Source: Pseudomonadota bacterium (lineage in GTDB: Bacteria; Pseudomonadota; Gammaproteobacteria; UBA5335). Taken from it: a DNA stretch of 64,000 nt. Below the pieces are notes generated by a model, which was not told where the DNA came from, ran no database searches, and worked only from the letters and a program-made list of their open reading frames with translations. Location of the stretch: contig JAXHTV010000005.1 of assembly GCA_034189865.1 (NCBI GenBank), forward strand, positions 1 to 64,000, in the 5' to 3' direction. This document shows, in pieces, positions 1 through 64,000 of the stretch (position 1 is its first letter; the number at the start of each line of letters is the position of its first letter). The translations under genes were made by a program, and so were the position numbers.

Positions 1-198
1 GCCTTAGGCATTGCCTTGCTGCCGGGATTCATTGCCCGCCCACACCTGGAACAGGGACGTATCGTACCGGTGATGCCGGCATACCGGCCCAGACCTTTGG
101 ACATCAATTTGGTGTACCCGGCGCGGCGTTATTTATCGGCCAAAGTCCGGTTGTTCGCCGAGTTCATGAGCGAGCAATTTCGCGACGTCACGTTCTGA
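1..198 (+). CDS. LysR-family transcriptional regulator, C-terminal end (partial)
   Basis: The gene enters from the left edge and ends with TGA at 196-198, leaving 65 residues. The peptide begins ALGIALLPGFIA, continues to a short basic stretch (LVYPARRYLSAKVR) and ends in a helix FAEFMSEQF. This is how the effector-binding domain of LysR-type regulators normally ends: a 'G-I-A-x-L-P' strand, then 'v-y-P-xx-r-x-l-s-x-k-v-R-x-f-x-d-f'. The DNA-binding half lies outside the window, so target and effector cannot be judged. It converges with the HxlR gene on the other strand, with only six bases between the stop codons. Confidence 0.8.
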   Translation, partial: ALGIALLPGFIARPHLEQGRIVPVMPAYRPRPLDINLVYPARRYLSAKVRLFAEFMSEQFRDVTF

Positions 199-204
199 TA
201 CCCA

Positions 205-588
205 TCACGATTCGCCGCCCGCCAAGCGGCTTGCCGGCAAAGCCGACGAAACATCGGCATCGATCTCGCTCTGGAGTTTTTCCAGTTCATCGAGGATTCG
301 AATGAACTTGGTGCCAAAGGGCGTCACCACGTACTCCACCCGGGGCGGAACTTGCTTGAATTCCACCCGCTCAATGATGCCGAAGCGGACATTCTTGCGT
401 AAGCACTCGTTAAGCACTTTGGTGCTCAGGCCTTCCACACTGCGCGCCATCTCGCCCGGCCGATTGATCCCGTTGGCGAGCAATTGATAGACCGTCAAAG
501 ACCATTTGCACCCGAATATCGTCTCGACCATGCGCGCGCTTTTTTCGGGCGCCGATTTTCTCAAAAAAACTTTCTCATGGGTATTCAT
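205..588 (-). CDS. HxlR-family winged-helix transcriptional regulator
   Basis: About 127 residues from the ATG at 588, the usual size for HxlR proteins. The family signature is readable: a helix before 'FGCKWSL' (family consensus GGKWTL), then 'GINRPGEMARSVEGLSTKVLNECLRKN' as the helix-turn-helix and 'PRVEYVVTPFGTKF' as the wing. These are small dimeric repressors or activators, often of redox or aldehyde/quinone responses, and commonly act on a divergent neighbour. Here the SDR gene at 699 is divergent, so it is the likely target (inference). A GTG at 648 would add 20 residues, but neither start has a convincing ribosome site. The Cys in FGCKWSL and another in NECLRK could be redox-active. 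Confidence 0.8.
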   Translation of the reverse strand: MNTHEKVFLRKSAPEKSARMVETIFGCKWSLTVYQLLANGINRPGEMARSVEGLSTKVLNECLRKNVRFGIIERVEFKQVPPRVEYVVTPFGTKFIRILDELEKLQSEIDADVSSALPASRLAGGES

Positions 589-698
589 CAAGATGCACCA
601 AAAAGTACCTAACACACCGAATTGTTCTTGCTGTTCAATGGGATACACTCCGCTCTAAGCTAGCCCCACCCAGAACGGCTCATTGTGGAGGATAGCTG

Positions 699-1466
699 AT
701 GAACAACAACCAACCGCTCGCCCTGGTGGTGGGTGGATCCAGCGGAATGGGTTTGGCCACCGCCAAACGTCTTATCAAACGCGGGATCACCACCATGATC
801 CTTGGTCGATCGGCCGACAAGCTGGCCGCGGCGGAGCAGAGTCTCGCCCCCATCGGGTCGGTGGAGACACTGCAAACCGATCTGTATCAAAACGACGATG
901 TCCAGCGTTTACTTGATTTCCTTGCGCAGGAAAACCGCCACCTGAAATACCTGGTCAACGCCGCCGGTTATTTCAATCCCAAACCGTTTTTGCACCATGA
1001 TCGATCGGACTACGACGTGTACATGGATCTGAACCGGGCGATGTTCTTCATTTCCCAGGTTGTGGCTGAGAACATGGTGGCACACGGCGGGGGATCTATC
1101 GTGCATATCGGCTCCATGTGGGCCAAACAGGCGATCAAGGCCACGCCTTCGTCCGCCTACTCCATGGCCAAGGCGGGCCTGCACGCGCTAACCCAACACA
1201 TGGCCATGGAGCTGGCACCGCACCATATCCGGGTCAATGCCGTGTCACCGGCGGTGGTGAAAACCCCCATTTATGAGGCGTTCATCGCCCCTGAGGAACT
1301 GGATCAAACCCTGGCGAGCTTCGATGCATTTCATCCCATCGGCCGTATCGGTACCGCCGACGATGTCGCCGCCACCATCGATTTTCTGCTCAGCGACGAC
1401 GCCGGTTGGGTCACCGGTGCCATTTGGGATGTCGACGGCGGTGTCATGGCCGGTCGCAATGAGTGA
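699..1466 (+). CDS. SDR-family NAD(P)-dependent oxidoreductase
   Basis: A 255-residue classical short-chain dehydrogenase/reductase. The N-terminal nucleotide-binding motif reads VVGGSSGMG (family TGxxxGxG). NAAG follows at about residue 88. The catalytic pair appears as SAYSMAKAG (YxxxK) with the usual upstream Ser in HIGSMWAK. The end, [13 protein letters not shown], matches the conserved C-terminal strand, so the protein looks complete and active. A GGAGG at 686-690 precedes the ATG by eight bases. It is divergent from the HxlR gene, which probably controls it. A weak promoter (TTGTTC 622-627, TACACT 644-649, 16-base spacer) lies between them. The substrate cannot be told from sequence. 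Confidence 0.9.
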
Positions 1467-1531
1467 CGGGCCGTGCAACGACACGCGTCAACGATCTTAT
1501 TGCAATCAGGTTAGACTTGCTGAATCGAAGC

Positions 1532-1578
1532 CGGCATCGGCGTGGGCGCTGGGATCAACGGCACCCACGCCGATGCCG
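1532..1578. terminator. 15-bp perfect inverted repeat after the SDR gene
   Basis: CGGCATCGGCGTGGG at 1532-1546 is exactly complementary to 1564-1578, with a 17-base loop. It lies between the SDR gene and the metallopeptidase gene. There is no T-run after it on either strand, so it is not a textbook intrinsic terminator. It could be a transcription barrier, an RNA-stabilising hairpin or a protein site. Confidence 0.5.
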
Positions 1579-1643
1579 CCGGCACGCATTACGAATCTCT
1601 AATGATCCACTCACTGCGGTAATCAAACCAGGGGATCAACATC

Positions 1644-2708
1644 ATGCGACTGTTCGAATGCGGTCACTGCGAGCAAACGCTCTACTTCGAGAATGACCAA
1701 TGCACAACATGCGGCTCCGCGCAGGGATTCGACCCTGGCCAACGGGAACTGCTCACTCTCGCTCCGGGGGATGACGGCGACTGGCATCATCCTGGCACGA
1801 CCTCGCAAGTCTTTTTCTACTGCATTAACAGCGAACACCAAGCTTGCAATTGGCTGGTCCCCCGACCGGGCGAGCTCTGCACAGCCTGTCGCCATAACCG
1901 CACGATTCCCAATCTTTCCGACCCACGCCAGCAGTCCTTATGGCGCAAGATCGAGCAGGCCAAGCATCGACTCTTTTACAGTCTGCTGCGATTTAACCTG
2001 CCCCTCAGAACAAAGCAGGAGGCGCCGCACAACGGGCTGGCGTTCGATTTTGTCGGCAACCCCAACCCGGAATTTCGGGAATCAAAATCGGTTATGACCG
2101 GTCATGCCGAAGGGCTAATCACCCTCGATATCGCCGAGGCCGATCCCGCGGAGCGCGAGCGCCAGCGGCTCACCATGGCGGAGCCTTACCGCACATTGCT
2201 CGGGCACTTCCGCCACGAAATCGGCCACTACTATTGGGCCTTGTTGGTCAGCGAAGGGCCCTGGTTGGAACCGTGCCGGGCGCTGTTCGGGGACGATCGC
2301 CGCGATTACAGCGACGCCCTCGCTGCGCATTACCAAAACGGCCCGCCGCCGGATTGGCCGGCCCACTACGTGAGCGCTTACGCCACCAGCCACCCCTGGG
2401 AGGACTGGGCCGAGAGTTGGGCGCACTATTTTCATATCGTCGATACGCTGGAGACGGCTTATCACTTCGGGTTGAAAGTGGACCCGAAGCATGTCGGGGC
2501 CGAGGGAATGCGCAGCCATCCGAAGTTCGATCCCTATCACGAAGCGGACTTCGACCGGATCATCAAGGCCTGGTTTCCGATTACCTTCGCCGTGAACAGT
2601 TTGAATCGCAGCATGGGTCAACCGGACCTCTACCCGTTTGTCTTGTCGGACGACGCGTTGGAAAAACTCGATTTCGTCCATCGACTGATTCATAACCGAA
2701 AAGCGTAA
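1644..2708 (+). CDS. Putative zinc-binding metallopeptidase (Peptidase_Mx type) with N-terminal zinc ribbon
   Basis: 354 residues. The N-terminus carries CGHC and CTTCG pairs (residues 6-25), a rubredoxin-like zinc ribbon. A second Cys set (CINSEHQACNWL, CTACR) follows at about 56-82. The core has HFRHEIGHYYW near residue 193, an HExxH zinc-protease motif, with a downstream W-E-D-W-A-E-S-W-A-H-Y stretch that can supply the third ligand and matches the family pattern as I know it. There is no signal peptide, so it is probably cytosolic. The start is supported by AGGGGA about eight bases upstream. Family members are widespread in Proteobacteria but I know of no defined substrate. It stands alone, between the SDR gene and gst. 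Confidence 0.85.
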   Translation: MRLFECGHCEQTLYFENDQCTTCGSAQGFDPGQRELLTLAPGDDGDWHHPGTTSQVFFYCINSEHQACNWLVPRPGELCTACRHNRTIPNLSDPRQQSLWRKIEQAKHRLFYSLLRFNLPLRTKQEAPHNGLAFDFVGNPNPEFRESKSVMTGHAEGLITLDIAEADPAERERQRLTMAEPYRTLLGHFRHEIGHYYWALLVSEGPWLEPCRALFGDDRRDYSDALAAHYQNGPPPDWPAHYVSAYATSHPWEDWAESWAHYFHIVDTLETAYHFGLKVDPKHVGAEGMRSHPKFDPYHEADFDRIIKAWFPITFAVNSLNRSMGQPDLYPFVLSDDALEKLDFVHRLIHNRKA

Positions 2709-2797
2709 CTCGGCGGCGCATCCCCCAAGAACCGGGATTCACCCGTTGAGTCTAAACGCACACGGATTCATAAAACCCTGAACCCTTGGAGGCTGTC

Positions 2798-3418
2798 ATG
2801 CTCAAGCTGTACTACTCCCCTGGCGCCTGCTCCATGTCGCCCCATATCGTGCTGCGGGAAGCGGAGCTGGAGTTCGCCCTCGAGAAAGTCGACCTGCGTA
2901 GCAAACAAACCGAATCCGGAGTGGACTTCACCACCATCAACTCCAAAGGTTACGTACCAACCTTGCAGTTGGCGGATGGAGACGTCCTGACCGAAGGCCC
3001 GGCCATCGTTCAATACATCGCGGATTTGAAACCGGAGTCCGGACTCGCCCCGGCCAACGGAACCCTGCCCCGCTACCACCTGCAGGAATGGCTCAACTAC
3101 ATCTCCACCGAACTCCACAAGTCCTCGGGCCAGCTTTTTAACCCGGCCGTTCCGGAAGCGTACAAAGCGACAGTCCACGAGAACCTAAAGAACCGCTATG
3201 CCTATATCGATCAACAGCTGTCCAAGCAAGACTTCCTGCTGGGAGCGGATTTTTCGGTGGCGGACGCCTATTGCTTCACCGTCGTCAGCTGGACACCACT
3301 TTTAAAGATCGACATATCCCATTGTCCGAATTTGCAGGCTTACATGGAGCGAATAGGTCAGCGGCCTAGCGTACAGGCCGTAATGGAGGCGGAAGGCTTA
3401 AAGAAAGCAAAAGGCTGA
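2798..3418 (+). CDS. gst: Glutathione S-transferase, beta-class-like
   Basis: 206 residues from the ATG at 2798, which has GGAGG at 2788-2792. The N-terminal thioredoxin-like domain opens MLKLYYSPGACSMSPHI; Cys10 in PGACS is the active-site cysteine characteristic of bacterial beta-class GSTs. VPTLQ and the TEGPAIVQYI segment form the glutathione-binding cis-Pro and Glu/Ser site. The C-terminal all-helical domain contains the N-capping FSVADAY motif. It conjugates or reduces electrophiles with glutathione, which this organism can make (gshA, gshB at 33.6-35.9 kb). It is a single gene, convergent with the cytochrome gene, with a hairpin between them. Confidence 0.92.
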   Translation: MLKLYYSPGACSMSPHIVLREAELEFALEKVDLRSKQTESGVDFTTINSKGYVPTLQLADGDVLTEGPAIVQYIADLKPESGLAPANGTLPRYHLQEWLNYISTELHKSSGQLFNPAVPEAYKATVHENLKNRYAYIDQQLSKQDFLLGADFSVADAYCFTVVSWTPLLKIDISHCPNLQAYMERIGQRPSVQAVMEAEGLKKAKG

Positions 3419-3457
3419 CCCGACTTTTTCCGAACCTTTCGTTTCAGGACGAGCAAA

Positions 3458-3486
3458 GGGCAGGCTGTCGAACGAACAGCCTGCCC
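3458..3486. terminator. Hairpin between convergent gst and cytochrome genes
   Basis: GGGCAGGCTGT (3458-3468) pairs perfectly with 3476-3486 over a seven-base loop. It sits between two converging genes, where a bidirectional terminator is expected. The flanks hold only short T/A runs, so the terminator role is inferred from position and stem strength. Confidence 0.6.
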
Positions 3487-3512
3487 CGGGACGGAGCGGC
3501 GATCAACGGGCC

Positions 3513-4121
3513 TTAAGGGGAAAGCAAACCGGCGGCCGGAGAGACGATTTCCTGCCGGAAACGGGCATGACATGCCGTGCAGGTCGCCAGCGTATTGCTC
3601 AAAGCCGTCACCACCGCGTTGCGATCCTGTTGCCGGGCCGCCTCGCCAATGGTGTCGGCCGTGCGGTGAAAATTGAGTGCCATTTCGGTGAAGCCGGGCG
3701 CCCCCTGCCCCATACGTTCGCACATGGCACCCATGGCGGGAGAGAAGCCAATACGCTGCACCGCATTGGCAATCCCCTCGAAATCATCTGCCGCCAGCGC
3801 GGCGGTGATCCGCTGAATCGCCTCCAGATGTTCGCGCATGTTGCGCAGCTGATGCGCCGCCATTTGTGGCGAGAGCGGCAAGGGCTCGCGGGTATCCGCC
3901 GGCTGTGCGTTCTGTCCGTGGGCCATCCCATGATGCCCGCCGAGCGGTGATTCGGCGCGGGCAACGACGGCAAACAGAACCCACATCACCAACAGCAACC
4001 CCACACCAAAAACCATGATGGACCGCGCCGAGGGCAAGTCCGCCCGGGAACTCGCCTCATGCCCGCCCCGCATGGCGGTTTCCGATAGCCCGTAACCGTA
4101 GATCGCGTGTTGTTTTTTCAT
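3513..4121 (-). CDS. Membrane-anchored c-type cytochrome (cytochrome c'-like)
   Basis: About 202 residues if started at the ATG at 4121, which is preceded by AGGGGG eight bases upstream; ATGs at 4127 and further upstream are alternatives. One uncleaved transmembrane helix (SIMVFGVGLLLVMWVLFAVVARA) follows a cytoplasmic N-terminus of about 40 residues, putting the rest in the periplasm. A His-rich linker (LGGHHGMAHG) leads into a helical domain. That domain ends with CTACHARFR, a CxxCH haem-attachment site near the C-terminus as in class II cytochromes. The likely role is electron transfer or ligand binding at the membrane; the partner is unknown. It is monocistronic and nothing nearby is an obvious redox partner. 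Confidence 0.75.
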   Translation of the reverse strand: MKKQHAIYGYGLSETAMRGGHEASSRADLPSARSIMVFGVGLLLVMWVLFAVVARAESPLGGHHGMAHGQNAQPADTREPLPLSPQMAAHQLRNMREHLEAIQRITAALAADDFEGIANAVQRIGFSPAMGAMCERMGQGAPGFTEMALNFHRTADTIGEAARQQDRNAVVTALSNTLATCTACHARFRQEIVSPAAGLLSP

Positions 4122-4424
4122 CCCCATGTCCCCCTGGCGTCCCATAGGCACGCTATCGAATGACTCATCCCGAAGCGCCCAAAAAGATATCCTCCGCTAC
4201 AACGTAGCGCAGCCTGATCGCTTACATTTGAGTTAAATCAGATTTCTCTGAATTAACTGGCAGGCGCAGTCGGCGGCGGCGGGAACCATCGGCGACTTAC
4301 GGCCGTACGCTAAAAACCCATTGACCGACGACCCCGCGCCATTCATGATTGCGCGGCCCGGTACATGTGTCGGGCCAGCGGCTTAAGCCGCTGATTGCCC
4401 AAGTGATTCTTCAGGGTGAGCGCC
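4122..4424. promoter_or_regulatory. Intergenic region with tandem palindromes ahead of the GNAT-C39/RimK-like operon
   Basis: This 300-base gap lies between divergent genes. GGCCCG at 4355-4360 pairs with 4371-4376 over a ten-base loop. It is followed directly by the 16-base perfect palindrome AGCGGCTTAAGCCGCT at 4377-4392, 32 bases before the start codon at 4425. A third small repeat, TCAGA-N4-TCTGA, lies at 4238-4251 in an AT-rich stretch that probably holds the promoter, though no good -35/-10 pair is clear. CGCTAC/GTAGCG near 4193-4207 is another short stem. The paired hairpins may be an operator or a leader structure. Confidence 0.45.
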
Positions 4425-5564
4425 ATGCCGTCCCATCGTCCTCAAGCCCTTTCCGATACGTTTGTTCGTCCGGCAACCTGGGCGGATTTGGACGCCTTGG
4501 TCAGGATCGAACAACGTTGTTTCGAAACCGATCGCCTCTCGCGGCGAAGTTTTCGCCACTTTCTCAAGCGCGGGAAGGGTGCGTTTTTGATTTACGACGC
4601 CGGTGACGGCCCCATCGGCTATGCCTTGGTCCATTTCCACGCCGGCACCGCGCTGGCGCGCCTGTATTCCTTCGCCGTGCTGCCCGAAGCCCAAGGCCGG
4701 GGCGTGGGTCGATTGCTGCTTGAGGCAGCGGAAGACGCCTCCCGCGAACAGGGCTGCCTGGCCATCCGGCTGGAGATCCGCCGAGACAACGAGAAAGCCA
4801 AAGCGCTGTACTCAAGCGCCGGTTATCGCGAGCTGGAGCAACTAGAGGACTACTACGAAGATCACGAAGACGCGGTGCGGATGGAAAAGTCGTTGGCGCC
4901 CCAGCCCGACCGCGGTGTCACCCGAGTGCCCTACTATGCCCAAACCCTGGAGTTCACCTGCGGGCCGGCCTCGCTCATGATGGCGATGAAAAGTCTGAAT
5001 CCGGACCTGCCGCTGAGCCGCAAACTGGAACTGCAAATCTGGCGGGAAGCCACCACCATATTCATGACCTCGGGTCTGGGAGGGTGCGGCCCCGATGGTT
5101 TGGCGCTGGCTGCGCACCGCCGGGGCTACGAGGTCGAGTTGATCCTGAAAGACGAACAGGCCTTGTTTGTCGATTCGGTCCGTTCGGCCGAAAAGAAGGA
5201 AGTCATCGCCCTGGTGCATGAAGACTTCAAGGAACAGATTCTCTCCGCCGACATCGCGGTACGCTACGGTGCAGTGCGGGTGGACGAGCTGGAAACGGCG
5301 ATTCGGGAGGGCGCTGTGCCGGTGGTCTTGATCAGCTCCTATCGCCTGTACGGCGAAAAAACCCCGCACTGGGTGGTGGTCACCGATGTGGTCGATGGGA
5401 TCGTCTATCTCCACGAACCCTACGTCGATTACGAGGAAAACCGGACGCCCATGGACTGCATGAATGTCCCCATTTTGAGTGAAGAGTTCGAAGGCATGGC
5501 CCGTTACGGACGCAGCGGTCAACGCGCCGTGGTCATCCTGAAGCGGCACGGAGCGCACGTATGA
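4425..5564 (+). CDS. GNAT N-acetyltransferase fused to C39-like (DUF3335-type) cysteine peptidase
   Basis: 379 residues in two domains. Residues 10-150 are a GNAT fold: PEAQGRGVGRLLLE is the acetyl-CoA-binding R/Q-x-x-G-x-G/A loop, followed by NEKAKALYSSAGY, as in RimI. Residues 165-379 are a papain-like C39-family domain. QTLEFTCGPAS holds the oxyanion Gln and nucleophile Cys (about 179). KTPHWVVVTDV holds the His (about 315), and HEPYVDY the likely Asp. All catalytic residues appear intact. There is no signal peptide, so it acts in the cytosol. The ATG at 4425 follows AGGGTGA; a GTG at 4416 is possible. Its stop overlaps the next start (ATGA), so the two are coupled. It probably acetylates and cleaves a peptide made by the neighbouring ligase (inference). 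Confidence 0.88.
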   Translation: MPSHRPQALSDTFVRPATWADLDALVRIEQRCFETDRLSRRSFRHFLKRGKGAFLIYDAGDGPIGYALVHFHAGTALARLYSFAVLPEAQGRGVGRLLLEAAEDASREQGCLAIRLEIRRDNEKAKALYSSAGYRELEQLEDYYEDHEDAVRMEKSLAPQPDRGVTRVPYYAQTLEFTCGPASLMMAMKSLNPDLPLSRKLELQIWREATTIFMTSGLGGCGPDGLALAAHRRGYEVELILKDEQALFVDSVRSAEKKEVIALVHEDFKEQILSADIAVRYGAVRVDELETAIREGAVPVVLISSYRLYGEKTPHWVVVTDVVDGIVYLHEPYVDYEENRTPMDCMNVPILSEEFEGMARYGRSGQRAVVILKRHGAHV

Positions 5565-7033
5565 GTCGTCACGTTGTGGTCGTCGACCAACCCGCCGAAT
5601 GGCGAGATTACTTGCCCGAGAGCCTGTTGTTGAGCGCCCGTGACTATATCGCGGGCCACGATTTCGGGACCAATCCCACAGTCAAAGTGATCAACCTCTG
5701 CCGCAGCTATCGCTATCTCGGCGTGGGTTACTACGTCTCCCTGCTGGCGGAGGCCCGCCGTCACCGCGTGATTCCCTCGGTGCGGACCATGCTCGATCTA
5801 TCGCGCAAAACCATCTACCAGTTGGTCACCGAAGAGCTCGACGAGGACCTGGCGCGGCATCTGAAACGGCACGAGGAAGACCAAATCAACTTCACCATGT
5901 ATTTCGGTTACACGCAGCAAGCCGATTTGCAGCCACTGGCCAATGTCCTGTTCGACCGCTTCCCGACGCCGATTTTGCACGTGCAACTGCGTCGCAGCGG
6001 CAAATGGCAAATTCACAAGATCACGACCCGGGGACCGGCTGATATCACGACGGATGAGCGCAGCACCCTCACCGACGCCCTCAACAGCTATCTGGGCAAA
6101 CGGTGGCGCGCGCCCAAAGCCCGTGCCGTGTCGCGCTACGACCTGGCGATCCTTCACAACCCGGAGGATACCCTCTCGCCCTCCAACCCCAAGGCGCTGC
6201 AATCGTTCATCCGCGCCGGAAAACGGCTGGGCGTGGACGTGGACCTGATTACCCGGCGGGACTATCCGCAAATCGCCGAGTGGGATGCATTGTTCATCCG
6301 GGAAACCACCAGCATCAACCACCACACGTTCCGCTTCGCCAAACGGGCCGAAGCCGAAGGCATGGTGGTCATCGATGACCCCACATCCATTCTTCGATGC
6401 ACCAACAAAGTCTACTTGGCCGAGCTGCTGCGCACCCATCGGGTGGGCACACCCCGTACAGTCGTGTTGCAACGCGATCGGTCCACAGCGGAAGTGGAAA
6501 AACTGGGCTATCCGGCGGTGCTGAAAATTCCGGACGGCGCGTTTTCTCTGGGTGTGTATAAGGCCAACACGCCGGCGGAATTCGACGAGATCGCCACGCG
6601 TTTGTTCAAAAAATCGGACCTGATTTTGGCCCAGGAATTCCTCCGCAGCGAGTTCGACTGGCGAGTGGGAATTTTAGGCGGAAAACCGCTGTTCGCCTGC
6701 CAGTATTTCATGTCACGCGGACACTGGCAGATCTACCAACACAAGGCTGATGGCCGGTTCGTCGAAGGTGAGGCCCGGACCCTGGCGGTGGAAGACGCAC
6801 CGAAAGATGTCATTCAGACCGCGCTAAAAGCCGCCAATTTGATCGGTGACGGCTTGTATGGCGTCGATCTCAAGCAAACCGACCGGGGGGTGTTCGTCAT
6901 TGAGGTCAACGACAACCCCAACCTGGACGTGGGTGTGGAAGATTTGGTGCTGAAGGACCGCTTGTACCAGATGGTGATCGAAGAATTCGTCCGCCGGCTG
7001 GACCGACAGCAGGAAAAAGCGGCTCGGCGTTAA
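5561..7033 (+). CDS. RimK-like ATP-grasp ligase with RLAN N-terminal domain
   Basis: 490 residues. The N-terminal 200 residues (INLCRSYRYLGVGYYVSLLAEARRHRV onwards) match the RLAN domain, named for its fusion to RimK-like ATP-grasps. From about residue 280 comes the ATP-grasp: NKVYLAELL, then GYPAVLKIPDG with the ATP lysine, QEFLRSEFDWRVGIL, and the metal-binding GVDLK and VIEVNDNPN near 447. It should join an amino group to an acyl phosphate, forming amide or peptide bonds, in the cytosol. It is longer than RimK (about 300 residues) and is not RimK itself. It overlaps the GNAT-C39 gene by four bases, a pairing that suggests peptide synthesis or tagging with processing. The substrate is unknown. 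Confidence 0.88.
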   Translation: MSRHVVVVDQPAEWRDYLPESLLLSARDYIAGHDFGTNPTVKVINLCRSYRYLGVGYYVSLLAEARRHRVIPSVRTMLDLSRKTIYQLVTEELDEDLARHLKRHEEDQINFTMYFGYTQQADLQPLANVLFDRFPTPILHVQLRRSGKWQIHKITTRGPADITTDERSTLTDALNSYLGKRWRAPKARAVSRYDLAILHNPEDTLSPSNPKALQSFIRAGKRLGVDVDLITRRDYPQIAEWDALFIRETTSINHHTFRFAKRAEAEGMVVIDDPTSILRCTNKVYLAELLRTHRVGTPRTVVLQRDRSTAEVEKLGYPAVLKIPDGAFSLGVYKANTPAEFDEIATRLFKKSDLILAQEFLRSEFDWRVGILGGKPLFACQYFMSRGHWQIYQHKADGRFVEGEARTLAVEDAPKDVIQTALKAANLIGDGLYGVDLKQTDRGVFVIEVNDNPNLDVGVEDLVLKDRLYQMVIEEFVRRLDRQQEKAARR

Positions 7034-7056
7034 GGCGGCACGCGCATCGAACCGCA

Positions 7057-7611
7057 TCAGCGACCGGCAACCTGCGGCACCGGCGATGTTTCAGGCGACG
7101 GCTCGGCTTCGTTTTCAGCCAACCGCTGAAGCGCCAAATCCAGCAGCAACACCATCCCGTCAAAACGGGATGTGCCGTACTCCACGCCGCGCATGTTCAA
7201 ACGCACAATCACCTCGCCGTTGCTGCCGTCCAGCGAGCCGATCACTTGCGTTCGGTGCTCGACCGAGGTGAGTGCCCACTCTCCCACATCCGGCACCGGG
7301 ACCGGCTGATACCCCCAGCGCTCGTAACCGTCGGCCAACTTGGACATCGGTCGGGCCCGGAAGACCGAGAGAATGAAACCGCTCTCACCGAAAACGCACA
7401 TATTGAACCCATCGTGAACGGAAAATGCGTTCGGTGACGCGGCATCAGGCACCACGAGCCGAATATCCTCCCACGATAACAGTTCACAGGGGTCAATCAC
7501 GTCCGGTTGGACGAACCGGGCCGCTCCCTGCTCGTCGGAGCAGGCGACCAGACCTGATAACAGCAGCATACCGGTCGTCCAAGCGATACACCTGTTCCAC
7601 ACAGATCCCAC
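7057..7611 (-). CDS. Predicted lipoprotein of unknown function
   Basis: 184 residues starting from GTG at 7611, with AAAGGG seven bases upstream. The N-terminus is a lipoprotein signal: a basic residue, the hydrophobic TTGMLLLSGLV, then a lipobox ending in AC at about residue 24. The mature part begins SDEQG and is acidic. DPCELLSWEDIRLVVP followed later by MCVFGES recalls DUF3558-like lipoproteins, where a Cys pair frames the start of the domain, but I cannot confirm the family. It is convergent with the ATP-grasp gene, with 23 bases between them. No functional link is evident. Confidence 0.65.
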   Translation of the reverse strand: MGSVWNRCIAWTTGMLLLSGLVACSDEQGAARFVQPDVIDPCELLSWEDIRLVVPDAASPNAFSVHDGFNMCVFGESGFILSVFRARPMSKLADGYERWGYQPVPVPDVGEWALTSVEHRTQVIGSLDGSNGEVIVRLNMRGVEYGTSRFDGMVLLLDLALQRLAENEAEPSPETSPVPQVAGR

Positions 7612-7741
7612 AATATCGCCCTTTCACTAGCGAAGCCCTGACACCGAATGGTTCCAGGTTTCTATGCTAGAAATGAGGCGGGAAAAGCGTCAACGTAACT
7701 ATGTCACAAATACGCAAATCGCCGGCAGCTTGTCGAGTCTC

Positions 7742-8665
7742 TCAAACTGTCCCAGCCAGGGGTTTTTCAGGGACAAGTGCCGCATCCAAACGGTTCAGTG
7801 CCGCACGAATCTGGGCTGCCGTCTCTTGCGGATGCTCCAGCATGAAATTGTGGCTGCCGGTCATCTCGACCGCTTCGATACAAGGATTCAACTCCGCCGC
7901 TTTGCGGCAACTCGGGCCGATGGGGGACATGCGGTCATTGCCGTACAGAATGACGGTAGGCACATTAAGCCGCTCAACCGCATCCCAAAGGGTCAACAAC
8001 GGTTTGGCCAGGACTTCGATCTCCAGTTCAGGCGGACAACGCAGCGACACACCGCCGCCGTCGTCTTCCCACATGGCGTGATCGATGAAGGCATCGATCG
8101 ACTCGTCCGTCCAGCGCTTGAAAGCGTGCTTGGATCGTAAATATTCCCGAGCAGTTTCCCGATCGTCCCATCGGGTCGATTTTTTGCGAACCCGGTCGAT
8201 CATGGGGTTGTTCTCCAGCTTGGTGAACAACTCGAACATGTTTTGCGGCATCAGCATTGGATCGAGCAGCACCAGCGCCGAAAAGCGTTCGGGTTCCGCC
8301 GCCGCCATCAACATATGCAACGACGCCCCATAGCTGTGCCCCATCCCCACCACCGGCGCGGCGGCATTATCCAGGCCTTTGGCATCCATCACCGCCACGA
8401 TCCGGTCGATACTGGCCTCCCAACCGGGATAACTGTCGCCGGTATCGCTGTCCCCGTGGCCCTGGAGATCCTGCAAAAACAAGCCGTTCTCGTCGACCAG
8501 TTCGCGCAGAACCGGCCAATAGAGCTTGCTGGCAAACGCCACACCATGAACGAAATGAAGGGTGGGCCGCTCGGGATGGCGCAGGTCGACGCCTCGAAGC
8601 GTGAGATCCGGCTCGACTTGCACAGCCCAGTGCTCGCCGGGATCCCGGAGGTGCTTGATTATCAT
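7742..8665 (-). CDS. Alpha/beta-fold hydrolase
   Basis: About 307 residues from the ATG at 8665 (AGGAT nearby); the frame stays open to 8758, but the extra 31 residues look unlike coding sequence. The fold is clear: an HG oxyanion motif in LHFVHGVAF, the nucleophile elbow GMGHSYGAS, an acid in YGNDRMSP and the catalytic His in GSHNFMLEHP near the C-terminus. This is the complete triad of the alpha/beta hydrolase superfamily (esterases, epoxide hydrolases, C-C hydrolases). It is divergent from the methyltransferase gene at 8786, and the two may share a control region. The substrate cannot be assigned. Confidence 0.85.
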   Translation of the reverse strand: MIIKHLRDPGEHWAVQVEPDLTLRGVDLRHPERPTLHFVHGVAFASKLYWPVLRELVDENGLFLQDLQGHGDSDTGDSYPGWEASIDRIVAVMDAKGLDNAAAPVVGMGHSYGASLHMLMAAAEPERFSALVLLDPMLMPQNMFELFTKLENNPMIDRVRKKSTRWDDRETAREYLRSKHAFKRWTDESIDAFIDHAMWEDDGGGVSLRCPPELEIEVLAKPLLTLWDAVERLNVPTVILYGNDRMSPIGPSCRKAAELNPCIEAVEMTGSHNFMLEHPQETAAQIRAALNRLDAALVPEKPLAGTV

Positions 8666-8785
8666 TTGGATACATCCTGTGATCTCAATAGGCGGCCCGA
8701 AATCCTTATCGGCCACCGCGAAAGCGAAAATCCGTTTAGCATAGCAACAGCGAAGCACGCTGTCAGATCACCCGGACCAACCTAG

Positions 8786-9442
8786 ATGCCACATCCCGGC
8801 TGCCCCTTATGCCAAGGGCGCGACACCGACCTCTACCACGCCGATCAGCAGCGAGAATATTGGCAATGCCGGCGCTGCGCGTTGATTTTCGTGCCACCGG
8901 CGCAACGCTTGGATGCGGCGGCGGAGAAAGCGGAGTACGACCGCCACGAGAACGACCCGGACGAGCCGGGGTACCGGCATTTTCTGTCGCGCCTGGCCGA
9001 GCCACTCAAGATGCGGCTCGCACCCGGTTCCCGGGGGCTCGATTTCGGTTGCGGACCGGGCCCCGCTTTGGCCGCCATGCTGGAAGAGGCTGGTCACGAC
9101 GTGGCCTTGTACGACCCGTTCTACGCCAATCGCCCCGACGTTCTGCAGGGCTCTTACCAGTTCATCACCTGCACCGAAGTGATCGAGCACCTTTATCATC
9201 CGGCCCGGGAAATTCCCCGGCTGGTGGGCATGCTGGCGAGCGGAGGCTGGCTCGGTGTCATGACCAAGCAGGTGATCGACCGGGCACGCTTCGCCGGCTG
9301 GCACTACACCCGCGACCCGACTCACGTGTGCTTCTATTCGCGCCCGACATTTCGTTGGATCGGCCAGCGCTGGGGTCTGGAGCCGTTGTTTGTCGGCCCG
9401 GATGTGGTGCTGCTTCAAAAAAGCGGCCGGCCGGCGGATTAA
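8786..9442 (+). CDS. Class I SAM-dependent methyltransferase with N-terminal Cys4 zinc motif
   Basis: 218 residues. The protein begins with CPLCQ and, 22 residues on, CRRC, a small zinc ribbon. The Rossmann methyltransferase core follows: LDFGCGPGPAL is motif I for AdoMet, ALYDPF motif II, and FITCTEVIEHL motif IV/post-II of UbiG-like enzymes. The C-terminal part (DPTHVCFYSRPTF) resembles small-molecule methyltransferases of the Methyltransf_23 type. The target could be an RNA base, a protein or a metabolite. No strong ribosome site is visible before the ATG. Confidence 0.85.
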   Translation: MPHPGCPLCQGRDTDLYHADQQREYWQCRRCALIFVPPAQRLDAAAEKAEYDRHENDPDEPGYRHFLSRLAEPLKMRLAPGSRGLDFGCGPGPALAAMLEEAGHDVALYDPFYANRPDVLQGSYQFITCTEVIEHLYHPAREIPRLVGMLASGGWLGVMTKQVIDRARFAGWHYTRDPTHVCFYSRPTFRWIGQRWGLEPLFVGPDVVLLQKSGRPAD

Positions 9443-9519
9443 GGATCATACCGAGAACGTGCGCAGCGGCCGGCATCCCTAAACGAACCCCTGACCATTC
9501 CACTGTTAAAAAACAAAAA

Positions 9520-9553
9520 GTTGTTCTCAATTGAACAACCGTTCAACTATACT
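9520..9553 (+). promoter_or_regulatory. Candidate promoter with overlapping palindromic operator for the aldehyde dehydrogenase gene
   Basis: GTTGTTC (9520-9526) and GAACAAC (9533-9539) are perfect arms around six bases. The right arm is shared with a second perfect dyad, TTGAAC (9531-9536)-N4-GTTCAA (9541-9546). A likely -10 box TATACT follows at 9548-9553, with TTCTCA at 9524-9529 a possible -35 (18-base spacer). A repressor bound to these dyads would cover the promoter; the layout is typical of TetR-family operators. No TetR gene is in the window. Confidence 0.5.
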
Positions 9554-9666
9554 TAGGTTTCGTTCCGATTGAGATATCGACAAACACCCGAAGCAGCGAC
9601 GAACGGCAACCAACGCGACTCCCGTCTTCGCTGGCCAACGGCACAATATGTACGGAGGAGAACGGA

Positions 9667-11148
9667 ATGAGCAGTCCACAACCCACGGCGGATAAGACAC
9701 CGATCCGACCGCCGAAACTCACCGAGGTCGACAACCCGCAGAACCCTTACCTGTCGATCCTCGAGAATCAGCGTCAGGCCATTTTGAACGACGGTTTCCC
9801 CTCGGTGGAACGACGCGTTCAGGCGTTGAACACTCTGGCCAAAGCCGTTGGCGAATACTCCGATCAACTCATCAAAGCGGTTCAAGCGGACTTCGGCCAT
9901 CGTTCCGCCCACGAAACCATCGCCAGCGAAGTGCTGGGGGTACTCGGAGAAATCAAGCTCACCAAGGGCAAGATCAAGCGCTGGGCCAAACCCAAGCGCC
10001 CGCCCTTGTTTTCCGGCATGCCCGGCGGACGGATCATCTACCAACCCAAGGGCGTGGTGGGCATCATGGGGGCCTGGAATTACCCCGTCATGTTGGTCCT
10101 CTCGCCGCTGGTCGGCGTGCTCAGCGCCGGCAATCACGCCATGATCAAACCGCCGGACGTCACACCGCGCACGTCCGATGTCATCCAAGACTTGATCGCC
10201 AAATACTTTGACCCCTCCTACGTCACGGTGATCACCGGCGACGTTCAGGCGGCCATTGATTTCTCGGCTTTGCCCTTCGATCACTTGATGTACACCGGCA
10301 ACACCGAGATCGGCCGCCGGGTGATGATGGCCGCCGCTAAAAATCTCACGCCCGTGACCTTGGAAATGGGTGGCAAGTCGCCGGTGATCGTCACCGAAGA
10401 CTACCCCGCTGAAAAAGCGGTCAACCGCTTGATGATGGGCAAAACCATCAACGCGGGCCAAACCTGTATCGCACCCGATTACATGCTGGTCCCCAAGAAC
10501 AAAGAACAAGCCTGTCTCGACGCATTCGTGGCCGCCGCCACCAAGCGCTATCCCACCATCGCCGATAATCCGGACATCACTTGGATCGTCAACGAGCGCC
10601 ACTATCAACGCGTTCAGGCTTTGATCGAGGATGCCCGCGCCAAAGGGGCAAACGTTGTTCAGGTGAACCCGGCCAATGAACAAATCCCGGAAGGCAAGCG
10701 GGTCATCCCCATGACCATGATCACCAATGTCTCCGAAGACATGCGGGTGATGCAGGAGGAGATCTTCGGCCCGGTTCTGCCGGTCAAAACGGTGAACTCT
10801 TCGCAAGAGGCGCTACAGTACGTGAAATCCCGGCCGCGACCGCTGGCACTGTATTATTTTGATGAGGATCGATCGCGGGCCAAACGGGTGATGAGCGATG
10901 TGATCTCGGGCGGTGCCTGTGTCAACGACACCGTTTTGCACCTGGCCAACTTCAATATGCCCTTCGGCGGCTCCGGAGACAGCGGGGTCGGCGCCTACCA
11001 CGGCTTTTGGGGCTTCCAGGAGTTCTCACACAGAAAAGCGGTTCAGTTCCAGAGCAACTGGTTCTCACCGTCGCAGTTCTTATCAGGCCCCTATCCCGCG
11101 AAGGCCTATCAGTACATGCAACGTGCGGTGAAGTGGCTCAGCAAATAA
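9667..11148 (+). CDS. calB: Coniferyl-aldehyde-dehydrogenase-type aldehyde dehydrogenase
   Basis: 493 residues of the aldehyde dehydrogenase superfamily, class 3/CalB-like. Visible motifs are GIMGAWNYPVML (NAD-binding region and oxyanion Asn), EMGGKSPVIV with the general-base Glu, INAGQTCIAPDYMLVP with the catalytic Cys, and EEIFGPVLPV near residue 360. The C-terminal hydrophobic/basic tail (FLSGPYPAKAYQYMQRAVKWL) fits class 3-type enzymes. It oxidises long-chain or aromatic aldehydes to acids with NAD(P). GGAGGA at 9655-9660 supports the ATG. It is a single gene between a palindromic promoter region and a strong terminator. The exact substrate is uncertain; CalB is the nearest named type I recognise. 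Confidence 0.85.
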   Translation: MSSPQPTADKTPIRPPKLTEVDNPQNPYLSILENQRQAILNDGFPSVERRVQALNTLAKAVGEYSDQLIKAVQADFGHRSAHETIASEVLGVLGEIKLTKGKIKRWAKPKRPPLFSGMPGGRIIYQPKGVVGIMGAWNYPVMLVLSPLVGVLSAGNHAMIKPPDVTPRTSDVIQDLIAKYFDPSYVTVITGDVQAAIDFSALPFDHLMYTGNTEIGRRVMMAAAKNLTPVTLEMGGKSPVIVTEDYPAEKAVNRLMMGKTINAGQTCIAPDYMLVPKNKEQACLDAFVAAATKRYPTIADNPDITWIVNERHYQRVQALIEDARAKGANVVQVNPANEQIPEGKRVIPMTMITNVSEDMRVMQEEIFGPVLPVKTVNSSQEALQYVKSRPRPLALYYFDEDRSRAKRVMSDVISGGACVNDTVLHLANFNMPFGGSGDSGVGAYHGFWGFQEFSHRKAVQFQSNWFSPSQFLSGPYPAKAYQYMQRAVKWLSK

Positions 11149-11196
11149 TCGGGCCGAAACCGTTCAACCAAGCGGCGTAATGCCGCCGCGAGTCGC

Positions 11197-11224
11197 AAGG
11201 ACCGGCATGGCCGGTCCTTTTTTT
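11197..11224 (+). terminator. Rho-independent terminator of the aldehyde dehydrogenase gene
   Basis: The arms AAGGACCGGC (11197-11206) and GCCGGTCCTT (11210-11219) pair perfectly over the loop ATG and run straight into a T-tract ending at 11224. It lies about 50 bases past the stop codon. Confidence 0.93.
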
Positions 11225-11312
11225 GCCTCAGAAACGTCATAGCACTGATGCGGACGAATCAGAGATAATGGACCTTCCCCACCGCTGCAAACCATGCCGG
11301 GGAGGGTCAGTC

Positions 11313-11930
11313 ATGGACCGACACGAAGCCTTTAACAGCCTGTCTCATTTGGCCGGCGCGGCGCTGGCCATTGCCGGCCTGGTGGTACTCCTGGCCTCCG
11401 CGGCGAACGACGGCGATGCCTGGAAAATCGTCAGCTTCAGCGTCTACGGGACCAGCCTTTTCTCACTGTTTTTGGTCTCCACGCTCTACCACGGCCTGAA
11501 TGGCCGCGCCAAACGCGTCTTTCGAGTCCTCGACCATCAAGCCATTTATCTCCTCATCGCCGGAACCTATACCCCCTACACCCTGGTGACCTTGCGCGGC
11601 CCCTTGGGTTGGACGCTGTTCGGCACCGTTTGGGGGGTGGCGATACTGGGCTTGGTTCTGGATACCGTTTTCCCGCGGCGTGGCCCCCGCATTGTTCCGA
11701 TTTTTATTTACTTGATCTTGGGCTGGTTGGGCATCATCGCCCTGCCGGAGTTGTTGGATGCGCTCTCACCCAGCGGCTTTACCTGGTTGCTGGCGGGGGG
11801 CATTCTTTACAGCGCGGGCGTTATTTTCTATGTGTTCGGGCACTGGCAACGCTGGGGGCACGGTGTGTGGCATGTGTTTGTTTTGGCCGCCAGCGCCAGC
11901 CACTACTTCGGTATTTTGCTCTATACCTGA
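11313..11930 (+). CDS. trhA: TrhA/hemolysin III family membrane protein
   Basis: About 205 residues from the ATG at 11313, which has GGAGG at 11301-11305; the frame is open further upstream but that part shows no homology-like sequence. It has seven predicted membrane helices. Signature segments are EAFNSLSHLAGAALAIAG, SLYHGLNG-like 'TLYHGLNGRAKRVFRVLDHQAIYLLIAGTY' and, at the end, HGVWHVFVLAASASHYF. The histidines in these three segments are the conserved metal-site residues of the PAQR/YqfA/hemolysin III superfamily. Members are inner-membrane proteins linked to membrane homeostasis; the original haemolysin label is doubtful. Confidence 0.9.
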   Translation: MDRHEAFNSLSHLAGAALAIAGLVVLLASAANDGDAWKIVSFSVYGTSLFSLFLVSTLYHGLNGRAKRVFRVLDHQAIYLLIAGTYTPYTLVTLRGPLGWTLFGTVWGVAILGLVLDTVFPRRGPRIVPIFIYLILGWLGIIALPELLDALSPSGFTWLLAGGILYSAGVIFYVFGHWQRWGHGVWHVFVLAASASHYFGILLYT

Positions 11931-11956
11931 GGTTCCGTCGTCTCCTTCATGCCGAC

Positions 11957-12439
11957 TTACGGCGCCGGAACGCGTTCGTAAACCGTCTCGCCCAACGCGC
12001 CACCGAAGGTATAGACCTCATAGGCCCGAGGGCGCGGCCCTTCCATGCCGGGGGAACCGATGGGCATACCCGGCACGGTCAAACCGCGAACGTCAGGACG
12101 CTCCGACAGCAGACGTTGTATCACCTTCACCGGCACATGCCCCTCAATCACGTAGTCGCCGATCACCGCGGTATGGCAAGAGCCCATGCCGGCCGGAATA
12201 CCTAACTCCCGTTTGATTTCGCCGACGTTCGATACGTCCCGCAAAGTGACCTTAAATCCTGCGGCAGCGATATGATCGGCCCAACGCGTACAACAACCGC
12301 AGTTCGGGTCTTTGTAGACCACGGCGGCCGGTAACTCGGACGGTGCGGGCTCCTGCGCCACCAACGGCGGGGTGACGCCAGCCAATAGGAGAACGAAAAA
12401 CAAACTCATCCCAAAACTGCGTGATGATTTCCAGCTCAT
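11957..12439 (-). CDS. DUF411 family exported metal-binding protein
   Basis: About 160 residues from the ATG at 12439; the frame is open to 12517. A signal peptide (FGMSLFFVLLLAGVTPPLVAQ) is followed by VVYKDPNCGCCTRWADHI, the CxCC motif of DUF411 proteins. MGSCHTAVIGDYVIEGHVP and GLTVPGMPIGSPGME complete the family pattern. DUF411 proteins are periplasmic and often sit with copper-resistance or cytochrome genes. No such partner is adjacent here; its neighbours are trhA (convergent) and an unknown exported protein (divergent). A role in copper binding is family knowledge, not shown by context. Confidence 0.88.
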   Translation of the reverse strand: MSWKSSRSFGMSLFFVLLLAGVTPPLVAQEPAPSELPAAVVYKDPNCGCCTRWADHIAAAGFKVTLRDVSNVGEIKRELGIPAGMGSCHTAVIGDYVIEGHVPVKVIQRLLSERPDVRGLTVPGMPIGSPGMEGPRPRAYEVYTFGGALGETVYERVPAP

Positions 12440-12620
12440 GAGCGCTCTTGATACCTCTGGGCGGGCGCCAGCGCTTTGGGTTAACCCCCAAAGTGGCAAG
12501 GCCGCCGGTGGGAACAAATGGTCTTGAAAGATCGTCTATCATCAATGCTAAACGATCAACAATGCAAAATGCTCGGGTCGACCTGCCAAGCAAGTTGAAA
12601 CCGGACGGAGGGTTCGCTGC

Positions 12621-13361
12621 ATGATCAATACCGCTCGTTACGGATTATGGGCCCTGATCATCACGTGGGCGATCGGCAACGCGTCAGTCGTCTGGGCCGA
12701 TCTTACCGCCCAATGGGAGATGCCTTCGCACGACCGCGAGTTTCAGGTGGAGTACCTGGATGACAATCATGTGCGGATGACCATCGAAGATGACCTGTAC
12801 ATGCTGTTGTTGGACGGCCGCATGTATCTGATCAACGGCGACAGCGTCTTGGACGTTGAGGCATTTCGCGACCGGGTGAGTGAGTGGTCGGTGACGCAGT
12901 TCATCATGAGCCGCGTCGACGAACGCGCCAAAATGATCCCCGAACCGGAAGATTTAGTGGATACCGGCCGAACCGAAAACTGGGGCGGTGTCTCCGGGCG
13001 CGTTTACGAAGCGGAATTGACCCACCCCGAGAGCGGCGAAACCGAACGCCGTGAATACGTGCTGACCCAAGATCCGCGATTGGTGACGCTGAGACACGCC
13101 ATGCAGCGTTTCTCCGACAACAACACCGAATCGCTGGAATCCCAACGGCTGGAACGAATGCAGTCGGCATTTCGGGAAGTTTTCGGCGAGGACGTGGCCC
13201 TACTTCGTTATGACCAGCGCTACCGCTTGAAGCAGATTTCCGAAGAACCCATCGACCCGACCCGGTTACAACTGCCCGAGAGTGCCACGATCAAAGACAT
13301 GCCGGGCTTCGGCGACATGTTGACGCTGGCCCGACTCGCACTGCCCCTGGCGATGGACTAA
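12621..13361 (+). CDS. Exported protein of unknown function
   Basis: 246 residues with a clear Sec signal peptide ([16 protein letters not shown], cleaved before about residue 27). The mature protein starts with beta-strand-like alternation ([31 protein letters not shown]), then a helical, acidic middle and a C-terminal hydrophobic stretch. The strand pattern loosely recalls LolA-like or DUF4412 periplasmic folds, but I do not recognise the family. GGAGGG precedes the ATG by about nine bases, so the gene is probably real. It lies alone between a divergent DUF411 gene and purC. Confidence 0.7.
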
Positions 13362-13458
13362 GCCAACACCCGGCAAACGCACCAAACCGCCTTGGCATGA
13401 CGGGCGCCGACGTCAGCGCTATCATGTGCGCGTGCACAGTCCCGGAGCGCCAACCCAC

Positions 13459-14346
13459 ATGTCAGCCGACGCATTGTTCCAAAGCGATCTATCCAGCCTG
13501 CCATTGGTTTACCGAGGCAAAGTCCGCGATATTTATCAGGTGGACGAACAACATCTGTTGATCGTCACCACTGACCGGCTCTCGGCTTTCGACGTAGTGT
13601 TGCCCGATCCCATCCCCGGCAAAGGGATGGTCCTCACTGCGGTTTCCAATTTTTGGTTCGATCGGATGCAGGATCTTATCCCCAACCACTTGGCGGATAT
13701 CTCCCTGGAATCCGCCCTACCCGATCCGGCCGAAAGAGCCCAGGTCGCCGGCCGGGCCATCATTGCCAAACGCTTCCGCGCACTGCCGGTGGAAGCCATC
13801 GTCCGCGGCTTTCTGATTGGCTCGGGGTGGAAAGACTATCAGCGCAGCGGCGCGGTCTGCGGCATTAAGCTGCCCGCCGGATTGACGCAGGCGGAATCGC
13901 TGCCGGAACCCATCTTCACCCCCTCCACCAAGGCCGCAGTGGGTGAACACGACGAAAACATCGACTTCGAGCAAGCCGTAGAGCTGATCGGGCGGGAACA
14001 CGCCGAGGCCATGCGGGAGATCAGCCTGGCCATCTACCGCCGCGCGGTGGCCCACGCCCGTGAGCGCGGCATCATCATTGCCGATACCAAATTCGAGTTC
14101 GGTCTGGACGAGAACGACCGTCTGGTGCTGATTGACGAGGTGCTGACGCCGGATTCGTCCCGTTTCTGGCCGGCCGATCAATACCGCACGGGCATCAGCC
14201 CGCCGAGTTTCGACAAACAGTACGTCCGGGATTATTTGGAAACCCTGGACTGGGACAAAACCGCCCCCGGCCCCCACCTGCCGGCAGAGGTGATCCGGAA
14301 AACCGCGGAGAAGTACCGCGAGGCCCAAAAGCGCCTAATGGACTGA
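13459..14346 (+). CDS. purC: Phosphoribosylaminoimidazole-succinocarboxamide synthase (SAICAR synthase)
   Basis: About 295 residues, the longer PurC form. It joins aspartate to CAIR with ATP in purine synthesis. [29 protein letters not shown] is the conserved start, with the glycine-rich ATP loop. [14 protein letters not shown] and the signature [12 protein letters not shown], then [14 protein letters not shown], hold the substrate- and metal-binding acids. The ATG at 13459 fits known N-termini; an in-frame ATG at 13426 would add 11 residues. It is a single gene, convergent with the PhoX-like gene nine bases away. Confidence 0.95.
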
Positions 14347-14355
14347 CGACTCCCG

Positions 14356-15609
14356 TCAGCCGGGCGAGACGGTGGGAAACGGACCGGCGATTTCGTAGGT
14401 GACTCCCAAGGGACCACGACCAGAGGGACCCCGCTGCGAGCTGAAATACAACCGGCTGCCGTCGGGCGTGAAAGCCGGCCCCGTGATCTCCGAGTTATCC
14501 TGCCCCACAATTTGCAGCAACGGATACAAATCGCCTTGGTCGTTCACCACCACAATCTGCATATCGCCGCCGTCTTCAGCCACCAGCACCTCGCCGGTCG
14601 GTGCGAACACCGTGACATTGTCCGGCCCGTCTAGGATATCCCCCGGCGCAGCGGGCGAGCGTCGGTAAATCAACTCCAAAGTGCCACCACCAATACCCGG
14701 CGTGTAAACCCAAAGGCTGTCATCGCCCTTGGTGGTGAAATACACCTTGCCGTCGTGATACCAAATGCCTTCGCCACCGTCGAACGGCGTACTTTCCGGC
14801 ACCTGATAACGGGTGGGCTTACCCCGAGGACCGATACCACCGAGAATCGGATTCGGGTTCGCCACCGGATACCAGACGACATTGGCCGGGCTGACGGCAG
14901 GGTCCCCCTGCACACTGGCCACTTCCAACACGCCGCGGCGCAAATCGGGATAGTTATCCGGCGTGAAACGGTAGAGGCAACCATCCCCGACGTCTTCGGT
15001 GAGATACAACTGTTGGAAGCTGGGATCGACCGCCACGGCTTCGTGCGTAAAGGTTCCCAGTGCCCGGCGGATTCGAGGCAACCGCCGGCCAAAAGGATCA
15101 CACTCCCAAACGTGCCCGCCATCCCACTCTTCGCAAGACAGCCAAGTGTCCCAGGGTGTCGGGCCACCGCCACAATTGAGGGTGGTGCCCATCAGAATCG
15201 GATAGGCATCGAGCAAGGTGCCATCGGCCGCAAAGCGCAAAGCGCCGACACCGCCCACCAGCAACATCTCGCTGTTTGAGACGTAAATCCAACCGCCGTC
15301 CTCGGTGGCAAAGGTGGCACCGCCATCGGGCAGAATGTGCCAATCGTATAGCCCACGGCCCAGAGGATGGCGCCCCGCGCGGGCGACGATTCGGGAGGTA
15401 AAACCCGCCGGCAACCGTACGCCGTTGGCATCGGCTTCACCCAGCGGCCCCAGACCCGACAGGCTCCCGGACAGATCAATGGCATGCGCCAGACGGTGCC
15501 ACCCCGATAACGGACCGACCGTCAGCAGGCCGGCGCCCAACAGGCTTTGCAATAGAAAACGTCGGCGCGATGAATCAACCGACGCGGTCACAGCGGATTT
15601 TCTCGACAC
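14356..15609 (-). CDS. Tat-exported PhoX-like protein (DUF839 family)
   Basis: 417 residues from a GTG at 15609. The N-terminus has a twin-arginine signal (SSRRRFLLQSLLGAGLLTVGPLSG), so it is exported folded. The rest matches the DUF839/PhoX beta-propeller family: FATEDGGWIYVSNSE, LNCGGGPTPWDTWLSCEEW, GTFTHEAVAVDP, LYLTEDVGDGCLYRF, and DGPDNVTVFAPTGEVLVAEDGG. PhoX is a Ca/Fe phosphatase; Cys and the acidic and Glu residues of the core pattern are present here. At 417 residues it is shorter than the classical PhoX (about 600), so phosphatase activity is likely but not certain. There is no phosphate-regulon neighbour. Confidence 0.85.
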   Translation of the reverse strand: MSRKSAVTASVDSSRRRFLLQSLLGAGLLTVGPLSGWHRLAHAIDLSGSLSGLGPLGEADANGVRLPAGFTSRIVARAGRHPLGRGLYDWHILPDGGATFATEDGGWIYVSNSEMLLVGGVGALRFAADGTLLDAYPILMGTTLNCGGGPTPWDTWLSCEEWDGGHVWECDPFGRRLPRIRRALGTFTHEAVAVDPSFQQLYLTEDVGDGCLYRFTPDNYPDLRRGVLEVASVQGDPAVSPANVVWYPVANPNPILGGIGPRGKPTRYQVPESTPFDGGEGIWYHDGKVYFTTKGDDSLWVYTPGIGGGTLELIYRRSPAAPGDILDGPDNVTVFAPTGEVLVAEDGGDMQIVVVNDQGDLYPLLQIVGQDNSEITGPAFTPDGSRLYFSSQRGPSGRGPLGVTYEIAGPFPTVSPG

Positions 15610-15714
15610 GGAAAATAGACCCTCGGGGATATGGTATTAATAACAGCTTCGGCCAATGGCCTTTATCCTGAACCGTGTTCATGACGTCACGGTGAAGCCC
15701 TCGGAAAATCCAAG

Positions 15715-16347
15715 ATGCACGAACCACCTCCGCCCCGACGCGTTTTCTGTATCGGTCGCAACTACGCCGCGCATGTTCGCGAACTGGGAGAGACCGAAGA
15801 TGATCAGTGCGTGGTATTTATGAAACCGTGCACCAGCCTGGAAACCATCGGCACGCCCATCGCCCTACCGCGTGCCCGTGGCGCCGTGCATCATGAGCTC
15901 GAGTTGGTTGTGGCGCTGGGAACCGGTGGAGAGAACATCCCCGAAGAACGCGCCGCCGAGCACATCGACGCCATCACTTTGGGACTGGACTTAACCCTGC
16001 GGGACTTGCAGAACCAACTGAAGGCGCAAGGGCGTCCCTGGGAGTTGTGTAAAGCGTTCGAGCAAAGTGCGCCCATTGGTGCGTTCATGCCCTACGACGG
16101 TCGCGTCGACTTACAGGCCATCGAGATGACCTGTCACGTCAACGGGGAGCTGCGGCAAATCGGGCACACCGCCCACATGATTTTCCCCGTTAGCTGGTTG
16201 ATCAGCTTCTTGAGTCGTCACTGGCAACTGCTGCCGGGAGATTTGATATTTACTGGCACACCGGAAGGTGTGGGCGAGGTTCGACCCGGCGACCAGATCG
16301 TCATCGCCAGCCCCGCCATCGGCCAGTTCACCTGGGATATGGTGTAA
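15715..16347 (+). CDS. Fumarylacetoacetate hydrolase (FAH) family protein
   Basis: 210 residues of the single-domain FAH family (YcgM/FAHD1-like). RVFCIGRNYAAHVRELGE opens the domain. The metal-binding acidic triad is visible in HHELELVV (two Glu) and LGLDLTLRD (Asp). GDLIFTGTPEGVGEVRPGDQI is the conserved C-terminal loop. Enzymes of this type cleave C-C bonds of 2-oxo or acylpyruvate compounds, or decarboxylate oxaloacetate, with Mg or Mn. The first residues lack a strong ribosome site. Convergent with ampD. Confidence 0.92.
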   Translation: MHEPPPPRRVFCIGRNYAAHVRELGETEDDQCVVFMKPCTSLETIGTPIALPRARGAVHHELELVVALGTGGENIPEERAAEHIDAITLGLDLTLRDLQNQLKAQGRPWELCKAFEQSAPIGAFMPYDGRVDLQAIEMTCHVNGELRQIGHTAHMIFPVSWLISFLSRHWQLLPGDLIFTGTPEGVGEVRPGDQIVIASPAIGQFTWDMV

Positions 16348-16393
16348 TCCAAGCATGGCGTGAACACCATACCTGCCGGGAACCGAATCGCGC

Positions 16394-16963
16394 CTAGACC
16401 ATGGAACGGCCCGAGCCCGTCATCAGTCGCTCGAAATGTACCCAATCGAAAGCCGGGCCAGGATCGGTTTTCCGACCGGGCGCGATGTGGCAATGACCCA
16501 CGATCGGTGCCGATCCCAACGAGGGGTACGCCTGCCGAAGCGCTCTGCACACAATCGTTAGTCGGCGATACTGAGGTTCGGTGTACGCGACATTGTCCGC
16601 CCCCTCCAGCTCGATACCGACGGAGTAATCATTACAGCGCTCCCGCCCCTGGTAACAGGAGACACCGGCGTGCCAGGCCCGCCGGTGAAACGGTACGTAC
16701 TGGACGATCTCACCGCTGCGCCGAATCATGATGTGCGCCGAGACGCGCATCCCCACGATATCCGCGAAGTAGGGGTCGGCATCCGCCGGCAAGGTGCCGT
16801 GGAATAGGGCGTCAATCCACGGGCCGCCGAATTGCCCGGGCGGCAAGCTGATCCCATGCACCACGATCAAATCCAGCGTGGCGCCGGGTGGCCGGTCGTC
16901 GCAGTGAGGTGACGGCGATTGACGGGCCGTCGCGAGCAATCCGCTAGAGATATCGACTTTCAT
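16394..16963 (-). CDS. ampD: 1,6-anhydro-N-acetylmuramyl-L-alanine amidase AmpD
   Basis: 189 residues, the normal AmpD length, with no signal peptide (cytosolic). It removes the peptide from anhydro-muropeptides during murein recycling and so affects AmpR-controlled beta-lactamase in species that have it. The amidase_2 zinc ligands are IVVHGISLP (His), RAWHAGVS (His) and HCHIAPGRKTDPGPAF (His/Asp, with catalytic Lys). The start overlaps the end of mltF by four bases (ATGA at 16960-16963), so a lytic transglycosylase and the recycling amidase appear coupled in one transcript. Confidence 0.95.
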   Translation of the reverse strand: MKVDISSGLLATARQSPSPHCDDRPPGATLDLIVVHGISLPPGQFGGPWIDALFHGTLPADADPYFADIVGMRVSAHIMIRRSGEIVQYVPFHRRAWHAGVSCYQGRERCNDYSVGIELEGADNVAYTEPQYRRLTIVCRALRQAYPSLGSAPIVGHCHIAPGRKTDPGPAFDWVHFERLMTGSGRSMV

Positions 16964-18372
16964 TGGTTCGCGGCGGCCCGCTCCACCATCAGATCGAATT
17001 CTTGCTGCGGCACGCCGATTCCCAGCTGCTGCTCCAGGATGTCGTGAAAATCCCGAACCCGCTGAACGTAGCGAACCGGTTCACTCCCACGCGCGTAACC
17101 GTGGGGCAGACGCCGATAGTATTTGCGGTCGGACAACAACGGCAACGCCTCTTTCAGGTCGATCCAAAGGTTGGGGTTGCGCCCCATTTCCTCGGTCAAG
17201 CGCCGGGCGTCCCGAACGTGGCCCAAACCCACATTGTAGGCAGCCAGCGCGAACCAAGTTCGGTCCGGCTCCTGGATCTCCGGGTCCAGGCGCGAGCGCA
17301 AGTGAGCCAAATAGCTCGCGCCACCCATGATACTCTGGCGCGCATCGAGCCGATTTTTCACGCCCAACGAGCGCGCGGTGGGGAGCGTCAACATCATCAT
17401 CCCCCGAACGCCGGTGGGACTGCGGGCCCGCGGATTCCAGTGTGACTCCTGATAACTCTGCGCGGCCAGGAGCGACCACGGAATGCCATACTCCTCACCG
17501 GCTCGTTCGAACATCGTTTGGTACTTGGGCAATCGCTGTTCGATCCGGCGGCGGTACACGCTGACATCCACGTAGTCGAACAGATCGACAAACCCGTAGT
17601 AGCGCTCCACCAAATCGTCCAAATCGCCGCTCTGCTCGTATTCCTCGAACCACGTCCGCACCGCGGCGAGCAATTCACTCGCACCTTTCGGCATGGCCCA
17701 AGCCAGCGTTTGCGGCGCGCCCAGCGTGAAAGCCACATCCAACTCGGGGTAGTAGCGTCGGTTGATCGCCACGATATTGGAATCCGCTACGGTACAACCG
17801 ATTCGCCCTTGCCAGACTTCTTCCAGCAGTTGCTCACTGCCCAAATCCGTCTCCGCGGTCCACTCGAGATCCGCATAATCTCGCCGCAAGGCCCGCAAAC
17901 GCTCCTCGTAGCTGCTGTCTGCCAAAACCTTAAGATCGATGCCGGAAAGCTCTTCCACACCCCGCGGCGACTCGCCGTCGCGACGACAAATCACCTGCTG
18001 CTCCACGGTCTGATAACCGGGTCCGAACAGATATTTACCCATCCGGCGTGAGGTGCGCGTGATCCCAGCGGCAGCCAGATCTGCATCCCCTCGCTCAATG
18101 CGCGAGAGCATTTCACTCCAGTTGTCGATGACAATGTAGTGAGTGGACACGCCGAGATATTCGGCAAAGCTTTCGACCATCTCGTACTCGGGGCCGGCCA
18201 GACCATCCCGACCTTCGTAAAACGTGGTGGGTGCGTTCCGCGTAATCACCACCAACTCGCCGCGCGCACGAATCTCCGCCAAACGCCCCTCGCCCACGTC
18301 CGGCTCGCTGCAGCCGACCAGCAAAAGAACGCCGGCACCAACAAGGGCTGTGCCGATTCGTTGTCTTTTCAT
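16960..18372 (-). CDS. mltF: Membrane-bound lytic murein transglycosylase F
   Basis: About 470 residues from the ATG at 18372; an ATG at 18396 is in frame. The lipoprotein signal ends VLLLVGC (lipobox), so it is probably anchored to the outer membrane. Residues 30-270 are a bacterial solute-binding-protein-like (SBP_3) module (GELVVITRNAPTTFYEG...). From about 285 comes the SLT goose-type lysozyme domain: LLAAQSYQESHWNPRARSP with catalytic Glu, then GVRGMMMLTLPTA and AAYNVGLGHV. This is the MltF/YfhD arrangement. It cleaves murein glycan to 1,6-anhydro products, the substrate pathway of the coupled ampD gene. Confidence 0.95.
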   Translation of the reverse strand: MKRQRIGTALVGAGVLLLVGCSEPDVGEGRLAEIRARGELVVITRNAPTTFYEGRDGLAGPEYEMVESFAEYLGVSTHYIVIDNWSEMLSRIERGDADLAAAGITRTSRRMGKYLFGPGYQTVEQQVICRRDGESPRGVEELSGIDLKVLADSSYEERLRALRRDYADLEWTAETDLGSEQLLEEVWQGRIGCTVADSNIVAINRRYYPELDVAFTLGAPQTLAWAMPKGASELLAAVRTWFEEYEQSGDLDDLVERYYGFVDLFDYVDVSVYRRRIEQRLPKYQTMFERAGEEYGIPWSLLAAQSYQESHWNPRARSPTGVRGMMMLTLPTARSLGVKNRLDARQSIMGGASYLAHLRSRLDPEIQEPDRTWFALAAYNVGLGHVRDARRLTEEMGRNPNLWIDLKEALPLLSDRKYYRRLPHGYARGSEPVRYVQRVRDFHDILEQQLGIGVPQQEFDLMVERAAANQ

Positions 18373-18589
18373 TGCCCCCCCATATCGTTCGGGCATGGTG
18401 AACGGTAAGGCGCGATGCCGTACTCGGCCGTGCTCCCCGTTCGCTGTTCTTTAGTATCTATCGGATGAGATCGAGCCTTCCTCACCCGATTTCGAATTAT
18501 GAGACCAACGTCAAAGTTAAGGGACATACAACGGCTCAATCAAGTTCATCGGCTTGCGCCGGAGCAATGGGAACCGCCAGAATTGCCCC

Positions 18590-19777
18590 ATGAAAATCGC
18601 CCATCCCGAAACACTTCAGATGATTCGCGCGCTGCTGGCCCGTCCTTCGGTGAGCAGCGCCCAGCCGACGTTGGACATGAGCAATCTGGGCGTGATCGAA
18701 CTACTTGCCAACTGGCTGAATGATTTGGGATTCGACGTCCGAGTCACCCCGCTCGCCGACGCCCCACAAAAGGCCAATCTGGTCGCCACCCTAGGACGCG
18801 GGCCCGGCGGCTTAGTATTGGCCGGCCATACGGATACCGTGCCCTACGACGAGGCCCTGTGGCATTCCGACCCTTTCGGCGGAACCATTCGGGGCGGCCG
18901 CCTTTACGGTCTGGGCGCCAGTGACATGAAGTCTTTTTTCGCCTTGGCCATTGAAGCGTTGGCACCCTATCGCGACAAGCCGTTGCAACAACCATTGATC
19001 CTGCTCGCCACTGCCGACGAGGAAACCAGCATGGCCGGCGCCCAGGCAATCGCAGCCAGCGGCCGACCGTTGGGACGTTACGCCGTCATCGGCGAACCCA
19101 CGGGCCTGCGCCCGGCGCGGATCCACAAGGGCATCATGATGGAAACCTTCCGCGTGCTGGGCTCTTCGGGTCATTCCAGCGATCCCGCGCTGGGGCGCAA
19201 CGCCCTGGAGGGCATGTATCGCGTCCTTGGCGCGTTACTCGATCTACGGTCCGAGCTGCAGGCGCGGTATCAGTATCCGGGCCTGACCGTGCCCGTTCCG
19301 ACCTTGAATTTGGGGCACATTCACGGCGGCGACAACCCGAACCGCATCTGCGGTCAATGCGAGCTCCATATCGACTTGCGCATGCTCCCTGGCATGGATG
19401 TGGACGAACTGCGCACACTCCTCAAAGCCCGTGCGCTGGCGGCACTTGCCGACAGCGATTTGACCCTGGAACATGAACCCCTGTTCGCCGGCCTGCCACC
19501 CTTGGAAACGCCGGCCGAAAGCGCGATCGTTCAGGCGGCGGAGGCGTTGACGGGCTACCAGGCGGGTGCGGTGGCCTTCGGCACTGAGGCCCCGTATCTG
19601 AATCAGATGGGCACGGAGTCGATCGTACTCGGGCCGGGCGATATCGACCAAGCCCATCAACCGAACGAATACTTGCAACTTGAACGCATCGAGCCCACCG
19701 TCAGACTGCTGCGGCAACTGATCGAGCGGTTCTGCCTATCACCGGCTCCGGAATACGCCGGCTCACAATCTCCTTAG
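18590..19777 (+). CDS. argE: Acetylornithine deacetylase
   Basis: 395 residues of the M20 metallopeptidase family. It hydrolyses N2-acetylornithine to ornithine in arginine synthesis. Zinc and catalytic residues are readable: LAGHTDTVPYD (His, Asp), GLGASDMKSFFALA (Asp), ATADEETSMAGAQ (catalytic Glu, metal Glu) and GEPTGLRPARIHKG. The dimerisation/lid domain follows. The C-terminal His ligand is in the GPGDIDQAHQPNEYL stretch, which is typical of ArgE and DapE. argA follows after 15 bases, giving a small arginine operon. The ATG at 18590 is chosen by family N-terminus; the frame extends to 18554. Confidence 0.93.
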   Translation: MKIAHPETLQMIRALLARPSVSSAQPTLDMSNLGVIELLANWLNDLGFDVRVTPLADAPQKANLVATLGRGPGGLVLAGHTDTVPYDEALWHSDPFGGTIRGGRLYGLGASDMKSFFALAIEALAPYRDKPLQQPLILLATADEETSMAGAQAIAASGRPLGRYAVIGEPTGLRPARIHKGIMMETFRVLGSSGHSSDPALGRNALEGMYRVLGALLDLRSELQARYQYPGLTVPVPTLNLGHIHGGDNPNRICGQCELHIDLRMLPGMDVDELRTLLKARALAALADSDLTLEHEPLFAGLPPLETPAESAIVQAAEALTGYQAGAVAFGTEAPYLNQMGTESIVLGPGDIDQAHQPNEYLQLERIEPTVRLLRQLIERFCLSPAPEYAGSQSP

Positions 19778-19792
19778 GCAACACGCGTAACG

Positions 19793-21124
19793 ATGGACAA
19801 CTTCATTAAATGGTTCCGGGGTTCATCCCCTTACATTAACGCTCACCGGGGACGGACATTCGTCATCTGCTTCGGTGGCGAAGCCGCCGTTGACGACAGC
19901 TTCGTCAACCTGGCGCAAGATATCCGGCTACTAGCCAACCTTGGCGTGCGGCTGATTCTGGTGCATGGAGCCGAACCGCAAATCGCGCAGGAACTGGCGC
20001 GACATGACCTCACCCTTCCCGATCACGACGGCCAACCCATCGCCGACGAAACCACGCTGCAGTGCGTTAAGGCAGCCGTGGGCACGCTGCGGATCGACAT
20101 CGAAGCCTGTTTTTCCAGCGGCTTGTCCGACACACCCTTGGCCACTTCCCAGCTGCGACTGGTATCGGGGAATTTCGTCGTCGCCCGGCCCTTGGGCATC
20201 CTCAACGGGGTCGACCACCTGCATACCGGCTTGGTCCGTCGCAGCGAAGCGGCCGCGATACGAAGCTACCTGGACGATGGCGCGATCGTGTTGCTTCCCC
20301 CGTTGGGTTATTCCCCCACAGGGGAAACGTTCCTGCTTCAGGCCCACGATGTGGCCACCCATGTGGCCAGCGCTCTGGAAGCCGACAAGCTGTTATTTCT
20401 GACCGAATCCGAAGCCTTGAATAACGACAGCGGTCAGACCATCAACGAACTGACACCCGGGCAGGCGGCCCAACTCAAGGGTTCGTATTCGTCCGGCACC
20501 GAGCAGGCCCGGCAACTCAACGCTGCTATTCGGGCCTGCCAAGCCGGTGTTCGACGGGTTCACCTGGTCCCCCGACGGCAGGATGGCGCACTGTTACAGG
20601 AGCTCTACACCCGTGACGGGGTCGGCACCATGATCACTGCGGAGAGCTACGATACACTCCGCTCAGCCACCATCGACGATGTGGGCGGCATCCTGGCCCT
20701 GATCGCACCGCTGGAGAACGAAGGGATTCTGGTCCACCGCGATCGTGAACAACTGGAACTGGAAATCGGCAACTTCGCGGTGATGGAGCGGGATGGCGTG
20801 ATCGTGGCTTGCGCCGCCCTGTACGGCTACCCTCCGGAACCAATAGGTGAAATCGCCTGTGTGGCCGTTCACGCCGACTATCGACAATCTGGCCGGGGCC
20901 GCGATCTGCTGGAATTCCTCGCCGGGATCGCACGTGAACGCGGCATCGAACGGCTATTCGTTCTCACCACACAGACGGCGCACTGGTTTGTCGAACAGGG
21001 GTTTCAGCCCGCCCGCATACAAGATCTGCCGGTGGCCAAGCAATCTCTCTATAACTACCAGCGAAACTCCAAAGCTTTCATGATGCCGCTGGGCGAACGC
21101 AAAACCCGAAAAATTCACCGCTGA
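19793..21124 (+). CDS. argA: Amino-acid N-acetyltransferase (N-acetylglutamate synthase)
   Basis: 443 residues, the usual length of the E. coli/Pseudomonas-type ArgA. The N-terminal amino-acid-kinase-like domain (to about residue 285) begins FIKWFRGSSPYINAHRGRTFVICFGGEA and contains LILVHGAEPQI. The C-terminal GNAT domain holds HADYRQSGRGRDLLEFL, the acetyl-CoA loop, and TTQTAHWFVEQGF. It makes N-acetylglutamate from glutamate and acetyl-CoA, the first arginine step, and is normally inhibited by arginine through the kinase-like domain. It is encoded with argE. Confidence 0.96.
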   Translation: MDNFIKWFRGSSPYINAHRGRTFVICFGGEAAVDDSFVNLAQDIRLLANLGVRLILVHGAEPQIAQELARHDLTLPDHDGQPIADETTLQCVKAAVGTLRIDIEACFSSGLSDTPLATSQLRLVSGNFVVARPLGILNGVDHLHTGLVRRSEAAAIRSYLDDGAIVLLPPLGYSPTGETFLLQAHDVATHVASALEADKLLFLTESEALNNDSGQTINELTPGQAAQLKGSYSSGTEQARQLNAAIRACQAGVRRVHLVPRRQDGALLQELYTRDGVGTMITAESYDTLRSATIDDVGGILALIAPLENEGILVHRDREQLELEIGNFAVMERDGVIVACAALYGYPPEPIGEIACVAVHADYRQSGRGRDLLEFLAGIARERGIERLFVLTTQTAHWFVEQGFQPARIQDLPVAKQSLYNYQRNSKAFMMPLGERKTRKIHR

Positions 21125-21127
21125 ATG

Positions 21128-21187
21128 GCACCACCACCCCGAACGTGGGGTGGGGTGCAGTCCTGAATCCACCCGCATGCGGATTCA
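21128..21187 (+). terminator. Two hairpins after argA
   Basis: First, GCACCACCACCCC-type arms at 21128-21140 fold back on 21147-21158 with one bulge. Second, TGAATCC (21164-21170) pairs with GGATTCA (21181-21187) and is followed by TATTTTA. The second, with its short T-rich tail, is the better intrinsic-terminator candidate; both lie before bioA. Confidence 0.55.
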
Positions 21188-21214
21188 TATTTTAAGATGG
21201 AGCGACGAGACACC

Positions 21215-22582
21215 ATGACAAACCCGGATGCGAACGCTGAATGGGTCGCACGGGACCTCCAGGTTTTTTGGCACCCGTGCACCCAGATGAAAGATCACGA
21301 ACGTCTTCCCATGATCCCCATTCGCCGGGGCGAAGGCGTGTGGCTGGAGGACTTTAACGGTCAACGCTATCTGGATGCGATCAGCTCCTGGTGGGTGAAC
21401 CTGTTTGGCCACGCCAATCCCAAGATCTGCGCCCGAATCGAGCAACAACTCCACGAATTGCCTCACAGCATCACAGCGGGATTCACCCACGCACCCGTGG
21501 TAGAACTGAGCGAACGGCTCATTGAGGTCACGCCCGAAGGCCTGAGCCGTTGTTTTTACGCCGACAACGGCTCATCGGCGGTGGAAGTCGCGCTCAAGAT
21601 GAGCTTCCACTACTGGCGCAATCGGGGCGCCCGCAAAAAAACCCGATTCATCTCGTTGGCCAACGGCTATCACGGCGAGACCTTGGGCGCGCTGTCGGTA
21701 AGCGGTGTGGATTTGTACCGCGAAACCTATCAACCCTTGCTGATGGACAGCCTGCAGGCACCCTCGCCCGACTGCTACCACCGCGAACCGGGCAGCAGTT
21801 GGGCCGAACACAGCGAGCGCCAGTTCGAAGCCATGGAGGCCTTGCTGGCACGTCACGCCGAAGAAGTGTGCGCAGTCATCGTCGAGCCATTGATTCAATG
21901 CGCCGGCTCCATGCGCATGTACCACCCCGTCTACTTGCAGCGCTTACGCGAGGCTTGCGACCGCTATCAGGTGCATTTGATCGCCGATGAAATCGCGGTG
22001 GGTTTTGGCCGAACCGGAACCCTTTTCGCCTGCGAACAGGCCAATATCACCCCCGACTTCCTCTGTCTGTCCAAAGGGCTGACTGGCGGTTACCTGCCTC
22101 TGTCGGTGGTGATGACCCACGAGACCATCTACCAGGCCTTTTACGATGACTACGAGAATCTCACGGCGTTTTTGCACTCGCACAGTTACACCGGAAACGC
22201 CCTGGGATGTGCGGCCGCGCTGGCGACGCTGGACATTTTCCGCGACGAACCGGTGATCGAACGCAATCACGCACTGGCCGAGCATATGGGTCAGCGCCTG
22301 CAAGCGCTGACCGACCACCCCCACGTGGGCGAAGTACGCCAATGCGGTATGGTGGCTGCGGTCGAAATGGTGCAGAGCCGGCAAGGCCGGCAGACCTACC
22401 CCTGGCAAGAACGACGCGGCTTGCGGGTCTATCAGTACGCGCTCAAGCGTGGCTACTTGCTACGGCCGTTGGGCAACGTGGTCTATTTCATGCCCCCTTA
22501 TGTAATCACGCCGGAGCAAATCGACGGCATGATCGAGGTGGCCGTCGCCGGTATTGACCACGCAACCCGAGGCGAGAACTGA
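21215..22582 (+). CDS. bioA: Adenosylmethionine-8-amino-7-oxononanoate aminotransferase
   Basis: About 455 residues from the ATG at 21215; an ATG at 21197 is in frame. It is a class III PLP aminotransferase that converts 8-amino-7-oxononanoate to 7,8-diaminopelargonate using AdoMet in biotin synthesis. HPCTQMKDHE near the N-terminus is characteristic of BioA. Also seen are ISSWWVNLFGHANP, FYADNGSSAVEVALKM, LIADEIAVGFGRTG with the PLP Asp, and CLSKGLTGGYLPLS with the Schiff-base Lys. The other biotin genes are not in the window. rsmE follows about 55 bases later and may be co-transcribed. Confidence 0.95.
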   Translation: MTNPDANAEWVARDLQVFWHPCTQMKDHERLPMIPIRRGEGVWLEDFNGQRYLDAISSWWVNLFGHANPKICARIEQQLHELPHSITAGFTHAPVVELSERLIEVTPEGLSRCFYADNGSSAVEVALKMSFHYWRNRGARKKTRFISLANGYHGETLGALSVSGVDLYRETYQPLLMDSLQAPSPDCYHREPGSSWAEHSERQFEAMEALLARHAEEVCAVIVEPLIQCAGSMRMYHPVYLQRLREACDRYQVHLIADEIAVGFGRTGTLFACEQANITPDFLCLSKGLTGGYLPLSVVMTHETIYQAFYDDYENLTAFLHSHSYTGNALGCAAALATLDIFRDEPVIERNHALAEHMGQRLQALTDHPHVGEVRQCGMVAAVEMVQSRQGRQTYPWQERRGLRVYQYALKRGYLLRPLGNVVYFMPPYVITPEQIDGMIEVAVAGIDHATRGEN

Positions 22583-22637
22583 TGGCCGGCATCGTTCACT
22601 CGCGGTGGCGGCGTGAGAAAAGTGGCGATAACGATCC

Positions 22638-23372
22638 ATGCGCGTGACCCGTTTCTATCACCCCGAACCACTCAAGGAACATTCCGAGATCGAACTGAAG
22701 GCGCCAGCCGCACGGCACGCCACGCGCGTGTTGCGCCTCAGACCCGGCGATCCGGTGGTGGTGTTCGACGGCCGCGGTGGGGAATTCCCCGCCCAGGTGG
22801 CAGACACCGGTCGTCAAGGCGTTTCGATTCGACTGGCGGAGCGGGTTCCGGTCGAGCGGGAATCGCCTTTGATCATCACCTTGGTGCAAGGCATCTCGCG
22901 CGGCGAACGCATGGATTTCACCATACAAAAATCCGTGGAATTGGGAGTCTCCGCGATTATCCCGGTGATCTGCGAGCGAACCGTGGTCCGGCTGGATCCG
23001 GCGCGCGCCGAAAAACGTCTGCGCCATTGGCAGGGGGTGATTGAGAACGCCTGCGAGCAGTGTGGGCGCGACCGTCTACCCGAGCTCCATCCTATTGAAA
23101 ACCTGACGAATTATCTCAGCACCACCACAGCAAGTGTTGAAACCCGCTTGTTCTTGGACCCCGAAGGAACGCGCGCGCCGAAAGACATCGACCCACCACC
23201 CGGCATGACGCTGCTCATCGGCCCGGAGGGCGGTTTATCAGAAGCCGAACGGGGCCGCGTCCGGGACGCGGGATTTCAGGGGGTTCGTCTGGGGCCACGA
23301 ATTTTGCGCACGGAAACCGCCGCCCTGACGGCCATCGCGGCCGCCCAGACGCTTTGGGGCGATTTTCGCTGA
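22638..23372 (+). CDS. rsmE: 16S rRNA (uracil-1498-N3)-methyltransferase
   Basis: 244 residues of the SPOUT/RsmE family. The N-terminal PUA-like domain includes HATRVLRLRPGDPVVVFDGRGGEF. The SPOUT knot is marked by LVQGISRGERMDFTIQKSVELGV, PVICERTVV, LLIGPEGGLSEAE and LGPRILRTETAALTAIAAAQ, all diagnostic. It methylates U1498 of 16S rRNA with AdoMet on the 30S subunit. Convergent with the CheW-like gene 31 bases away. Confidence 0.95.
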   Translation: MRVTRFYHPEPLKEHSEIELKAPAARHATRVLRLRPGDPVVVFDGRGGEFPAQVADTGRQGVSIRLAERVPVERESPLIITLVQGISRGERMDFTIQKSVELGVSAIIPVICERTVVRLDPARAEKRLRHWQGVIENACEQCGRDRLPELHPIENLTNYLSTTTASVETRLFLDPEGTRAPKDIDPPPGMTLLIGPEGGLSEAERGRVRDAGFQGVRLGPRILRTETAALTAIAAAQTLWGDFR

Positions 23373-23403
23373 CCGGACTGACTGCGCTACCAACCGGAAT
23401 CGG

Positions 23404-23880
23404 TCAGTTCGCTTTTTGCGGTGACCAGCTCTGGTAAATCATATCCTCGAGCAATTCGAGGTCCGGAATGTAGGCCCGGGTATTCCCGATGCGGACGTGA
23501 AACAAGACCGGCGACTCGCGCTCCGTATCGGTCAGCGGGATGGTGGTTAAAACTTCCTGTTGAATTCGTACCAACTGCGGATGGCCCTGGATTCGGATCG
23601 CCAGCTGGCGGCACGGCAACTCCTGGCCCAGGGTATAAGTGATGGCAATCCGGGAACGCTCATTGATCGGCGGCGCGGGTTGCTGACTGGCCTGCTCGAA
23701 GGAAACCAATGGAATGCGCCAACCCTGCCAGGACAATTCCCCCAACAACCAATCCGGAGCGTCGCGTACCGGCTCCGGTTCCGCGCGCGCGATCACTTCG
23801 GCCACCGCCGAGTTGGGCAACAACAGCCGATCACCATGCAATGGCATGATCAGACTATAGACCTCGTTGATTTCCGTCAT
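23404..23880 (-). CDS. chpC: CheW-domain protein, last gene of the Pil-Chp cluster (ChpC-like)
   Basis: 158 residues from the ATG at 23880, supported by AGGTGA five bases upstream; a TTG at 23898 is less likely. YSLIMPLHGDRLLLPNSAVAEVI, LLGELSWQGWRIPLVSFEQ and the later strands form one CheW fold. CheW-type adaptors couple receptors to the CheA kinase. This gene follows chpA in the same orientation, where Pseudomonas has chpB then chpC, so it is read as the ChpC equivalent. No chpB (CheB methylesterase) lies between them. The divergence from PilI suggests a different receptor or signal input (inference). Confidence 0.82.
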   Translation of the reverse strand: MTEINEVYSLIMPLHGDRLLLPNSAVAEVIARAEPEPVRDAPDWLLGELSWQGWRIPLVSFEQASQQPAPPINERSRIAITYTLGQELPCRQLAIRIQGHPQLVRIQQEVLTTIPLTDTERESPVLFHVRIGNTRAYIPDLELLEDMIYQSWSPQKAN

Positions 23881-23922
23881 CCCATTCACCTGTTTCAACC
23901 AACCCGACTCACACCCGCGCCC

Positions 23923-26900
23923 TCACCCTTCCGCTGACAGGGCGGGATTAACCAGCCGATCGATCGCATCCAGCAACTCTTGTTCCTGGTAGGGTTTGCC
24001 CAGATAGTCGTTCACCCCGATCTTGACGGCGCGCGCCCGGTGCTTCTCGCCCACCCGCGAGGTGATCATCACCACCGGGATCCCATGGGTTTCCCGATCG
24101 TTGCGAATGTGTGTCACCAGCTCGAAACCGTCCATACGAGGCATTTCGATGTCGACCAACATCACATCGGGGCGGTTCTCCTGTAACAGCGCCAAGGCAT
24201 CGACCCCGTCTCGGGCGGTTAGCGCCACCATCCCATGTTTTTCCAGCAAACGGGTTGTCACCCGCCGGACGGTGATAGAGTCGTCGACCACCAGCACTTT
24301 GATTTGGCGACGGGCAGTGTAATGCTCGGCTTGGGACTCAGGGGCTGCCGACGAACCCAACGCCCCCAGTCGAACCAAAGCATTCACATCGAGAATGAGC
24401 ACCACCCGCCCGTCGCCCAGAATCGTGGCGCCGGTGATGCCGCGAATGCTGCTGACTTGGCGACCGACCGTTTTGACCACCACCTCGCGGCTGCCCAGCA
24501 TGCCGTCAACCACCAAGGCGCAGCGATTCGAGCCGGCCTTGACCAGCAGCATGGGCAAACCACCGCCCTCTTCCGGCATCAGCCCGGGCGGTGCGCCCAC
24601 GAGCTCGGCGAACGAGCGAACGTTATACGTTTCGCCGCCGTACTGATACTGACTCAATTGCCCGTCGAGATAAGCCGAAGTCTCGTCCGGATACAAGCGC
24701 ACCACGCCTTCGACGGCGTTGAGCGGAACCGCATAGGTTTCGGTTCCGGCATTGACCAACAAACATTGGCTGATCGCCAGGGTATAGGGCAGGCGTACGG
24801 TAAAGCGCGTTCCCTGACCGGGCTGGGAGTCAATCGACAAGGTGCCGCCAAACTGCTTGATTTCGGCATCCACCACACCCATGCCCACGCCTCGCCCCGA
24901 GATCTGGGTCACTTCGGTGGCGGTACTCATTCCCGGCGTCATGATCAGATGGGCAATTTCATCGTCGGACAAACTGGCCTCGGGGCGAATCAACGCCCGA
25001 TCCACAGCCTTCTTGCGGATACGCTCGAAATCCAGGCCACGGCCATCATCCGATACCTCCAAGACCACCTGCGAGCCTTCGCGCCGCATCACGAGATGGA
25101 CCGTGCCGCCGGGGGATTTACCGGTGCCACGGCGCTCGTCGGGCGCTTCCAGTCCGTGGCTGACCGCGTTGCGCAACAGATGCTCCAACGGTGCCAACAT
25201 CCGCTCCAACACGCTCCGGTCCATCTCATTCTCGGCACCGACGACCTCGAGCTGTGCCGTCTTGCCGAGCTGATCCGCCGTTTGTCTAACCACACGCCGC
25301 AGGCGCGCCACGTAGGTCGACAAGGGAACCATGCGCGTGTGCATCAAGGTTCCTTGCAACTCGGTGGTCACGCGTGATTGCTGCAACAACAAACTGTCCG
25401 ATTCCCGCTGCAACTCCTCAAGCAACTCTTGCAAACTGCTCAAGTCGGCCACACTCTCGGTAAGGGCCCGGGAAAGCTGCTGAACCCGCGTGTAGCGATC
25501 GAATTCCAAAGGATCGAAATCCTCATCCAAATTCGGCGCCTTCGCCCCATCGCCAGTGTCGTGGCTGTAGAGAATCTGGGCCTCGGTTTCCAGCTCCAGT
25601 TCCCGCAATTGATGGCGAAGGCGGCTGACGGTTTGATCCAACTCCTTGACGTGGTAGCCCAAGGTGCGAATCTGCTGCTCCAAACGCGAGCGATAGATAC
25701 TCACCTCGCCCGCATAATTCAGGAGGTTGTCCAACAGTTCGGACGAGACCCGAACCGCCTCTTGGCCCGGCAGGGCAACTACCGAGCGGGGCACTTCGGT
25801 CTTGGAGGCAGCCGGCTTCAGTGGTTGCGATGGTGCCGACGGCTCTCGGTCGGGGCGAACCGGAATAACCTCTGCCGGCCCCAACACGGGGACCTCCGGC
25901 TCTGGTTCCGGTTCCGGTTCCGGGCTCATATCAGCCGGACGCGTCCAACCCAGTTTCTTGTCTTCCTCGCCGAACCAGGGGTCTGGCTCGACGGGAAAGG
26001 CGTCGGACTCTGACTCGGTCGACGGCTCGACCGGTTGCGGCTCATCAGAAACGGCCGGATCCTGATTCGGTTCGTCACCGGCTATCTCAACCACATCGAC
26101 GGTAAGTGGAGGCGACTGCTTGCTTGAGTCCGCCAGCGGACGCACCTCGCCTGGATCCACCGGCTCCGTCGACGCCGTGAGAGATTCGGGATCCACCACA
26201 TTGAACTGCGCCAGGTCGAACTCGGCGAAATCGGCCTCTTCCACCTCGATGCCGTAATCCTCGACCTCCAGGGAATCCTCATCATCCATCGGCCAGGGCG
26301 TTGGCGCCGCAGGGACCGGGGTCCTTACCTCATCCGGCGTTGACTCAACATCCGGGACCGAGCGTTCCTGGGCGGGGGCGTCCGATCCACCCAAAGCCGC
26401 CAATAGCTCGCTCTCAGCCGCGACCGGGAAACCCTCTCGATACCGCTCCAGCATGGCGTTGAGTCGATCGATGGTGCGATAGAGCAGTTTGACCGCCTCG
26501 TCTTCCGGGCTGATTCGACGGTCCCGAAGGGATTTGACGAAGCTCTCGGTCTCATGCGTGAGATCGCCCATATTGCGGGCCTCAGCCATCCGAGAGCTGC
26601 CCTTGAAGGTATGCAATTCCCGCAGCATCGCATCCAGCAGCGCGTCGTTGCCGCGGTCATTGGACCAACGGTCGAGTAACTGGTCCATCCGCTCCAGGAT
26701 TTCCGCGCCTTCCTCAACAAATACCTGCAACAACCCGGCATCCAAGTTGGCCGGTTGATCCAAACGCTCCTCGGCTTGCACGGCTGCTTTGGGAACCGGT
26801 GGGGTTTCAACCTCCTCCGACTGTTCCATGCGCTGTGCCAACTCATGGACTTCTTGGTTGATGCGTGCAACCAATTCCTGATGATCGGGCAAAGGCGCCT

Positions 26901-29556
26901 GTGAATCGCCCAAGGCCGCCAGCACGGCCTCCATCGCCTGCATACCGGAACGGAATAACCGAAAACGGTTCGAATCCATCACGAAGCCACCGGCCAGCAT
27001 GATACGGGCAATCCGGTCCAAACCCCGTGAGATGATCGATATTCCGGGCGCCTGCGCAATCTCCGCACTGCCCGTTAGGGTGTGCAACGCGCGTGCGAGA
27101 TCGTCACTGATAGTCACATCGTCAGACTCGGCGATCTCGGACCCGAAAAAGGACTGCAGCGTGTCCAGATGAGTGCGGGTTTCACGGTGGAAGATCTCAT
27201 AGAGCTGAGGATCCATCCGGGGCGAATCGGCCGTCTCGGGATCTGGTAACGGCGCTTGCTCGACCGGTGCCGGCGGCTGTGGAGGCTGAACGATCTCCTC
27301 CGCGGGCAACTGGCCGCCGGGCTTGGCGAGGGCGTTCGCCCGTTGCACGAGGCCATTCACATCACAAACGTCAGTCGACTTGCCCTTGAGTCGAGAGAGC
27401 AACTCCGGCAACACAGCGATGGCCTGGGCGACAGTTTCGACAATCGGAGGGCCTGTGGGCACGATCTGGTCGATGACCTTGTTGAGTAAATTCTCCACAG
27501 CCCAAGCAAATTCGCTGATTTGCTCAGCCCCCACCATTCGACCACTACCTTTCAGGGTATGGAAGCTGCGACGGACGGCCACCAACGCTTCCAGATCCTC
27601 GGCGTTATCTCGCCAGCGTGGAAAATACTGCTCCAGCGTCTCGTGGACTTCTTCGGCTTCCTCGAGAAATACCTCCAAAATCTCCGGATCAACAGCCGGC
27701 GACGGGCGTGCCGCGGGCGAGGGCGGCTGGTGGGCCGGGGCGGCCACTTCCGCTGGTGCCCGGTCGAGCGCGACTTCAGGTTGAGCCGGCGAAGCATCAG
27801 AAACCGGTGATGCCCCCGACTCCGGGGTCGGCTCGTCGAGCGCCAGCGCCGGATGTTCGGCGGTATGCTCCATCGGATCGTCGCAGACGATCTGTTCTTC
27901 CAATAAATCGACGTAGCCTTCGGTAGTATCCAACACCGCTTCGGCGTTGTGATGGCCGCTTTGCAGTGCATCCAGGTAATACTCGATGCTGACCACGGCA
28001 TCGGCGATCACCTGCAACGTGTCGGCCGCCGGTGTGGTGCCCACAGGTACCGATCGCTGGAGATACTCGTGCAATGCGCGCAGCAAAGCCACCGGCCGCG
28101 TAAGGCCCAGCATCTCCATCGCGGCGCGAATTTGTCGCAATAGCCGCGCCGCCTCGGTCAAATGCTCCGGCTGGTTCGGATTGTCCAGATACTCGACGAT
28201 GGCTTCCTGCGTGCGCGTCATATTGAGCGTCGATTCGCGCAACAAGGCCTGCGCCGCTTGGCGCGTCTGTGCATCGCTGTGCGGCTCGTCAGAACCGGTC
28301 AGCCCACGCAGCGACTCAGCTTCCAGATTCCCCTCGACACGAAGTAGCGCTTCGGCGACATCGAACAATCGAGACTCATTGGCCCGCTCTTTGCCAGCGG
28401 CGACCGGTGCGAGCTTCTCCACTTGGCTCATCAGCTCGGAACTAAGATCCTCGCGGTTGAGAATCACAAAGGTGTTGGCCATCCGCCGCAGCGTCTCGAC
28501 CAACGGCGCCAGCTCGTCAGGCGCCGAGTTCTGCACGCGGAGGAAAACATCCAAGGACTCCTTCACGCCGACCAAGTCTTCGTTAATGGCTGCAATGACA
28601 CCGCGAAGATCCTGCACGCTGGGCTGAGAAAGATTTTCTCGAAAATGCGCGACGGTATGCGCGTCCGGGACAACATCGTCCAAGCCGTACGTGGCCCGTA
28701 TCTCGCTCGCCTTGGGTCCGGCAGCGCGATGGAAAATCACCTGGTACAACATGGCCGACAAGGTCGCTTCAACAACGCCCTTGTCGGTGACCGACCCGCC
28801 GCCTTCCGCCAGACCTTTAATGATGCGATCGATGCGACCCACCAGCTGTTTGGTTGAAATGTCGGGCTGGATATCGCCACCGATAACGCCTTCGAAAAAA
28901 CCTTGAGCCACCCACCACAAACGGTAGGTCGCAGGATCACTCGAGGCCGCCTGCAACTGCTCGGCGATGCGCGCCATAGCAGCCATCGGCGCCGATCGTT
29001 CCGGCTGGCGAATCCAAGCGAGAAGGGCTTGCTGATATCCTGTCCGCAGATCGGCGGCCCGCCGATCCGGCAGTGGCTCGACCGCTGCTGGGGGCAAAGG
29101 CAGCGTGTCGGCATTGAGGCGTCCACCACAGGTAGCGAGGAAAATATCGACTTCCGACAGCGGTGGTTTCTTGGCGACCGCGCGCAGGGCGTTGAGTTGT
29201 GGCAGCAAGACAGCCGCCACCTCCTGTTCACCCTGCAGTATTTGGTTCAGATAGTGCGGAAACACCATGAGCCCGGCGGCCATGGGTTCATAGATCGATT
29301 TGGCGTCCGAGAGCTCGCCGGTAATGACCGCCTTGACGAGCGAATACATCTCGTCGACGAACAGCACCGACACATCCAGTTCGAGCATGCGCAAGGTGCC
29401 TGCCACCTGTCGCAAATCGGCGGCGCAGCGCTTTAGCGCATCGACATCGTCGGGCACTTCGACATACTGTTCCAACGCGCCGGCGGCACTGACCAAGGAC
29501 GCATCAACCTGCGTCTTCACCCAGTGCAGCGAGTCGGATAGCGATTGGCTAATCAT
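23923..29556 (-). CDS. chpA: Hybrid CheA-type histidine kinase/response regulator of the Pil-Chp system
   Basis: About 1,877 residues from the ATG at 29556 (GAGG eight bases upstream); Pseudomonas ChpA has about 2,470. After an N-terminal FimL-like helical region come three Hpt domains with intact phospho-His: FHTLKGSGRM (about 665), LHTLTGSAEI (about 824) and LHTFKGSSRM (about 981). An acidic, Pro-rich linker with a PEPEPEPEPE run follows. Next come the dimerisation region (LLNYAGEVSIYRSRLE), HATPase (LRNAVSHGLEAPDERR; DDGRGLDF), a CheW-like domain, and a C-terminal receiver with Asp in MLVDIEMPRMDG (about 1,799). It relays PilJ signals to PilG and PilH to control type IV pili and twitching. 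Confidence 0.93.
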   Translation of the reverse strand: MISQSLSDSLHWVKTQVDASLVSAAGALEQYVEVPDDVDALKRCAADLRQVAGTLRMLELDVSVLFVDEMYSLVKAVITGELSDAKSIYEPMAAGLMVFPHYLNQILQGEQEVAAVLLPQLNALRAVAKKPPLSEVDIFLATCGGRLNADTLPLPPAAVEPLPDRRAADLRTGYQQALLAWIRQPERSAPMAAMARIAEQLQAASSDPATYRLWWVAQGFFEGVIGGDIQPDISTKQLVGRIDRIIKGLAEGGGSVTDKGVVEATLSAMLYQVIFHRAAGPKASEIRATYGLDDVVPDAHTVAHFRENLSQPSVQDLRGVIAAINEDLVGVKESLDVFLRVQNSAPDELAPLVETLRRMANTFVILNREDLSSELMSQVEKLAPVAAGKERANESRLFDVAEALLRVEGNLEAESLRGLTGSDEPHSDAQTRQAAQALLRESTLNMTRTQEAIVEYLDNPNQPEHLTEAARLLRQIRAAMEMLGLTRPVALLRALHEYLQRSVPVGTTPAADTLQVIADAVVSIEYYLDALQSGHHNAEAVLDTTEGYVDLLEEQIVCDDPMEHTAEHPALALDEPTPESGASPVSDASPAQPEVALDRAPAEVAAPAHQPPSPAARPSPAVDPEILEVFLEEAEEVHETLEQYFPRWRDNAEDLEALVAVRRSFHTLKGSGRMVGAEQISEFAWAVENLLNKVIDQIVPTGPPIVETVAQAIAVLPELLSRLKGKSTDVCDVNGLVQRANALAKPGGQLPAEEIVQPPQPPAPVEQAPLPDPETADSPRMDPQLYEIFHRETRTHLDTLQSFFGSEIAESDDVTISDDLARALHTLTGSAEIAQAPGISIISRGLDRIARIMLAGGFVMDSNRFRLFRSGMQAMEAVLAALGDSQAPLPDHQELVARINQEVHELAQRMEQSEEVETPPVPKAAVQAEERLDQPANLDAGLLQVFVEEGAEILERMDQLLDRWSNDRGNDALLDAMLRELHTFKGSSRMAEARNMGDLTHETESFVKSLRDRRISPEDEAVKLLYRTIDRLNAMLERYREGFPVAAESELLAALGGSDAPAQERSVPDVESTPDEVRTPVPAAPTPWPMDDEDSLEVEDYGIEVEEADFAEFDLAQFNVVDPESLTASTEPVDPGEVRPLADSSKQSPPLTVDVVEIAGDEPNQDPAVSDEPQPVEPSTESESDAFPVEPDPWFGEEDKKLGWTRPADMSPEPEPEPEPEVPVLGPAEVIPVRPDREPSAPSQPLKPAASKTEVPRSVVALPGQEAVRVSSELLDNLLNYAGEVSIYRSRLEQQIRTLGYHVKELDQTVSRLRHQLRELELETEAQILYSHDTGDGAKAPNLDEDFDPLEFDRYTRVQQLSRALTESVADLSSLQELLEELQRESDSLLLQQSRVTTELQGTLMHTRMVPLSTYVARLRRVVRQTADQLGKTAQLEVVGAENEMDRSVLERMLAPLEHLLRNAVSHGLEAPDERRGTGKSPGGTVHLVMRREGSQVVLEVSDDGRGLDFERIRKKAVDRALIRPEASLSDDEIAHLIMTPGMSTATEVTQISGRGVGMGVVDAEIKQFGGTLSIDSQPGQGTRFTVRLPYTLAISQCLLVNAGTETYAVPLNAVEGVVRLYPDETSAYLDGQLSQYQYGGETYNVRSFAELVGAPPGLMPEEGGGLPMLLVKAGSNRCALVVDGMLGSREVVVKTVGRQVSSIRGITGATILGDGRVVLILDVNALVRLGALGSSAAPESQAEHYTARRQIKVLVVDDSITVRRVTTRLLEKHGMVALTARDGVDALALLQENRPDVMLVDIEMPRMDGFELVTHIRNDRETHGIPVVMITSRVGEKHRARAVKIGVNDYLGKPYQEQELLDAIDRLVNPALSAEG

Positions 29557-29714
29557 CCATCGTACCTCGGGCGGCACCATCCTGGGTGGCGAACACGAAT
29601 CCCAAGCCGTTTGCCGAATGGTTCGTCAACGGACCTCGGGCGTGCCAAGCGAAGCTCCCTCGCGGTTCCCCTTCCCCATCATTTTTTTGGTTGTTCTTCA
29701 TTCAGATCGGTCAC

Positions 29715-31766
29715 CTAGCCGGGAAGCTTGAATCCCGCCACCGACCGACGCAGTTCGCTAGACAGTTGTGCCAGACGCCCAATGGATTCGCCGGTGATGC
29801 GCGTTCCTTGCTCCGTCTGCTCGGTGGTTTTCTGGATCGCACTCATGTTGCCCGACACTTCCGATGCCCTGCCCGACTGTTGGCGGGCCGCATCGGAGAT
29901 GCTTTGCACCAAGCTGGCGATCTGATTGGAAACCCGTTCAATCTCATCAAGGGCGTTACCGGCGTCTTCCGCCCGTTTCGCCCCCGCTACCACCCCGGCC
30001 GTACTCTTCTCCATGGAGCCCACCGCCTCGTTGGTATCAGCCTGAATGGCATGTACGAGCGCCTCGATCTGGCGTGTGGCGCTGGTACAACGCTCGGCCA
30101 ACCGTTGAACCTCGTCCGCGACCACCGCAAATCCCCGGCCGGCTTCGCCTGCGGACGAGGCCTGGATTGCAGCGTTCAGCGCCAGAATGTTGGTTTGCTC
30201 GGCGATGTCGTTAATCAACTCGACGATGTTGCCAATCTCCTGGGAACTTTCACCCAGCCGTTTGATTCGTTTGGACGTTTCCTGAATCTGTTCACGAATT
30301 GTTGTCATGCCTTCAATGGTGCGGCGCACTGCAGCGCTACCTTTGGCCGCCACTTTGACCGAATGCTGCGCCACCTTGGCCGAACGCTGGGCGTTCTCGG
30401 AAACGTGCTCGATCGACCGCACCATGGTCTGAATAGACGAAGTTGCCGAACCGATCTGGTCGTTCTGGTGCTCCGTAGCCTTAATCAGCTTGCGGACGAT
30501 ACCCTCACTGTCGTTGGCGGAGGCGGCAACGCGCTCCGCCGTACTGTTAATGGTGCGGACCAAATCACGCAGTGCTTCGACGGCATAGTTCACGGCATCG
30601 GCAATCGCGCCCGTAATGTCCTCGGTCACTGTGGCTTGGACGCCCAAATCGCCTTCGGCCAAACTGCCCATTTCATCCAGCAGTTGGAGAATGGCGTCCT
30701 GGTTCTTACGATTCTGCTCGCGGGCCGAGCGCAGTAGTTGCCGTATCCGCGCCGTCATCAGATACACGGCCGCGACAATCAACAACAGCGTGATCCCGCC
30801 CAGAATCAAGCTGTAAACGGGCTGCATAAAGCGGTTCTGGGCGTGCTGCCGGAATGCCACCGACTGTTGGGCCAAGCCCTGTTGCAGAATGGCCACCTGG
30901 TCGGCCAACTCCCGCGATGCCACCGAGGCAGTGCCCAACACGGCGGCATTGGATGCGATGTAGTCCACTTGCTCCGATAAGGGGGGAAACAGTTTGATAA
31001 GACGTGCGAGAGTTTCGCGAATCGGACCGTCGGCGGGCACTTTGGTCACGCCCAAAGCGCGATCCCCCTCCGCCAATGCCTGCAACCCCTCACTGAACCG
31101 GGCCAGCTGTTCGGTGAGAGCCACGCCCGCACTGGCATCGGGAACCGTGCCTGCAAAAATGGCACTGATCTGATTGTTCATGCGTTGTACCACCGTGGAA
31201 AGCCGCAGGACAAAGTTGACCTGACTTGCGGGCACACGCGCGGCCCGCAGCTGATCAACCAAAGTATCCAGATCGTCCAACAACTGGGGGAATAACGCTT
31301 CGAATTCGGCTTGGTAAGCCCGGGCGCCGGGCATCACACCTTTGACCTCCATGATCGCGCGAACGCTCGGCGTGGCCTTGGCCCACGTTTCGGCCACCAG
31401 ATCCACGCGTGCCTGCACTTCCGGTGGCGGCGGGGGCAAGCCCTCGACTGGATCGCCGCCCCTGAGTTTGTTCAGCGTCGTAACAAACTTGTCCACCACC
31501 TGCTGAAATTCGATAAAGGTTTGGCGCGCAGCCAACTCATCAGCCACCGCATTCACGGCTTCGAAGCCCCGAGCGCCGATGCGCTCGGCCAGAACTTGCT
31601 GCGTGGTGGTGGTCTGCAGATAAGCCTCGTCTTGTCCGGTCAACCGAAATTGGTACACCACACTCGCAGCAGTGGCAGCAACAGAGAGCGCCAGCAACAC
31701 GAGCAGCACCGCAAAGGGCCGCCCCGTTCTCGCCTCATGTTTCGATTTGGCTGTTGCCCCTGCCAT
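29715..31766 (-). CDS. pilJ: Methyl-accepting chemotaxis protein PilJ
   Basis: 683 residues, close to Pseudomonas PilJ. One N-terminal transmembrane helix ([21 protein letters not shown]) and a second near residue 330 ([24 protein letters not shown]) enclose a large periplasmic helical domain of the PilJ/NarX type. A cytoplasmic HAMP-like linker and a long coiled-coil signalling domain follow. The hairpin tip is readable as [24 protein letters not shown] and [20 protein letters not shown]. It reports surface or pilus state to ChpA through PilI. The methylation enzyme genes pilK and chpB are absent nearby. 129 bases separate it from pilI and 158 from chpA. Confidence 0.93.
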
Positions 31767-31895
31767 ATTGGCTCCTTATCCCAGCGCGGTCGTCATCTCG
31801 GGTTTGAGGAACTGACCGCCCTTCACTCAAGTCTTGGCCGAACTCCCGTTTGGGTACGAATAACGGCCGTTATGGGTCATTTTTAAGTCTTTGGC

Positions 31896-32471
31896 CTACC
31901 CAACCGCTTCACGCTGGTCCGATGCATTGGTAAACAAATCATCTTCCACCAGCCGGTAGAAACTGAATACGCCCCACAAATCTTCGCCTTGCCGGTAGCC
32001 ATAGGCCACGAACGGGCGATAGGGCTCGAGAATCTCGTCGGACCGGTCGACTTTTTGTTTTTGTTCAAACTGGCGAAAGCCCACCACTTCGTCGACCAAC
32101 AGCCCGGCCGAAACATCCGGGTGCTTGATGACGATCAAGCGCACACCGCGCGCATTGGGCACCGTGAGGCGACCCTCCAACAAACAAGCCAGATCGGTTA
32201 CCGGTACCAAGCTGCCACGCACGTTTGCAATACCGCGCAACCAAAGTCGTGCGCCGGGCAATCGCGTTAATGCCGGGCAACGAATCACCTCCCGAACCAC
32301 ATCGCGATCCGCCAGCATCCGGGCACCACCGACGCGAAACCCCAGTCCCGTCCAAACGCCCGGCGCATCAGAACCCGACGCCGTCGGACCCGCCAGCTCG
32401 CGGCTGCGCCGATCGATCTCGATCAAAGCGGAAAATGGATCCAACGCGATTTCAGCAAGGCGAGGCCGCAT
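31896..32471 (-). CDS. pilI: CheW-like coupling protein PilI
   Basis: 191 residues with one CheW domain: GFRVGGARMLADRDVVREVI, RLPGARLWLRGIANVRGSLVPVTDLACLLEG and VRLIVIKHPDVSAGLLVDEVVGF. It links PilJ to the ChpA kinase. The ATG at 32471 lies directly after the pilH stop, so translation is probably coupled. Order and orientation (pilG, pilH, pilI, pilJ, chpA) match Pseudomonas, which fixes the assignment better than sequence alone. Confidence 0.92.
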   Translation of the reverse strand: MRPRLAEIALDPFSALIEIDRRSRELAGPTASGSDAPGVWTGLGFRVGGARMLADRDVVREVIRCPALTRLPGARLWLRGIANVRGSLVPVTDLACLLEGRLTVPNARGVRLIVIKHPDVSAGLLVDEVVGFRQFEQKQKVDRSDEILEPYRPFVAYGYRQGEDLWGVFSFYRLVEDDLFTNASDQREAVG

Positions 32472-32472
32472 C

Positions 32473-32838
32473 TCAGTTCTCTACCACGGCCTTGATCTTG
32501 CGGATCAGTTCAGCCTCGTGGACTGGCTTGACGACGTAGTCGATCGCCCCCTGGCGCAACGCCCAGATACGATCAGTGTCCTGATCTTTGGTGGTCACCA
32601 TGAGAATCGGGATCGACGCGGTCTGTGAATCTTTGCTCAACTTGCGCGTGGCCTGAAAACCACTCATCCCCGGCATCACCACATCCATCAATATGACGTC
32701 CGGATGTTCGGCACGCGCCATCATGATCCCTTCCTCACCGTCATTGGCGACCAGGGTCTCGTAGCCGTGCTTCTGCATGATCTTCTGCAGGACGTATATT
32801 TCCGTGGGTGAGTCGTCCACGATTAATATCCGAGCCAT
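32473..32838 (-). CDS. pilH: Response regulator PilH
   Basis: 121 residues, a stand-alone receiver (CheY-like) domain. ARILIVDDSPTE gives the acidic pocket, VILMDVVMPGMSG the phospho-Asp, and VTTKDQDTDR and YVVKPV the switch Thr and Lys. PilH opposes PilG and, as known in Pseudomonas, acts with the retraction side or as a phosphate sink. It is the second gene of the cluster and starts 58 bases after pilG. Confidence 0.93.
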   Translation of the reverse strand: MARILIVDDSPTEIYVLQKIMQKHGYETLVANDGEEGIMMARAEHPDVILMDVVMPGMSGFQATRKLSKDSQTASIPILMVTTKDQDTDRIWALRQGAIDYVVKPVHEAELIRKIKAVVEN

Positions 32839-32896
32839 TGAATCCCCATCTCCGGTTTATGCCCTTGCTCCGTCAACCCGTGTCCCGCCCTGCCCG

Positions 32897-33304
32897 CTAG
32901 TGCCGGACGTATTGTCGAATCGCACCGACCAATTCATCGCCGGTGAAAGGTTTAGTCAAGTACTCTTCGGAACCCACCAATCGGCCCCGGGCGCGGTCAA
33001 ACAACCCATCCTTACTGGATAGCAACACCACCGGGACGTCGCGGAACATTTTGTTCTGTTTGATCAGGGCGCAGGTTTGATATCCGTCGAGTCGAGGCAT
33101 CATGATGTCGGCAAATATGATGTCCGGTTTGCGCTCGGCGATTTTGGCCAGCGCTTCGTAGCCGTCTGTGGCACCCACAACGGTGCACCCCTGCTTCTGC
33201 AGAATGGTCTCTGCAGTTCGTCGAATGGTTTTACTGTCGTCGATCACCAGTATCGTCAGGCCGGCCAACTCGCCGCCGGTGTCGTTCCCGTCCGCTTCAG
33301 TCAT
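32897..33304 (-). CDS. pilG: Response regulator PilG
   Basis: About 135 residues from the ATG at 33304, preceded by GGAG with a six-base spacer. It is a receiver domain with a short N-terminal tail (MTEADGNDTGGELAG) typical of PilG. LTILVIDDSKTIRR, IIFADIMMPRLDG (phospho-Asp), VLLSSKDG and YLTKPFTGDEL are conserved. It is the output regulator that stimulates pilus extension and cAMP signalling in Pseudomonas. The start codon overlaps, as ATGA at 33301-33304, the stop of an open frame running in from 33531, so pilG may be coupled to a small upstream gene. Confidence 0.93.
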   Translation of the reverse strand: MTEADGNDTGGELAGLTILVIDDSKTIRRTAETILQKQGCTVVGATDGYEALAKIAERKPDIIFADIMMPRLDGYQTCALIKQNKMFRDVPVVLLSSKDGLFDRARGRLVGSEEYLTKPFTGDELVGAIRQYVRH

Positions 33305-33531
33305 TGCCCGCTCCGAACCATCATCGATAACTTGTTCATGCCCCAAACAACGCCACGTGGCGAAAGAATCTCGATGCGCTCCCGGTCATAACAAAAGTCA
33401 TCGTCGACAAGCCGGGCTGCGGGGGAAAACTCGATCAACGTCATGCTTCGCGTTCCAAAGCGGAAAGGACTGTCGACAAACCGAAAAACACCCTTATAAA
33501 ACCGAATGTTACGTCGATACGGAGGCGACAT
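33301..33531 (-). CDS. Possible small protein gene coupled to pilG
   Basis: An open frame of 76 codons (ATG at 33531, a second ATG near codon 30) ends at 33301, its TGA overlapping the pilG start as ATGA. The C-terminal part (MTLIEFSPAARLVDDDFCYDRERIEILSPRGVVWGMNKLSMMVRSGQ) reads like folded protein rather than random sequence. There is no convincing ribosome site, no family I recognise, and the frame stays open further upstream without protein-like sequence. It may be a real small gene or chance. Confidence 0.35.
   Translation of the reverse strand: MSPPYRRNIRFYKGVFRFVDSPFRFGTRSMTLIEFSPAARLVDDDFCYDRERIEILSPRGVVWGMNKLSMMVRSGQ
33473..33500 (+). promoter_or_regulatory. Candidate sigma-70 promoter for gshA
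   Basis: TCGACA (33473-33478) is a five-of-six -35 box, and TATAAA (33495-33500) a five-of-six -10 box, with a 16-base spacer. It points towards gshA, about 110 bases upstream of its start, within the divergent region between pilG and gshA. It overlaps the possible small minus-strand ORF. Confidence 0.45.
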
Positions 33532-33610
33532 GAGATGAAAAATTCGTGGGATTCCCGGGACGATGCCCGGTATCATAGTCCGACACCGCGGCCATAGCAG
33601 GAAAGGTTTC

Positions 33611-34906
33611 ATGATGCCGAGCACTCCCAGAACTGTGCCGAATATGAGCGCCGAGCTACGCAAGCCGGTTTTGCAGATCGAAGCGTTGTTGCTGGAAAAG
33701 CAAAGCTTGATCGAGTCTTGGTTCCGCAAACACTGGTTGCACACGCCCCCGCCCTTCTATGCATCGGTCGATCTTCGCAATGCCGGCTTCAAACTGGCGC
33801 CGGTTGACACGAATCTTTTTCCGGCAGGCTTCAACAATCTCGATTCGTCCTGCCATCCGCTTTGTATTCAGGCCGTTCAACGAGCCATCGAGCGCCATTG
33901 CCCAACCGGTCGAAACATCTTGATCGTGCCCGAGAGCCACACCCGGAATCTCTATTATCTAGAGAGCTTGGCCGCTTTGGCGTCCATCGTTGAGCGGGCC
34001 GGCTTCGATGTACGTATCGGCTCCTTATTGACAGACTTGAACGGAGCCCAGACCATCGATTTGCCCTCTGGAAACCAGGTCACACTGGAACCACTGGAAC
34101 GTCACGGCGACCGCTTGAGCGTGAACGATTTCCAGCCCTGCATGATTCTGCTGAACAACGACTTGTCGAAGGGAAATCCGGCAATATTCGCCGGGCTCCA
34201 ACAGCCCATTCAGCCACCGCCGGTCCTGGGTTGGACTCAGCGAACCAAATCGGGACATTTCGAGATCTACCGCGAAGTTGCCGAAGAGTTCGCCGATCTG
34301 GTCGGCATGGACCCCTGGTTGATCGATCCGTTTTATCGCAGTTGTGGCCGAATCGATTTTCTCAAGCGCGAGGGCCTCGATTGTATGGCCCATAACATCT
34401 CCAGCATGTTAGAGATGATCGGAGAAAAATATCGTCAATATGGGATCGACAAAGTGCCGTTCGTCATCGTCAAGGCCGACGCCGGCACCTATGGCATGGG
34501 GATTATGACGGTGACCGAACCCGACGACATCTACCGTCTCAGCCGAAAACAGCGAACCAAAATGAGCTCGGCCAAAGAAGGATTATCGGTCGACCGCGTG
34601 CTGATCCAAGAAGGCGTCTACACGGAAGAAACATGGGGGGAGAACGGGGCGGTCGCCGAACCGGTGGTGTACATGATCGATAACGCGGTGGCCGGCGGAT
34701 TCTATCGGGTTCACGAAGAGCGCGGACCCAACGAGAACCTCAATGCACCGGGCATGCGTTTTCAGCCGCTCGCCTTCGGCGAATCCTGTATCACACCGGA
34801 CAAGCACTTAGACCCGGATGCTGAACCGAATCGATTTTATGCCTATGGCGTGATCGCCCGCTTGGCCCTGATCGCGGCGGCCCGAGAGTTGGCGACCAAA
34901 ACCTGA
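33611..34906 (+). CDS. gshA: Glutamate-cysteine ligase, Acidithiobacillus-type family
   Basis: About 431 residues, from the ATG at 33611 with AGGAAAGG just upstream. It is not like the 520-residue E. coli GshA. It follows the rare family first defined in Acidithiobacillus (Thiobacillus) ferrooxidans: LLEKQSLIESWFRKHW, VDLRNAGFKLAPVDTNLFPAGFNNL, and late PFVIVKADAGTYGMGIMTV with a glycine-rich ATP loop, then RVLIQEGVYTEE. It makes gamma-glutamylcysteine from Glu and Cys with ATP, the first glutathione step. gshB follows after 26 bases, completing the pathway. The family name rests on my reading of these segments. Confidence 0.88.
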   Translation: MMPSTPRTVPNMSAELRKPVLQIEALLLEKQSLIESWFRKHWLHTPPPFYASVDLRNAGFKLAPVDTNLFPAGFNNLDSSCHPLCIQAVQRAIERHCPTGRNILIVPESHTRNLYYLESLAALASIVERAGFDVRIGSLLTDLNGAQTIDLPSGNQVTLEPLERHGDRLSVNDFQPCMILLNNDLSKGNPAIFAGLQQPIQPPPVLGWTQRTKSGHFEIYREVAEEFADLVGMDPWLIDPFYRSCGRIDFLKREGLDCMAHNISSMLEMIGEKYRQYGIDKVPFVIVKADAGTYGMGIMTVTEPDDIYRLSRKQRTKMSSAKEGLSVDRVLIQEGVYTEETWGENGAVAEPVVYMIDNAVAGGFYRVHEERGPNENLNAPGMRFQPLAFGESCITPDKHLDPDAEPNRFYAYGVIARLALIAAARELATKT

Positions 34907-34932
34907 AGCATTCAGCGCGAGGAGATCTTGTC

Positions 34933-35883
34933 ATGAGCATCCGTGTCGGGGTCGTAATGGACCCGATCGCCCATATCAAACCGCATAAAGACACCACGTT
35001 GGCCATGCTCCTGGAATGTCAGCGGCGCGACTGGAACATGCGTTACATGGAGCTCGACGACCTCTACTTGAATGATGGAAAGGCTTTTGCCCGACAACGC
35101 CCGCTGCAAGTCCGCGACAGCGACCGCGACTGGTTCGAATTGGGCGAACCCGACGAAAGCCCGTTGAGCGATCTGGACGTCATCCTGATGCGGAAAGATC
35201 CGCCGTTTAACATGGAATATATCTACGCGACCTACATCCTGGAACGAGCCCAAGCCGAAGGCGCCTTGGTGGTCAACCGGCCCGAGAGCCTCAGGGACGT
35301 CAGTGAAAAGGTCTACACCGCCTGGTTTCCCCAGTGTTGCCCCCCCACCTTGATTACACGCGACATGGGCCGATTGCGCCATTTCGTTCACGAACAGCAA
35401 GAAGTGGTCGTCAAACCTCTGGACGGGATGGGTGGCGCTTTCATATTTCGAATCACACACGGCGACATGAACACCGGCGTGATCCTGGAAACACTCACCG
35501 ACCACGGCCGACGCTATGCCATGGCACAACGGTACATTCCCGCGGTACGAGAGGGTGACAAACGCATTTTGCTAATTGACGGCGAACCGGTTCCGTATGC
35601 GCTGGCGCGCATTCCGGCTGCCGGCGAAGCGCGTGCCAACCTGGCGGCCGGCGGAACCGGAGAAGGCCGTGAACTCACCGAGCGCGACCGATGGATCTGC
35701 GAGCAGGTCGCCCCCATACTTAAGAAGAAAGGGCTGCTCTTCGTGGGCCTGGACGTGATCGGTGACTACCTCACCGAAATCAACGTCACCAGCCCAACCT
35801 GCGTGCGTGAGCTGGACCGGCAATATGGCATCACTATCAGCGCCCGATTCATGGACGCCATTGAGCAGCGGCTGGGCGCGTGA
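34933..35883 (+). CDS. gshB: Glutathione synthetase
   Basis: 316 residues, the usual proteobacterial GshB size. The ATP-grasp protein opens RVGVVMDPIAHIKPHKDTTLAML, the family N-terminus. LMRKDPPFNMEYIYATYILE, VVKPLDGMGGAFIFRI (ATP loop) and FVGLDVIGDYLTEINVTSPTCVREL (Mg-binding Glu/Asn) are diagnostic. It adds glycine to gamma-glutamylcysteine. The gene follows gshA and precedes the TonB-like gene, the same neighbourhood (gshB next to the pil-chp genes and tonB3-algH-ruvX-pyr) as in Pseudomonas. Confidence 0.97.
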   Translation: MSIRVGVVMDPIAHIKPHKDTTLAMLLECQRRDWNMRYMELDDLYLNDGKAFARQRPLQVRDSDRDWFELGEPDESPLSDLDVILMRKDPPFNMEYIYATYILERAQAEGALVVNRPESLRDVSEKVYTAWFPQCCPPTLITRDMGRLRHFVHEQQEVVVKPLDGMGGAFIFRITHGDMNTGVILETLTDHGRRYAMAQRYIPAVREGDKRILLIDGEPVPYALARIPAAGEARANLAAGGTGEGRELTERDRWICEQVAPILKKKGLLFVGLDVIGDYLTEINVTSPTCVRELDRQYGITISARFMDAIEQRLGA

Positions 35884-35987
35884 CGGTCTGTGTCCCCTCA
35901 TCTTTCCGGATGACCTCTACGCAATGGATCACAACAGACTGTCCGCCACTGGCCGATAACCCGCGTGGACAGACATCCACTTGACCC

Positions 35988-36962
35988 ATGAGTACTTTGA
36001 TTCGCGAACCGGCAACCCCACCAGCCACAGTCGAAATCGGTAGCGGTGATCGCTTAGCGACCACGTTGTTCTTTGCCGCTCTGCTGCACGGCTTGGTGAT
36101 CCTCGGTATTGGCTTTTCCGGCGAACCGGTGCGCATGCCGTCCGCCCTAAATTCGAAGCTCGAGGTCACGCTCATCAAAGGACAGAGCGGCGAGACGCCC
36201 GACGATCCCCAGTACCTAGCGCAGATCGACCAAACGGGCTCCGGCAACACCGAAGAGATGCGACGCCCCCGCGGTGCGATGCAAAGTCAGTCAGTGGTGG
36301 AAAACGAAGGCATTCCCGACGCCAACGACGTCCTCAGCGAACTGGCGGCGAGCGAAGAAAATCCCGATCCCAACACCCCCGAAGACCTCCCCAGCCCGAG
36401 CAGCGAGCAAATTCTCACGCAAACTGCAGACGATCGCCGGGAGATGGACTCGAGCCCCCAAACCAGCGCCGCAGATCGCAGCCAAAGCACGCGGGTGGCG
36501 CGGTTAATCCTGCAAAGCGCCGACAATCTGGATCTGAGCGCCGAGAACACGCCCGAAGCGCTGACCACGGCCAAGCAACCCCGTGTCAAACGCATTGCCG
36601 TCAACACCAAATCGAATGTCTACGCGCCCTATCTTTACTATTGGCGTCTGAAAATCGAGGAAGTGGGCAACCTCAACTTCCCCGACGAGGTGCTCCGTCA
36701 AGGCCTGCACGGTGATGTCACGGTGGAAGTCTCGATCAAACAGGACGGCAGTTTGGAGCAAGCCCGGGTGGTGGTGCCGTCCCCACATCGTCTGCTCGAC
36801 GACGCGGCACTACGAATCCTGTATCTGGCGGCACCCTTCGCGCCGTTTTCCGAGGAAATGCGCGCGGAAGCCGATACGGTTCGGTTCGTGTGGAAATGGC
36901 GCTTCCTACCGGGCGACGATGGCACCCCCCGCGGCACGGGCAAAGTCTACGCCGACTCCTAA
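35988..36962 (+). CDS. tonB3: TonB-like energy transducer
   Basis: 324 residues. There is one N-terminal membrane helix (ATTLFFAALLHGLVILGIGFSG), then a long Asp/Glu/Pro/Ser-rich periplasmic linker (residues 55-190). The C-terminal TonB domain reads YAPYLYYWRLKIEEVGNLNFP, GDVTVEVSIKQDGSLEQARVVVPS, DDAALRILYLAAPFAPF. The position between gshB and algH equals that of Pseudomonas PA0406 (tonB3), which is needed for twitching and pilus assembly there. A pilus role alongside the Pil-Chp cluster is therefore likelier than iron uptake. The symbol is by synteny. Confidence 0.85.
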   Translation: MSTLIREPATPPATVEIGSGDRLATTLFFAALLHGLVILGIGFSGEPVRMPSALNSKLEVTLIKGQSGETPDDPQYLAQIDQTGSGNTEEMRRPRGAMQSQSVVENEGIPDANDVLSELAASEENPDPNTPEDLPSPSSEQILTQTADDRREMDSSPQTSAADRSQSTRVARLILQSADNLDLSAENTPEALTTAKQPRVKRIAVNTKSNVYAPYLYYWRLKIEEVGNLNFPDEVLRQGLHGDVTVEVSIKQDGSLEQARVVVPSPHRLLDDAALRILYLAAPFAPFSEEMRAEADTVRFVWKWRFLPGDDGTPRGTGKVYADS

Positions 36963-37026
36963 TCGGCGCATCCAAGCGGGACATCGATGGCTTGTCAGTG
37001 CCAGAAACGCCCCCTACTATGAGCCT

Positions 37027-37590
37027 ATGCCCGAATCGCACTTTCTCATCAACCAATATCTGATCGCCATGCCGGGACTGGCAGACCAGAACTTCGCCAA
37101 CACCGTCACCTACGTCTGCGAACACAGCGAAGACGGTGCCCTTGGCATTGTGGTCAACCGTCCCTCCGAGTTGCACCTGAGCGATCTGATGCGGCAGATG
37201 GATCTGGACCCGCCGGCCAACGAACGTTTCGATCCCATCATTTTTCATGGGGGGCCGATGAGCCCTGAGCGCGGTTTTGTGTTACACCCGCGCGAGTACG
37301 AATGGGAAGCGACCATCCACGTCAGCGGTGATGTCAGCGTCAGCAGTTCCCGGGATGCACTGATCTCCATTAGCCGTGGTGATGGTCCCAAAGACTATCT
37401 GATTTCATTGGGGTACGCCGGATGGGGCCCGGGTCAGCTGGAACAGGAAATTTTGAGCAATGCGTGGCTCAATGTCCCCGCAAAAACCGAAATCATGTTT
37501 CAAACACCCGCCACGGAACGATGGCAAGCTGCGGCCGCGTTAATCGGTATCGATCTCGATCGACTCAGCAGCGACGCCGGTCATGCCTGA
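37027..37590 (+). CDS. algH: YqgE/AlgH family protein
   Basis: 187 residues from the ATG at 37027; the frame is open upstream inside the TonB gene but not coding. LINQYLIAMPGLADQNFANTVTYVCEHSEDGALGIVVNRP is the family signature, with HGGPMSPERGFVLH and GYAGWGPGQLEQEI also conserved. The biochemical function is unknown; in Pseudomonas it was named for an effect on alginate regulation. It is followed by ruvX with an eight-base overlap, the widely conserved yqgE-yqgF pair. Confidence 0.95.
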   Translation: MPESHFLINQYLIAMPGLADQNFANTVTYVCEHSEDGALGIVVNRPSELHLSDLMRQMDLDPPANERFDPIIFHGGPMSPERGFVLHPREYEWEATIHVSGDVSVSSSRDALISISRGDGPKDYLISLGYAGWGPGQLEQEILSNAWLNVPAKTEIMFQTPATERWQAAAALIGIDLDRLSSDAGHA

Positions 37591-38005
37591 AACTCAAAGC
37601 ACCGGGACCATAACGACCGTGCTGGGCTTCGATTACGGCCGCAAACGGATCGGGGTGGCCGTCGGCCAAACCCTGACCGGTTCGAGTCGTGCCCTGACCG
37701 TCCTGAAGAACGACGGCAACCCTTCATGGCAGTCGATTCAGGCACTCATCCAAGAGTGGTCACCCAACGCCCTGGTGGTGGGCCTGCCCCTGTTGGCTGA
37801 CGGCACCCGGGGAGACATGGCCAAGGCGGCGCAACGATTCGCTCGCACCTTGGCGGAAAAAACCGGCTTGCCAGTGACAACCGTCGATGAGCGCCTGACC
37901 AGCTGGGAAGCGGATCACGCTATTCGGGAGAGCAAGGAGCGCGCCGACCGTGATGCCGTCGCCGCCAGTTTGATCGTGGCCACCTATCTGCAGGGCCGCG
38001 CATGA
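37583..38005 (+). CDS. ruvX: Holliday junction resolvase-like protein YqgF/RuvX
   Basis: 140 residues of RNase H fold. VLGFDYGRKRIGVAVG carries the first catalytic Asp, VVGLPLLADGT the middle strand, and TTVDERLTSWEAD with its Glu and Asp the rest of the active site. In E. coli the protein acts in processing the 5' end of pre-16S rRNA, and it was first proposed as a resolvase. It overlaps algH by eight bases and pyrR by four (ATGA), so these are one transcript. Confidence 0.95.
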   Translation: MPETQSTGTITTVLGFDYGRKRIGVAVGQTLTGSSRALTVLKNDGNPSWQSIQALIQEWSPNALVVGLPLLADGTRGDMAKAAQRFARTLAEKTGLPVTTVDERLTSWEADHAIRESKERADRDAVAASLIVATYLQGRA

Positions 38006-38523
38006 TTCTCCGGGATGCCAACGCCGTCCACCGGCTGATTACGAACATGGCTGAGGCCATCGCCGAGCGGTACCGCAATGAACCCGAACCACTGTTGATA
38101 GGCATCCATACCGGTGGTTTGTGGGTTGCATCGGAGCTTTACCGACTCCTGGCCGAGCCGTTGCGTTTGTCCGATCCCTTGGGCAGCCTGGATATCAGCT
38201 TCTATCGCGATGATTTTGCGCGAATCGGTGTTCATCCCGAAGTCAAACCGTCCCACCTTCCGTTCTCGGTCGACGAGCGGGAAATCATCCTGGTTGACGA
38301 TGTCCTCTACACCGGTCGTACGGTCCGGGCCGCCATGAATGAAATTTTCGACTATGGACGGCCCGCGGCCATCCGGCTTGCTGTTCTGATCGATCGCAAC
38401 GGCCGCGAACTGCCCATCGCCGCAGATGTGGTCGGCGAACACTACTCGCCCGCGCCCGACGAACACATTAAACTGATCGGACCTTCGCCACTTGAAGTGC
38501 GCCTGAAGCACGCGCACGGTTGA
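38002..38523 (+). CDS. pyrR: PyrR-type uracil phosphoribosyltransferase/regulator
   Basis: 173 residues. The PRPP-binding loop is clear: REIILVDDVLYTGRTVRAAMNE. LIGIHTGGLWVASELYRLL and DISFYRDDF match PyrR. In Gram-positive bacteria PyrR binds pyr mRNA and controls attenuation; in Pseudomonas pyrR lies upstream of pyrB as here. Because the gene is overlapped by ruvX and pyrB follows after 21 bases, no long leader for classical attenuation is present. Uracil salvage or another regulatory mode is likely (inference). Confidence 0.93.
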   Translation: MILRDANAVHRLITNMAEAIAERYRNEPEPLLIGIHTGGLWVASELYRLLAEPLRLSDPLGSLDISFYRDDFARIGVHPEVKPSHLPFSVDEREIILVDDVLYTGRTVRAAMNEIFDYGRPAAIRLAVLIDRNGRELPIAADVVGEHYSPAPDEHIKLIGPSPLEVRLKHAHG

Positions 38524-38544
38524 TCAAGGCTGCAATCAAATCAC

Positions 38545-39516
38545 ATGAGTCGACAAGTCGATGAAACAGGGCACCTGCGCCATTTGTTGAGTATCAATGG
38601 CCTGGACCGCCAACTGATCACGGCCATCTTAGACACTGCAGCCTCGTTTATGTCCGTCACCGAGCGGGCAGTCAAGAAAGTGCCCCTGTTGCGCGGAAAA
38701 ACCGTCGTCAACTTATTTTTCGAGCCCAGCACGCGTACCCGCATGACCTTCGAGCTGGCCGCCAAACGGCTGTCCGCCGACGTGCTGAATCTCGATGTGG
38801 AACACTCGTCGACACGCAAGGGCGAAACCCTGCTCGATACCTTGCGCAATCTGGAAGCCATGCACATGGACATGCTGGTGGTCCGCCACGCCGAAAGCGG
38901 AGCCGCTGACTTTTTCGCGCAATACTGCGCACCCCATGTCGCCGTTTTGAACGCCGGTGACGGCCGCCACGCGCACCCCACGCAAGCACTGCTGGATGTT
39001 TTCACCATTCGGCGCCACAAACCGAATTTCGAACAACTCACCGTCACGATCGTCGGTGACGTATTGCACTCCCGTGTGGCCCGCTCCCAGATTCAGGCGC
39101 TTCGGACACTGGGCGTGCCGAACATCCGAGTGGTCGCCCCGCGTACCCTGTTGCCCACCGGCATCGAACACATGGGCGTGGAATCCTTCGACCATTTAGA
39201 ACCGGCCCTGAAAGACTGTGATGTGATCATCGCCCTGCGACTGCAACGCGAGCGCATGGTGGGCGCACATTTACCCAGCGAAGCCGAATACTTTCACTAC
39301 TACGGACTCACTCACGAGAAGCTGGCCCTGGCCAAACCCGATGCCGTCGTCATGCATCCCGGGCCGATCAACCGCAACGTTGAAATCGCCTCCGATGTGG
39401 CAGACGGCCCCCGCTCACTGATCCTGGAACAGGTATCAAACGGCATTGCCGTCAGAATGGCGGTGATGGCGATGGTGCTCGGCCATCGCACACCCGCGCC
39501 GGAGATCGCCTCGTGA
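38545..39516 (+). CDS. pyrB: Aspartate carbamoyltransferase catalytic subunit
   Basis: 323 residues. The carbamoyl-phosphate loop is [48 protein letters not shown] and [17 protein letters not shown] follow, all catalytic signatures. It condenses aspartate with carbamoyl phosphate in pyrimidine synthesis. The Pseudomonas enzyme is a dodecamer with the inactive dihydroorotase PyrC', and the gene after this one, overlapping by four bases, is just such a protein. No pyrI regulatory subunit is present. Confidence 0.97.
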
Positions 39517-40772
39517 ACCGGATCACCGTACAGGGGGGGCGCGTCATCGACCCGGCAAACCAGGTCGACCAGATACAGGATGTCCATATCGCCGATGGAA
39601 AAATCGTTGCCTTGGGTGCGCGGCCGGACGGTTTCACGACGGATCGGATGATAAACGCCGAAGGGCGGTGGGTGATCCCGGGTTTGGTGGAGTTATCCGC
39701 ACGACCCGCCTCATTGGCAGCGGAATCCCACGCCGCGGTGGCCTCGGGAGTCACCACGCTGTGTATCCCACCGTCAGCCAAACCCTGTATCGACACCCCC
39801 GCCGAGGCGGAACTTTTGTATCTGCGCGGCCGACAAAGTGACGCCGCCCGTGTCTATGTGATCGGGGGCTTGACCCAAAACCTCGATGGGGAGCGGTTGA
39901 CTGAGATGGGCGCACTGGCGGCGGCCGGCTGCGTGGCTTTGAGCAACGATCGACGACCGGTCACCAATACGCTGGTATTGCGGCGGGCATTGGAGTATGC
40001 AGCCAGCCACGGACTGACCGTGTTGTTATACGCCAAAGATCCCTGGCTCCACCAACAAGGCTGCGCCCACGAAGGGCCCATCGCATCACGGCTGGGACTG
40101 CCCGCGATCCCCATCGCCGCGGAAACCGTCGGCCTGGGTCGCGACCTGGCACTGGTGGAACTGACCAAAGCGCGGGTGCATTTTTGCCGGCTCTCCAGCA
40201 GTGAAGCGGTTGAGATGATTCACGCAGCCCGCGATCGTGGGCTGCCCGTCAGTGCCGATGTCGCCATTCATCATCTTTATTTTTGCGATGAAGATTTGGA
40301 TGGTTACGACCCCAACTTCCGTGTCGACCCGCCGCTTCGCAGCAGCAACGACCGGGATCGCCTGCGCCGAGGCGTTGCTGAGGGAACCTTGTCTGCCATT
40401 TGTTCCGATCACGAGCCGTTAGGTGATGACGCCAAACGAGCACCATACCCCCAAGCTTTGCCGGGTATCTCCGGAATCGAAACCTTGCTTTCGCAGACCC
40501 TGGCCCTGGCCAAACACAACTTGATGCCGCTGAGCACCGCCATTGCCCGGGTCACCTGTGACCCCGCCGCGATTCTCGGCTTGGAGCTGGGTCACCTCGC
40601 GGTCAGCGCCGCCGCCGATCTGTGCGTGATCGACCCTGATCGACAGTGGTCGTTTTCAGTGGAATCTCAGCGCAGTGCCGGACACAACTCTCCGCTCATC
40701 GGCCGGACCATGACGGGGGTGGTCACCCACACGCTGGTCGGCGGACACTTGGTTTATCAACACGAGGGATAG
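39513..40772 (+). CDS. pyrC': Dihydroorotase-like protein, probably inactive (PyrC')
   Basis: 419 residues of the type I dihydroorotase fold. The N-terminal strand [26 protein letters not shown] and late [29 protein letters not shown] fit the family. The metal motif D-x-H-x-H after VIPG is missing: the sequence reads [15 protein letters not shown], with no His pair. [14 protein letters not shown] retains some residues. This matches the non-catalytic PyrC' of Pseudomonas (PA0401 type), which holds PyrB in its complex. A true dihydroorotase should be encoded elsewhere. The ATGA overlap with pyrB supports co-assembly. Confidence 0.9.
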
Positions 40773-40781
40773 GACGAGAAC

Positions 40782-41675
40782 ATGGCTTCGGATCGCCGTT
40801 CCCGCGGAACCATTCACCTGGAAACCGCCGAAGTGGTCGCCCACACGCACCACGAAGGCGACCAACACACGCTGGTGCTGCACGCACCGAATTGCGCGCA
40901 AAAAGCGCAACCGGGAATGTTCGCCCACCTGCAATGTGATCCCGCCACCGCCATGCGCCGTCCATTGTCGATCATGCGGGTCTCTCCGGACCAGGGTTGG
41001 GTGGAATTCCTATATAAATCCGTGGGCCACGGCACGCGGCAACTGAGCCAACGGCGGCCGGGCGAGACCCTGAGCCTGCTCGGCCCCATCGGAACACCGT
41101 TTAGCATGGAACGCTCGCGCCCGCGCCCGCTGCTCCTGGGTGGCGGTGTCGGCATTCCACCCATGGTCTTTTTGGCCGATCATTTCCGGCGCGACCGGGA
41201 ACAGTGGACGCCCCTGGCCATTTTCGGCTCGGAAGTCCCGTTCCCATTCACCCTGCGCCCATCCCGGATCCTATTGCCGGAGATGCCGTCAGACGTCATC
41301 GCCGCCATGCCGATGCTGGAAGACTGGGGCGTGCCCTCGCGACTAACCAGCACCCAAGGCTATCAAGGGTGCCACAACGGGTATGTCACCGACCTCGCGC
41401 GGTATTGGCTTCACGCTTTGGATTCCGACCAGCGGCGTGAGGTGGAAGTTTATGCCTGCGGCCCCACGCCGATGTTGGCCGCAGTGGCGGCTCTGGCGCG
41501 CGAATTCGTCTTGCCCTGCCAAGTGGCCCTGGAGGAATTCATGGCCTGCGCCGTGGGCGGATGCGCCGGTTGCGTGGTGGAGATCCAAACCCCCAGCGGC
41601 CCGGCGATGAAACGGGTCTGCGTCGACGGACCGGTGTTCGACGCACACGCTGTATTCCCATCGACAGCAAAATGA
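40782..41675 (+). CDS. pyrK: PyrK-like dihydroorotate dehydrogenase electron-transfer subunit
   Basis: 297 residues of the ferredoxin-reductase family. MRRPLSIMRVS binds FAD, PLLLGGGVGIPPMVFLADHF binds NAD, and a C-terminal 2Fe-2S cluster is held by EFMACAVGGCAGCVVEI with a fourth Cys in KRVCVDGPVFD. This is the PyrK pattern, which passes electrons from class 1B PyrD to NAD. AGGACGAG lies just before the start. It closes the pyr operon nine bases after pyrC'. No pyrD is in the window. Most gammaproteobacteria use the quinone-linked class 2 PyrD without PyrK, so its presence here is unusual. Confidence 0.9.
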   Translation: MASDRRSRGTIHLETAEVVAHTHHEGDQHTLVLHAPNCAQKAQPGMFAHLQCDPATAMRRPLSIMRVSPDQGWVEFLYKSVGHGTRQLSQRRPGETLSLLGPIGTPFSMERSRPRPLLLGGGVGIPPMVFLADHFRRDREQWTPLAIFGSEVPFPFTLRPSRILLPEMPSDVIAAMPMLEDWGVPSRLTSTQGYQGCHNGYVTDLARYWLHALDSDQRREVEVYACGPTPMLAAVAALAREFVLPCQVALEEFMACAVGGCAGCVVEIQTPSGPAMKRVCVDGPVFDAHAVFPSTAK

Positions 41676-41801
41676 CCCAGGTCAAACGACACACTTACAC
41701 GTTACCGTATTAATAAACGCTGATGTCACCGTTGATCCATGTGCGGACAAGAACGGCGGCTAAACTGTGATCGAAGCGAAGCAACGACAAGAGAGAACGT
41801 G

Positions 41802-42260
41802 ATGGATCCGGTGAAATTATATCAAGGACTTAGGCAATACCTACGAGTTTCTTATGATCTAAGCGAGGTGGAAGGATCGGAAATCGACGTGGGAGAGGAT
41901 TTTGCAGTGAAATTCCGCCTCACCAATGACGCGCCGAGCCCCATCGGCGATTCCAACCCCATCGTGGTGTTCAAAAATCCACGCATCGTGGTCTCCGCGA
42001 CGGATTTCGCCACACCCCTCGCCGAAGGCGAGCCGACAGCCCCGATAACGGTTGCGTTCGACAAAGACAATCTCCGCCCCGGCGAATTCACTTTCGCGGA
42101 AGTCAAAATGCGTGCGATCGCCAATATGGGAGGGCTGGAGGATACGTTCCGACACGAGCAAGTGGCCAAAGCCAAAATCTATGCGGATCTGGATCTGGAG
42201 CTGTTTTTCCAGATGCGTTATAGCAAAGCGGTGTTTGAGGAAATCCACGCCAAGCGTTAG
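41802..42260 (+). CDS. Protein of unknown function, predicted beta-sandwich
   Basis: 152 residues from the ATG at 41802, supported by GAGAGAACGTG just upstream. There is no signal peptide and no membrane segment. MDPVKLYQGLRQYLRVSYDLS leads into alternating strands (DFAVKFRLTNDAPSP, VVFKNPRIVVSATDF, APITVAFDKDNLRPGEFTFAEVKMRAIANMGG) like an Ig or CARDB fold, ending in a helix. The early codons are less GC-rich than its neighbours. I do not recognise the family. It lies about 125 bases after pyrK and converges with waaF across a hairpin. Confidence 0.65.
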   Translation: MDPVKLYQGLRQYLRVSYDLSEVEGSEIDVGEDFAVKFRLTNDAPSPIGDSNPIVVFKNPRIVVSATDFATPLAEGEPTAPITVAFDKDNLRPGEFTFAEVKMRAIANMGGLEDTFRHEQVAKAKIYADLDLELFFQMRYSKAVFEEIHAKR

Positions 42261-42269
42261 TGCCCGGAC

Positions 42270-42295
42270 GGCGATTGCGCAGATGCACAATCGCC
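42270..42295. terminator. Hairpin between the unknown gene and waaF
   Basis: GGCGATTG (42270-42277) and CAATCGCC (42288-42295) pair perfectly over ten bases, in the 38-base gap between converging stops. There is no T-run. A bidirectional terminator by position. Confidence 0.5.
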
Positions 42296-42298
42296 GCA

Positions 42299-43333
42299 TC
42301 ATTCGAAACGTTGCAGGCGGACCAAAACCTCATCGGGGCTAATCTGGCGCAAGCAGTTGGTGTGACCCAGCGGGCAACGGCGCTCGAAGCACGGGCTGCA
42401 ATCCAAATGTAGCCAGATGGTTTCCGCCTGTGGCGCCAGTGGCGGCGTGTAGTCGGGTGTGGAGGAGCCGTAAATGGCCACCAGCGGCACACCGACTGCA
42501 CCGCTGACGTGCATCAATCCCGAATCGTTGGTCACCACGCGCCGACAGGCTGCCAGAAGATCGACGGCATCGACGAGTTGAGTCTGCCCGCACAAATTGC
42601 GCGCGCCATCACCGGCTAACTGAGCGACGCGTTCCCCAAGCGCAGTTTCTTTCGGCGAGCCGAACACCCACACCCGATCCCCCATGGCAATGCGCCGCTT
42701 GGCCAAGTCGGCGAAATACTCAAGCGGCCATTGTTTGGCGGGACCGTACTCGGCCCCGGGTATCAGCGCCGTGACGGACCCTGCCGCGTCGGCCGACAAT
42801 CCCAGGCAATCGATCAGCCGCCGCTGATTTTCCGTGTCCACCTGCAGTGCGGGTGTCGGAATGGGAATGGGCAAATCTTCATCCGCGGCCAAACCCAGAT
42901 TCACAAAACGCTGCACGGTCTGGGTCAGACGCTTCTTGTCGAGTGGGCGGATATCGTTCAACAAGCCCCGGCGTAACTCCCCGAGATAACCGGTCCGCCG
43001 CGGTATGCGCGCGAAAAAGGGCGTAATGGCTGACTTGAACGAGCGAGGCAAGACAATGGCCTGGTCATATTGGCGGGCGCGAAGCCGACGACCGAGATCC
43101 CGGCGCACGGAAAACTGAAACTGGCCGTGCCCCAACGGCATCTCGATGCCCGCGCGCACTTCCGGCATCCGCGCGAGCAGCGGCAAAGACCATTTGGGGG
43201 CCAATACGTCGATGGCGACACCGGGGTGCCGAGCGCGCAGCGTTTTAAACAACGCTTGGGCCATCACCATATCGCCCACCCAGGCCGGCCCTACCACCAG
43301 GATGGCCGAGGCTTTGACTTCCGATTCAATCAT
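42299..43333 (-). CDS. waaF: ADP-heptose:LPS heptosyltransferase II
   Basis: About 344 residues from the ATG at 43333, overlapping the end of hldD by eight bases; GT9 family. [22 protein letters not shown] opens the N-terminal Rossmann fold. [22 protein letters not shown] is the diagnostic heptosyltransferase II segment, and [34 protein letters not shown] the ADP-heptose site. C-terminal Cys-rich [20 protein letters not shown] is typical of WaaF. It adds the second heptose to the inner LPS core at the inner-membrane cytoplasmic face, using ADP-heptose from HldD. Confidence 0.95.
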
Positions 43334-44279
43334 GGGCCGCGCGGGCATCTAACCATTGCAGGTAGGCAGGGACACCTTCCTCGACCGTCAAAAAGGACTG
43401 ATCGTAGCCCACCGCGCGCAAGGCACTGATGTCGGCTTCGGTGAAGCTCTGGTAACGCCCTTTGAGATGGTCGGGGAACGGAATGTAGCGAATCTTACCG
43501 CGTTCGTGATAGCCGACCACCGCCCGCCCCACATCGTTAAAGGTTTGGCTGCGACCGGTGCCCACATTGAAAACGCCGGATCGGTCCGGATGGGCCCAGA
43601 ACCACAAGTTCACACGCACCACGTCGTCGACGTGGATAAAGTCCCGGCGCTGTTCGCCATCGCCGTAGCCGTCACAACCGGCGAACAGCCGGGCCTCGCC
43701 GGAATCCAAAACCTGCTGATGTAGATGATACGCCACGCTGGCCATGCTGCCCTTGTGCTGTTCTCTGGGACCATAGACATTGAAGTAGCGAAAACCGGCA
43801 ATCTGCGACCGCGCGTCCGATAGCTTTCGGCGAACATACTGGTCGAATAGAAACTTGGAGTAACCGTAGACATTCAAAGGCGCTTCAAAGGCGCGATCTT
43901 CTTTGAAAGTGGGTCCGGCGCCGTAAACGGAAGCGGACGATGCATACAAAAAGGGGATACTGTTGCCAAGGCAATACGCCAACAGCCGCTTAGAATAGGC
44001 GAAGTTGGTATCCATCATGTAGGCACCATTCCACTCGGTGGTATCCGAGCACGCACCCTGATGAAAAATCACTTCAATATCCCGATACCGGCCCGCGTCC
44101 AGGCCCGAGATAAATGCGTCTTTGTCTTCGTAGTCCTGAATGTTGCAGTCGGTGAGATTGACGAACTTGGTGCCATCGCGCAGATCGTCGACGACCAGGA
44201 TGTCTTCCCGCCCCTGATCGTTCAGTGCCCGAACCAAATTGCTTCCGATGAATCCGGCTCCGCCGGTGACGACAATCAT
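43326..44279 (-). CDS. hldD: ADP-L-glycero-D-manno-heptose 6-epimerase
   Basis: 317 residues of the extended SDR fold. [20 protein letters not shown] is the NADP-binding glycine motif, [11 protein letters not shown] carries the catalytic Ser, and [14 protein letters not shown] the Tyr-x-x-x-Lys. [11 protein letters not shown] and [23 protein letters not shown] are typical of HldD. It makes ADP-L,D-heptose for the LPS core. It overlaps the glycosyltransferase upstream by four bases and waaF downstream by eight, so the three are coupled. Confidence 0.97.
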
Positions 44280-45343
44280 GGATGTAGATCCCCTTTGGCC
44301 TCTGGAGTCTTATTCAAAATCTGCCGGTATATCGCGAGGTAACGCTGGGCCATCACACCAGGCTGAAAAGACTCCGCCACTGTCCGTGCGCGGTCGCCAA
44401 ACGCCTGGCGCAGTGCGGAATCATGGTACAGATCGGACACAGCCTCAGCCAAAGCGGGTCCGTCTCCGGGCGGCACCAATCGTCCATTATCGCCGTCAGC
44501 GATCAACTCGGGTATCCCGCCAACGCGGCTGGCCACAATCGGCAAACCGAAGGCCATGGCATCCAGCAGAATCGAACCCAAACCCTCCTCGCGCGACGGA
44601 AAGACGAACATATCCATCACCGCCAGGTAATCGCCGACATTGTTGACGTACCCTTCGAAGACCACATTGTCCAGCCCGGCTGCCTGCGCCCGCAAGCCGG
44701 CGGCATCCGCGCCATCCCCGATCAGTAGGAAAATCATCTTCGGACAGGTGGTTTTCAACCGGCGTGCAGTCTCGATCAGTACCGACTGACCCTTGTGTTT
44801 GTCCACCAGCGCGCCCACGTGCCCCACCACAAAGCGGCGATCAAACCGCCTACGCAGTTCTGCCAAGCGCGCCGCATCGGTTTCCAACGCACTGCTGGCG
44901 GAGGGAATCACCGGCGGATCTAGCCGCGCATCATAGTGTAGGAGGGTGTCGCGAACGGCCTGGGATATGGCGACCACCGATGCGGCATTGAGGTAGACCG
45001 ACCGGGTGAGCCGATTCGATTTCAGGGGATTGGGCACCCGCCGGGTGACCACATAGGGTAAACGGCGAAGGCGGTGCATTTGATAAGCCAGATGCGCCGC
45101 CTTGGCTTCATGTGCGTGGACGAGCTCGCACGCGGTGCGGCGCAGTGCCTGCCGAAAGAAGGGACGATTTGCCTCACGACACGCCAGCTCCGGGACGTCC
45201 GCCAGCCGGGTGGTCAGAGGTTCGCCGGCGCGCGCAATCAATGTCTGCTGGATGCCTCGCGCCGCCAAGGCCCGAATCAGCAACTCAGTTTGTCGCTCGC
45301 CGCCGCGATAACCGCGCGCCAGATTGATATGGCAAACATGCAC
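44276..45343 (-). CDS. Glycosyltransferase family 4 protein (LPS-core or related glycan)
   Basis: 355 residues of GT-B fold. [26 protein letters not shown] is the acceptor-side N-terminus, and [24 protein letters not shown] begins the donor domain. [33 protein letters not shown] is the EX7E donor-binding motif of GT4. Its place between ilvE-side genes and hldD-waaF points to LPS core synthesis, but sugar and acceptor are unknown. It lies 30 bases after the zinc-finger gene. Confidence 0.9.
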
Positions 45344-45373
45344 CGTTCAGCAACCGGCGAGCGAACCGCCTGC

Positions 45374-45598
45374 TCAGTCCACCAAACGAAAGACGGCGCC
45401 GCAGTAAATGCATCGCGCCTCGTCGCCCGCATGCTTTAGCGGAATGTAAACCCGAGGATGGCCGTTCCAGAGACTGGCGCCGGGCACCGGACAGTAAATC
45501 GGCAAGTCAGCGTGAGTCACCTCGTAGGTCGTCTCGGCCGCCGGTTGCTTGTCCCCGACACGCGGTTGTTCAACGTTCAGTTCGCCCGCCTCACTCAC
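45374..45598 (-). CDS. Small zinc-finger protein (zf-CHCC type)
   Basis: 74 residues. The C-terminal half, LPIYCPVPGASLWNGHPRVYIPLKHAGDEARCIYCGAVFRL, has the C-x-H-x-C-x2-C layout of the zf-CHCC family, the fold of mitochondrial NDUFS6. The bacterial proteins are widespread in Proteobacteria near ilvE and LPS genes, with unknown function. Soluble; 50 bases after ilvE. Confidence 0.88.
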   Translation of the reverse strand: MSEAGELNVEQPRVGDKQPAAETTYEVTHADLPIYCPVPGASLWNGHPRVYIPLKHAGDEARCIYCGAVFRLVD

Positions 45599-45648
45599 CT
45601 TCGCTCTCTCCAGATCCGTTTAACTTTGGCCCGTATGATGGGTCTTGC

Positions 45649-46584
45649 TTAGGACCGCACATAACTTAACCAGTCTTGATGGCCTTCGTGGCGACCATAG
45701 ACCGCATCGAAATAGCGCGCTTGTAGCCGCTCGGTTACCGGCCCGCGCCGCCCTTCGCCGATGATCCGGCCGTCCAATTCCCGTATGGGCGTGACTTCGG
45801 CTGCGGTTCCGGTGAAAAAGGCCTCGTCAGCGATATAGACTTCGTCCCGCGTAATACGTCGCTCCCGAACGGAGATACCCATTTCGGCAGCCAGTTCAAA
45901 CAAGGTCCGTCGCGTGATGCCATCCAGGGCCGATGTCAAATCCGGCGTATGCAACTCACCATCGCGCACCAGAAATATGTTCTCTCCGCTTCCTTCAGCC
46001 ACGTAACCCTCCGGATCCAACAGAAGCGCTTCATCGCAACCGGAAGCCAGCGCTTCATTCAAGGCCAACATGGAGTTCATGTAGTTGCCGTTGGCCTTGG
46101 CCTTGCACATGGTGACATTCACGTGGTGACGGGTGAACGAGGAGGTTCTCACGCGCAAGCCTTTCTCCAAGGCTTCGGCTCCCAAATAGGTGGGCCAGGT
46201 CCAGGCCGCGACCATCACGTGGACGCGCAGATTATCGGCTCGAAGCCCCATGCCTTCCGAACCCAGAAACGCCATGGGACGAATGTACGCCTCGTCCAGA
46301 TTGTTCTCTCGAATAACCGCTTTTTGCACCTCCGCCAGACAATCGCGGTCAAACGGCATTTTCAATCCGAGGATATGGGCGGAACGGAACAAACGTTCGT
46401 TGTGTTCGCGAAGGCGAAAAATAGCCGTCCCCTGCGCTGTTTTATACGCCCTGACGCCCTCGAATACGCCCATTCCGTAATGTAGCGTGTGCGTTAAAAC
46501 GTGCACCTTGGCATCTCGCCACGGCACCATTTCACCATCTAACCAGATGACCCCGTCGCGGTCACTCATCGATGTCGAAGCCAT
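45649..46584 (-). CDS. ilvE: Branched-chain-amino-acid aminotransferase
   Basis: 311 residues, fold-type IV PLP enzyme. IWLDGEMVPWRDAKVHVLTHTLHYGMGVFEGVRAY is the family start. KAKANGNYMNSMLALNEA holds the PLP lysine. EGSGENIFLVRDGELHTP and FFTGTAAEVTPIRELDGR bind the phosphate and carboxylate. It makes valine, leucine and isoleucine from their 2-oxo acids with glutamate. The gene sits 48 bases after glnE, an order shared with Pseudomonas. The ATG at 46584 or one 15 bases on may be used; neither has a clear ribosome site. Confidence 0.96.
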   Translation of the reverse strand: MASTSMSDRDGVIWLDGEMVPWRDAKVHVLTHTLHYGMGVFEGVRAYKTAQGTAIFRLREHNERLFRSAHILGLKMPFDRDCLAEVQKAVIRENNLDEAYIRPMAFLGSEGMGLRADNLRVHVMVAAWTWPTYLGAEALEKGLRVRTSSFTRHHVNVTMCKAKANGNYMNSMLALNEALASGCDEALLLDPEGYVAEGSGENIFLVRDGELHTPDLTSALDGITRRTLFELAAEMGISVRERRITRDEVYIADEAFFTGTAAEVTPIRELDGRIIGEGRRGPVTERLQARYFDAVYGRHEGHQDWLSYVRS

Positions 46585-46632
46585 TGTTATCGAACCTTGT
46601 CTACGGTAAATCCCCCCGCCGCCCAGGGGTGT

Positions 46633-49524
46633 TCAGCTGCTGGAGGCGATGATTCGTTCCCAGATCGTCATGACCAGCTCGCGCTCGGCGCTCATTTCCG
46701 AGTCTTTGACGATCGCCGGCCGCCCCTCTAAGTTCAGCGCGTGCAGGCGCAACCGAAAATGCCGATAGGCATCGGCCAAGTGCTCACAGGCTTGTGCCGA
46801 CATGAGACCCTCGGCAGCGAACGTTTCCAGTATTCGGATATTGTCGGTATATCGCAGGACCGCCGGATGGGTGTGGGCCCAATTCAAAACACCGTATTGG
46901 ACCATAAATTCGATGTCCGCGACACCACCCGCGCCCTGTTTGATATCCCAAAATCCGGCTTTGCTCTGATCCAGGGTTTCCCGCATGCGCGCCCGCATGT
47001 CGCGCACATCATTGCGAAGGGACTCACTATCCCGACGGCGGGAAAGAATCTCAGCCCTCACCGCCTGAAACCGTGACACCAAAGACGGTGCTCCGGCGAC
47101 CATCCGGGCTCTCACCAAGGCTTGATGCTCCCACGTCCAGGCGTCGCGTCGTTGGTAGTCGGCGTAGCCATCAATGCTGCTGACCAGCAGCCCCGAACGC
47201 CCGCTCGGCCGCAGGCGTGTGTCGACGTCGTATAGAAAACCCGATGGCGTAGGGGTTGAAATGAAGTGAATCAGACGTTGGGTCAGGCGCGCGAAGAAAA
47301 CCGCGTTGTCCACCGCCCGGGTACCGTCGGTTTCCTGCTGGCCGCCGGCGCTGTCATGAAGAAAGACCAAATCCAGATCGGACCCGTAACCCAACTCGAT
47401 TCCACCGAGCTTGCCATAGGCCACGATGCCGAACTGCGCGGTTCGTGCGCGCTCCGCTTCCAGACAGCGCGGTCGCCCATAGCGCTGGACCAGATCGGCC
47501 CACCCCAGCAGCAAGACCTGCCGAAGAATGACTTCCGCCAGATCCGTCAGGTGGTCGCTCACGCGCATCACCGGCAGATGACCACCGATGTCCGCGGCTG
47601 CCACCCGCAGCACGTTGATTTGGTGGAAATGTCGGAGCGTCTCCATCTGCTGCTCAAGATCGCTCGTTTCGGCCATCATCTCAGCCAGCTCACGCCCCAG
47701 ACCAGCCCGATCAGGCGGCCGATATAAGGCGCGTGGATCGAGCAGCTCATCGAGCAGAATCGGATGCGCCGCCAGATAGTCGCTGATCCACGGGCTGGTG
47801 GCGCAAAGCCGAACCAACTGAGATCGCGCCATGGGATTTTCCACCAGCAGCGAGAGATAAGGACTGCGCCGGCCAATCGACTCCACAACGTGGATTAGCC
47901 GCGCCAGGGCCGTCTCCGGGGATTCGCTACCCGAGGCCTCCAACAGCAACAAAGGCATCAATTGATCGAAACGATGACGGCCGCGGTCGCTCAGGCTCCG
48001 GTAAAGCACGCTGTGATGCAAGGCACGCAAACGCTCTTGTACTCGATCGGCGTCGTCGAAGCCGTGCTCGCGCAGGAGTTGACCGGCCTGATCGTCCGCA
48101 AGCCGCCCACGCCAGAGCATGTCCAACTCGACCGCCAACTGTTCTTGTTCGTCGGTGCTGCCGTGATCGCCGAAAATTTCGCCGAACTCATCACTGACAA
48201 CGGCCCGATGGTCAGCCAAATCTTTATCGAACTCTTCCCAGCGCGAATAGCCCATGGCGAAGGCCAATCGAACACGCTCTGTCTCGGAAGAGGGCAAATC
48301 GTGGGTCTGCGCTTCGCGAACCTGCTGCAGGCAATTCTCGGTCCGCCGGAGAAAACGATAGGCGTCCGAGAGCAGATCAACCGTTTGAGAGGTCAACACG
48401 CCGCGCTCGGCCAACTCATTCAACACCGGCAATAAACGGCGCTGACGTAACTGCGCGTATTGCCCACCTCGAATCAGCTGGAATACCTGGGCGATGAATT
48501 CAACTTCGCGAATTCCGCCAGGACCGAGCTTGATGTTCTGCGCCATTCCCTTGCGTCGCACTTCCCGGACAATTAGCGATTTCATCTCGCGCAAGGCATC
48601 CAGCGCGCCGAAGTCCAAGTACCGGCGATAAACGAAAGGAGACAAGATCCCCCGTAATCGTTCCACCGCGTAGACGTCCCCTGTGATCGGACGCGCCTTG
48701 ATCATGGCGTAACGTTCCCACTCACGGCCGTGACGCTGGTAGTACTCTTCCAATGCGGAAAAATGCATCACCAACGGTCCGCTCTCGCCGAACGGACGCA
48801 AGCGCGTGTCGACGCGAAAGACGAAACCATCACGGGTGGATTCGGCCAACACCTTAATCAACTGCTGCGCCAGCCGTGAAAAATAGCGCTCGTTGTCCAC
48901 CGGCCGGGCACCATTTGTTTCTCCCGCGTCGGCATACACGAAGATGAGATCGATATCGGACGAATAGTTCAGCTCGAAACCGCCCAACTTGCCCATTCCC
49001 AACACAATCAGTGATTGCGCTTGCCCGTCGGCGTCGAGGGGAACGCCCCACTGGGCTTGCAGGCGCTCATCCAGCCAGCTCAGGCTTTGGCAAATACAAA
49101 CATCGGCGACATGGGAGAGCGATTCGACGGTTTGCTCCACCGGCACACCGCTGATCGCGTCGCGCCAACTGATGCCGAGATACTGCCGCTTACGAAAAAG
49201 CCGCAACGCCGCCATCAGTGCATCGATGTCGGTACATTCCGCCAGAGCAGTCGCCAGCTCTTGCGCTAAATCCGCTTCCGAGGGCGCACGACTCCCCGAC
49301 CAGGGCGAATCGAGAAACTCAATCAAGCACTCCGGGTGGGCAATGGAAAATGCCGCCAAAGCAGGGCTGCAAGCCCACAGCCGGGTGATCTGCCTCTCGC
49401 GACCTCGAAGCGGCGCGGGCACTCCGCCGTCGTGGTCGATGAACGCTTCCCAGAAACGTTCCACTTCCTCGCGCAGTGACAAGGGCAGCGTGGCAATGGA
49501 TTGGGCTATGTCTTCGGATATCAT
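46633..49524 (-). CDS. glnE: Bifunctional glutamine synthetase adenylyltransferase/deadenylase
   Basis: 963 residues with two nucleotidyltransferase halves. The N-terminal adenylyl-removing site has [25 protein letters not shown]. The C-terminal adenylyltransferase site has [25 protein letters not shown], each the G-x-G-x-LGG...SDxDL motif. [21 protein letters not shown] and [19 protein letters not shown] are the paired GlnD-PII-uridylylase-like domains. It adds or removes AMP on glutamine synthetase in response to PII and glutamine. It is the first gene of the minus-strand run glnE-ilvE-zinc finger-GT-hldD-waaF. Confidence 0.97.
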
Positions 49525-49559
49525 CAGTACGCTTCAATCGTGCCGAGGCGACGAGCCGT

Positions 49560-51785
49560 TCAAGTTCGCAGTTGGGCAGCGTCGATGGGCAGTCGCCGAA
49601 TCCGCTTACCGGTGGCGGCGAATATGGCGTTGCACACCGCCGGCGCGATGGGCGGGGTACCGGGCTCGCCGACGCCACTGGGCGGTTCACGACTGTCCAC
49701 AATGTGAACCTCCACGCGGGGCATATCCGGCATGCGCAACACTTGGTAAGTGTCGAAATTACCTTGCTCCACGCCCCCATTGCGGATTGTAATCTGACTT
49801 TTGAGCACGGCGCTGAGCCCATAGGCCATGCCGCCTTCCATCTGGGCACGAACCGTGAGCGGATTGACCACCTGTCCGCAATCGATGGCAATCACCACCC
49901 GATGCACTTTGACTTGCCCGGCCCCGCTCACCGACACCTCGGCCACCTCTGCCACATAGCTGCCGAAGGAATGATGAACCGCGATGCCGCGCCCGTGGCC
50001 GGCCGGCAGGGGCTGACCCCAACCGGACTTTTCCGCAGCCAGATTGAGCACCCGGAGGTGTCGGGGATGTTCGGTCAAACGCTCCCGGCGAAACTCCAGC
50101 GGGTCCTGCCCCAACCGATGTGCCATCTCGTCGGCAAAACTCTCCACGGCAAAAGCGCTGTGCGAGTGCCCCACCGAACGCCAGAAACCCAAGGGAACGA
50201 AATCATCACGATGGGTGGCGAACTCGACACGCAGATTGTCCATTTGGTAGGGCACTTCGCGCGCGCCTTCGAATCCCGCGATGTCCGGTACGATGCCGGC
50301 AATCGCGCCGGCCACGCTGGAGATACCCCGTTTGACCACCCGCGGCGTCCAGTTGGGCGCAGCCGCCGGAACCAACTCCGGGACGGCCTGGGCCAAGATC
50401 GAAGGCCCCACCACCCGGTGCACCCAGGCCGACAAACGGCCCTGGCGATCCACCGCACCTTGCATGCGGTGCAGCATCGCCGGGCGATAGTAATCGTGCC
50501 GGGTATCGTCTTCCCGAGACCAAATGACTTTGACAGGCGACTTGGTCCGCATCGAAACCTGAACCGCATCTTCCACGAAATCCGTCGCCACGCGTCGCCC
50601 GAAGCCACCTCCTAAATGAGTGGTGTGGACAAATACCGATTCCAACGGCAATCCGGTTAGAGCGGCCGCCACATCCTGCGTACCACCTTGGTTTTGCGTC
50701 GGCACCCACACATCGCAACGATCCGCTTGTACGTGGGCTGTGGCGTTCATCGGCTCCATCGTGGCATGGGCCAGATACGGCAACTCATAGACCGCCTCGA
50801 TCACATCGGCGGCCTCCCGTAGCGCCTGCAACGGATGGCCATCCTGGCGTGCCCGCAGACCCGAGCCTTGAGCCAGTTCTCGGTACGCCCGAAAAACATC
50901 CTCGCTGCTTTGGTTCGCGCTCGGCCCCAGATCCCAACTCACCTTCAAGGCAGCGCGGGCTTTTTTGGCCTGCCAATACGTTTCCGCCACCACCGCAACA
51001 CCATGGTCCACTTCGAACACGTCGCGTACGCCCGCCATAGCCCGGGCTGCCGTGTCATCAAACGATTTCAAACGAGCGCCGAAGGCGGGCGGCCGCTCAA
51101 TCGTAGCCACCAACATCCCTGGAACGCTCACATCCATACCGAACTGGGCCCGCCCTGTGACTTGATCGAGGGCGTCCACACGGCGTGTCGGTTGGCCGAT
51201 GAGCTTGAATTCAGAGGGCGATTTGAGCCGGACACGCCGCGGCAACGCCTGGCCCGCAGCCTCAGTTGCCAAATCCCCATAGCCAACGGATTGGCCCGTC
51301 GGCTCGTGGATGACCCGACCCCGTTCGGCCCGGCACTCCAAGGGCGGAACCGACCAGCGTGAGGCGGCGGCCGAAATCAGCATTGTCCGGGCCGTAGCGC
51401 CCGCCTCCCGCAGCGGTTCCCATGCGGTGGGAACCGAGGTACTCCCACCCGTGGCCTGGATGAACATCATGGGGTTGTCGTAGTCGCGGGATGCCGGCGC
51501 AAACTCGACGCGCACCTGAGCCAAACCGACTTCCAGCTCCTCCGCGAGCAGCATAGGCAAGGCGGTCTTGACGCCCTGCCCCATCTCGGAACGACCGATC
51601 AAAAGAGTGGTCGTGCCGTCGGTCGCGATTCGTATCCAGGCATTGGGAGCAAATCGACCCGCCTCATCCTGAGTCTCGGAAGACGGCGCGCAGCCTTGCA
51701 GTTTAAACCCCACCAGCAACGCGCCCGTGGCGACCGCAGACACTTTCAAAAAACGTCGGCGCGCAGGATCGAAGAATTCACTCAT
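49560..51785 (-). CDS. iorB: Molybdenum hydroxylase large subunit (isoquinoline 1-oxidoreductase beta type)
   Basis: About 741 residues from the ATG at 51785, with a twin-arginine signal ([21 protein letters not shown]) ending in a possible lipobox QGC. The molybdopterin domains follow: [57 protein letters not shown], and the catalytic-Glu segment [19 protein letters not shown] at the C-terminus. It should hydroxylate an N-heterocycle or oxidise an aldehyde in the periplasm. The start overlaps iorA by four bases. No FAD subunit is present, as in the two-subunit type that passes electrons to a cytochrome. The substrate is not known; IorB is used as a family name. Confidence 0.86.
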
Positions 51786-52255
51786 GTCCCTTCCACCTCC
51801 GCGGCCGCGATCACGGCCGCGCGGTGAATCGCCCGCCGGATGCGATCGTAGGTGCCGCAGCGGCAAATATTGCCCGCCATGGCGGCGTCGATGTCTTCGT
51901 CGGTCGGCCGCGGGTTGGATTTCAGCAGTGCCGCCGCGGTCATCAACTGGCCGGACTGACAGTAACCGCATTGCGGCACATCTTCTTCCAACCAGGCCTG
52001 CTGCAACGGATGCAATCGCTCACCACCCAGGCCTTCAACCGTGGTCAGCGTTCTCCCGGCGGCCACCGCGATGGGTGTGACGCACGACCGGATCGGCACC
52101 CCATCAAGCTGAACCGTGCATGCGCCACACTGAGCCAGGCCGCAGCCAAACTTAGTGCCCACTAGCCCCAACCCATCCCGGAGAACCCACAGGATCGGCG
52201 TATCTGGATCAATAGAAATTTCTACCGGCTGGTCGTTCAGTGTAAAGTTGACCAC
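51782..52255 (-). CDS. iorA: 2Fe-2S subunit of a molybdenum hydroxylase (isoquinoline 1-oxidoreductase alpha type)
   Basis: 157 residues from a GTG at 52255, chosen because GGAGG lies exactly six bases upstream; the open frame to 52297 adds a less plausible 14 residues. The plant-type cluster is [23 protein letters not shown] and the second cluster [10 protein letters not shown]...[12 protein letters not shown], both complete. It carries electrons from the molybdenum site. There is no signal peptide, so export with iorB as a hitchhiker is expected. ATGA overlap with iorB. Confidence 0.9.
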
Positions 52256-52628
52256 AGTCGGCCTCCCGTTAGACGAGCATCGAAAATGCCTGTGCATGGC
52301 AGTAAATAACTGAGTCTGTCGGACAACACTGAGTGAACGCGTAGGCTCATATAAGCCGCCTGTCGCAAATAATTATCCGCCGGTCGAGATGGACTAGCAT
52401 CCTTCATATTGGGCGGGCAAACTGCTTTGTGTGTAAAAATGTCACGTTGACAACACGGCCCGATACGGTCAATAACACTTAACAACGAGGGCATAAGCAA
52501 ATACGACCGCAAGCGGACTTCAAGGGGTATCAAGAACATACCGCTGGGCAGAAATCATAACAACAACAATAACTTTCGGACATAAGAAAAAACGAGCTTA
52601 GGGATGAGCGGCAAAGGATAAACCGCTG
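52256..52628. other. Intergenic region between iorA and the diguanylate cyclase gene
   Basis: It is AT-richer than the flanks. A perfect TTGACA at 52447-52452 points to the diguanylate cyclase, but only weak -10 candidates follow. GGCT-N6-AGCC at 52345-52358 is an imperfect palindrome on the iorA side. A minus-strand frame of 100 codons here has no protein-like sequence. Nothing else recognised. Confidence 0.4.
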
Positions 52629-53762
52629 ATGTTTTCGATTATTCCCAAAGACGACCCGGCTCAAGCGGTCCGCATCAGCCGGAACTTGCTGGCCTCAGCC
52701 GCCTACTTCACTGGCGCGGTGATGCTGGTCTATGTCCACCTATTTCAGCCATTTGGTATCCAGGTGGGACTCACTGAGACGGCAGTTCTTCTAATCACCG
52801 TCGTCATTAGCAATATCACCTTCTACGCCATCTTGCGCTCAGGGCTCAATAAGCGTTTTTCCGATCCGAGCCTGACAATGTCGCAGTTGTGCGTCGGTAT
52901 TGTAGTCGTCACCTTCGGCGTCTACATCGCAGGACCTTATCGGGGTGTCATTTCTATTCTTTACCCCGTTGCCTTCACGTTCGGGCTTTTTCGCCTCAAC
53001 ACCGCGCAACTATTGAGCCTTAGCGTTTTCACGCTGGTGGCGTTTGCGTTGATGATGGCGCTGGCGATTCAAAGCCAACCGCAGCCGGGCCTCGCGAGCG
53101 ACTTGGCGTTTCAACTCATTGTGCTTGGCATTGTACTGCCTTGGTTTTCAGTACTGGGCGGTTACATCAGCAAGTTGCGTCAACGACTGGTGATTACCAA
53201 TCGTGAGCTGCAACGCGCGCTCAGAAAAATTCAAGAACTGGCCATCCGCGATGATCTCACCCAGCTATACAATCGCCGACATCTCATGGAAGTGCTCGAG
53301 CACCAGCGAAAAATTGCCGATCGGGGCGGCTACCGGTTCTGTATCTGCATCTTAGACCTTGATCACTTCAAATCGATTAATGACCGCCTCGGGCACCTGG
53401 CAGGCGACCGAGTCCTAACCAAGGTTGCCGAGACGCTGGCGCAACACATCCGGGGGGGAGATTTTATCGCGCGTTTCGGCGGCGAGGAGTTTGTCATCAT
53501 CCTAAGCGACACGAATCTCGAGGGCGCGGTGGAATCTGCCGAACGGATGCGAATCCACGTTCACAGCCTGAACCATGAGCAAATCGACAAAGATACCCGA
53601 ACCACCGTGTCCATCGGCGTAACAGACTTTGGTCCCGGTGAAAGCATCGATCATGTGCTGGATCGAGCAGACCGCGCACTTTACCAAGCCAAGCAAGACG
53701 GCAGGAACCGGACCGTGGCCCTCACTAGCCCGGCCAGTAACAAAATCACCACGCTGCACTGA
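52629..53762 (+). CDS. Membrane diguanylate cyclase (GGDEF)
   Basis: 377 residues. About six membrane helices fill residues 20-190 (LLASAAYFTGAVMLVYVHLF, TAVLLITVVISNITFYAIL, VGIVVVTFGVYIAGPY and others) with no recognised sensor name. A short coiled-coil (KLRQRLVITNRELQRALRKIQELAI) leads to a GGDEF domain: DDLTQLYNRRHLM, ILDLDHFKSINDRLGHLAGD, and the active-site FGGEEF. RGGD five residues before it is an intact product-inhibition I-site. It should make cyclic-di-GMP at the inner membrane, relevant to pili and surface life. AAAGGATAA precedes the ATG. Confidence 0.92.
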   Translation: MFSIIPKDDPAQAVRISRNLLASAAYFTGAVMLVYVHLFQPFGIQVGLTETAVLLITVVISNITFYAILRSGLNKRFSDPSLTMSQLCVGIVVVTFGVYIAGPYRGVISILYPVAFTFGLFRLNTAQLLSLSVFTLVAFALMMALAIQSQPQPGLASDLAFQLIVLGIVLPWFSVLGGYISKLRQRLVITNRELQRALRKIQELAIRDDLTQLYNRRHLMEVLEHQRKIADRGGYRFCICILDLDHFKSINDRLGHLAGDRVLTKVAETLAQHIRGGDFIARFGGEEFVIILSDTNLEGAVESAERMRIHVHSLNHEQIDKDTRTTVSIGVTDFGPGESIDHVLDRADRALYQAKQDGRNRTVALTSPASNKITTLH

Positions 53763-53785
53763 CAACCGACCCTCGATCGCCGGGC

Positions 53786-55618
53786 CTATTCGACCGTGAC
53801 CGCCTTGGCCAGATTGCGGGGGTGATCGACGTCCGTCCCCTTCAGCACGGCAACGTAGTACGCCAACAGCTGGAGCGGAACCACGTAAATGGCCGGTGAC
53901 AGCGCACTATGCTCCGCGGGCAAAACGATCACCCTCGGATCCCCGGGTTCCGGCACCGTTACGCCAGCGCCGGCAAACACCACCAACTGACCGCCTCGCG
54001 CCCGAACTTCTTGAAGGTTGGAAAGCAACTTGCCCAGCAACTCGTTATTCGGGGCAACAGCTACTACCGGCATTTCCTCGTCCACCAGCGCCAAAGGCCC
54101 GTGTTTAAGCTCCCCGGCCGCATAGGCTTCGGCGTGGATATAGGAGATCTCTTTAAGCTTCAAGGCACCTTCCAGGGCAATGGGATACTCGACCCCGCGC
54201 CCCAGAAACAGCGTATGGCGCTTGTGCACGAACCCCTCGGCCAATTGGGCGATCTGAGGCTCCAGGCTCAAGACGCGCTCGATCTGTTTGGGCAGGGCCA
54301 GCAGCTCGGCCACCAATTTGCCCTCGGCCTCTCGTGACAGCCGCTGGTGACGACCCAAAGCGATGGTCAAAAGCATCAGCGCAACCAACTGCGTGGTAAA
54401 GGCTTTGGTCGATGCCACACCCACTTCGGGCCCGGCGCGTGTCATCAACGCAAAATCCGACTCGCGCACCAATGAACTTTCCGGCACGTTGCAAACCGCC
54501 AACGTCCCCAGGTATGCCTTTTGCTTGGCCGAGCGCAGTGCCGCGAGGGTATCGGCGGTCTCGCCGGACTGAGACAGGGTCACAAACAGCGTATGGGGCG
54601 GAACGATGGGATCGCGATAGCGGTATTCGCTGGCGATCTCTGCCATGCAGGGAATACCGGCGATGGATTCAATCCAGTAGCGCGCCACCATCGCGGCATG
54701 GTAGCTGGTACCACAGGCGACGATGTGAACGCCCGCCGTTTCGCGCAATACGGCCTCTGCCCCATGACCAAAAGCAGCCTCGAGCACTTGCGTACCGGTG
54801 ATGCGACCTTCCAACGTCTCGGCGATGGCTTGAGGCTGCTCGTGAATCTCTTTGAGCATGAAGTGTCGGTAGGCGCCCCGTTCCACCGCCTCGGGCGAGA
54901 GGGATGATTGTTGGACCCGCCGCTCTACCGGCCGGCCTTCGCGGTCGTAGATATGCACCTCATCGCAGAGGATTTCGGCAACGTCCCCTTCTTCGAGCTG
55001 GATAAAACGCTGCGTGACCGGCAACAAGGCCGCCACATCGGACGCCACGAAATGCTCCCCGATCCCGACCCCGATAACTAAGGGGCTTCCCTCTCGGGCA
55101 ACCACCATACGCTCCGGTTGTTCGGTCGAGATCACCGCGATGGCATAGGCGCCTTCCAATTGACGAACCGCGGCCTGTACGGCCGGGAGCAAAGCGCCTT
55201 CGGTGTGTAAAAAGCGATCGATTTCATGGGCAATGACTTCCGTGTCGGTCTCGGATGCCATCACATAGCCATCACCGATCTGGGCGTCCCGAAGTGCGAT
55301 GTGATTTTCGATGATGCCGTTATGCACCAATGCCACACGATTGCCCGAAACGTGGGGATGAGCATTCTCCTCGGTGGGCCGACCATGGGTAGCCCAACGA
55401 GTATGAGCCAAACCCACCTGCCCTTCGAGGGGCGCTTGAGCTAGGCAATCCGCCAACGCGGCAACACGACCAACGGCCCGTTGACGGCACAAGCGATGAT
55501 GCGTGTCGAGCAACACCATCCCGGCCGAGTCATAGCCCCGATACTCCAGACGCCGCAATCCTTCCAGCAGGATCGGCATCACCTCACGCTGGGCAACCGC
55601 GCCCACGATTCCACACAT
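53786..55618 (-). CDS. glmS: Glutamine-fructose-6-phosphate aminotransferase (isomerising)
   Basis: 610 residues. MCGIVGAVAQREVMP exposes the N-terminal Cys nucleophile after Met removal. YRGYDSAGMVLL and THTRWATHGRPTEENAHPH-type segments form the glutaminase domain. Two SIS domains follow, with FVTLSQSGETADTLAAL, EVGVASTKAFTTQLVAL and KEISYIHAEAYAAGELKHGPLALV; the last binds the sugar phosphate. The end, NLAKAVTVE, is the conserved C-terminus. It makes glucosamine-6-phosphate for murein and LPS. No glmS ribozyme-like leader is expected or seen. Confidence 0.98.
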   Translation of the reverse strand: MCGIVGAVAQREVMPILLEGLRRLEYRGYDSAGMVLLDTHHRLCRQRAVGRVAALADCLAQAPLEGQVGLAHTRWATHGRPTEENAHPHVSGNRVALVHNGIIENHIALRDAQIGDGYVMASETDTEVIAHEIDRFLHTEGALLPAVQAAVRQLEGAYAIAVISTEQPERMVVAREGSPLVIGVGIGEHFVASDVAALLPVTQRFIQLEEGDVAEILCDEVHIYDREGRPVERRVQQSSLSPEAVERGAYRHFMLKEIHEQPQAIAETLEGRITGTQVLEAAFGHGAEAVLRETAGVHIVACGTSYHAAMVARYWIESIAGIPCMAEIASEYRYRDPIVPPHTLFVTLSQSGETADTLAALRSAKQKAYLGTLAVCNVPESSLVRESDFALMTRAGPEVGVASTKAFTTQLVALMLLTIALGRHQRLSREAEGKLVAELLALPKQIERVLSLEPQIAQLAEGFVHKRHTLFLGRGVEYPIALEGALKLKEISYIHAEAYAAGELKHGPLALVDEEMPVVAVAPNNELLGKLLSNLQEVRARGGQLVVFAGAGVTVPEPGDPRVIVLPAEHSALSPAIYVVPLQLLAYYVAVLKGTDVDHPRNLAKAVTVE

Positions 55619-55625
55619 GATTGTT

Positions 55626-56156
55626 TTACTCCATGGCGCCCGCGTGATCGCCGGAAAAGTGGCCTAGCGCAAGCGGGGGATGCAGCGGCCACAGTGGTTG
55701 ATCGCCGGTGTTGAACGACCGCCACAGGTCCGCGAACGTTCGCTTGAGTACCGGATGGCGCCGCTCCGGCGCCAATTCCGCCAACGGCCGCAGAACAAAG
55801 GCGTAGCGCAAAATGTCATCGCGTGGCAGCGAAACCGGCGGCCCCTGCTGGACCAAATCCCCATACAGGATCAGGTCGGCATCGAAGGTTCGCGAAACGA
55901 ATCTTTCCGCCCCTCGGCGACGGCCGCATTGCGATTCGATCGCGCGCAGCGCCGCAGCCAGCTCGGAAGACGGCTCATCCGTGTCGAATCCCACCACCAG
56001 GTTGATAAAATTCTCACCTTCGAATCCCACCGGCGGACACTCGTAGACAGGGGAAAAACGCAAACGCCCGAAGCGCTGATGTAGCAAACCCAAACCCTGA
56101 ACGATATGTTCACGGGGCGCAACGTTGCTCCCCAGGCTAAGAAAGACCTCAACCAT
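55626..56156 (-). CDS. folK: 2-amino-4-hydroxy-6-hydroxymethyldihydropteridine pyrophosphokinase
   Basis: About 176 residues from the ATG at 56156, with VEVFLSLGSNVAPREHI as the classic start. YECPPVGFEGENFINLVVGF and RTFDADLILYGD hold the pterin- and Mg-binding residues, followed by LPRDDILRYAFVLRPLAELAPERRHP. It pyrophosphorylates the pterin alcohol in folate synthesis. The start overlaps the end of folB by eight bases; an ATG at 56183 would lengthen the overlap. folB and folK are consecutive pathway steps. Confidence 0.93.
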   Translation of the reverse strand: MVEVFLSLGSNVAPREHIVQGLGLLHQRFGRLRFSPVYECPPVGFEGENFINLVVGFDTDEPSSELAAALRAIESQCGRRRGAERFVSRTFDADLILYGDLVQQGPPVSLPRDDILRYAFVLRPLAELAPERRHPVLKRTFADLWRSFNTGDQPLWPLHPPLALGHFSGDHAGAME

Positions 56157-56538
56157 CGGCAGGAATCCGGAGGGGTGGCTCATAATCGGGCTGCATCCGC
56201 TCGATCACCACACCCACATCCCGGGCGCCCCGCACGGCGCCGGCCTTATTCACCCGCAGACGAACCCAAGGCACATCGAATTCCGTCAGAATGATCTGCG
56301 CGACTCGCTCCGCCAACGTTTCCACCAGCTGAAACTCACTGGCCGCGACAAAGCCGATCAGACGCTTGGCCACCGCTTTGTAGTCCAAGGCGTGGGCAAT
56401 ATCGTCGTGCTCAGCCGCCCGGCCAATGTCGGTGGCCATATCCAAATCCAGACTGATCGTTTGCTTAACGCGACGTTCCCAATCGAAAACACCGATGACG
56501 GTGTCGATTTTGAGATCCCTCAAGTAGACGATATCCAT
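56149..56538 (-). CDS. folB: Dihydroneopterin aldolase
   Basis: 129 residues from the ATG at 56538. MDIVYLRDLKIDTVIGVFDWERRVKQTISLDLDM is the FolB/FolX signature, with LDYKAVAKRLIGFV, EFQLVETLAERVAQIIL (catalytic Glu) and VRLRVNKAGAVRGARDVGVVIER. It converts dihydroneopterin to 6-hydroxymethyl-dihydropterin. The upstream open frame to 56676 lies inside tsaD and is not coding. Confidence 0.95.
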   Translation of the reverse strand: MDIVYLRDLKIDTVIGVFDWERRVKQTISLDLDMATDIGRAAEHDDIAHALDYKAVAKRLIGFVAASEFQLVETLAERVAQIILTEFDVPWVRLRVNKAGAVRGARDVGVVIERMQPDYEPPLRIPADG

Positions 56539-56569
56539 AACCGCAGAAACCTTTTGACAAACCGCCGCG

Positions 56570-57610
56570 TCATACCGACACGGCTGAAAGCGAATCCAGG
56601 GGCCATCGCGGGCGGACCTGCAGCGACGAATCCCGCGAGACCTCATCACCCAAACGCTTGCATCCAGCAAGCGCAATCATGGCGCCGTTGTCAGTACAAA
56701 ATTCCAATCGCGGGTAGGCCACATGCACACCGTTCTGCCGACCCAGCTCTTCCAACGATGCGCGAAGCCGTCGATTGGCGCCCACGCCGCCCGCAACCAC
56801 CAACTGGGACAAGCCGGTCACGGTAAGCGCCCGGGCACTTTTTTCCCGCAACACGTCCACCACCGCATCTTGAAACGCTCGAGCCAAGTCTGCTCGGGCC
56901 TGATCACGCTCGCCAGGCTCGGAAATAGAATCAATCTGCCCCCGAACGGCATGTAATACGGCCGTTTTCAGACCACTGAAACTAAAATCCAAACCGGGAC
57001 GATCCAGCATGGGACGCGGCAGATCGAACCGTCCCGGGCGCCCCTGTTCTGCCAGTTCGGCCAGAGCCGGGCCACCAGGATACGGCAGGGTAAGCAACTT
57101 CGCCGTCTTATCGAATGCCTCTCCGGCGGCGTCGTCCAGCGATTCGCCCAGCAACTGATAGCGCCCCACCCCATCGACGCGCACCAGCAAAGTGTGGCCA
57201 CCGGATACCAATAGGGCCAAAAATGGAAACGTCGGAGGATCTTCCTCCAGAAGCGGCGATAAAAGATGCCCTTCCAAATGGTGCACCGGCACGCTGGGAA
57301 GATCCCAGGCCATTGCCAAGGACCGCGCAACGGTGGCGCCGACCATCAGCGCGCCCACCAAGCCAGGTCCTGCGGTGTATGCAATCCCGTCCAGCGACTC
57401 GTGCGTCTGCCCACTGGCGCTGAGCACTTCCCGAATTAAGGGCAGAAGCTTGCGAACATGGTCTCTGGACGCCAATTCCGGTACGACGCCGCCGAATTCG
57501 CGGTGCAGGTCAATTTGACTGTAAAGCGCGTTGGCAACCAATCCCCGCTCGTCATCGTAAATCGCCACGCCGGTTTCGTCACAAGACGTCTCAATTCCCA
57601 ATACCCGCAT
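56570..57610 (-). CDS. tsaD: tRNA N6-adenosine threonylcarbamoyltransferase
   Basis: 346 residues from the ATG at 57610 ([23 protein letters not shown]), the universal Kae1/TsaD start. The metal motif is [15 protein letters not shown] (two His), with [13 protein letters not shown] and [13 protein letters not shown] nearby and a C-terminal Asp in [13 protein letters not shown]. It transfers threonylcarbamoyl to A37 of ANN-decoding tRNAs with TsaB and TsaE. It is divergent from rpsU, the standard arrangement in gammaproteobacteria. Confidence 0.97.
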
Positions 57611-57639
57611 AGTTATAAATCGCCCGTCACTTCTGTGTT

Positions 57640-57668
57640 TTGCAATTGTAACCTTACAAGGATAAACT
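57640..57668 (+). promoter_or_regulatory. Candidate sigma-70 promoter of rpsU
   Basis: TTGCAA (57640-57645) and TAAACT (57663-57668), four of six matches each, are spaced by 17 bases and lie about 100 bases upstream of rpsU in the divergent gap with tsaD. Confidence 0.5.
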
Positions 57669-57767
57669 TTGGCGCTTTCCCGGCTTTGGCGGCACAAACC
57701 AGAGCACGGGTTTTGTTGTCTCAAAATTCGCCGCTGGCTACCGGCGAAAGGCACAGGTGATGCTTTA

Positions 57768-57983
57768 ATGCCAACTGTACGAGTTAAAGAAAACGAGTAT
57801 TTCGATGCGGCTTTACGTCGTTTCAAGCGCGCATGCGAAAAAGCCGGCGTGCTGACCGAAGTACGTCGTCGCGAGTTTTACGAAAAACCCACGCAAGAGC
57901 GCAAGCGCAAGCGGGCCGCAGCCGTAAAGCGTCACTCCAAGCGCTTGCAGCGAGAGCAGCAACGCCGCACCCGCCCGTATTAA
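57768..57983 (+). CDS. rpsU: 30S ribosomal protein bS21
   Basis: 71 residues: [29 protein letters not shown], then the Arg/Lys-rich tail [24 protein letters not shown]. This is full-length bS21, which aids mRNA anti-Shine-Dalgarno pairing on the 30S. The ATG at 57768 has AGGTGA seven bases upstream. It opens the macromolecular-synthesis genes rpsU-yqeY-dnaG-rpoD. Confidence 0.98.
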
Positions 57984-58015
57984 GCGCGGGCCATCGCGTT
58001 CCGAACCGAGCCATC

Positions 58016-58462
58016 ATGTCCCTCAAAGACCGCATCCAGGACGACATGAAAGCCGCCATGCGCAGCAAGGAAAAAGCGCGTTTGGCGACCATTCGTATGC
58101 TGCTGGCGGCGATCAAACAGGTGGAAGTGGATTCGCGTGAAGCGGTCGACGACGCCGGCGTGCTGACCATTCTCGAGAAAATGGTCAAGCAGCGCCGGGA
58201 GGCCGCCGAACAGTACGATGCGGGCGGACGGGCTGAGCTGGCCGACAAAGAACGGGCGGAAATCGACATTTTGGCCGACTACCTGCCCACCCCGCTGACC
58301 GAAGCCGAAATCACCGACCTCGTCTCTCAAACGATCGCCGAATCGGGTGCGGAGTCGGTCAAAGACATGGGCAAAGTCATGGCGGGGCTCAAGAGCAAGA
58401 TGCAGGGCCGAGCTGACATGGCCAAGGTCAGCGCCTTGGTACGCCAACGGCTATCCGGCTAA
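58016..58462 (+). CDS. yqeY: GatB/YqeY-domain protein
   Basis: 148 residues from the ATG at 58016. SLKDRIQDDMKAAMRSKEKARLATIRMLLAAIKQ, VLEKMVKQRREAAEQY-like and YLPTPLTEAEI segments are the YqeY signature; the C-terminus (MGKVMAGLKSKMQGRADMAKVSALVR) resembles the tRNA-binding tail of GatB. The exact function is unknown, possibly tRNA-linked. It sits between rpsU and dnaG, an arrangement common outside the enterobacteria. Confidence 0.94.
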   Translation: MSLKDRIQDDMKAAMRSKEKARLATIRMLLAAIKQVEVDSREAVDDAGVLTILEKMVKQRREAAEQYDAGGRAELADKERAEIDILADYLPTPLTEAEITDLVSQTIAESGAESVKDMGKVMAGLKSKMQGRADMAKVSALVRQRLSG

Positions 58463-58469
58463 CAACCAT

Positions 58470-58478
58470 TGCTATACT
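58470..58478 (+). promoter_or_regulatory. Candidate extended -10 element before dnaG
   Basis: TGCTATACT matches the extended -10 pattern TGnTATAAT with one mismatch in the hexamer, about 60 bases before dnaG. No -35 at the correct distance. It may be an internal promoter of the operon. Confidence 0.35.
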
Positions 58479-58539
58479 GGCAGGGTTCCGCGCCAACGTC
58501 CGGCGCGGCGTTTAGGGCAAAACGCCCACGAGCTTCTCC

Positions 58540-60282
58540 ATGGCCGGACCGATCCCCCAATCCTTCATCGATGAGCTGCTGTCGCGAGTCGACATCGTCG
58601 AGCTCATTGACAACCGTGTACCGCTAAAAAAAGCCGGTCGCGATTTCAGCGCCTGCTGCCCTTTTCACAACGAGAAAACGCCTTCCTTCACCGTCAGCCC
58701 CAGCAAACAGTTCTACCACTGCTTTGGCTGTGGCGCCCATGGCTCCGCCCTCGGCTTTCTGATGGAATTCGACAAACTCGAATTCCCAGATGCCGTTCGA
58801 CAATTGGCGGAGCAAGTGGGCATGGAGATTCCGGCCAACGCGCAAGAACCCCACGCGCAGCCAGGGCACGCCGAGTTGCGGGCGCTGATGGATGAGGTCA
58901 AAGACTATTATCGGCAAGCACTCAAACAATCCTCCACTGCGATCGACTACCTCAAATCCCGTGGCTTGAGCGGACGTACCGCGGCCCAATACGCCATCGG
59001 CTACGCGCCAGCCGGGTGGAACAACCTGACCGAGCGCTTCGGGCGCGACCGCGAGAGGCAAAAGCAATTGCTCGCCGGCGGGCTGCTGATTCAAAGCGAC
59101 AAGCAACCCAATCGCCGCTACGACCGATTCCGCAACCGGATCATGTTCCCCATCCGAGATCGACGTGGACGCACACTCGGCTTCGGCGGAAGGGCCATCG
59201 GCGACGACAGCCCCAAATACCTCAACTCACCAGAAACCCCACTGTTCCACAAAGGCCGGGAACTGTATGGATTGCACGAAGCCAAACAAGCCCATCAGCA
59301 GCTGACCCAGCTGCTGATCGTGGAAGGCTACATGGACGTACTCATGCTGGCCGAACACGGCATCACTCACGCCGTTGCAACACTGGGTACCGCCACCACC
59401 GGAGAACACATCCGCCAGCTGTTTCGGGTCGCGCCGGAACTGATTTTCTGCTTCGACGGCGACCGTGCCGGGCGCGAGGCCGCATGGCGCGCATTGGAAC
59501 AGACCCTACCCTTCATGCGCGACGGGCATCGTGCGGGGTTTTTATTCTTACCTGAAGGCCATGATCCGGATTCGCTCATACGGGAACGAGGCCGGAGCGG
59601 TTTTGAACAGCTCGTCGGTCATCCGATACCGCTTTCAGAATTTCTCGTTAAGCGATTGAGCGAGACCATCGATATAACTCACGTCGATGGACGCGCTGCG
59701 TTGGTCGAGGCCGCAAAGCCGTATATTCAGAAAATCCCACCAGGAGCATTTCGGCTTTTGATGGAGGAACAACTCGCGGACTTTGCCCGTGTAAAAAGCG
59801 AAAAACTATCTATTCTTATGGGCAAGTCGGAGGATCAACGCCCCCGAGGCCGTCCTGGCAGGCCGCGCAGCCGCACCAGAATGACGCCCGTACGAAAACT
59901 GATCGCACTGTTGCTCAACGACATGACGCTGGCCTTGGGGGTCAAAGAAGTCGATCAACTCAGGGACGTCAATATTGAAGGCACAGAATTATTGGCCGAC
60001 ATCATTGAACTTGTGCAACAAAACCCCCATCTAAGGACTGGAGCACTGCTCGAGCATTGGCGAGGCCACCCAGCGGGCCCTCACCTCGCCAAACTGGCAG
60101 GCGTGTCGATGGAATTAGGCGGTGAAGACCTCACCCGCGAGTTCGAGGAATTACTCTCGTGGCTTCGACAACGGCAGCCGGGACAGCGATTGGAGAGCCT
60201 GCTGGAAAAGGCGCAAGAGACAGATTTGAGCGCTCATGAGCGTGAAGAACTACGACGTTTGCTGGCACAACGCCAAAATTAG
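58540..60282 (+). CDS. dnaG: DNA primase
   Basis: 580 residues. CPFHNEKTPSFTVSPSKQFYHCFGCGAHG is the CHC2 zinc-binding domain. The catalytic core has YAPAGWNNL, RDRRGRTLGFGGRAIGDDSPKYLNSPETPLFHKGRELYG, and the Toprim motifs LLIVEGYMDVLML and FCFDGDRAGREAA. A DnaB-binding helical C-terminus ends the protein. It makes RNA primers at the replication fork. The spacer at about 435-450 (RPRGRPGRPRSRTR) is very basic. Confidence 0.97.
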   Translation: MAGPIPQSFIDELLSRVDIVELIDNRVPLKKAGRDFSACCPFHNEKTPSFTVSPSKQFYHCFGCGAHGSALGFLMEFDKLEFPDAVRQLAEQVGMEIPANAQEPHAQPGHAELRALMDEVKDYYRQALKQSSTAIDYLKSRGLSGRTAAQYAIGYAPAGWNNLTERFGRDRERQKQLLAGGLLIQSDKQPNRRYDRFRNRIMFPIRDRRGRTLGFGGRAIGDDSPKYLNSPETPLFHKGRELYGLHEAKQAHQQLTQLLIVEGYMDVLMLAEHGITHAVATLGTATTGEHIRQLFRVAPELIFCFDGDRAGREAAWRALEQTLPFMRDGHRAGFLFLPEGHDPDSLIRERGRSGFEQLVGHPIPLSEFLVKRLSETIDITHVDGRAALVEAAKPYIQKIPPGAFRLLMEEQLADFARVKSEKLSILMGKSEDQRPRGRPGRPRSRTRMTPVRKLIALLLNDMTLALGVKEVDQLRDVNIEGTELLADIIELVQQNPHLRTGALLEHWRGHPAGPHLAKLAGVSMELGGEDLTREFEELLSWLRQRQPGQRLESLLEKAQETDLSAHEREELRRLLAQRQN

Positions 60283-60392
60283 CCGATATCCATGGCTTGA
60301 GAATACAGCGTCAAGATTCTATGCAACGCGATTTGGGTATTGTACAATGGTCGGTTTTAGCCGATCAATCAGCCAGGTGAAATAAATTAGTT

Positions 60393-62258
60393 ATGAGCGA
60401 AGATCACCGTTCCCAGCTGAAGTCCCTCATCTCGAAAGGAAAGGATCAAGGCTATCTAACTTACGCGGAAGTTAACGATCACCTGCCCGACGACATCGTC
60501 GATCCGGATCAGATCGAAGACATCGTAGGCATGATCAACGATATGGGAATCGCGGTTCGCGAACACGCGCCCGATTCCGAAGAGTTGCTGCTATCCGATA
60601 CAGCCGTCACCTCTGACGACGAAGATGACGCGGAAGAAGCCGTGGCTGCTTTGGCGTCCACAGTCGACTCCGAACTCGGCCGCACCACCGACCCCGTCCG
60701 CATGTACATGCGGGAAATGGGCACTGTGGAGCTTCTCACCCGGGAAGGTGAAATCAGCATTGCCAAGCGGATCGAAGAAGGCCAAAGCGAAGTACTGAAG
60801 GCGCTCGCGAGCTATCCGGCGTCGATCGAATACGTGCTCTCCGAGTACGACCGAATTGTCGAACAAGGCGGCCGATTGTCTGACCTGGTGGTGGGCTTTG
60901 TAGACCCCTCAGAGCTGGAAAATCAATTTACCGACGATGAAACCGGCTACGTCCCCCCTGAAATGGAGGCGGACGCGCAATCGGATGAAGCTCTGGAAGG
61001 GAGCGAAGACGAAGAAGATGCCGAAACGGCTGAAGCGGAAACCGGACCGGACCCGGAAGAAGTTGCAGCCCGCATGGTCGATCTTCGAAGCCAACTCGAC
61101 AAGACGCTGACAGCGCTGCAAAAAAAGGGCATCAATCATCAAGACAGCCAGAGCGAACGACAAATGCTGCTGGCCATGTTCATGCACCTTAAGCTTTCAC
61201 CACGGATCGTCCAGGAGCTCAGCGATCAACTGCGCGAGCTGGTGGATCAAGTGCGATCGATCGAACGGCAGATTCTCGATATCTGCGTGGTTCAGGCCGG
61301 CATGTCCCGCCGTGATTTCCTGCTGCAGTTCCAGGATCACGAAACGGAGACCACCTGGATCGACAAGCAGATCCGCGCTAAACGCAAGCACTCGGCGACC
61401 ATCGCCCGCAACCGGGATGAAATCGTGCGCCTGCAGGAAAGCTTGAAGAAAATCGAGCAATCCACGTTGATACCCTTGCAAAACATCAAGGAAATCAACC
61501 GCCAGAAAAGCATCGGTGAGGCTAAAGCGCGGCGCGCCAAAAAAGAAATGGTGGAAGCCAACCTCCGGTTGGTCATCTCCATCGCCAAGAAGTACACCAA
61601 TCGTGGCCTGCAGTTTCTGGACCTGATCCAGGAAGGCAATATTGGCTTGATGAAAGCCGTAGATAAATTCGAATATCGCCGCGGCTACAAGTTTTCCACC
61701 TACGCAACCTGGTGGATTCGCCAAGCCATCACGCGGTCCATTGCCGACCAAGCGCGAACCATCCGCATTCCGGTACATATGATCGAAACGATCAACAAAC
61801 TCAATCGGGTTTCGCGCCAAATGCTGCAAGAAATCGGTCGGGAACCCACGCCCGACGAGTTGGCCGAAAAAATGGAAATGCCGGAGGACAAAGTCCGAAA
61901 GGTGTTAAAAATCGCCAAAGAGCCCATATCCATGGAGACGCCCATTGGAGACGACGAAGACTCTCATTTGGGCGACTTCATCGAAGACCTCAACATCGCC
62001 TCGCCGATGGAAATGGCCACTAAAGAGGGGCTCAGCGAAGCCACGCACAACATGCTGGCCACACTGACGCCTCGCGAAGCCAAAGTGCTGCGCATGCGCT
62101 TCGGCATCGAAATGAACACCGACCATACCCTTGAGGAAGTCGGCAAGCAATTCGATGTGACGCGTGAACGCATTCGGCAAATCGAGGCCAAGGCGCTCCG
62201 CAAACTCCGTCATCCCAGCCGGTCGGAGTCTTTGCGCAGCTTCCTCGACGAAAGCTGA
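60393..62258 (+). CDS. rpoD: RNA polymerase sigma factor RpoD (sigma-70)
   Basis: 621 residues. Region 1.1 opens [25 protein letters not shown]; region 1.2 is [22 protein letters not shown]. An acidic non-conserved region (residues 190-225) follows. Region 2 ([31 protein letters not shown]...[14 protein letters not shown]), region 3 and region 4 ([28 protein letters not shown]) are complete. It is the housekeeping sigma factor. AGGTGA lies 11 bases before the ATG. The 110-base gap after dnaG may carry its own promoter; TACAAT near 60345 is a -10 candidate. Confidence 0.98.
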
Positions 62259-62292
62259 CCGATCGTTCGGAAGAACGAACGGCGTAAAACCC

Positions 62293-62328
62293 AAGGCACG
62301 CGTCGCCCATGTGACGCGTGCCTTCATT
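62293..62328 (+). terminator. Rho-independent terminator of rpoD
   Basis: AAGGCACGCGTC (62293-62304) and GACGCGTGCCTT (62313-62324) pair perfectly over eight bases and are followed by CATTTT. Thirty-five bases after the rpoD stop. A smaller stem, GTCGCCC/GGGCGAC at 62346-62366, follows. Confidence 0.85.
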
Positions 62329-62397
62329 TTGGCTTATACTTCCGTGTCGCCCAACACCAGGGCGACCGTCTATTTTCGTCGACGCTTCTTTAAGCTA

Positions 62398-62474
<77 letters not shown>

Positions 62475-62632
62475 CGCTCTTGGATCTGACGACCCGTCTT
62501 TTGTTCTCCACCCCCTGACTTTAAAAACCCAAATAACAAGCATATTCGTGCCAAACTATTGGGCGAACGATAAAACCCAAAAGACCAGAACAACGCTATG
62601 ATTTCGGGTTCCCACGTGACGAAGCCACAGCC

Positions 62633-63634
62633 ATGAAACGAAGGTATTGCGCGCTCTTTGGGCTGATCTTCGTCGTGCTTTCCGGCCTCTGTCCTCAAAC
62701 GTTCGCCCATGAACTTCAGCCCAGCTCGCTAGCGCTGAAACAACTTTCAGGCGAGCGTTACGAGCTCATCTGGCGGGCACCGATCTACTACAACGAGCCC
62801 CATCCGGCCAAATTGCAATTGCCGGAACATTGGCAAATGCTGGTGGAACCTACAGTCCGGCAGCTGCCGGACTCGGCCGTTCATCGCTACCTCGTGACGG
62901 TCCCGGATGGTGGCATGGATGGCAGCATGATCCGTTTTATCGGCCTGGAAGCGACCATCACGGATGTGTTCGCGCGGATCACCTGGTTGGATGGCACGCA
63001 AACCACAGCCATGGCTCGGCCCGGAAAGCCGTGGCTGGAGATCGTCACCGAGCTCTCAGCCTGGCAAGTCGCCGGTGACTACACCATTCTCGGCGTTGAC
63101 CACATCCTGTTTGGCTTCGATCACCTCAGCTTTGTCCTGGCCTTGCTGCTGCTGGTACAAGGCACGAAACGGCTGGTGATCACCGTGACATCCTTCACTT
63201 TGGCCCACAGCATTACCCTGGCAGGGGCGACTCTCGGCGTCGCTCGACTACCGGGCCCGCCGGTGGAGGCCACCATCGCTCTCTCGATCCTATTTCTGGC
63301 CAGCGAACTGGTGCGCGTTAATCGGGGTCGAGCCAGTTTAACGGCCCAATATCCGTGGGTGGTGGCCTTTGTATTTGGTTTATTGCACGGCTTCGGCTTC
63401 GCCGGCGCCCTCACCGAGGTGGGGCTGCCACAAAACGAAGTGCCGCTGGCGCTGCTGATGTTCAACGTGGGCGTGGAACTGGGTCAACTGATGTTCGTTG
63501 CGGCAATTCTGACCTTAATGGCTGTGATGCATCGTCTACGGAGTCATTGGCCCGAGTGGGCACGGCAACTGCCGGCGTATGGAATTGGCAGCGTTGCTGC
63601 GTTCTGGCTCATCGAACGCCTCAGCAGCTTCTAG
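62633..63634 (+). CDS. HupE/UreJ-family membrane protein
   Basis: 333 residues. A signal peptide (LFGLIFVVLSGLCPQTFA) is followed by a periplasmic beta-rich domain to about residue 140, then six membrane helices. FGFDHLSFVLALLLLVQG, VTSFTLAHSITLAGA and VVAFVFGLLHGFGFAGAL carry the conserved His/Asp residues of the HupE/UreJ_2 family, possibly nickel- or metal-binding. HupE proteins are linked to nickel or hydrogenase/urease systems, but no such gene is near. Transport is a family guess. Confidence 0.85.
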   Translation: MKRRYCALFGLIFVVLSGLCPQTFAHELQPSSLALKQLSGERYELIWRAPIYYNEPHPAKLQLPEHWQMLVEPTVRQLPDSAVHRYLVTVPDGGMDGSMIRFIGLEATITDVFARITWLDGTQTTAMARPGKPWLEIVTELSAWQVAGDYTILGVDHILFGFDHLSFVLALLLLVQGTKRLVITVTSFTLAHSITLAGATLGVARLPGPPVEATIALSILFLASELVRVNRGRASLTAQYPWVVAFVFGLLHGFGFAGALTEVGLPQNEVPLALLMFNVGVELGQLMFVAAILTLMAVMHRLRSHWPEWARQLPAYGIGSVAAFWLIERLSSF

Positions 63635-63856
63635 GAAGAAGAGCGCCAAGCAGCCGTCATTCAACCATCGTGTTTGCGCCCCGAGCCCGAAACGCGCGGC
63701 TATCGCAGATATGGTTTTTCAGGAAACCCAACGGGTGACGTCGGCACTTATCGTTGACAGGGCTAGGCGACGCAAAATAACGAGCCATAACAACCCGGCG
63801 ATTCCTCAATGAGACGCTCCGACAGGAAAGGGTGTCATAGCGTGCATCGGCTGCGA

Positions 63857-64000
63857 TCAATCTTTCTCGGACTTATCCAAAGCGGTACTCTGCCGATCCA
63901 AAATCCCGATATCCAACACCGGCGACGCATCAATCCCCTCGGCGTCCATCATTTGTGCGACGCGCTGGAGCGCGGAGATCATCATCGCCTGCTCCCAATC
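63857..64000 (-). CDS. Unidentified protein, C-terminal end (partial)
   Basis: A minus-strand open frame enters from the right edge and ends with TGA at 63857-63859, giving 47 residues. QAMMISALQRVAQMMDAEGIDASPVLDIGILDRQ is helical then loop-like, with no stop in frame. I do not recognise the family. The sequence looks coding, but the start is outside the window. Confidence 0.5.
   Translation of the reverse strand, partial: DWEQAMMISALQRVAQMMDAEGIDASPVLDIGILDRQSTALDKSEKD

Follow-up and report, generated by a model that had tools for sequence, protein, structure and literature searches.

An acetyltransferase-peptidase fusion gene (gene A) and a RimK-like ligase gene (gene B), coupled by a stop/start overlap in a 64,000-nucleotide stretch of a gammaproteobacterial contig (referred to as the window), form a two-gene set whose conservation extends over more than 100 genomes and which can move between Proteobacteria as a unit. 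The GNAT acetyltransferase, not the C39-like peptidase domain, is the constant partner of the ligase, and the C39 half has been lost repeatedly; the core of the system therefore consists of ligation and acetylation, to which cleavage is an optional addition. Quite possibly, if short of probably, the two genes work in the cytoplasm as a module that produces a small N-capped peptide, with a ligase, an N-capping enzyme, and an optional peptidase as its parts. The features are as follows.

4416-5564, + strand: gene A, GNAT acetyltransferase plus DUF3335 (C39-like peptidase), from profile matches
4416-7031, + strand: unit of 2,616 bp common to the window and genome G157 at 95.6% identity with unrelated flanks, from sequence comparison
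4491-4826, + strand: RimI/Ard1-like GNAT domain, residues 26-137 of A (PF00583, 63.6 bits)
4926-5543, + strand: DUF3335/C39-like peptidase domain, residues 171-376 of A (PF11814, 289.8 bits)
4941-4943, + strand: Gln176, predicted oxyanion-hole residue, invariant in 65 aligned relatives
4959-4961, + strand: Cys182, predicted nucleophile, invariant in 65 aligned relatives
5076-5078, + strand: Leu221, His in 64 of 65 relatives in the alignment
5367-5369, + strand: His318, predicted catalytic His, invariant in 65 aligned relatives
5415-5417, + strand: Glu334 at the predicted third triad position, Asp in 65 of 65 relatives in the alignment
5561-5564, + strand: ATGA stop/start overlap coupling A to B, from the sequence
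5561-7033, + strand: gene B, RLAN plus RimK-like ATP-grasp ligase, from profile matches and comparison of the model with RimK
5636-6076, + strand: RLAN domain, residues 26-172 of B (PF14401, 165.8 bits)
6404-6928, + strand: RimK-type ATP-grasp domain, residues 282-456 of B (PF08443, 37.3 bits)

Profiles and sequence confirmed the gene positions, strand, domains, and ATGA coupling given in the initial annotation, and the window genome holds one full copy of each gene. Gene A may start at GTG 4416, from which residues are numbered here, or at ATG 4425, which has an SD-like GGGTGAG just upstream; the Cys179 and His315 first named for the C39 domain were counted from the latter and correspond to Cys182 and His318. 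The PF11814 match (E 1e-86, cut-off 25) spans profile positions 1-206 of 206, and the AlphaFold model of A has a mean pLDDT of 90.1. In structure searches, the GNAT half of this model matched Ard1 (Z 23.2, 150 residues, 2.0 Å) and RimI 2cnm (Z 22.8, 147 residues, 2.2 Å), which are enzymes acetylating alpha-amino groups. Its score against TIGR01575 (rimI) was 88.4 bits, barely above the NCBIfam cut-off of 86.4, and its fusion to C39 makes a RimI-type specificity for S18 doubtful. The Foldseek and VIA lists for A held GNAT folds throughout, with the C39 half barely probed and no C39 match among them. Profile comparison related the C39 half to the stand-alone C39 protein of the type II loci described below (hhalign probability 95.8) and also to C39_2.

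The C39 domain had been called apparently intact, which stands for Gln176, Cys182, and His318 but not for the two positions where the window copy carries Glu334 for Asp and Leu221 for His. Both substitutions recur in the G157 copy of A, while three further members of the window's own family have Asp and His at the respective positions. The spacing typical of C39 enzymes, 16 residues after the His and within a DP motif, suggests position 334 as the triad acid, and Glu may still serve in this role. Between the window and G157, dN/dS (NG86) was about 0.07 for C39, 0.22 for GNAT, and 0.10 for gene B; the altered C39 domain is therefore under purifying selection and being kept, which speaks against a dead domain despite the Asp to Glu change. 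Judged by their residues, the active sites of both the C39 domain of A and the ATP-grasp domain of B look usable.

The RLAN N-terminal domain initially assigned to gene B was corroborated by a PF14401 match (cut-off 25) over profile positions 1-149 of 150. The ATP-grasp residues K283, K322, D436, E448, and N450 are invariant in two alignments of 39 and 69 sequences, so that neither catalytic site of the pair is disrupted as far as these residues and the C39 Gln, Cys, and His are concerned. In the AlphaFold model of B (mean pLDDT 85.3), the nearest structure to the ATP-grasp half was RimK (Z 28.8, 272 residues, 2.4 Å), with LysX/ArgX at a Z of about 27.5; the fold-search list was filled by this domain, with RLAN barely probed and no RLAN match. 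Gene B scored 80.2 bits against TIGR00768 (RimK alpha-L-glutamate ligase), under the NCBIfam cut-off of 143.4; its fold and ATP-grasp residues nevertheless agree with RimK.

That the two proteins belong together, as the initial annotation supposed, is borne out by co-occurrence, adjacency, and their transfer and loss as a unit. With full-length DUF3335 counted at E below 1e-70, 229 genomes of the class contained RLAN in 50, DUF3335 in 34, and both in 33, and 398 genomes of the phylum contained them in 72, 58, and 57, respectively; RLAN thus accompanies DUF3335 in 33 of 34 and 57 of 58 carriers. The association has a Fisher p of 4e-26 (class) and 1e-53 (phylum), a calculation that takes the genomes to be independent although they are not. 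The two lie within 3 kb of each other in 53 of the 56 genomes compared, 32 times co-oriented and 21 times in opposite orientation. Among 40 class loci fetched, a full GNAT-C39 gene stood beside RLAN in 26 and GNAT alone in two; ten had all or some of the type II set, one had none of these, and one was cut by a contig end. In a sample of 80 named RLAN loci (Pseudomonas, Azospirillum, Chromatiaceae, Rhodanobacter, Dyella, and others), 47 had GNAT-C39, 28 GNAT alone, and five neither, so that GNAT adjoins RLAN in 75 of 80. Together, the profile scores of A and B and their conservation as two genes are far beyond chance. Outside this pattern, one genome without an RLAN match (G239 C2:203188-203802) encodes DUF3335 in a 235-residue frame and hence without GNAT. 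Viral contigs gave nine matches, mostly ATP-grasp without the RLAN part; one of these contigs (L221, 5001-6161) codes for an ATP-grasp of the RLAN type whose N-terminal part is shortened, with helicase-like genes as neighbours.

The surroundings of the pair hold little that is constant. Neither a precursor gene nor an exporter adjoins it, as first observed, and the conserved third neighbour or short precursor ORF that the initial annotation proposed to look for did not emerge: beside the pair there is no conserved third gene family beyond local synteny and no conserved small ORF of at least 45 residues. Upstream in the window, 1644-2708 encodes a protein with Peptidase_Mx and zinc-ribbon domains (PF15887, PF10005), a putative zinc metallopeptidase, which is not found beside the pair in relatives of the window's family. 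In the families concerned, graspetides are established as products of ATP-grasp ligases and leader cleavage as a function of C39 domains; B might accordingly modify a ribosomal precursor from which C39 removes the leader. Such a RiPP maturation is disfavoured to the point of being very improbable, given that precursor and exporter are both missing beside the pair, that C39 is dispensable, and that the transferred unit comes without a precursor. Searches with PADLOC models returned no family at E 0.001 for A or B, and an anti-phage defence system was rejected.

The loss of C39 can be followed on the RLAN tree, where the GNAT-only label needs eight changes, at least six of them forced by well-supported branches; hence the C39 half is facultative. 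The initial proposal that ligation, acetylation, and cleavage are combined in two proteins to make or edit a small peptide or modify a protein therefore holds as far as the partnership of A and B goes, but the three activities differ in how essential they are, and the pair may make or edit such a product with cleavage optional. This history also bears on a different chemistry for the C39-like domain, namely that of an acyltransferase or transpeptidase following BtrH or phytochelatin-synthase logic, in which an acyl-enzyme would be passed to an amine and A and B together would extend a peptide. The best, though weak, matches of the C39 half to PDB profiles were of the BtrH N-terminal type (E 0.013) and a C39 domain (E 0.014), and a survey of papain-like proteins puts DUF3335 close to PF09778 (PMC10318531). 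The Gln-Cys-His arrangement is, however, also that of C39 peptidases, and a domain lost repeatedly while GNAT and ligase are kept is dispensable for core synthesis, which makes this alternative improbable.

Type II loci form one sister clade on the RLAN tree (support 100). Instead of GNAT-C39, these loci combine RLAN with a C39 protein that stands alone, a ligase of the GCS2 family, and a protein resembling N-formylglutamate amidohydrolase. On a plasmid record of Legionella adelaidensis, the genes for RLAN, the GCS2 ligase, and the amidohydrolase follow the type II order. An RLAN gene without a GNAT neighbour occurs on the P. aeruginosa plasmid pZYPA1927 (record 32471-45931), where the gene order (pagP, aat transporter genes) resembles that of a chromosome in spite of the plasmid location. 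The exact site reported for PA1345 sits about 69 bp upstream of this gene, and PA1345 is therefore very likely an RLAN protein. Control of that site by CpxR rests on the motif only and was not seen in DAP-Seq (PMC12802237). Cpx control of the pair was rejected, as the strict GTAAA-N4-8-GTAAA motif was found in only 16 of 224 loci, without a consistent place upstream.

Transfer as a unit is seen directly in G157, a genome of another bacterial family that matches the window only over the shared unit, with neither flank similar. The flanks in G157 instead match those of the sister species G233 on both sides (90-92%), and G233 retains only a 203-bp broken and frameshifted start of A; with both flanks so matched and this remnant in place, contamination as the source of the G157 copy was ruled out. 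In G157 the module has a G+C content of 0.597, whereas the 2-kb flanks have 0.50-0.52; in the window it has 0.596, in line with 0.58-0.60 in the flanks there. Transfer from a window-like lineage into the genus of G157 is therefore the likelier direction.

In the best reading, the product would be a small non-ribosomal peptide, and the pair would work like the synthesis of NAGGN without belonging to it. B would use ATP to activate a carboxylate for coupling to an amine, and the GNAT half of A, which is RimI-like, would acetylate the precursor or product at its free alpha-amino group. The C39-like half would serve as a hydrolase, itself optional, for trimming or recycling the product. This last role can be likened to that of RimB acting on the product of RimK, and an aminopeptidase may do likewise in the NAGGN operon. 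As the simplest account, this combination of ATP-grasp ligation and alpha-amino acetylation, with a hydrolase as an option, has a chance of being correct that falls somewhat below even. The analysis establishes domain identity, active-site conservation, pairing, unit transfer, and C39 dispensability, as well as the pairing of the same ligase in type II with glutamate-type small-molecule enzymes; also in favour of this reading are a transferred unit that holds A and B only and the lack of a conserved third gene or precursor. What we infer are the substrates, the sequence of reactions, and the choice of a small peptide over a protein as the target. Against it stand the five of 80 named loci and PA1345, which have B without an adjoining GNAT gene, so that acetylation may be non-obligatory or supplied in trans.

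RimI and RimK, the nearest relatives of both catalytic halves, act on ribosomal proteins, and this kinship would point equally to a protein target. B could then add amino acids to the terminus or a side chain of a conserved host protein, with GNAT capping the tail and C39 removing it, in the manner of RimK and RimB on ribosomal S6. A target that every host possesses would be consistent with the lack of a precursor gene travelling with the pair, the nearest structures are RimK and RimI/Ard1, and RimB reverses RimK (PMC11957791). Still, the GCS2 and N-formylglutamate amidohydrolase-like enzymes of type II suit small molecules, and the genome already has a RimK-like gene beside a PF05618 gene elsewhere; we therefore regard modification of a protein tail as unlikely, albeit worth keeping in view. 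Returning to the small-peptide reading, a bolder form of it, which we put forward as a possibility only, is that the product of the pair belongs to a hitherto undescribed class of N-acetylated peptide metabolites that differs from both NAGGN and poly-glutamate. About a fifth of the sampled phylum genomes have the ligase, which would be joined by either of two end chemistries: GNAT in type I, or a GCS2 ligase and an N-formylglutamate amidohydrolase in type II.

RLAN is mostly adjoined by GNAT or GNAT-C39 in the class and phylum genomes that carry it, and identifying the product of a two-gene unit without any other conserved partner would assign a role to two Pfam families together that are so far uncharacterised. 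No product of the RLAN/GNAT-C39 pair was found in the literature searched. Nor were the measured co-occurrence, the repeated C39 loss, type II, or the bare-pair transfer, in a scope without the 2009 amidoligase survey (Iyer et al.), and parts of these may be known.

Both families are known already, as is the GNAT-DUF3335 (PF11814) peptidase C39 fusion (PMC10318531), of which gene A is a full-length member that differs from its aligned relatives in the Glu334 and Leu221 described above. Gene B is likewise a full-length member of the RLAN-RimK ATP-grasp proteins (PF14401; "RimK family protein" at NCBI; PA1345), although PA1345, on the plasmid copy examined, lacks the adjoining GNAT-C39 gene seen in the window. 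The same logic of N-acetylation, ligation, and a peptidase is found in the NAGGN pathway (AsnO-Ngg with a peptidase; PMC8070244), where GNAT acetylation and ATP-grasp ligation are combined as in A and B. Ngg, however, is a single GNAT-ATP-grasp chain needing AsnO, whereas B has RLAN and no TIGR03103 match. Membership in NAGGN was rejected, since A reached 24.7 of 569 bits against TIGR03103, B was not listed, and a true NAGGN synthetase (804 bits) lies elsewhere in the window genome; an osmolyte role is therefore not needed to fill a gap, a point that counts against the small-peptide reading. RimK-RimB and RloABC resemble the pair in joining a RimK-type ligase with an opposing peptidase, but RimB/RloA is retropepsin-like (PF05618) rather than papain-like and comes without GNAT. 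No PF05618 retropepsin was found among the neighbours of B, and the PF05618 genes of the window genome lie elsewhere, on contigs C31 and C1. Several amino-acid ligase systems thus coexist in this genome (a NAGGN synthetase, a RimK-like gene with PF05618, and another PF05618, on C17, C31, and C1). With a separate NAGGN synthetase and separate PF05618 genes in the same genome, the pair is neither of these systems.
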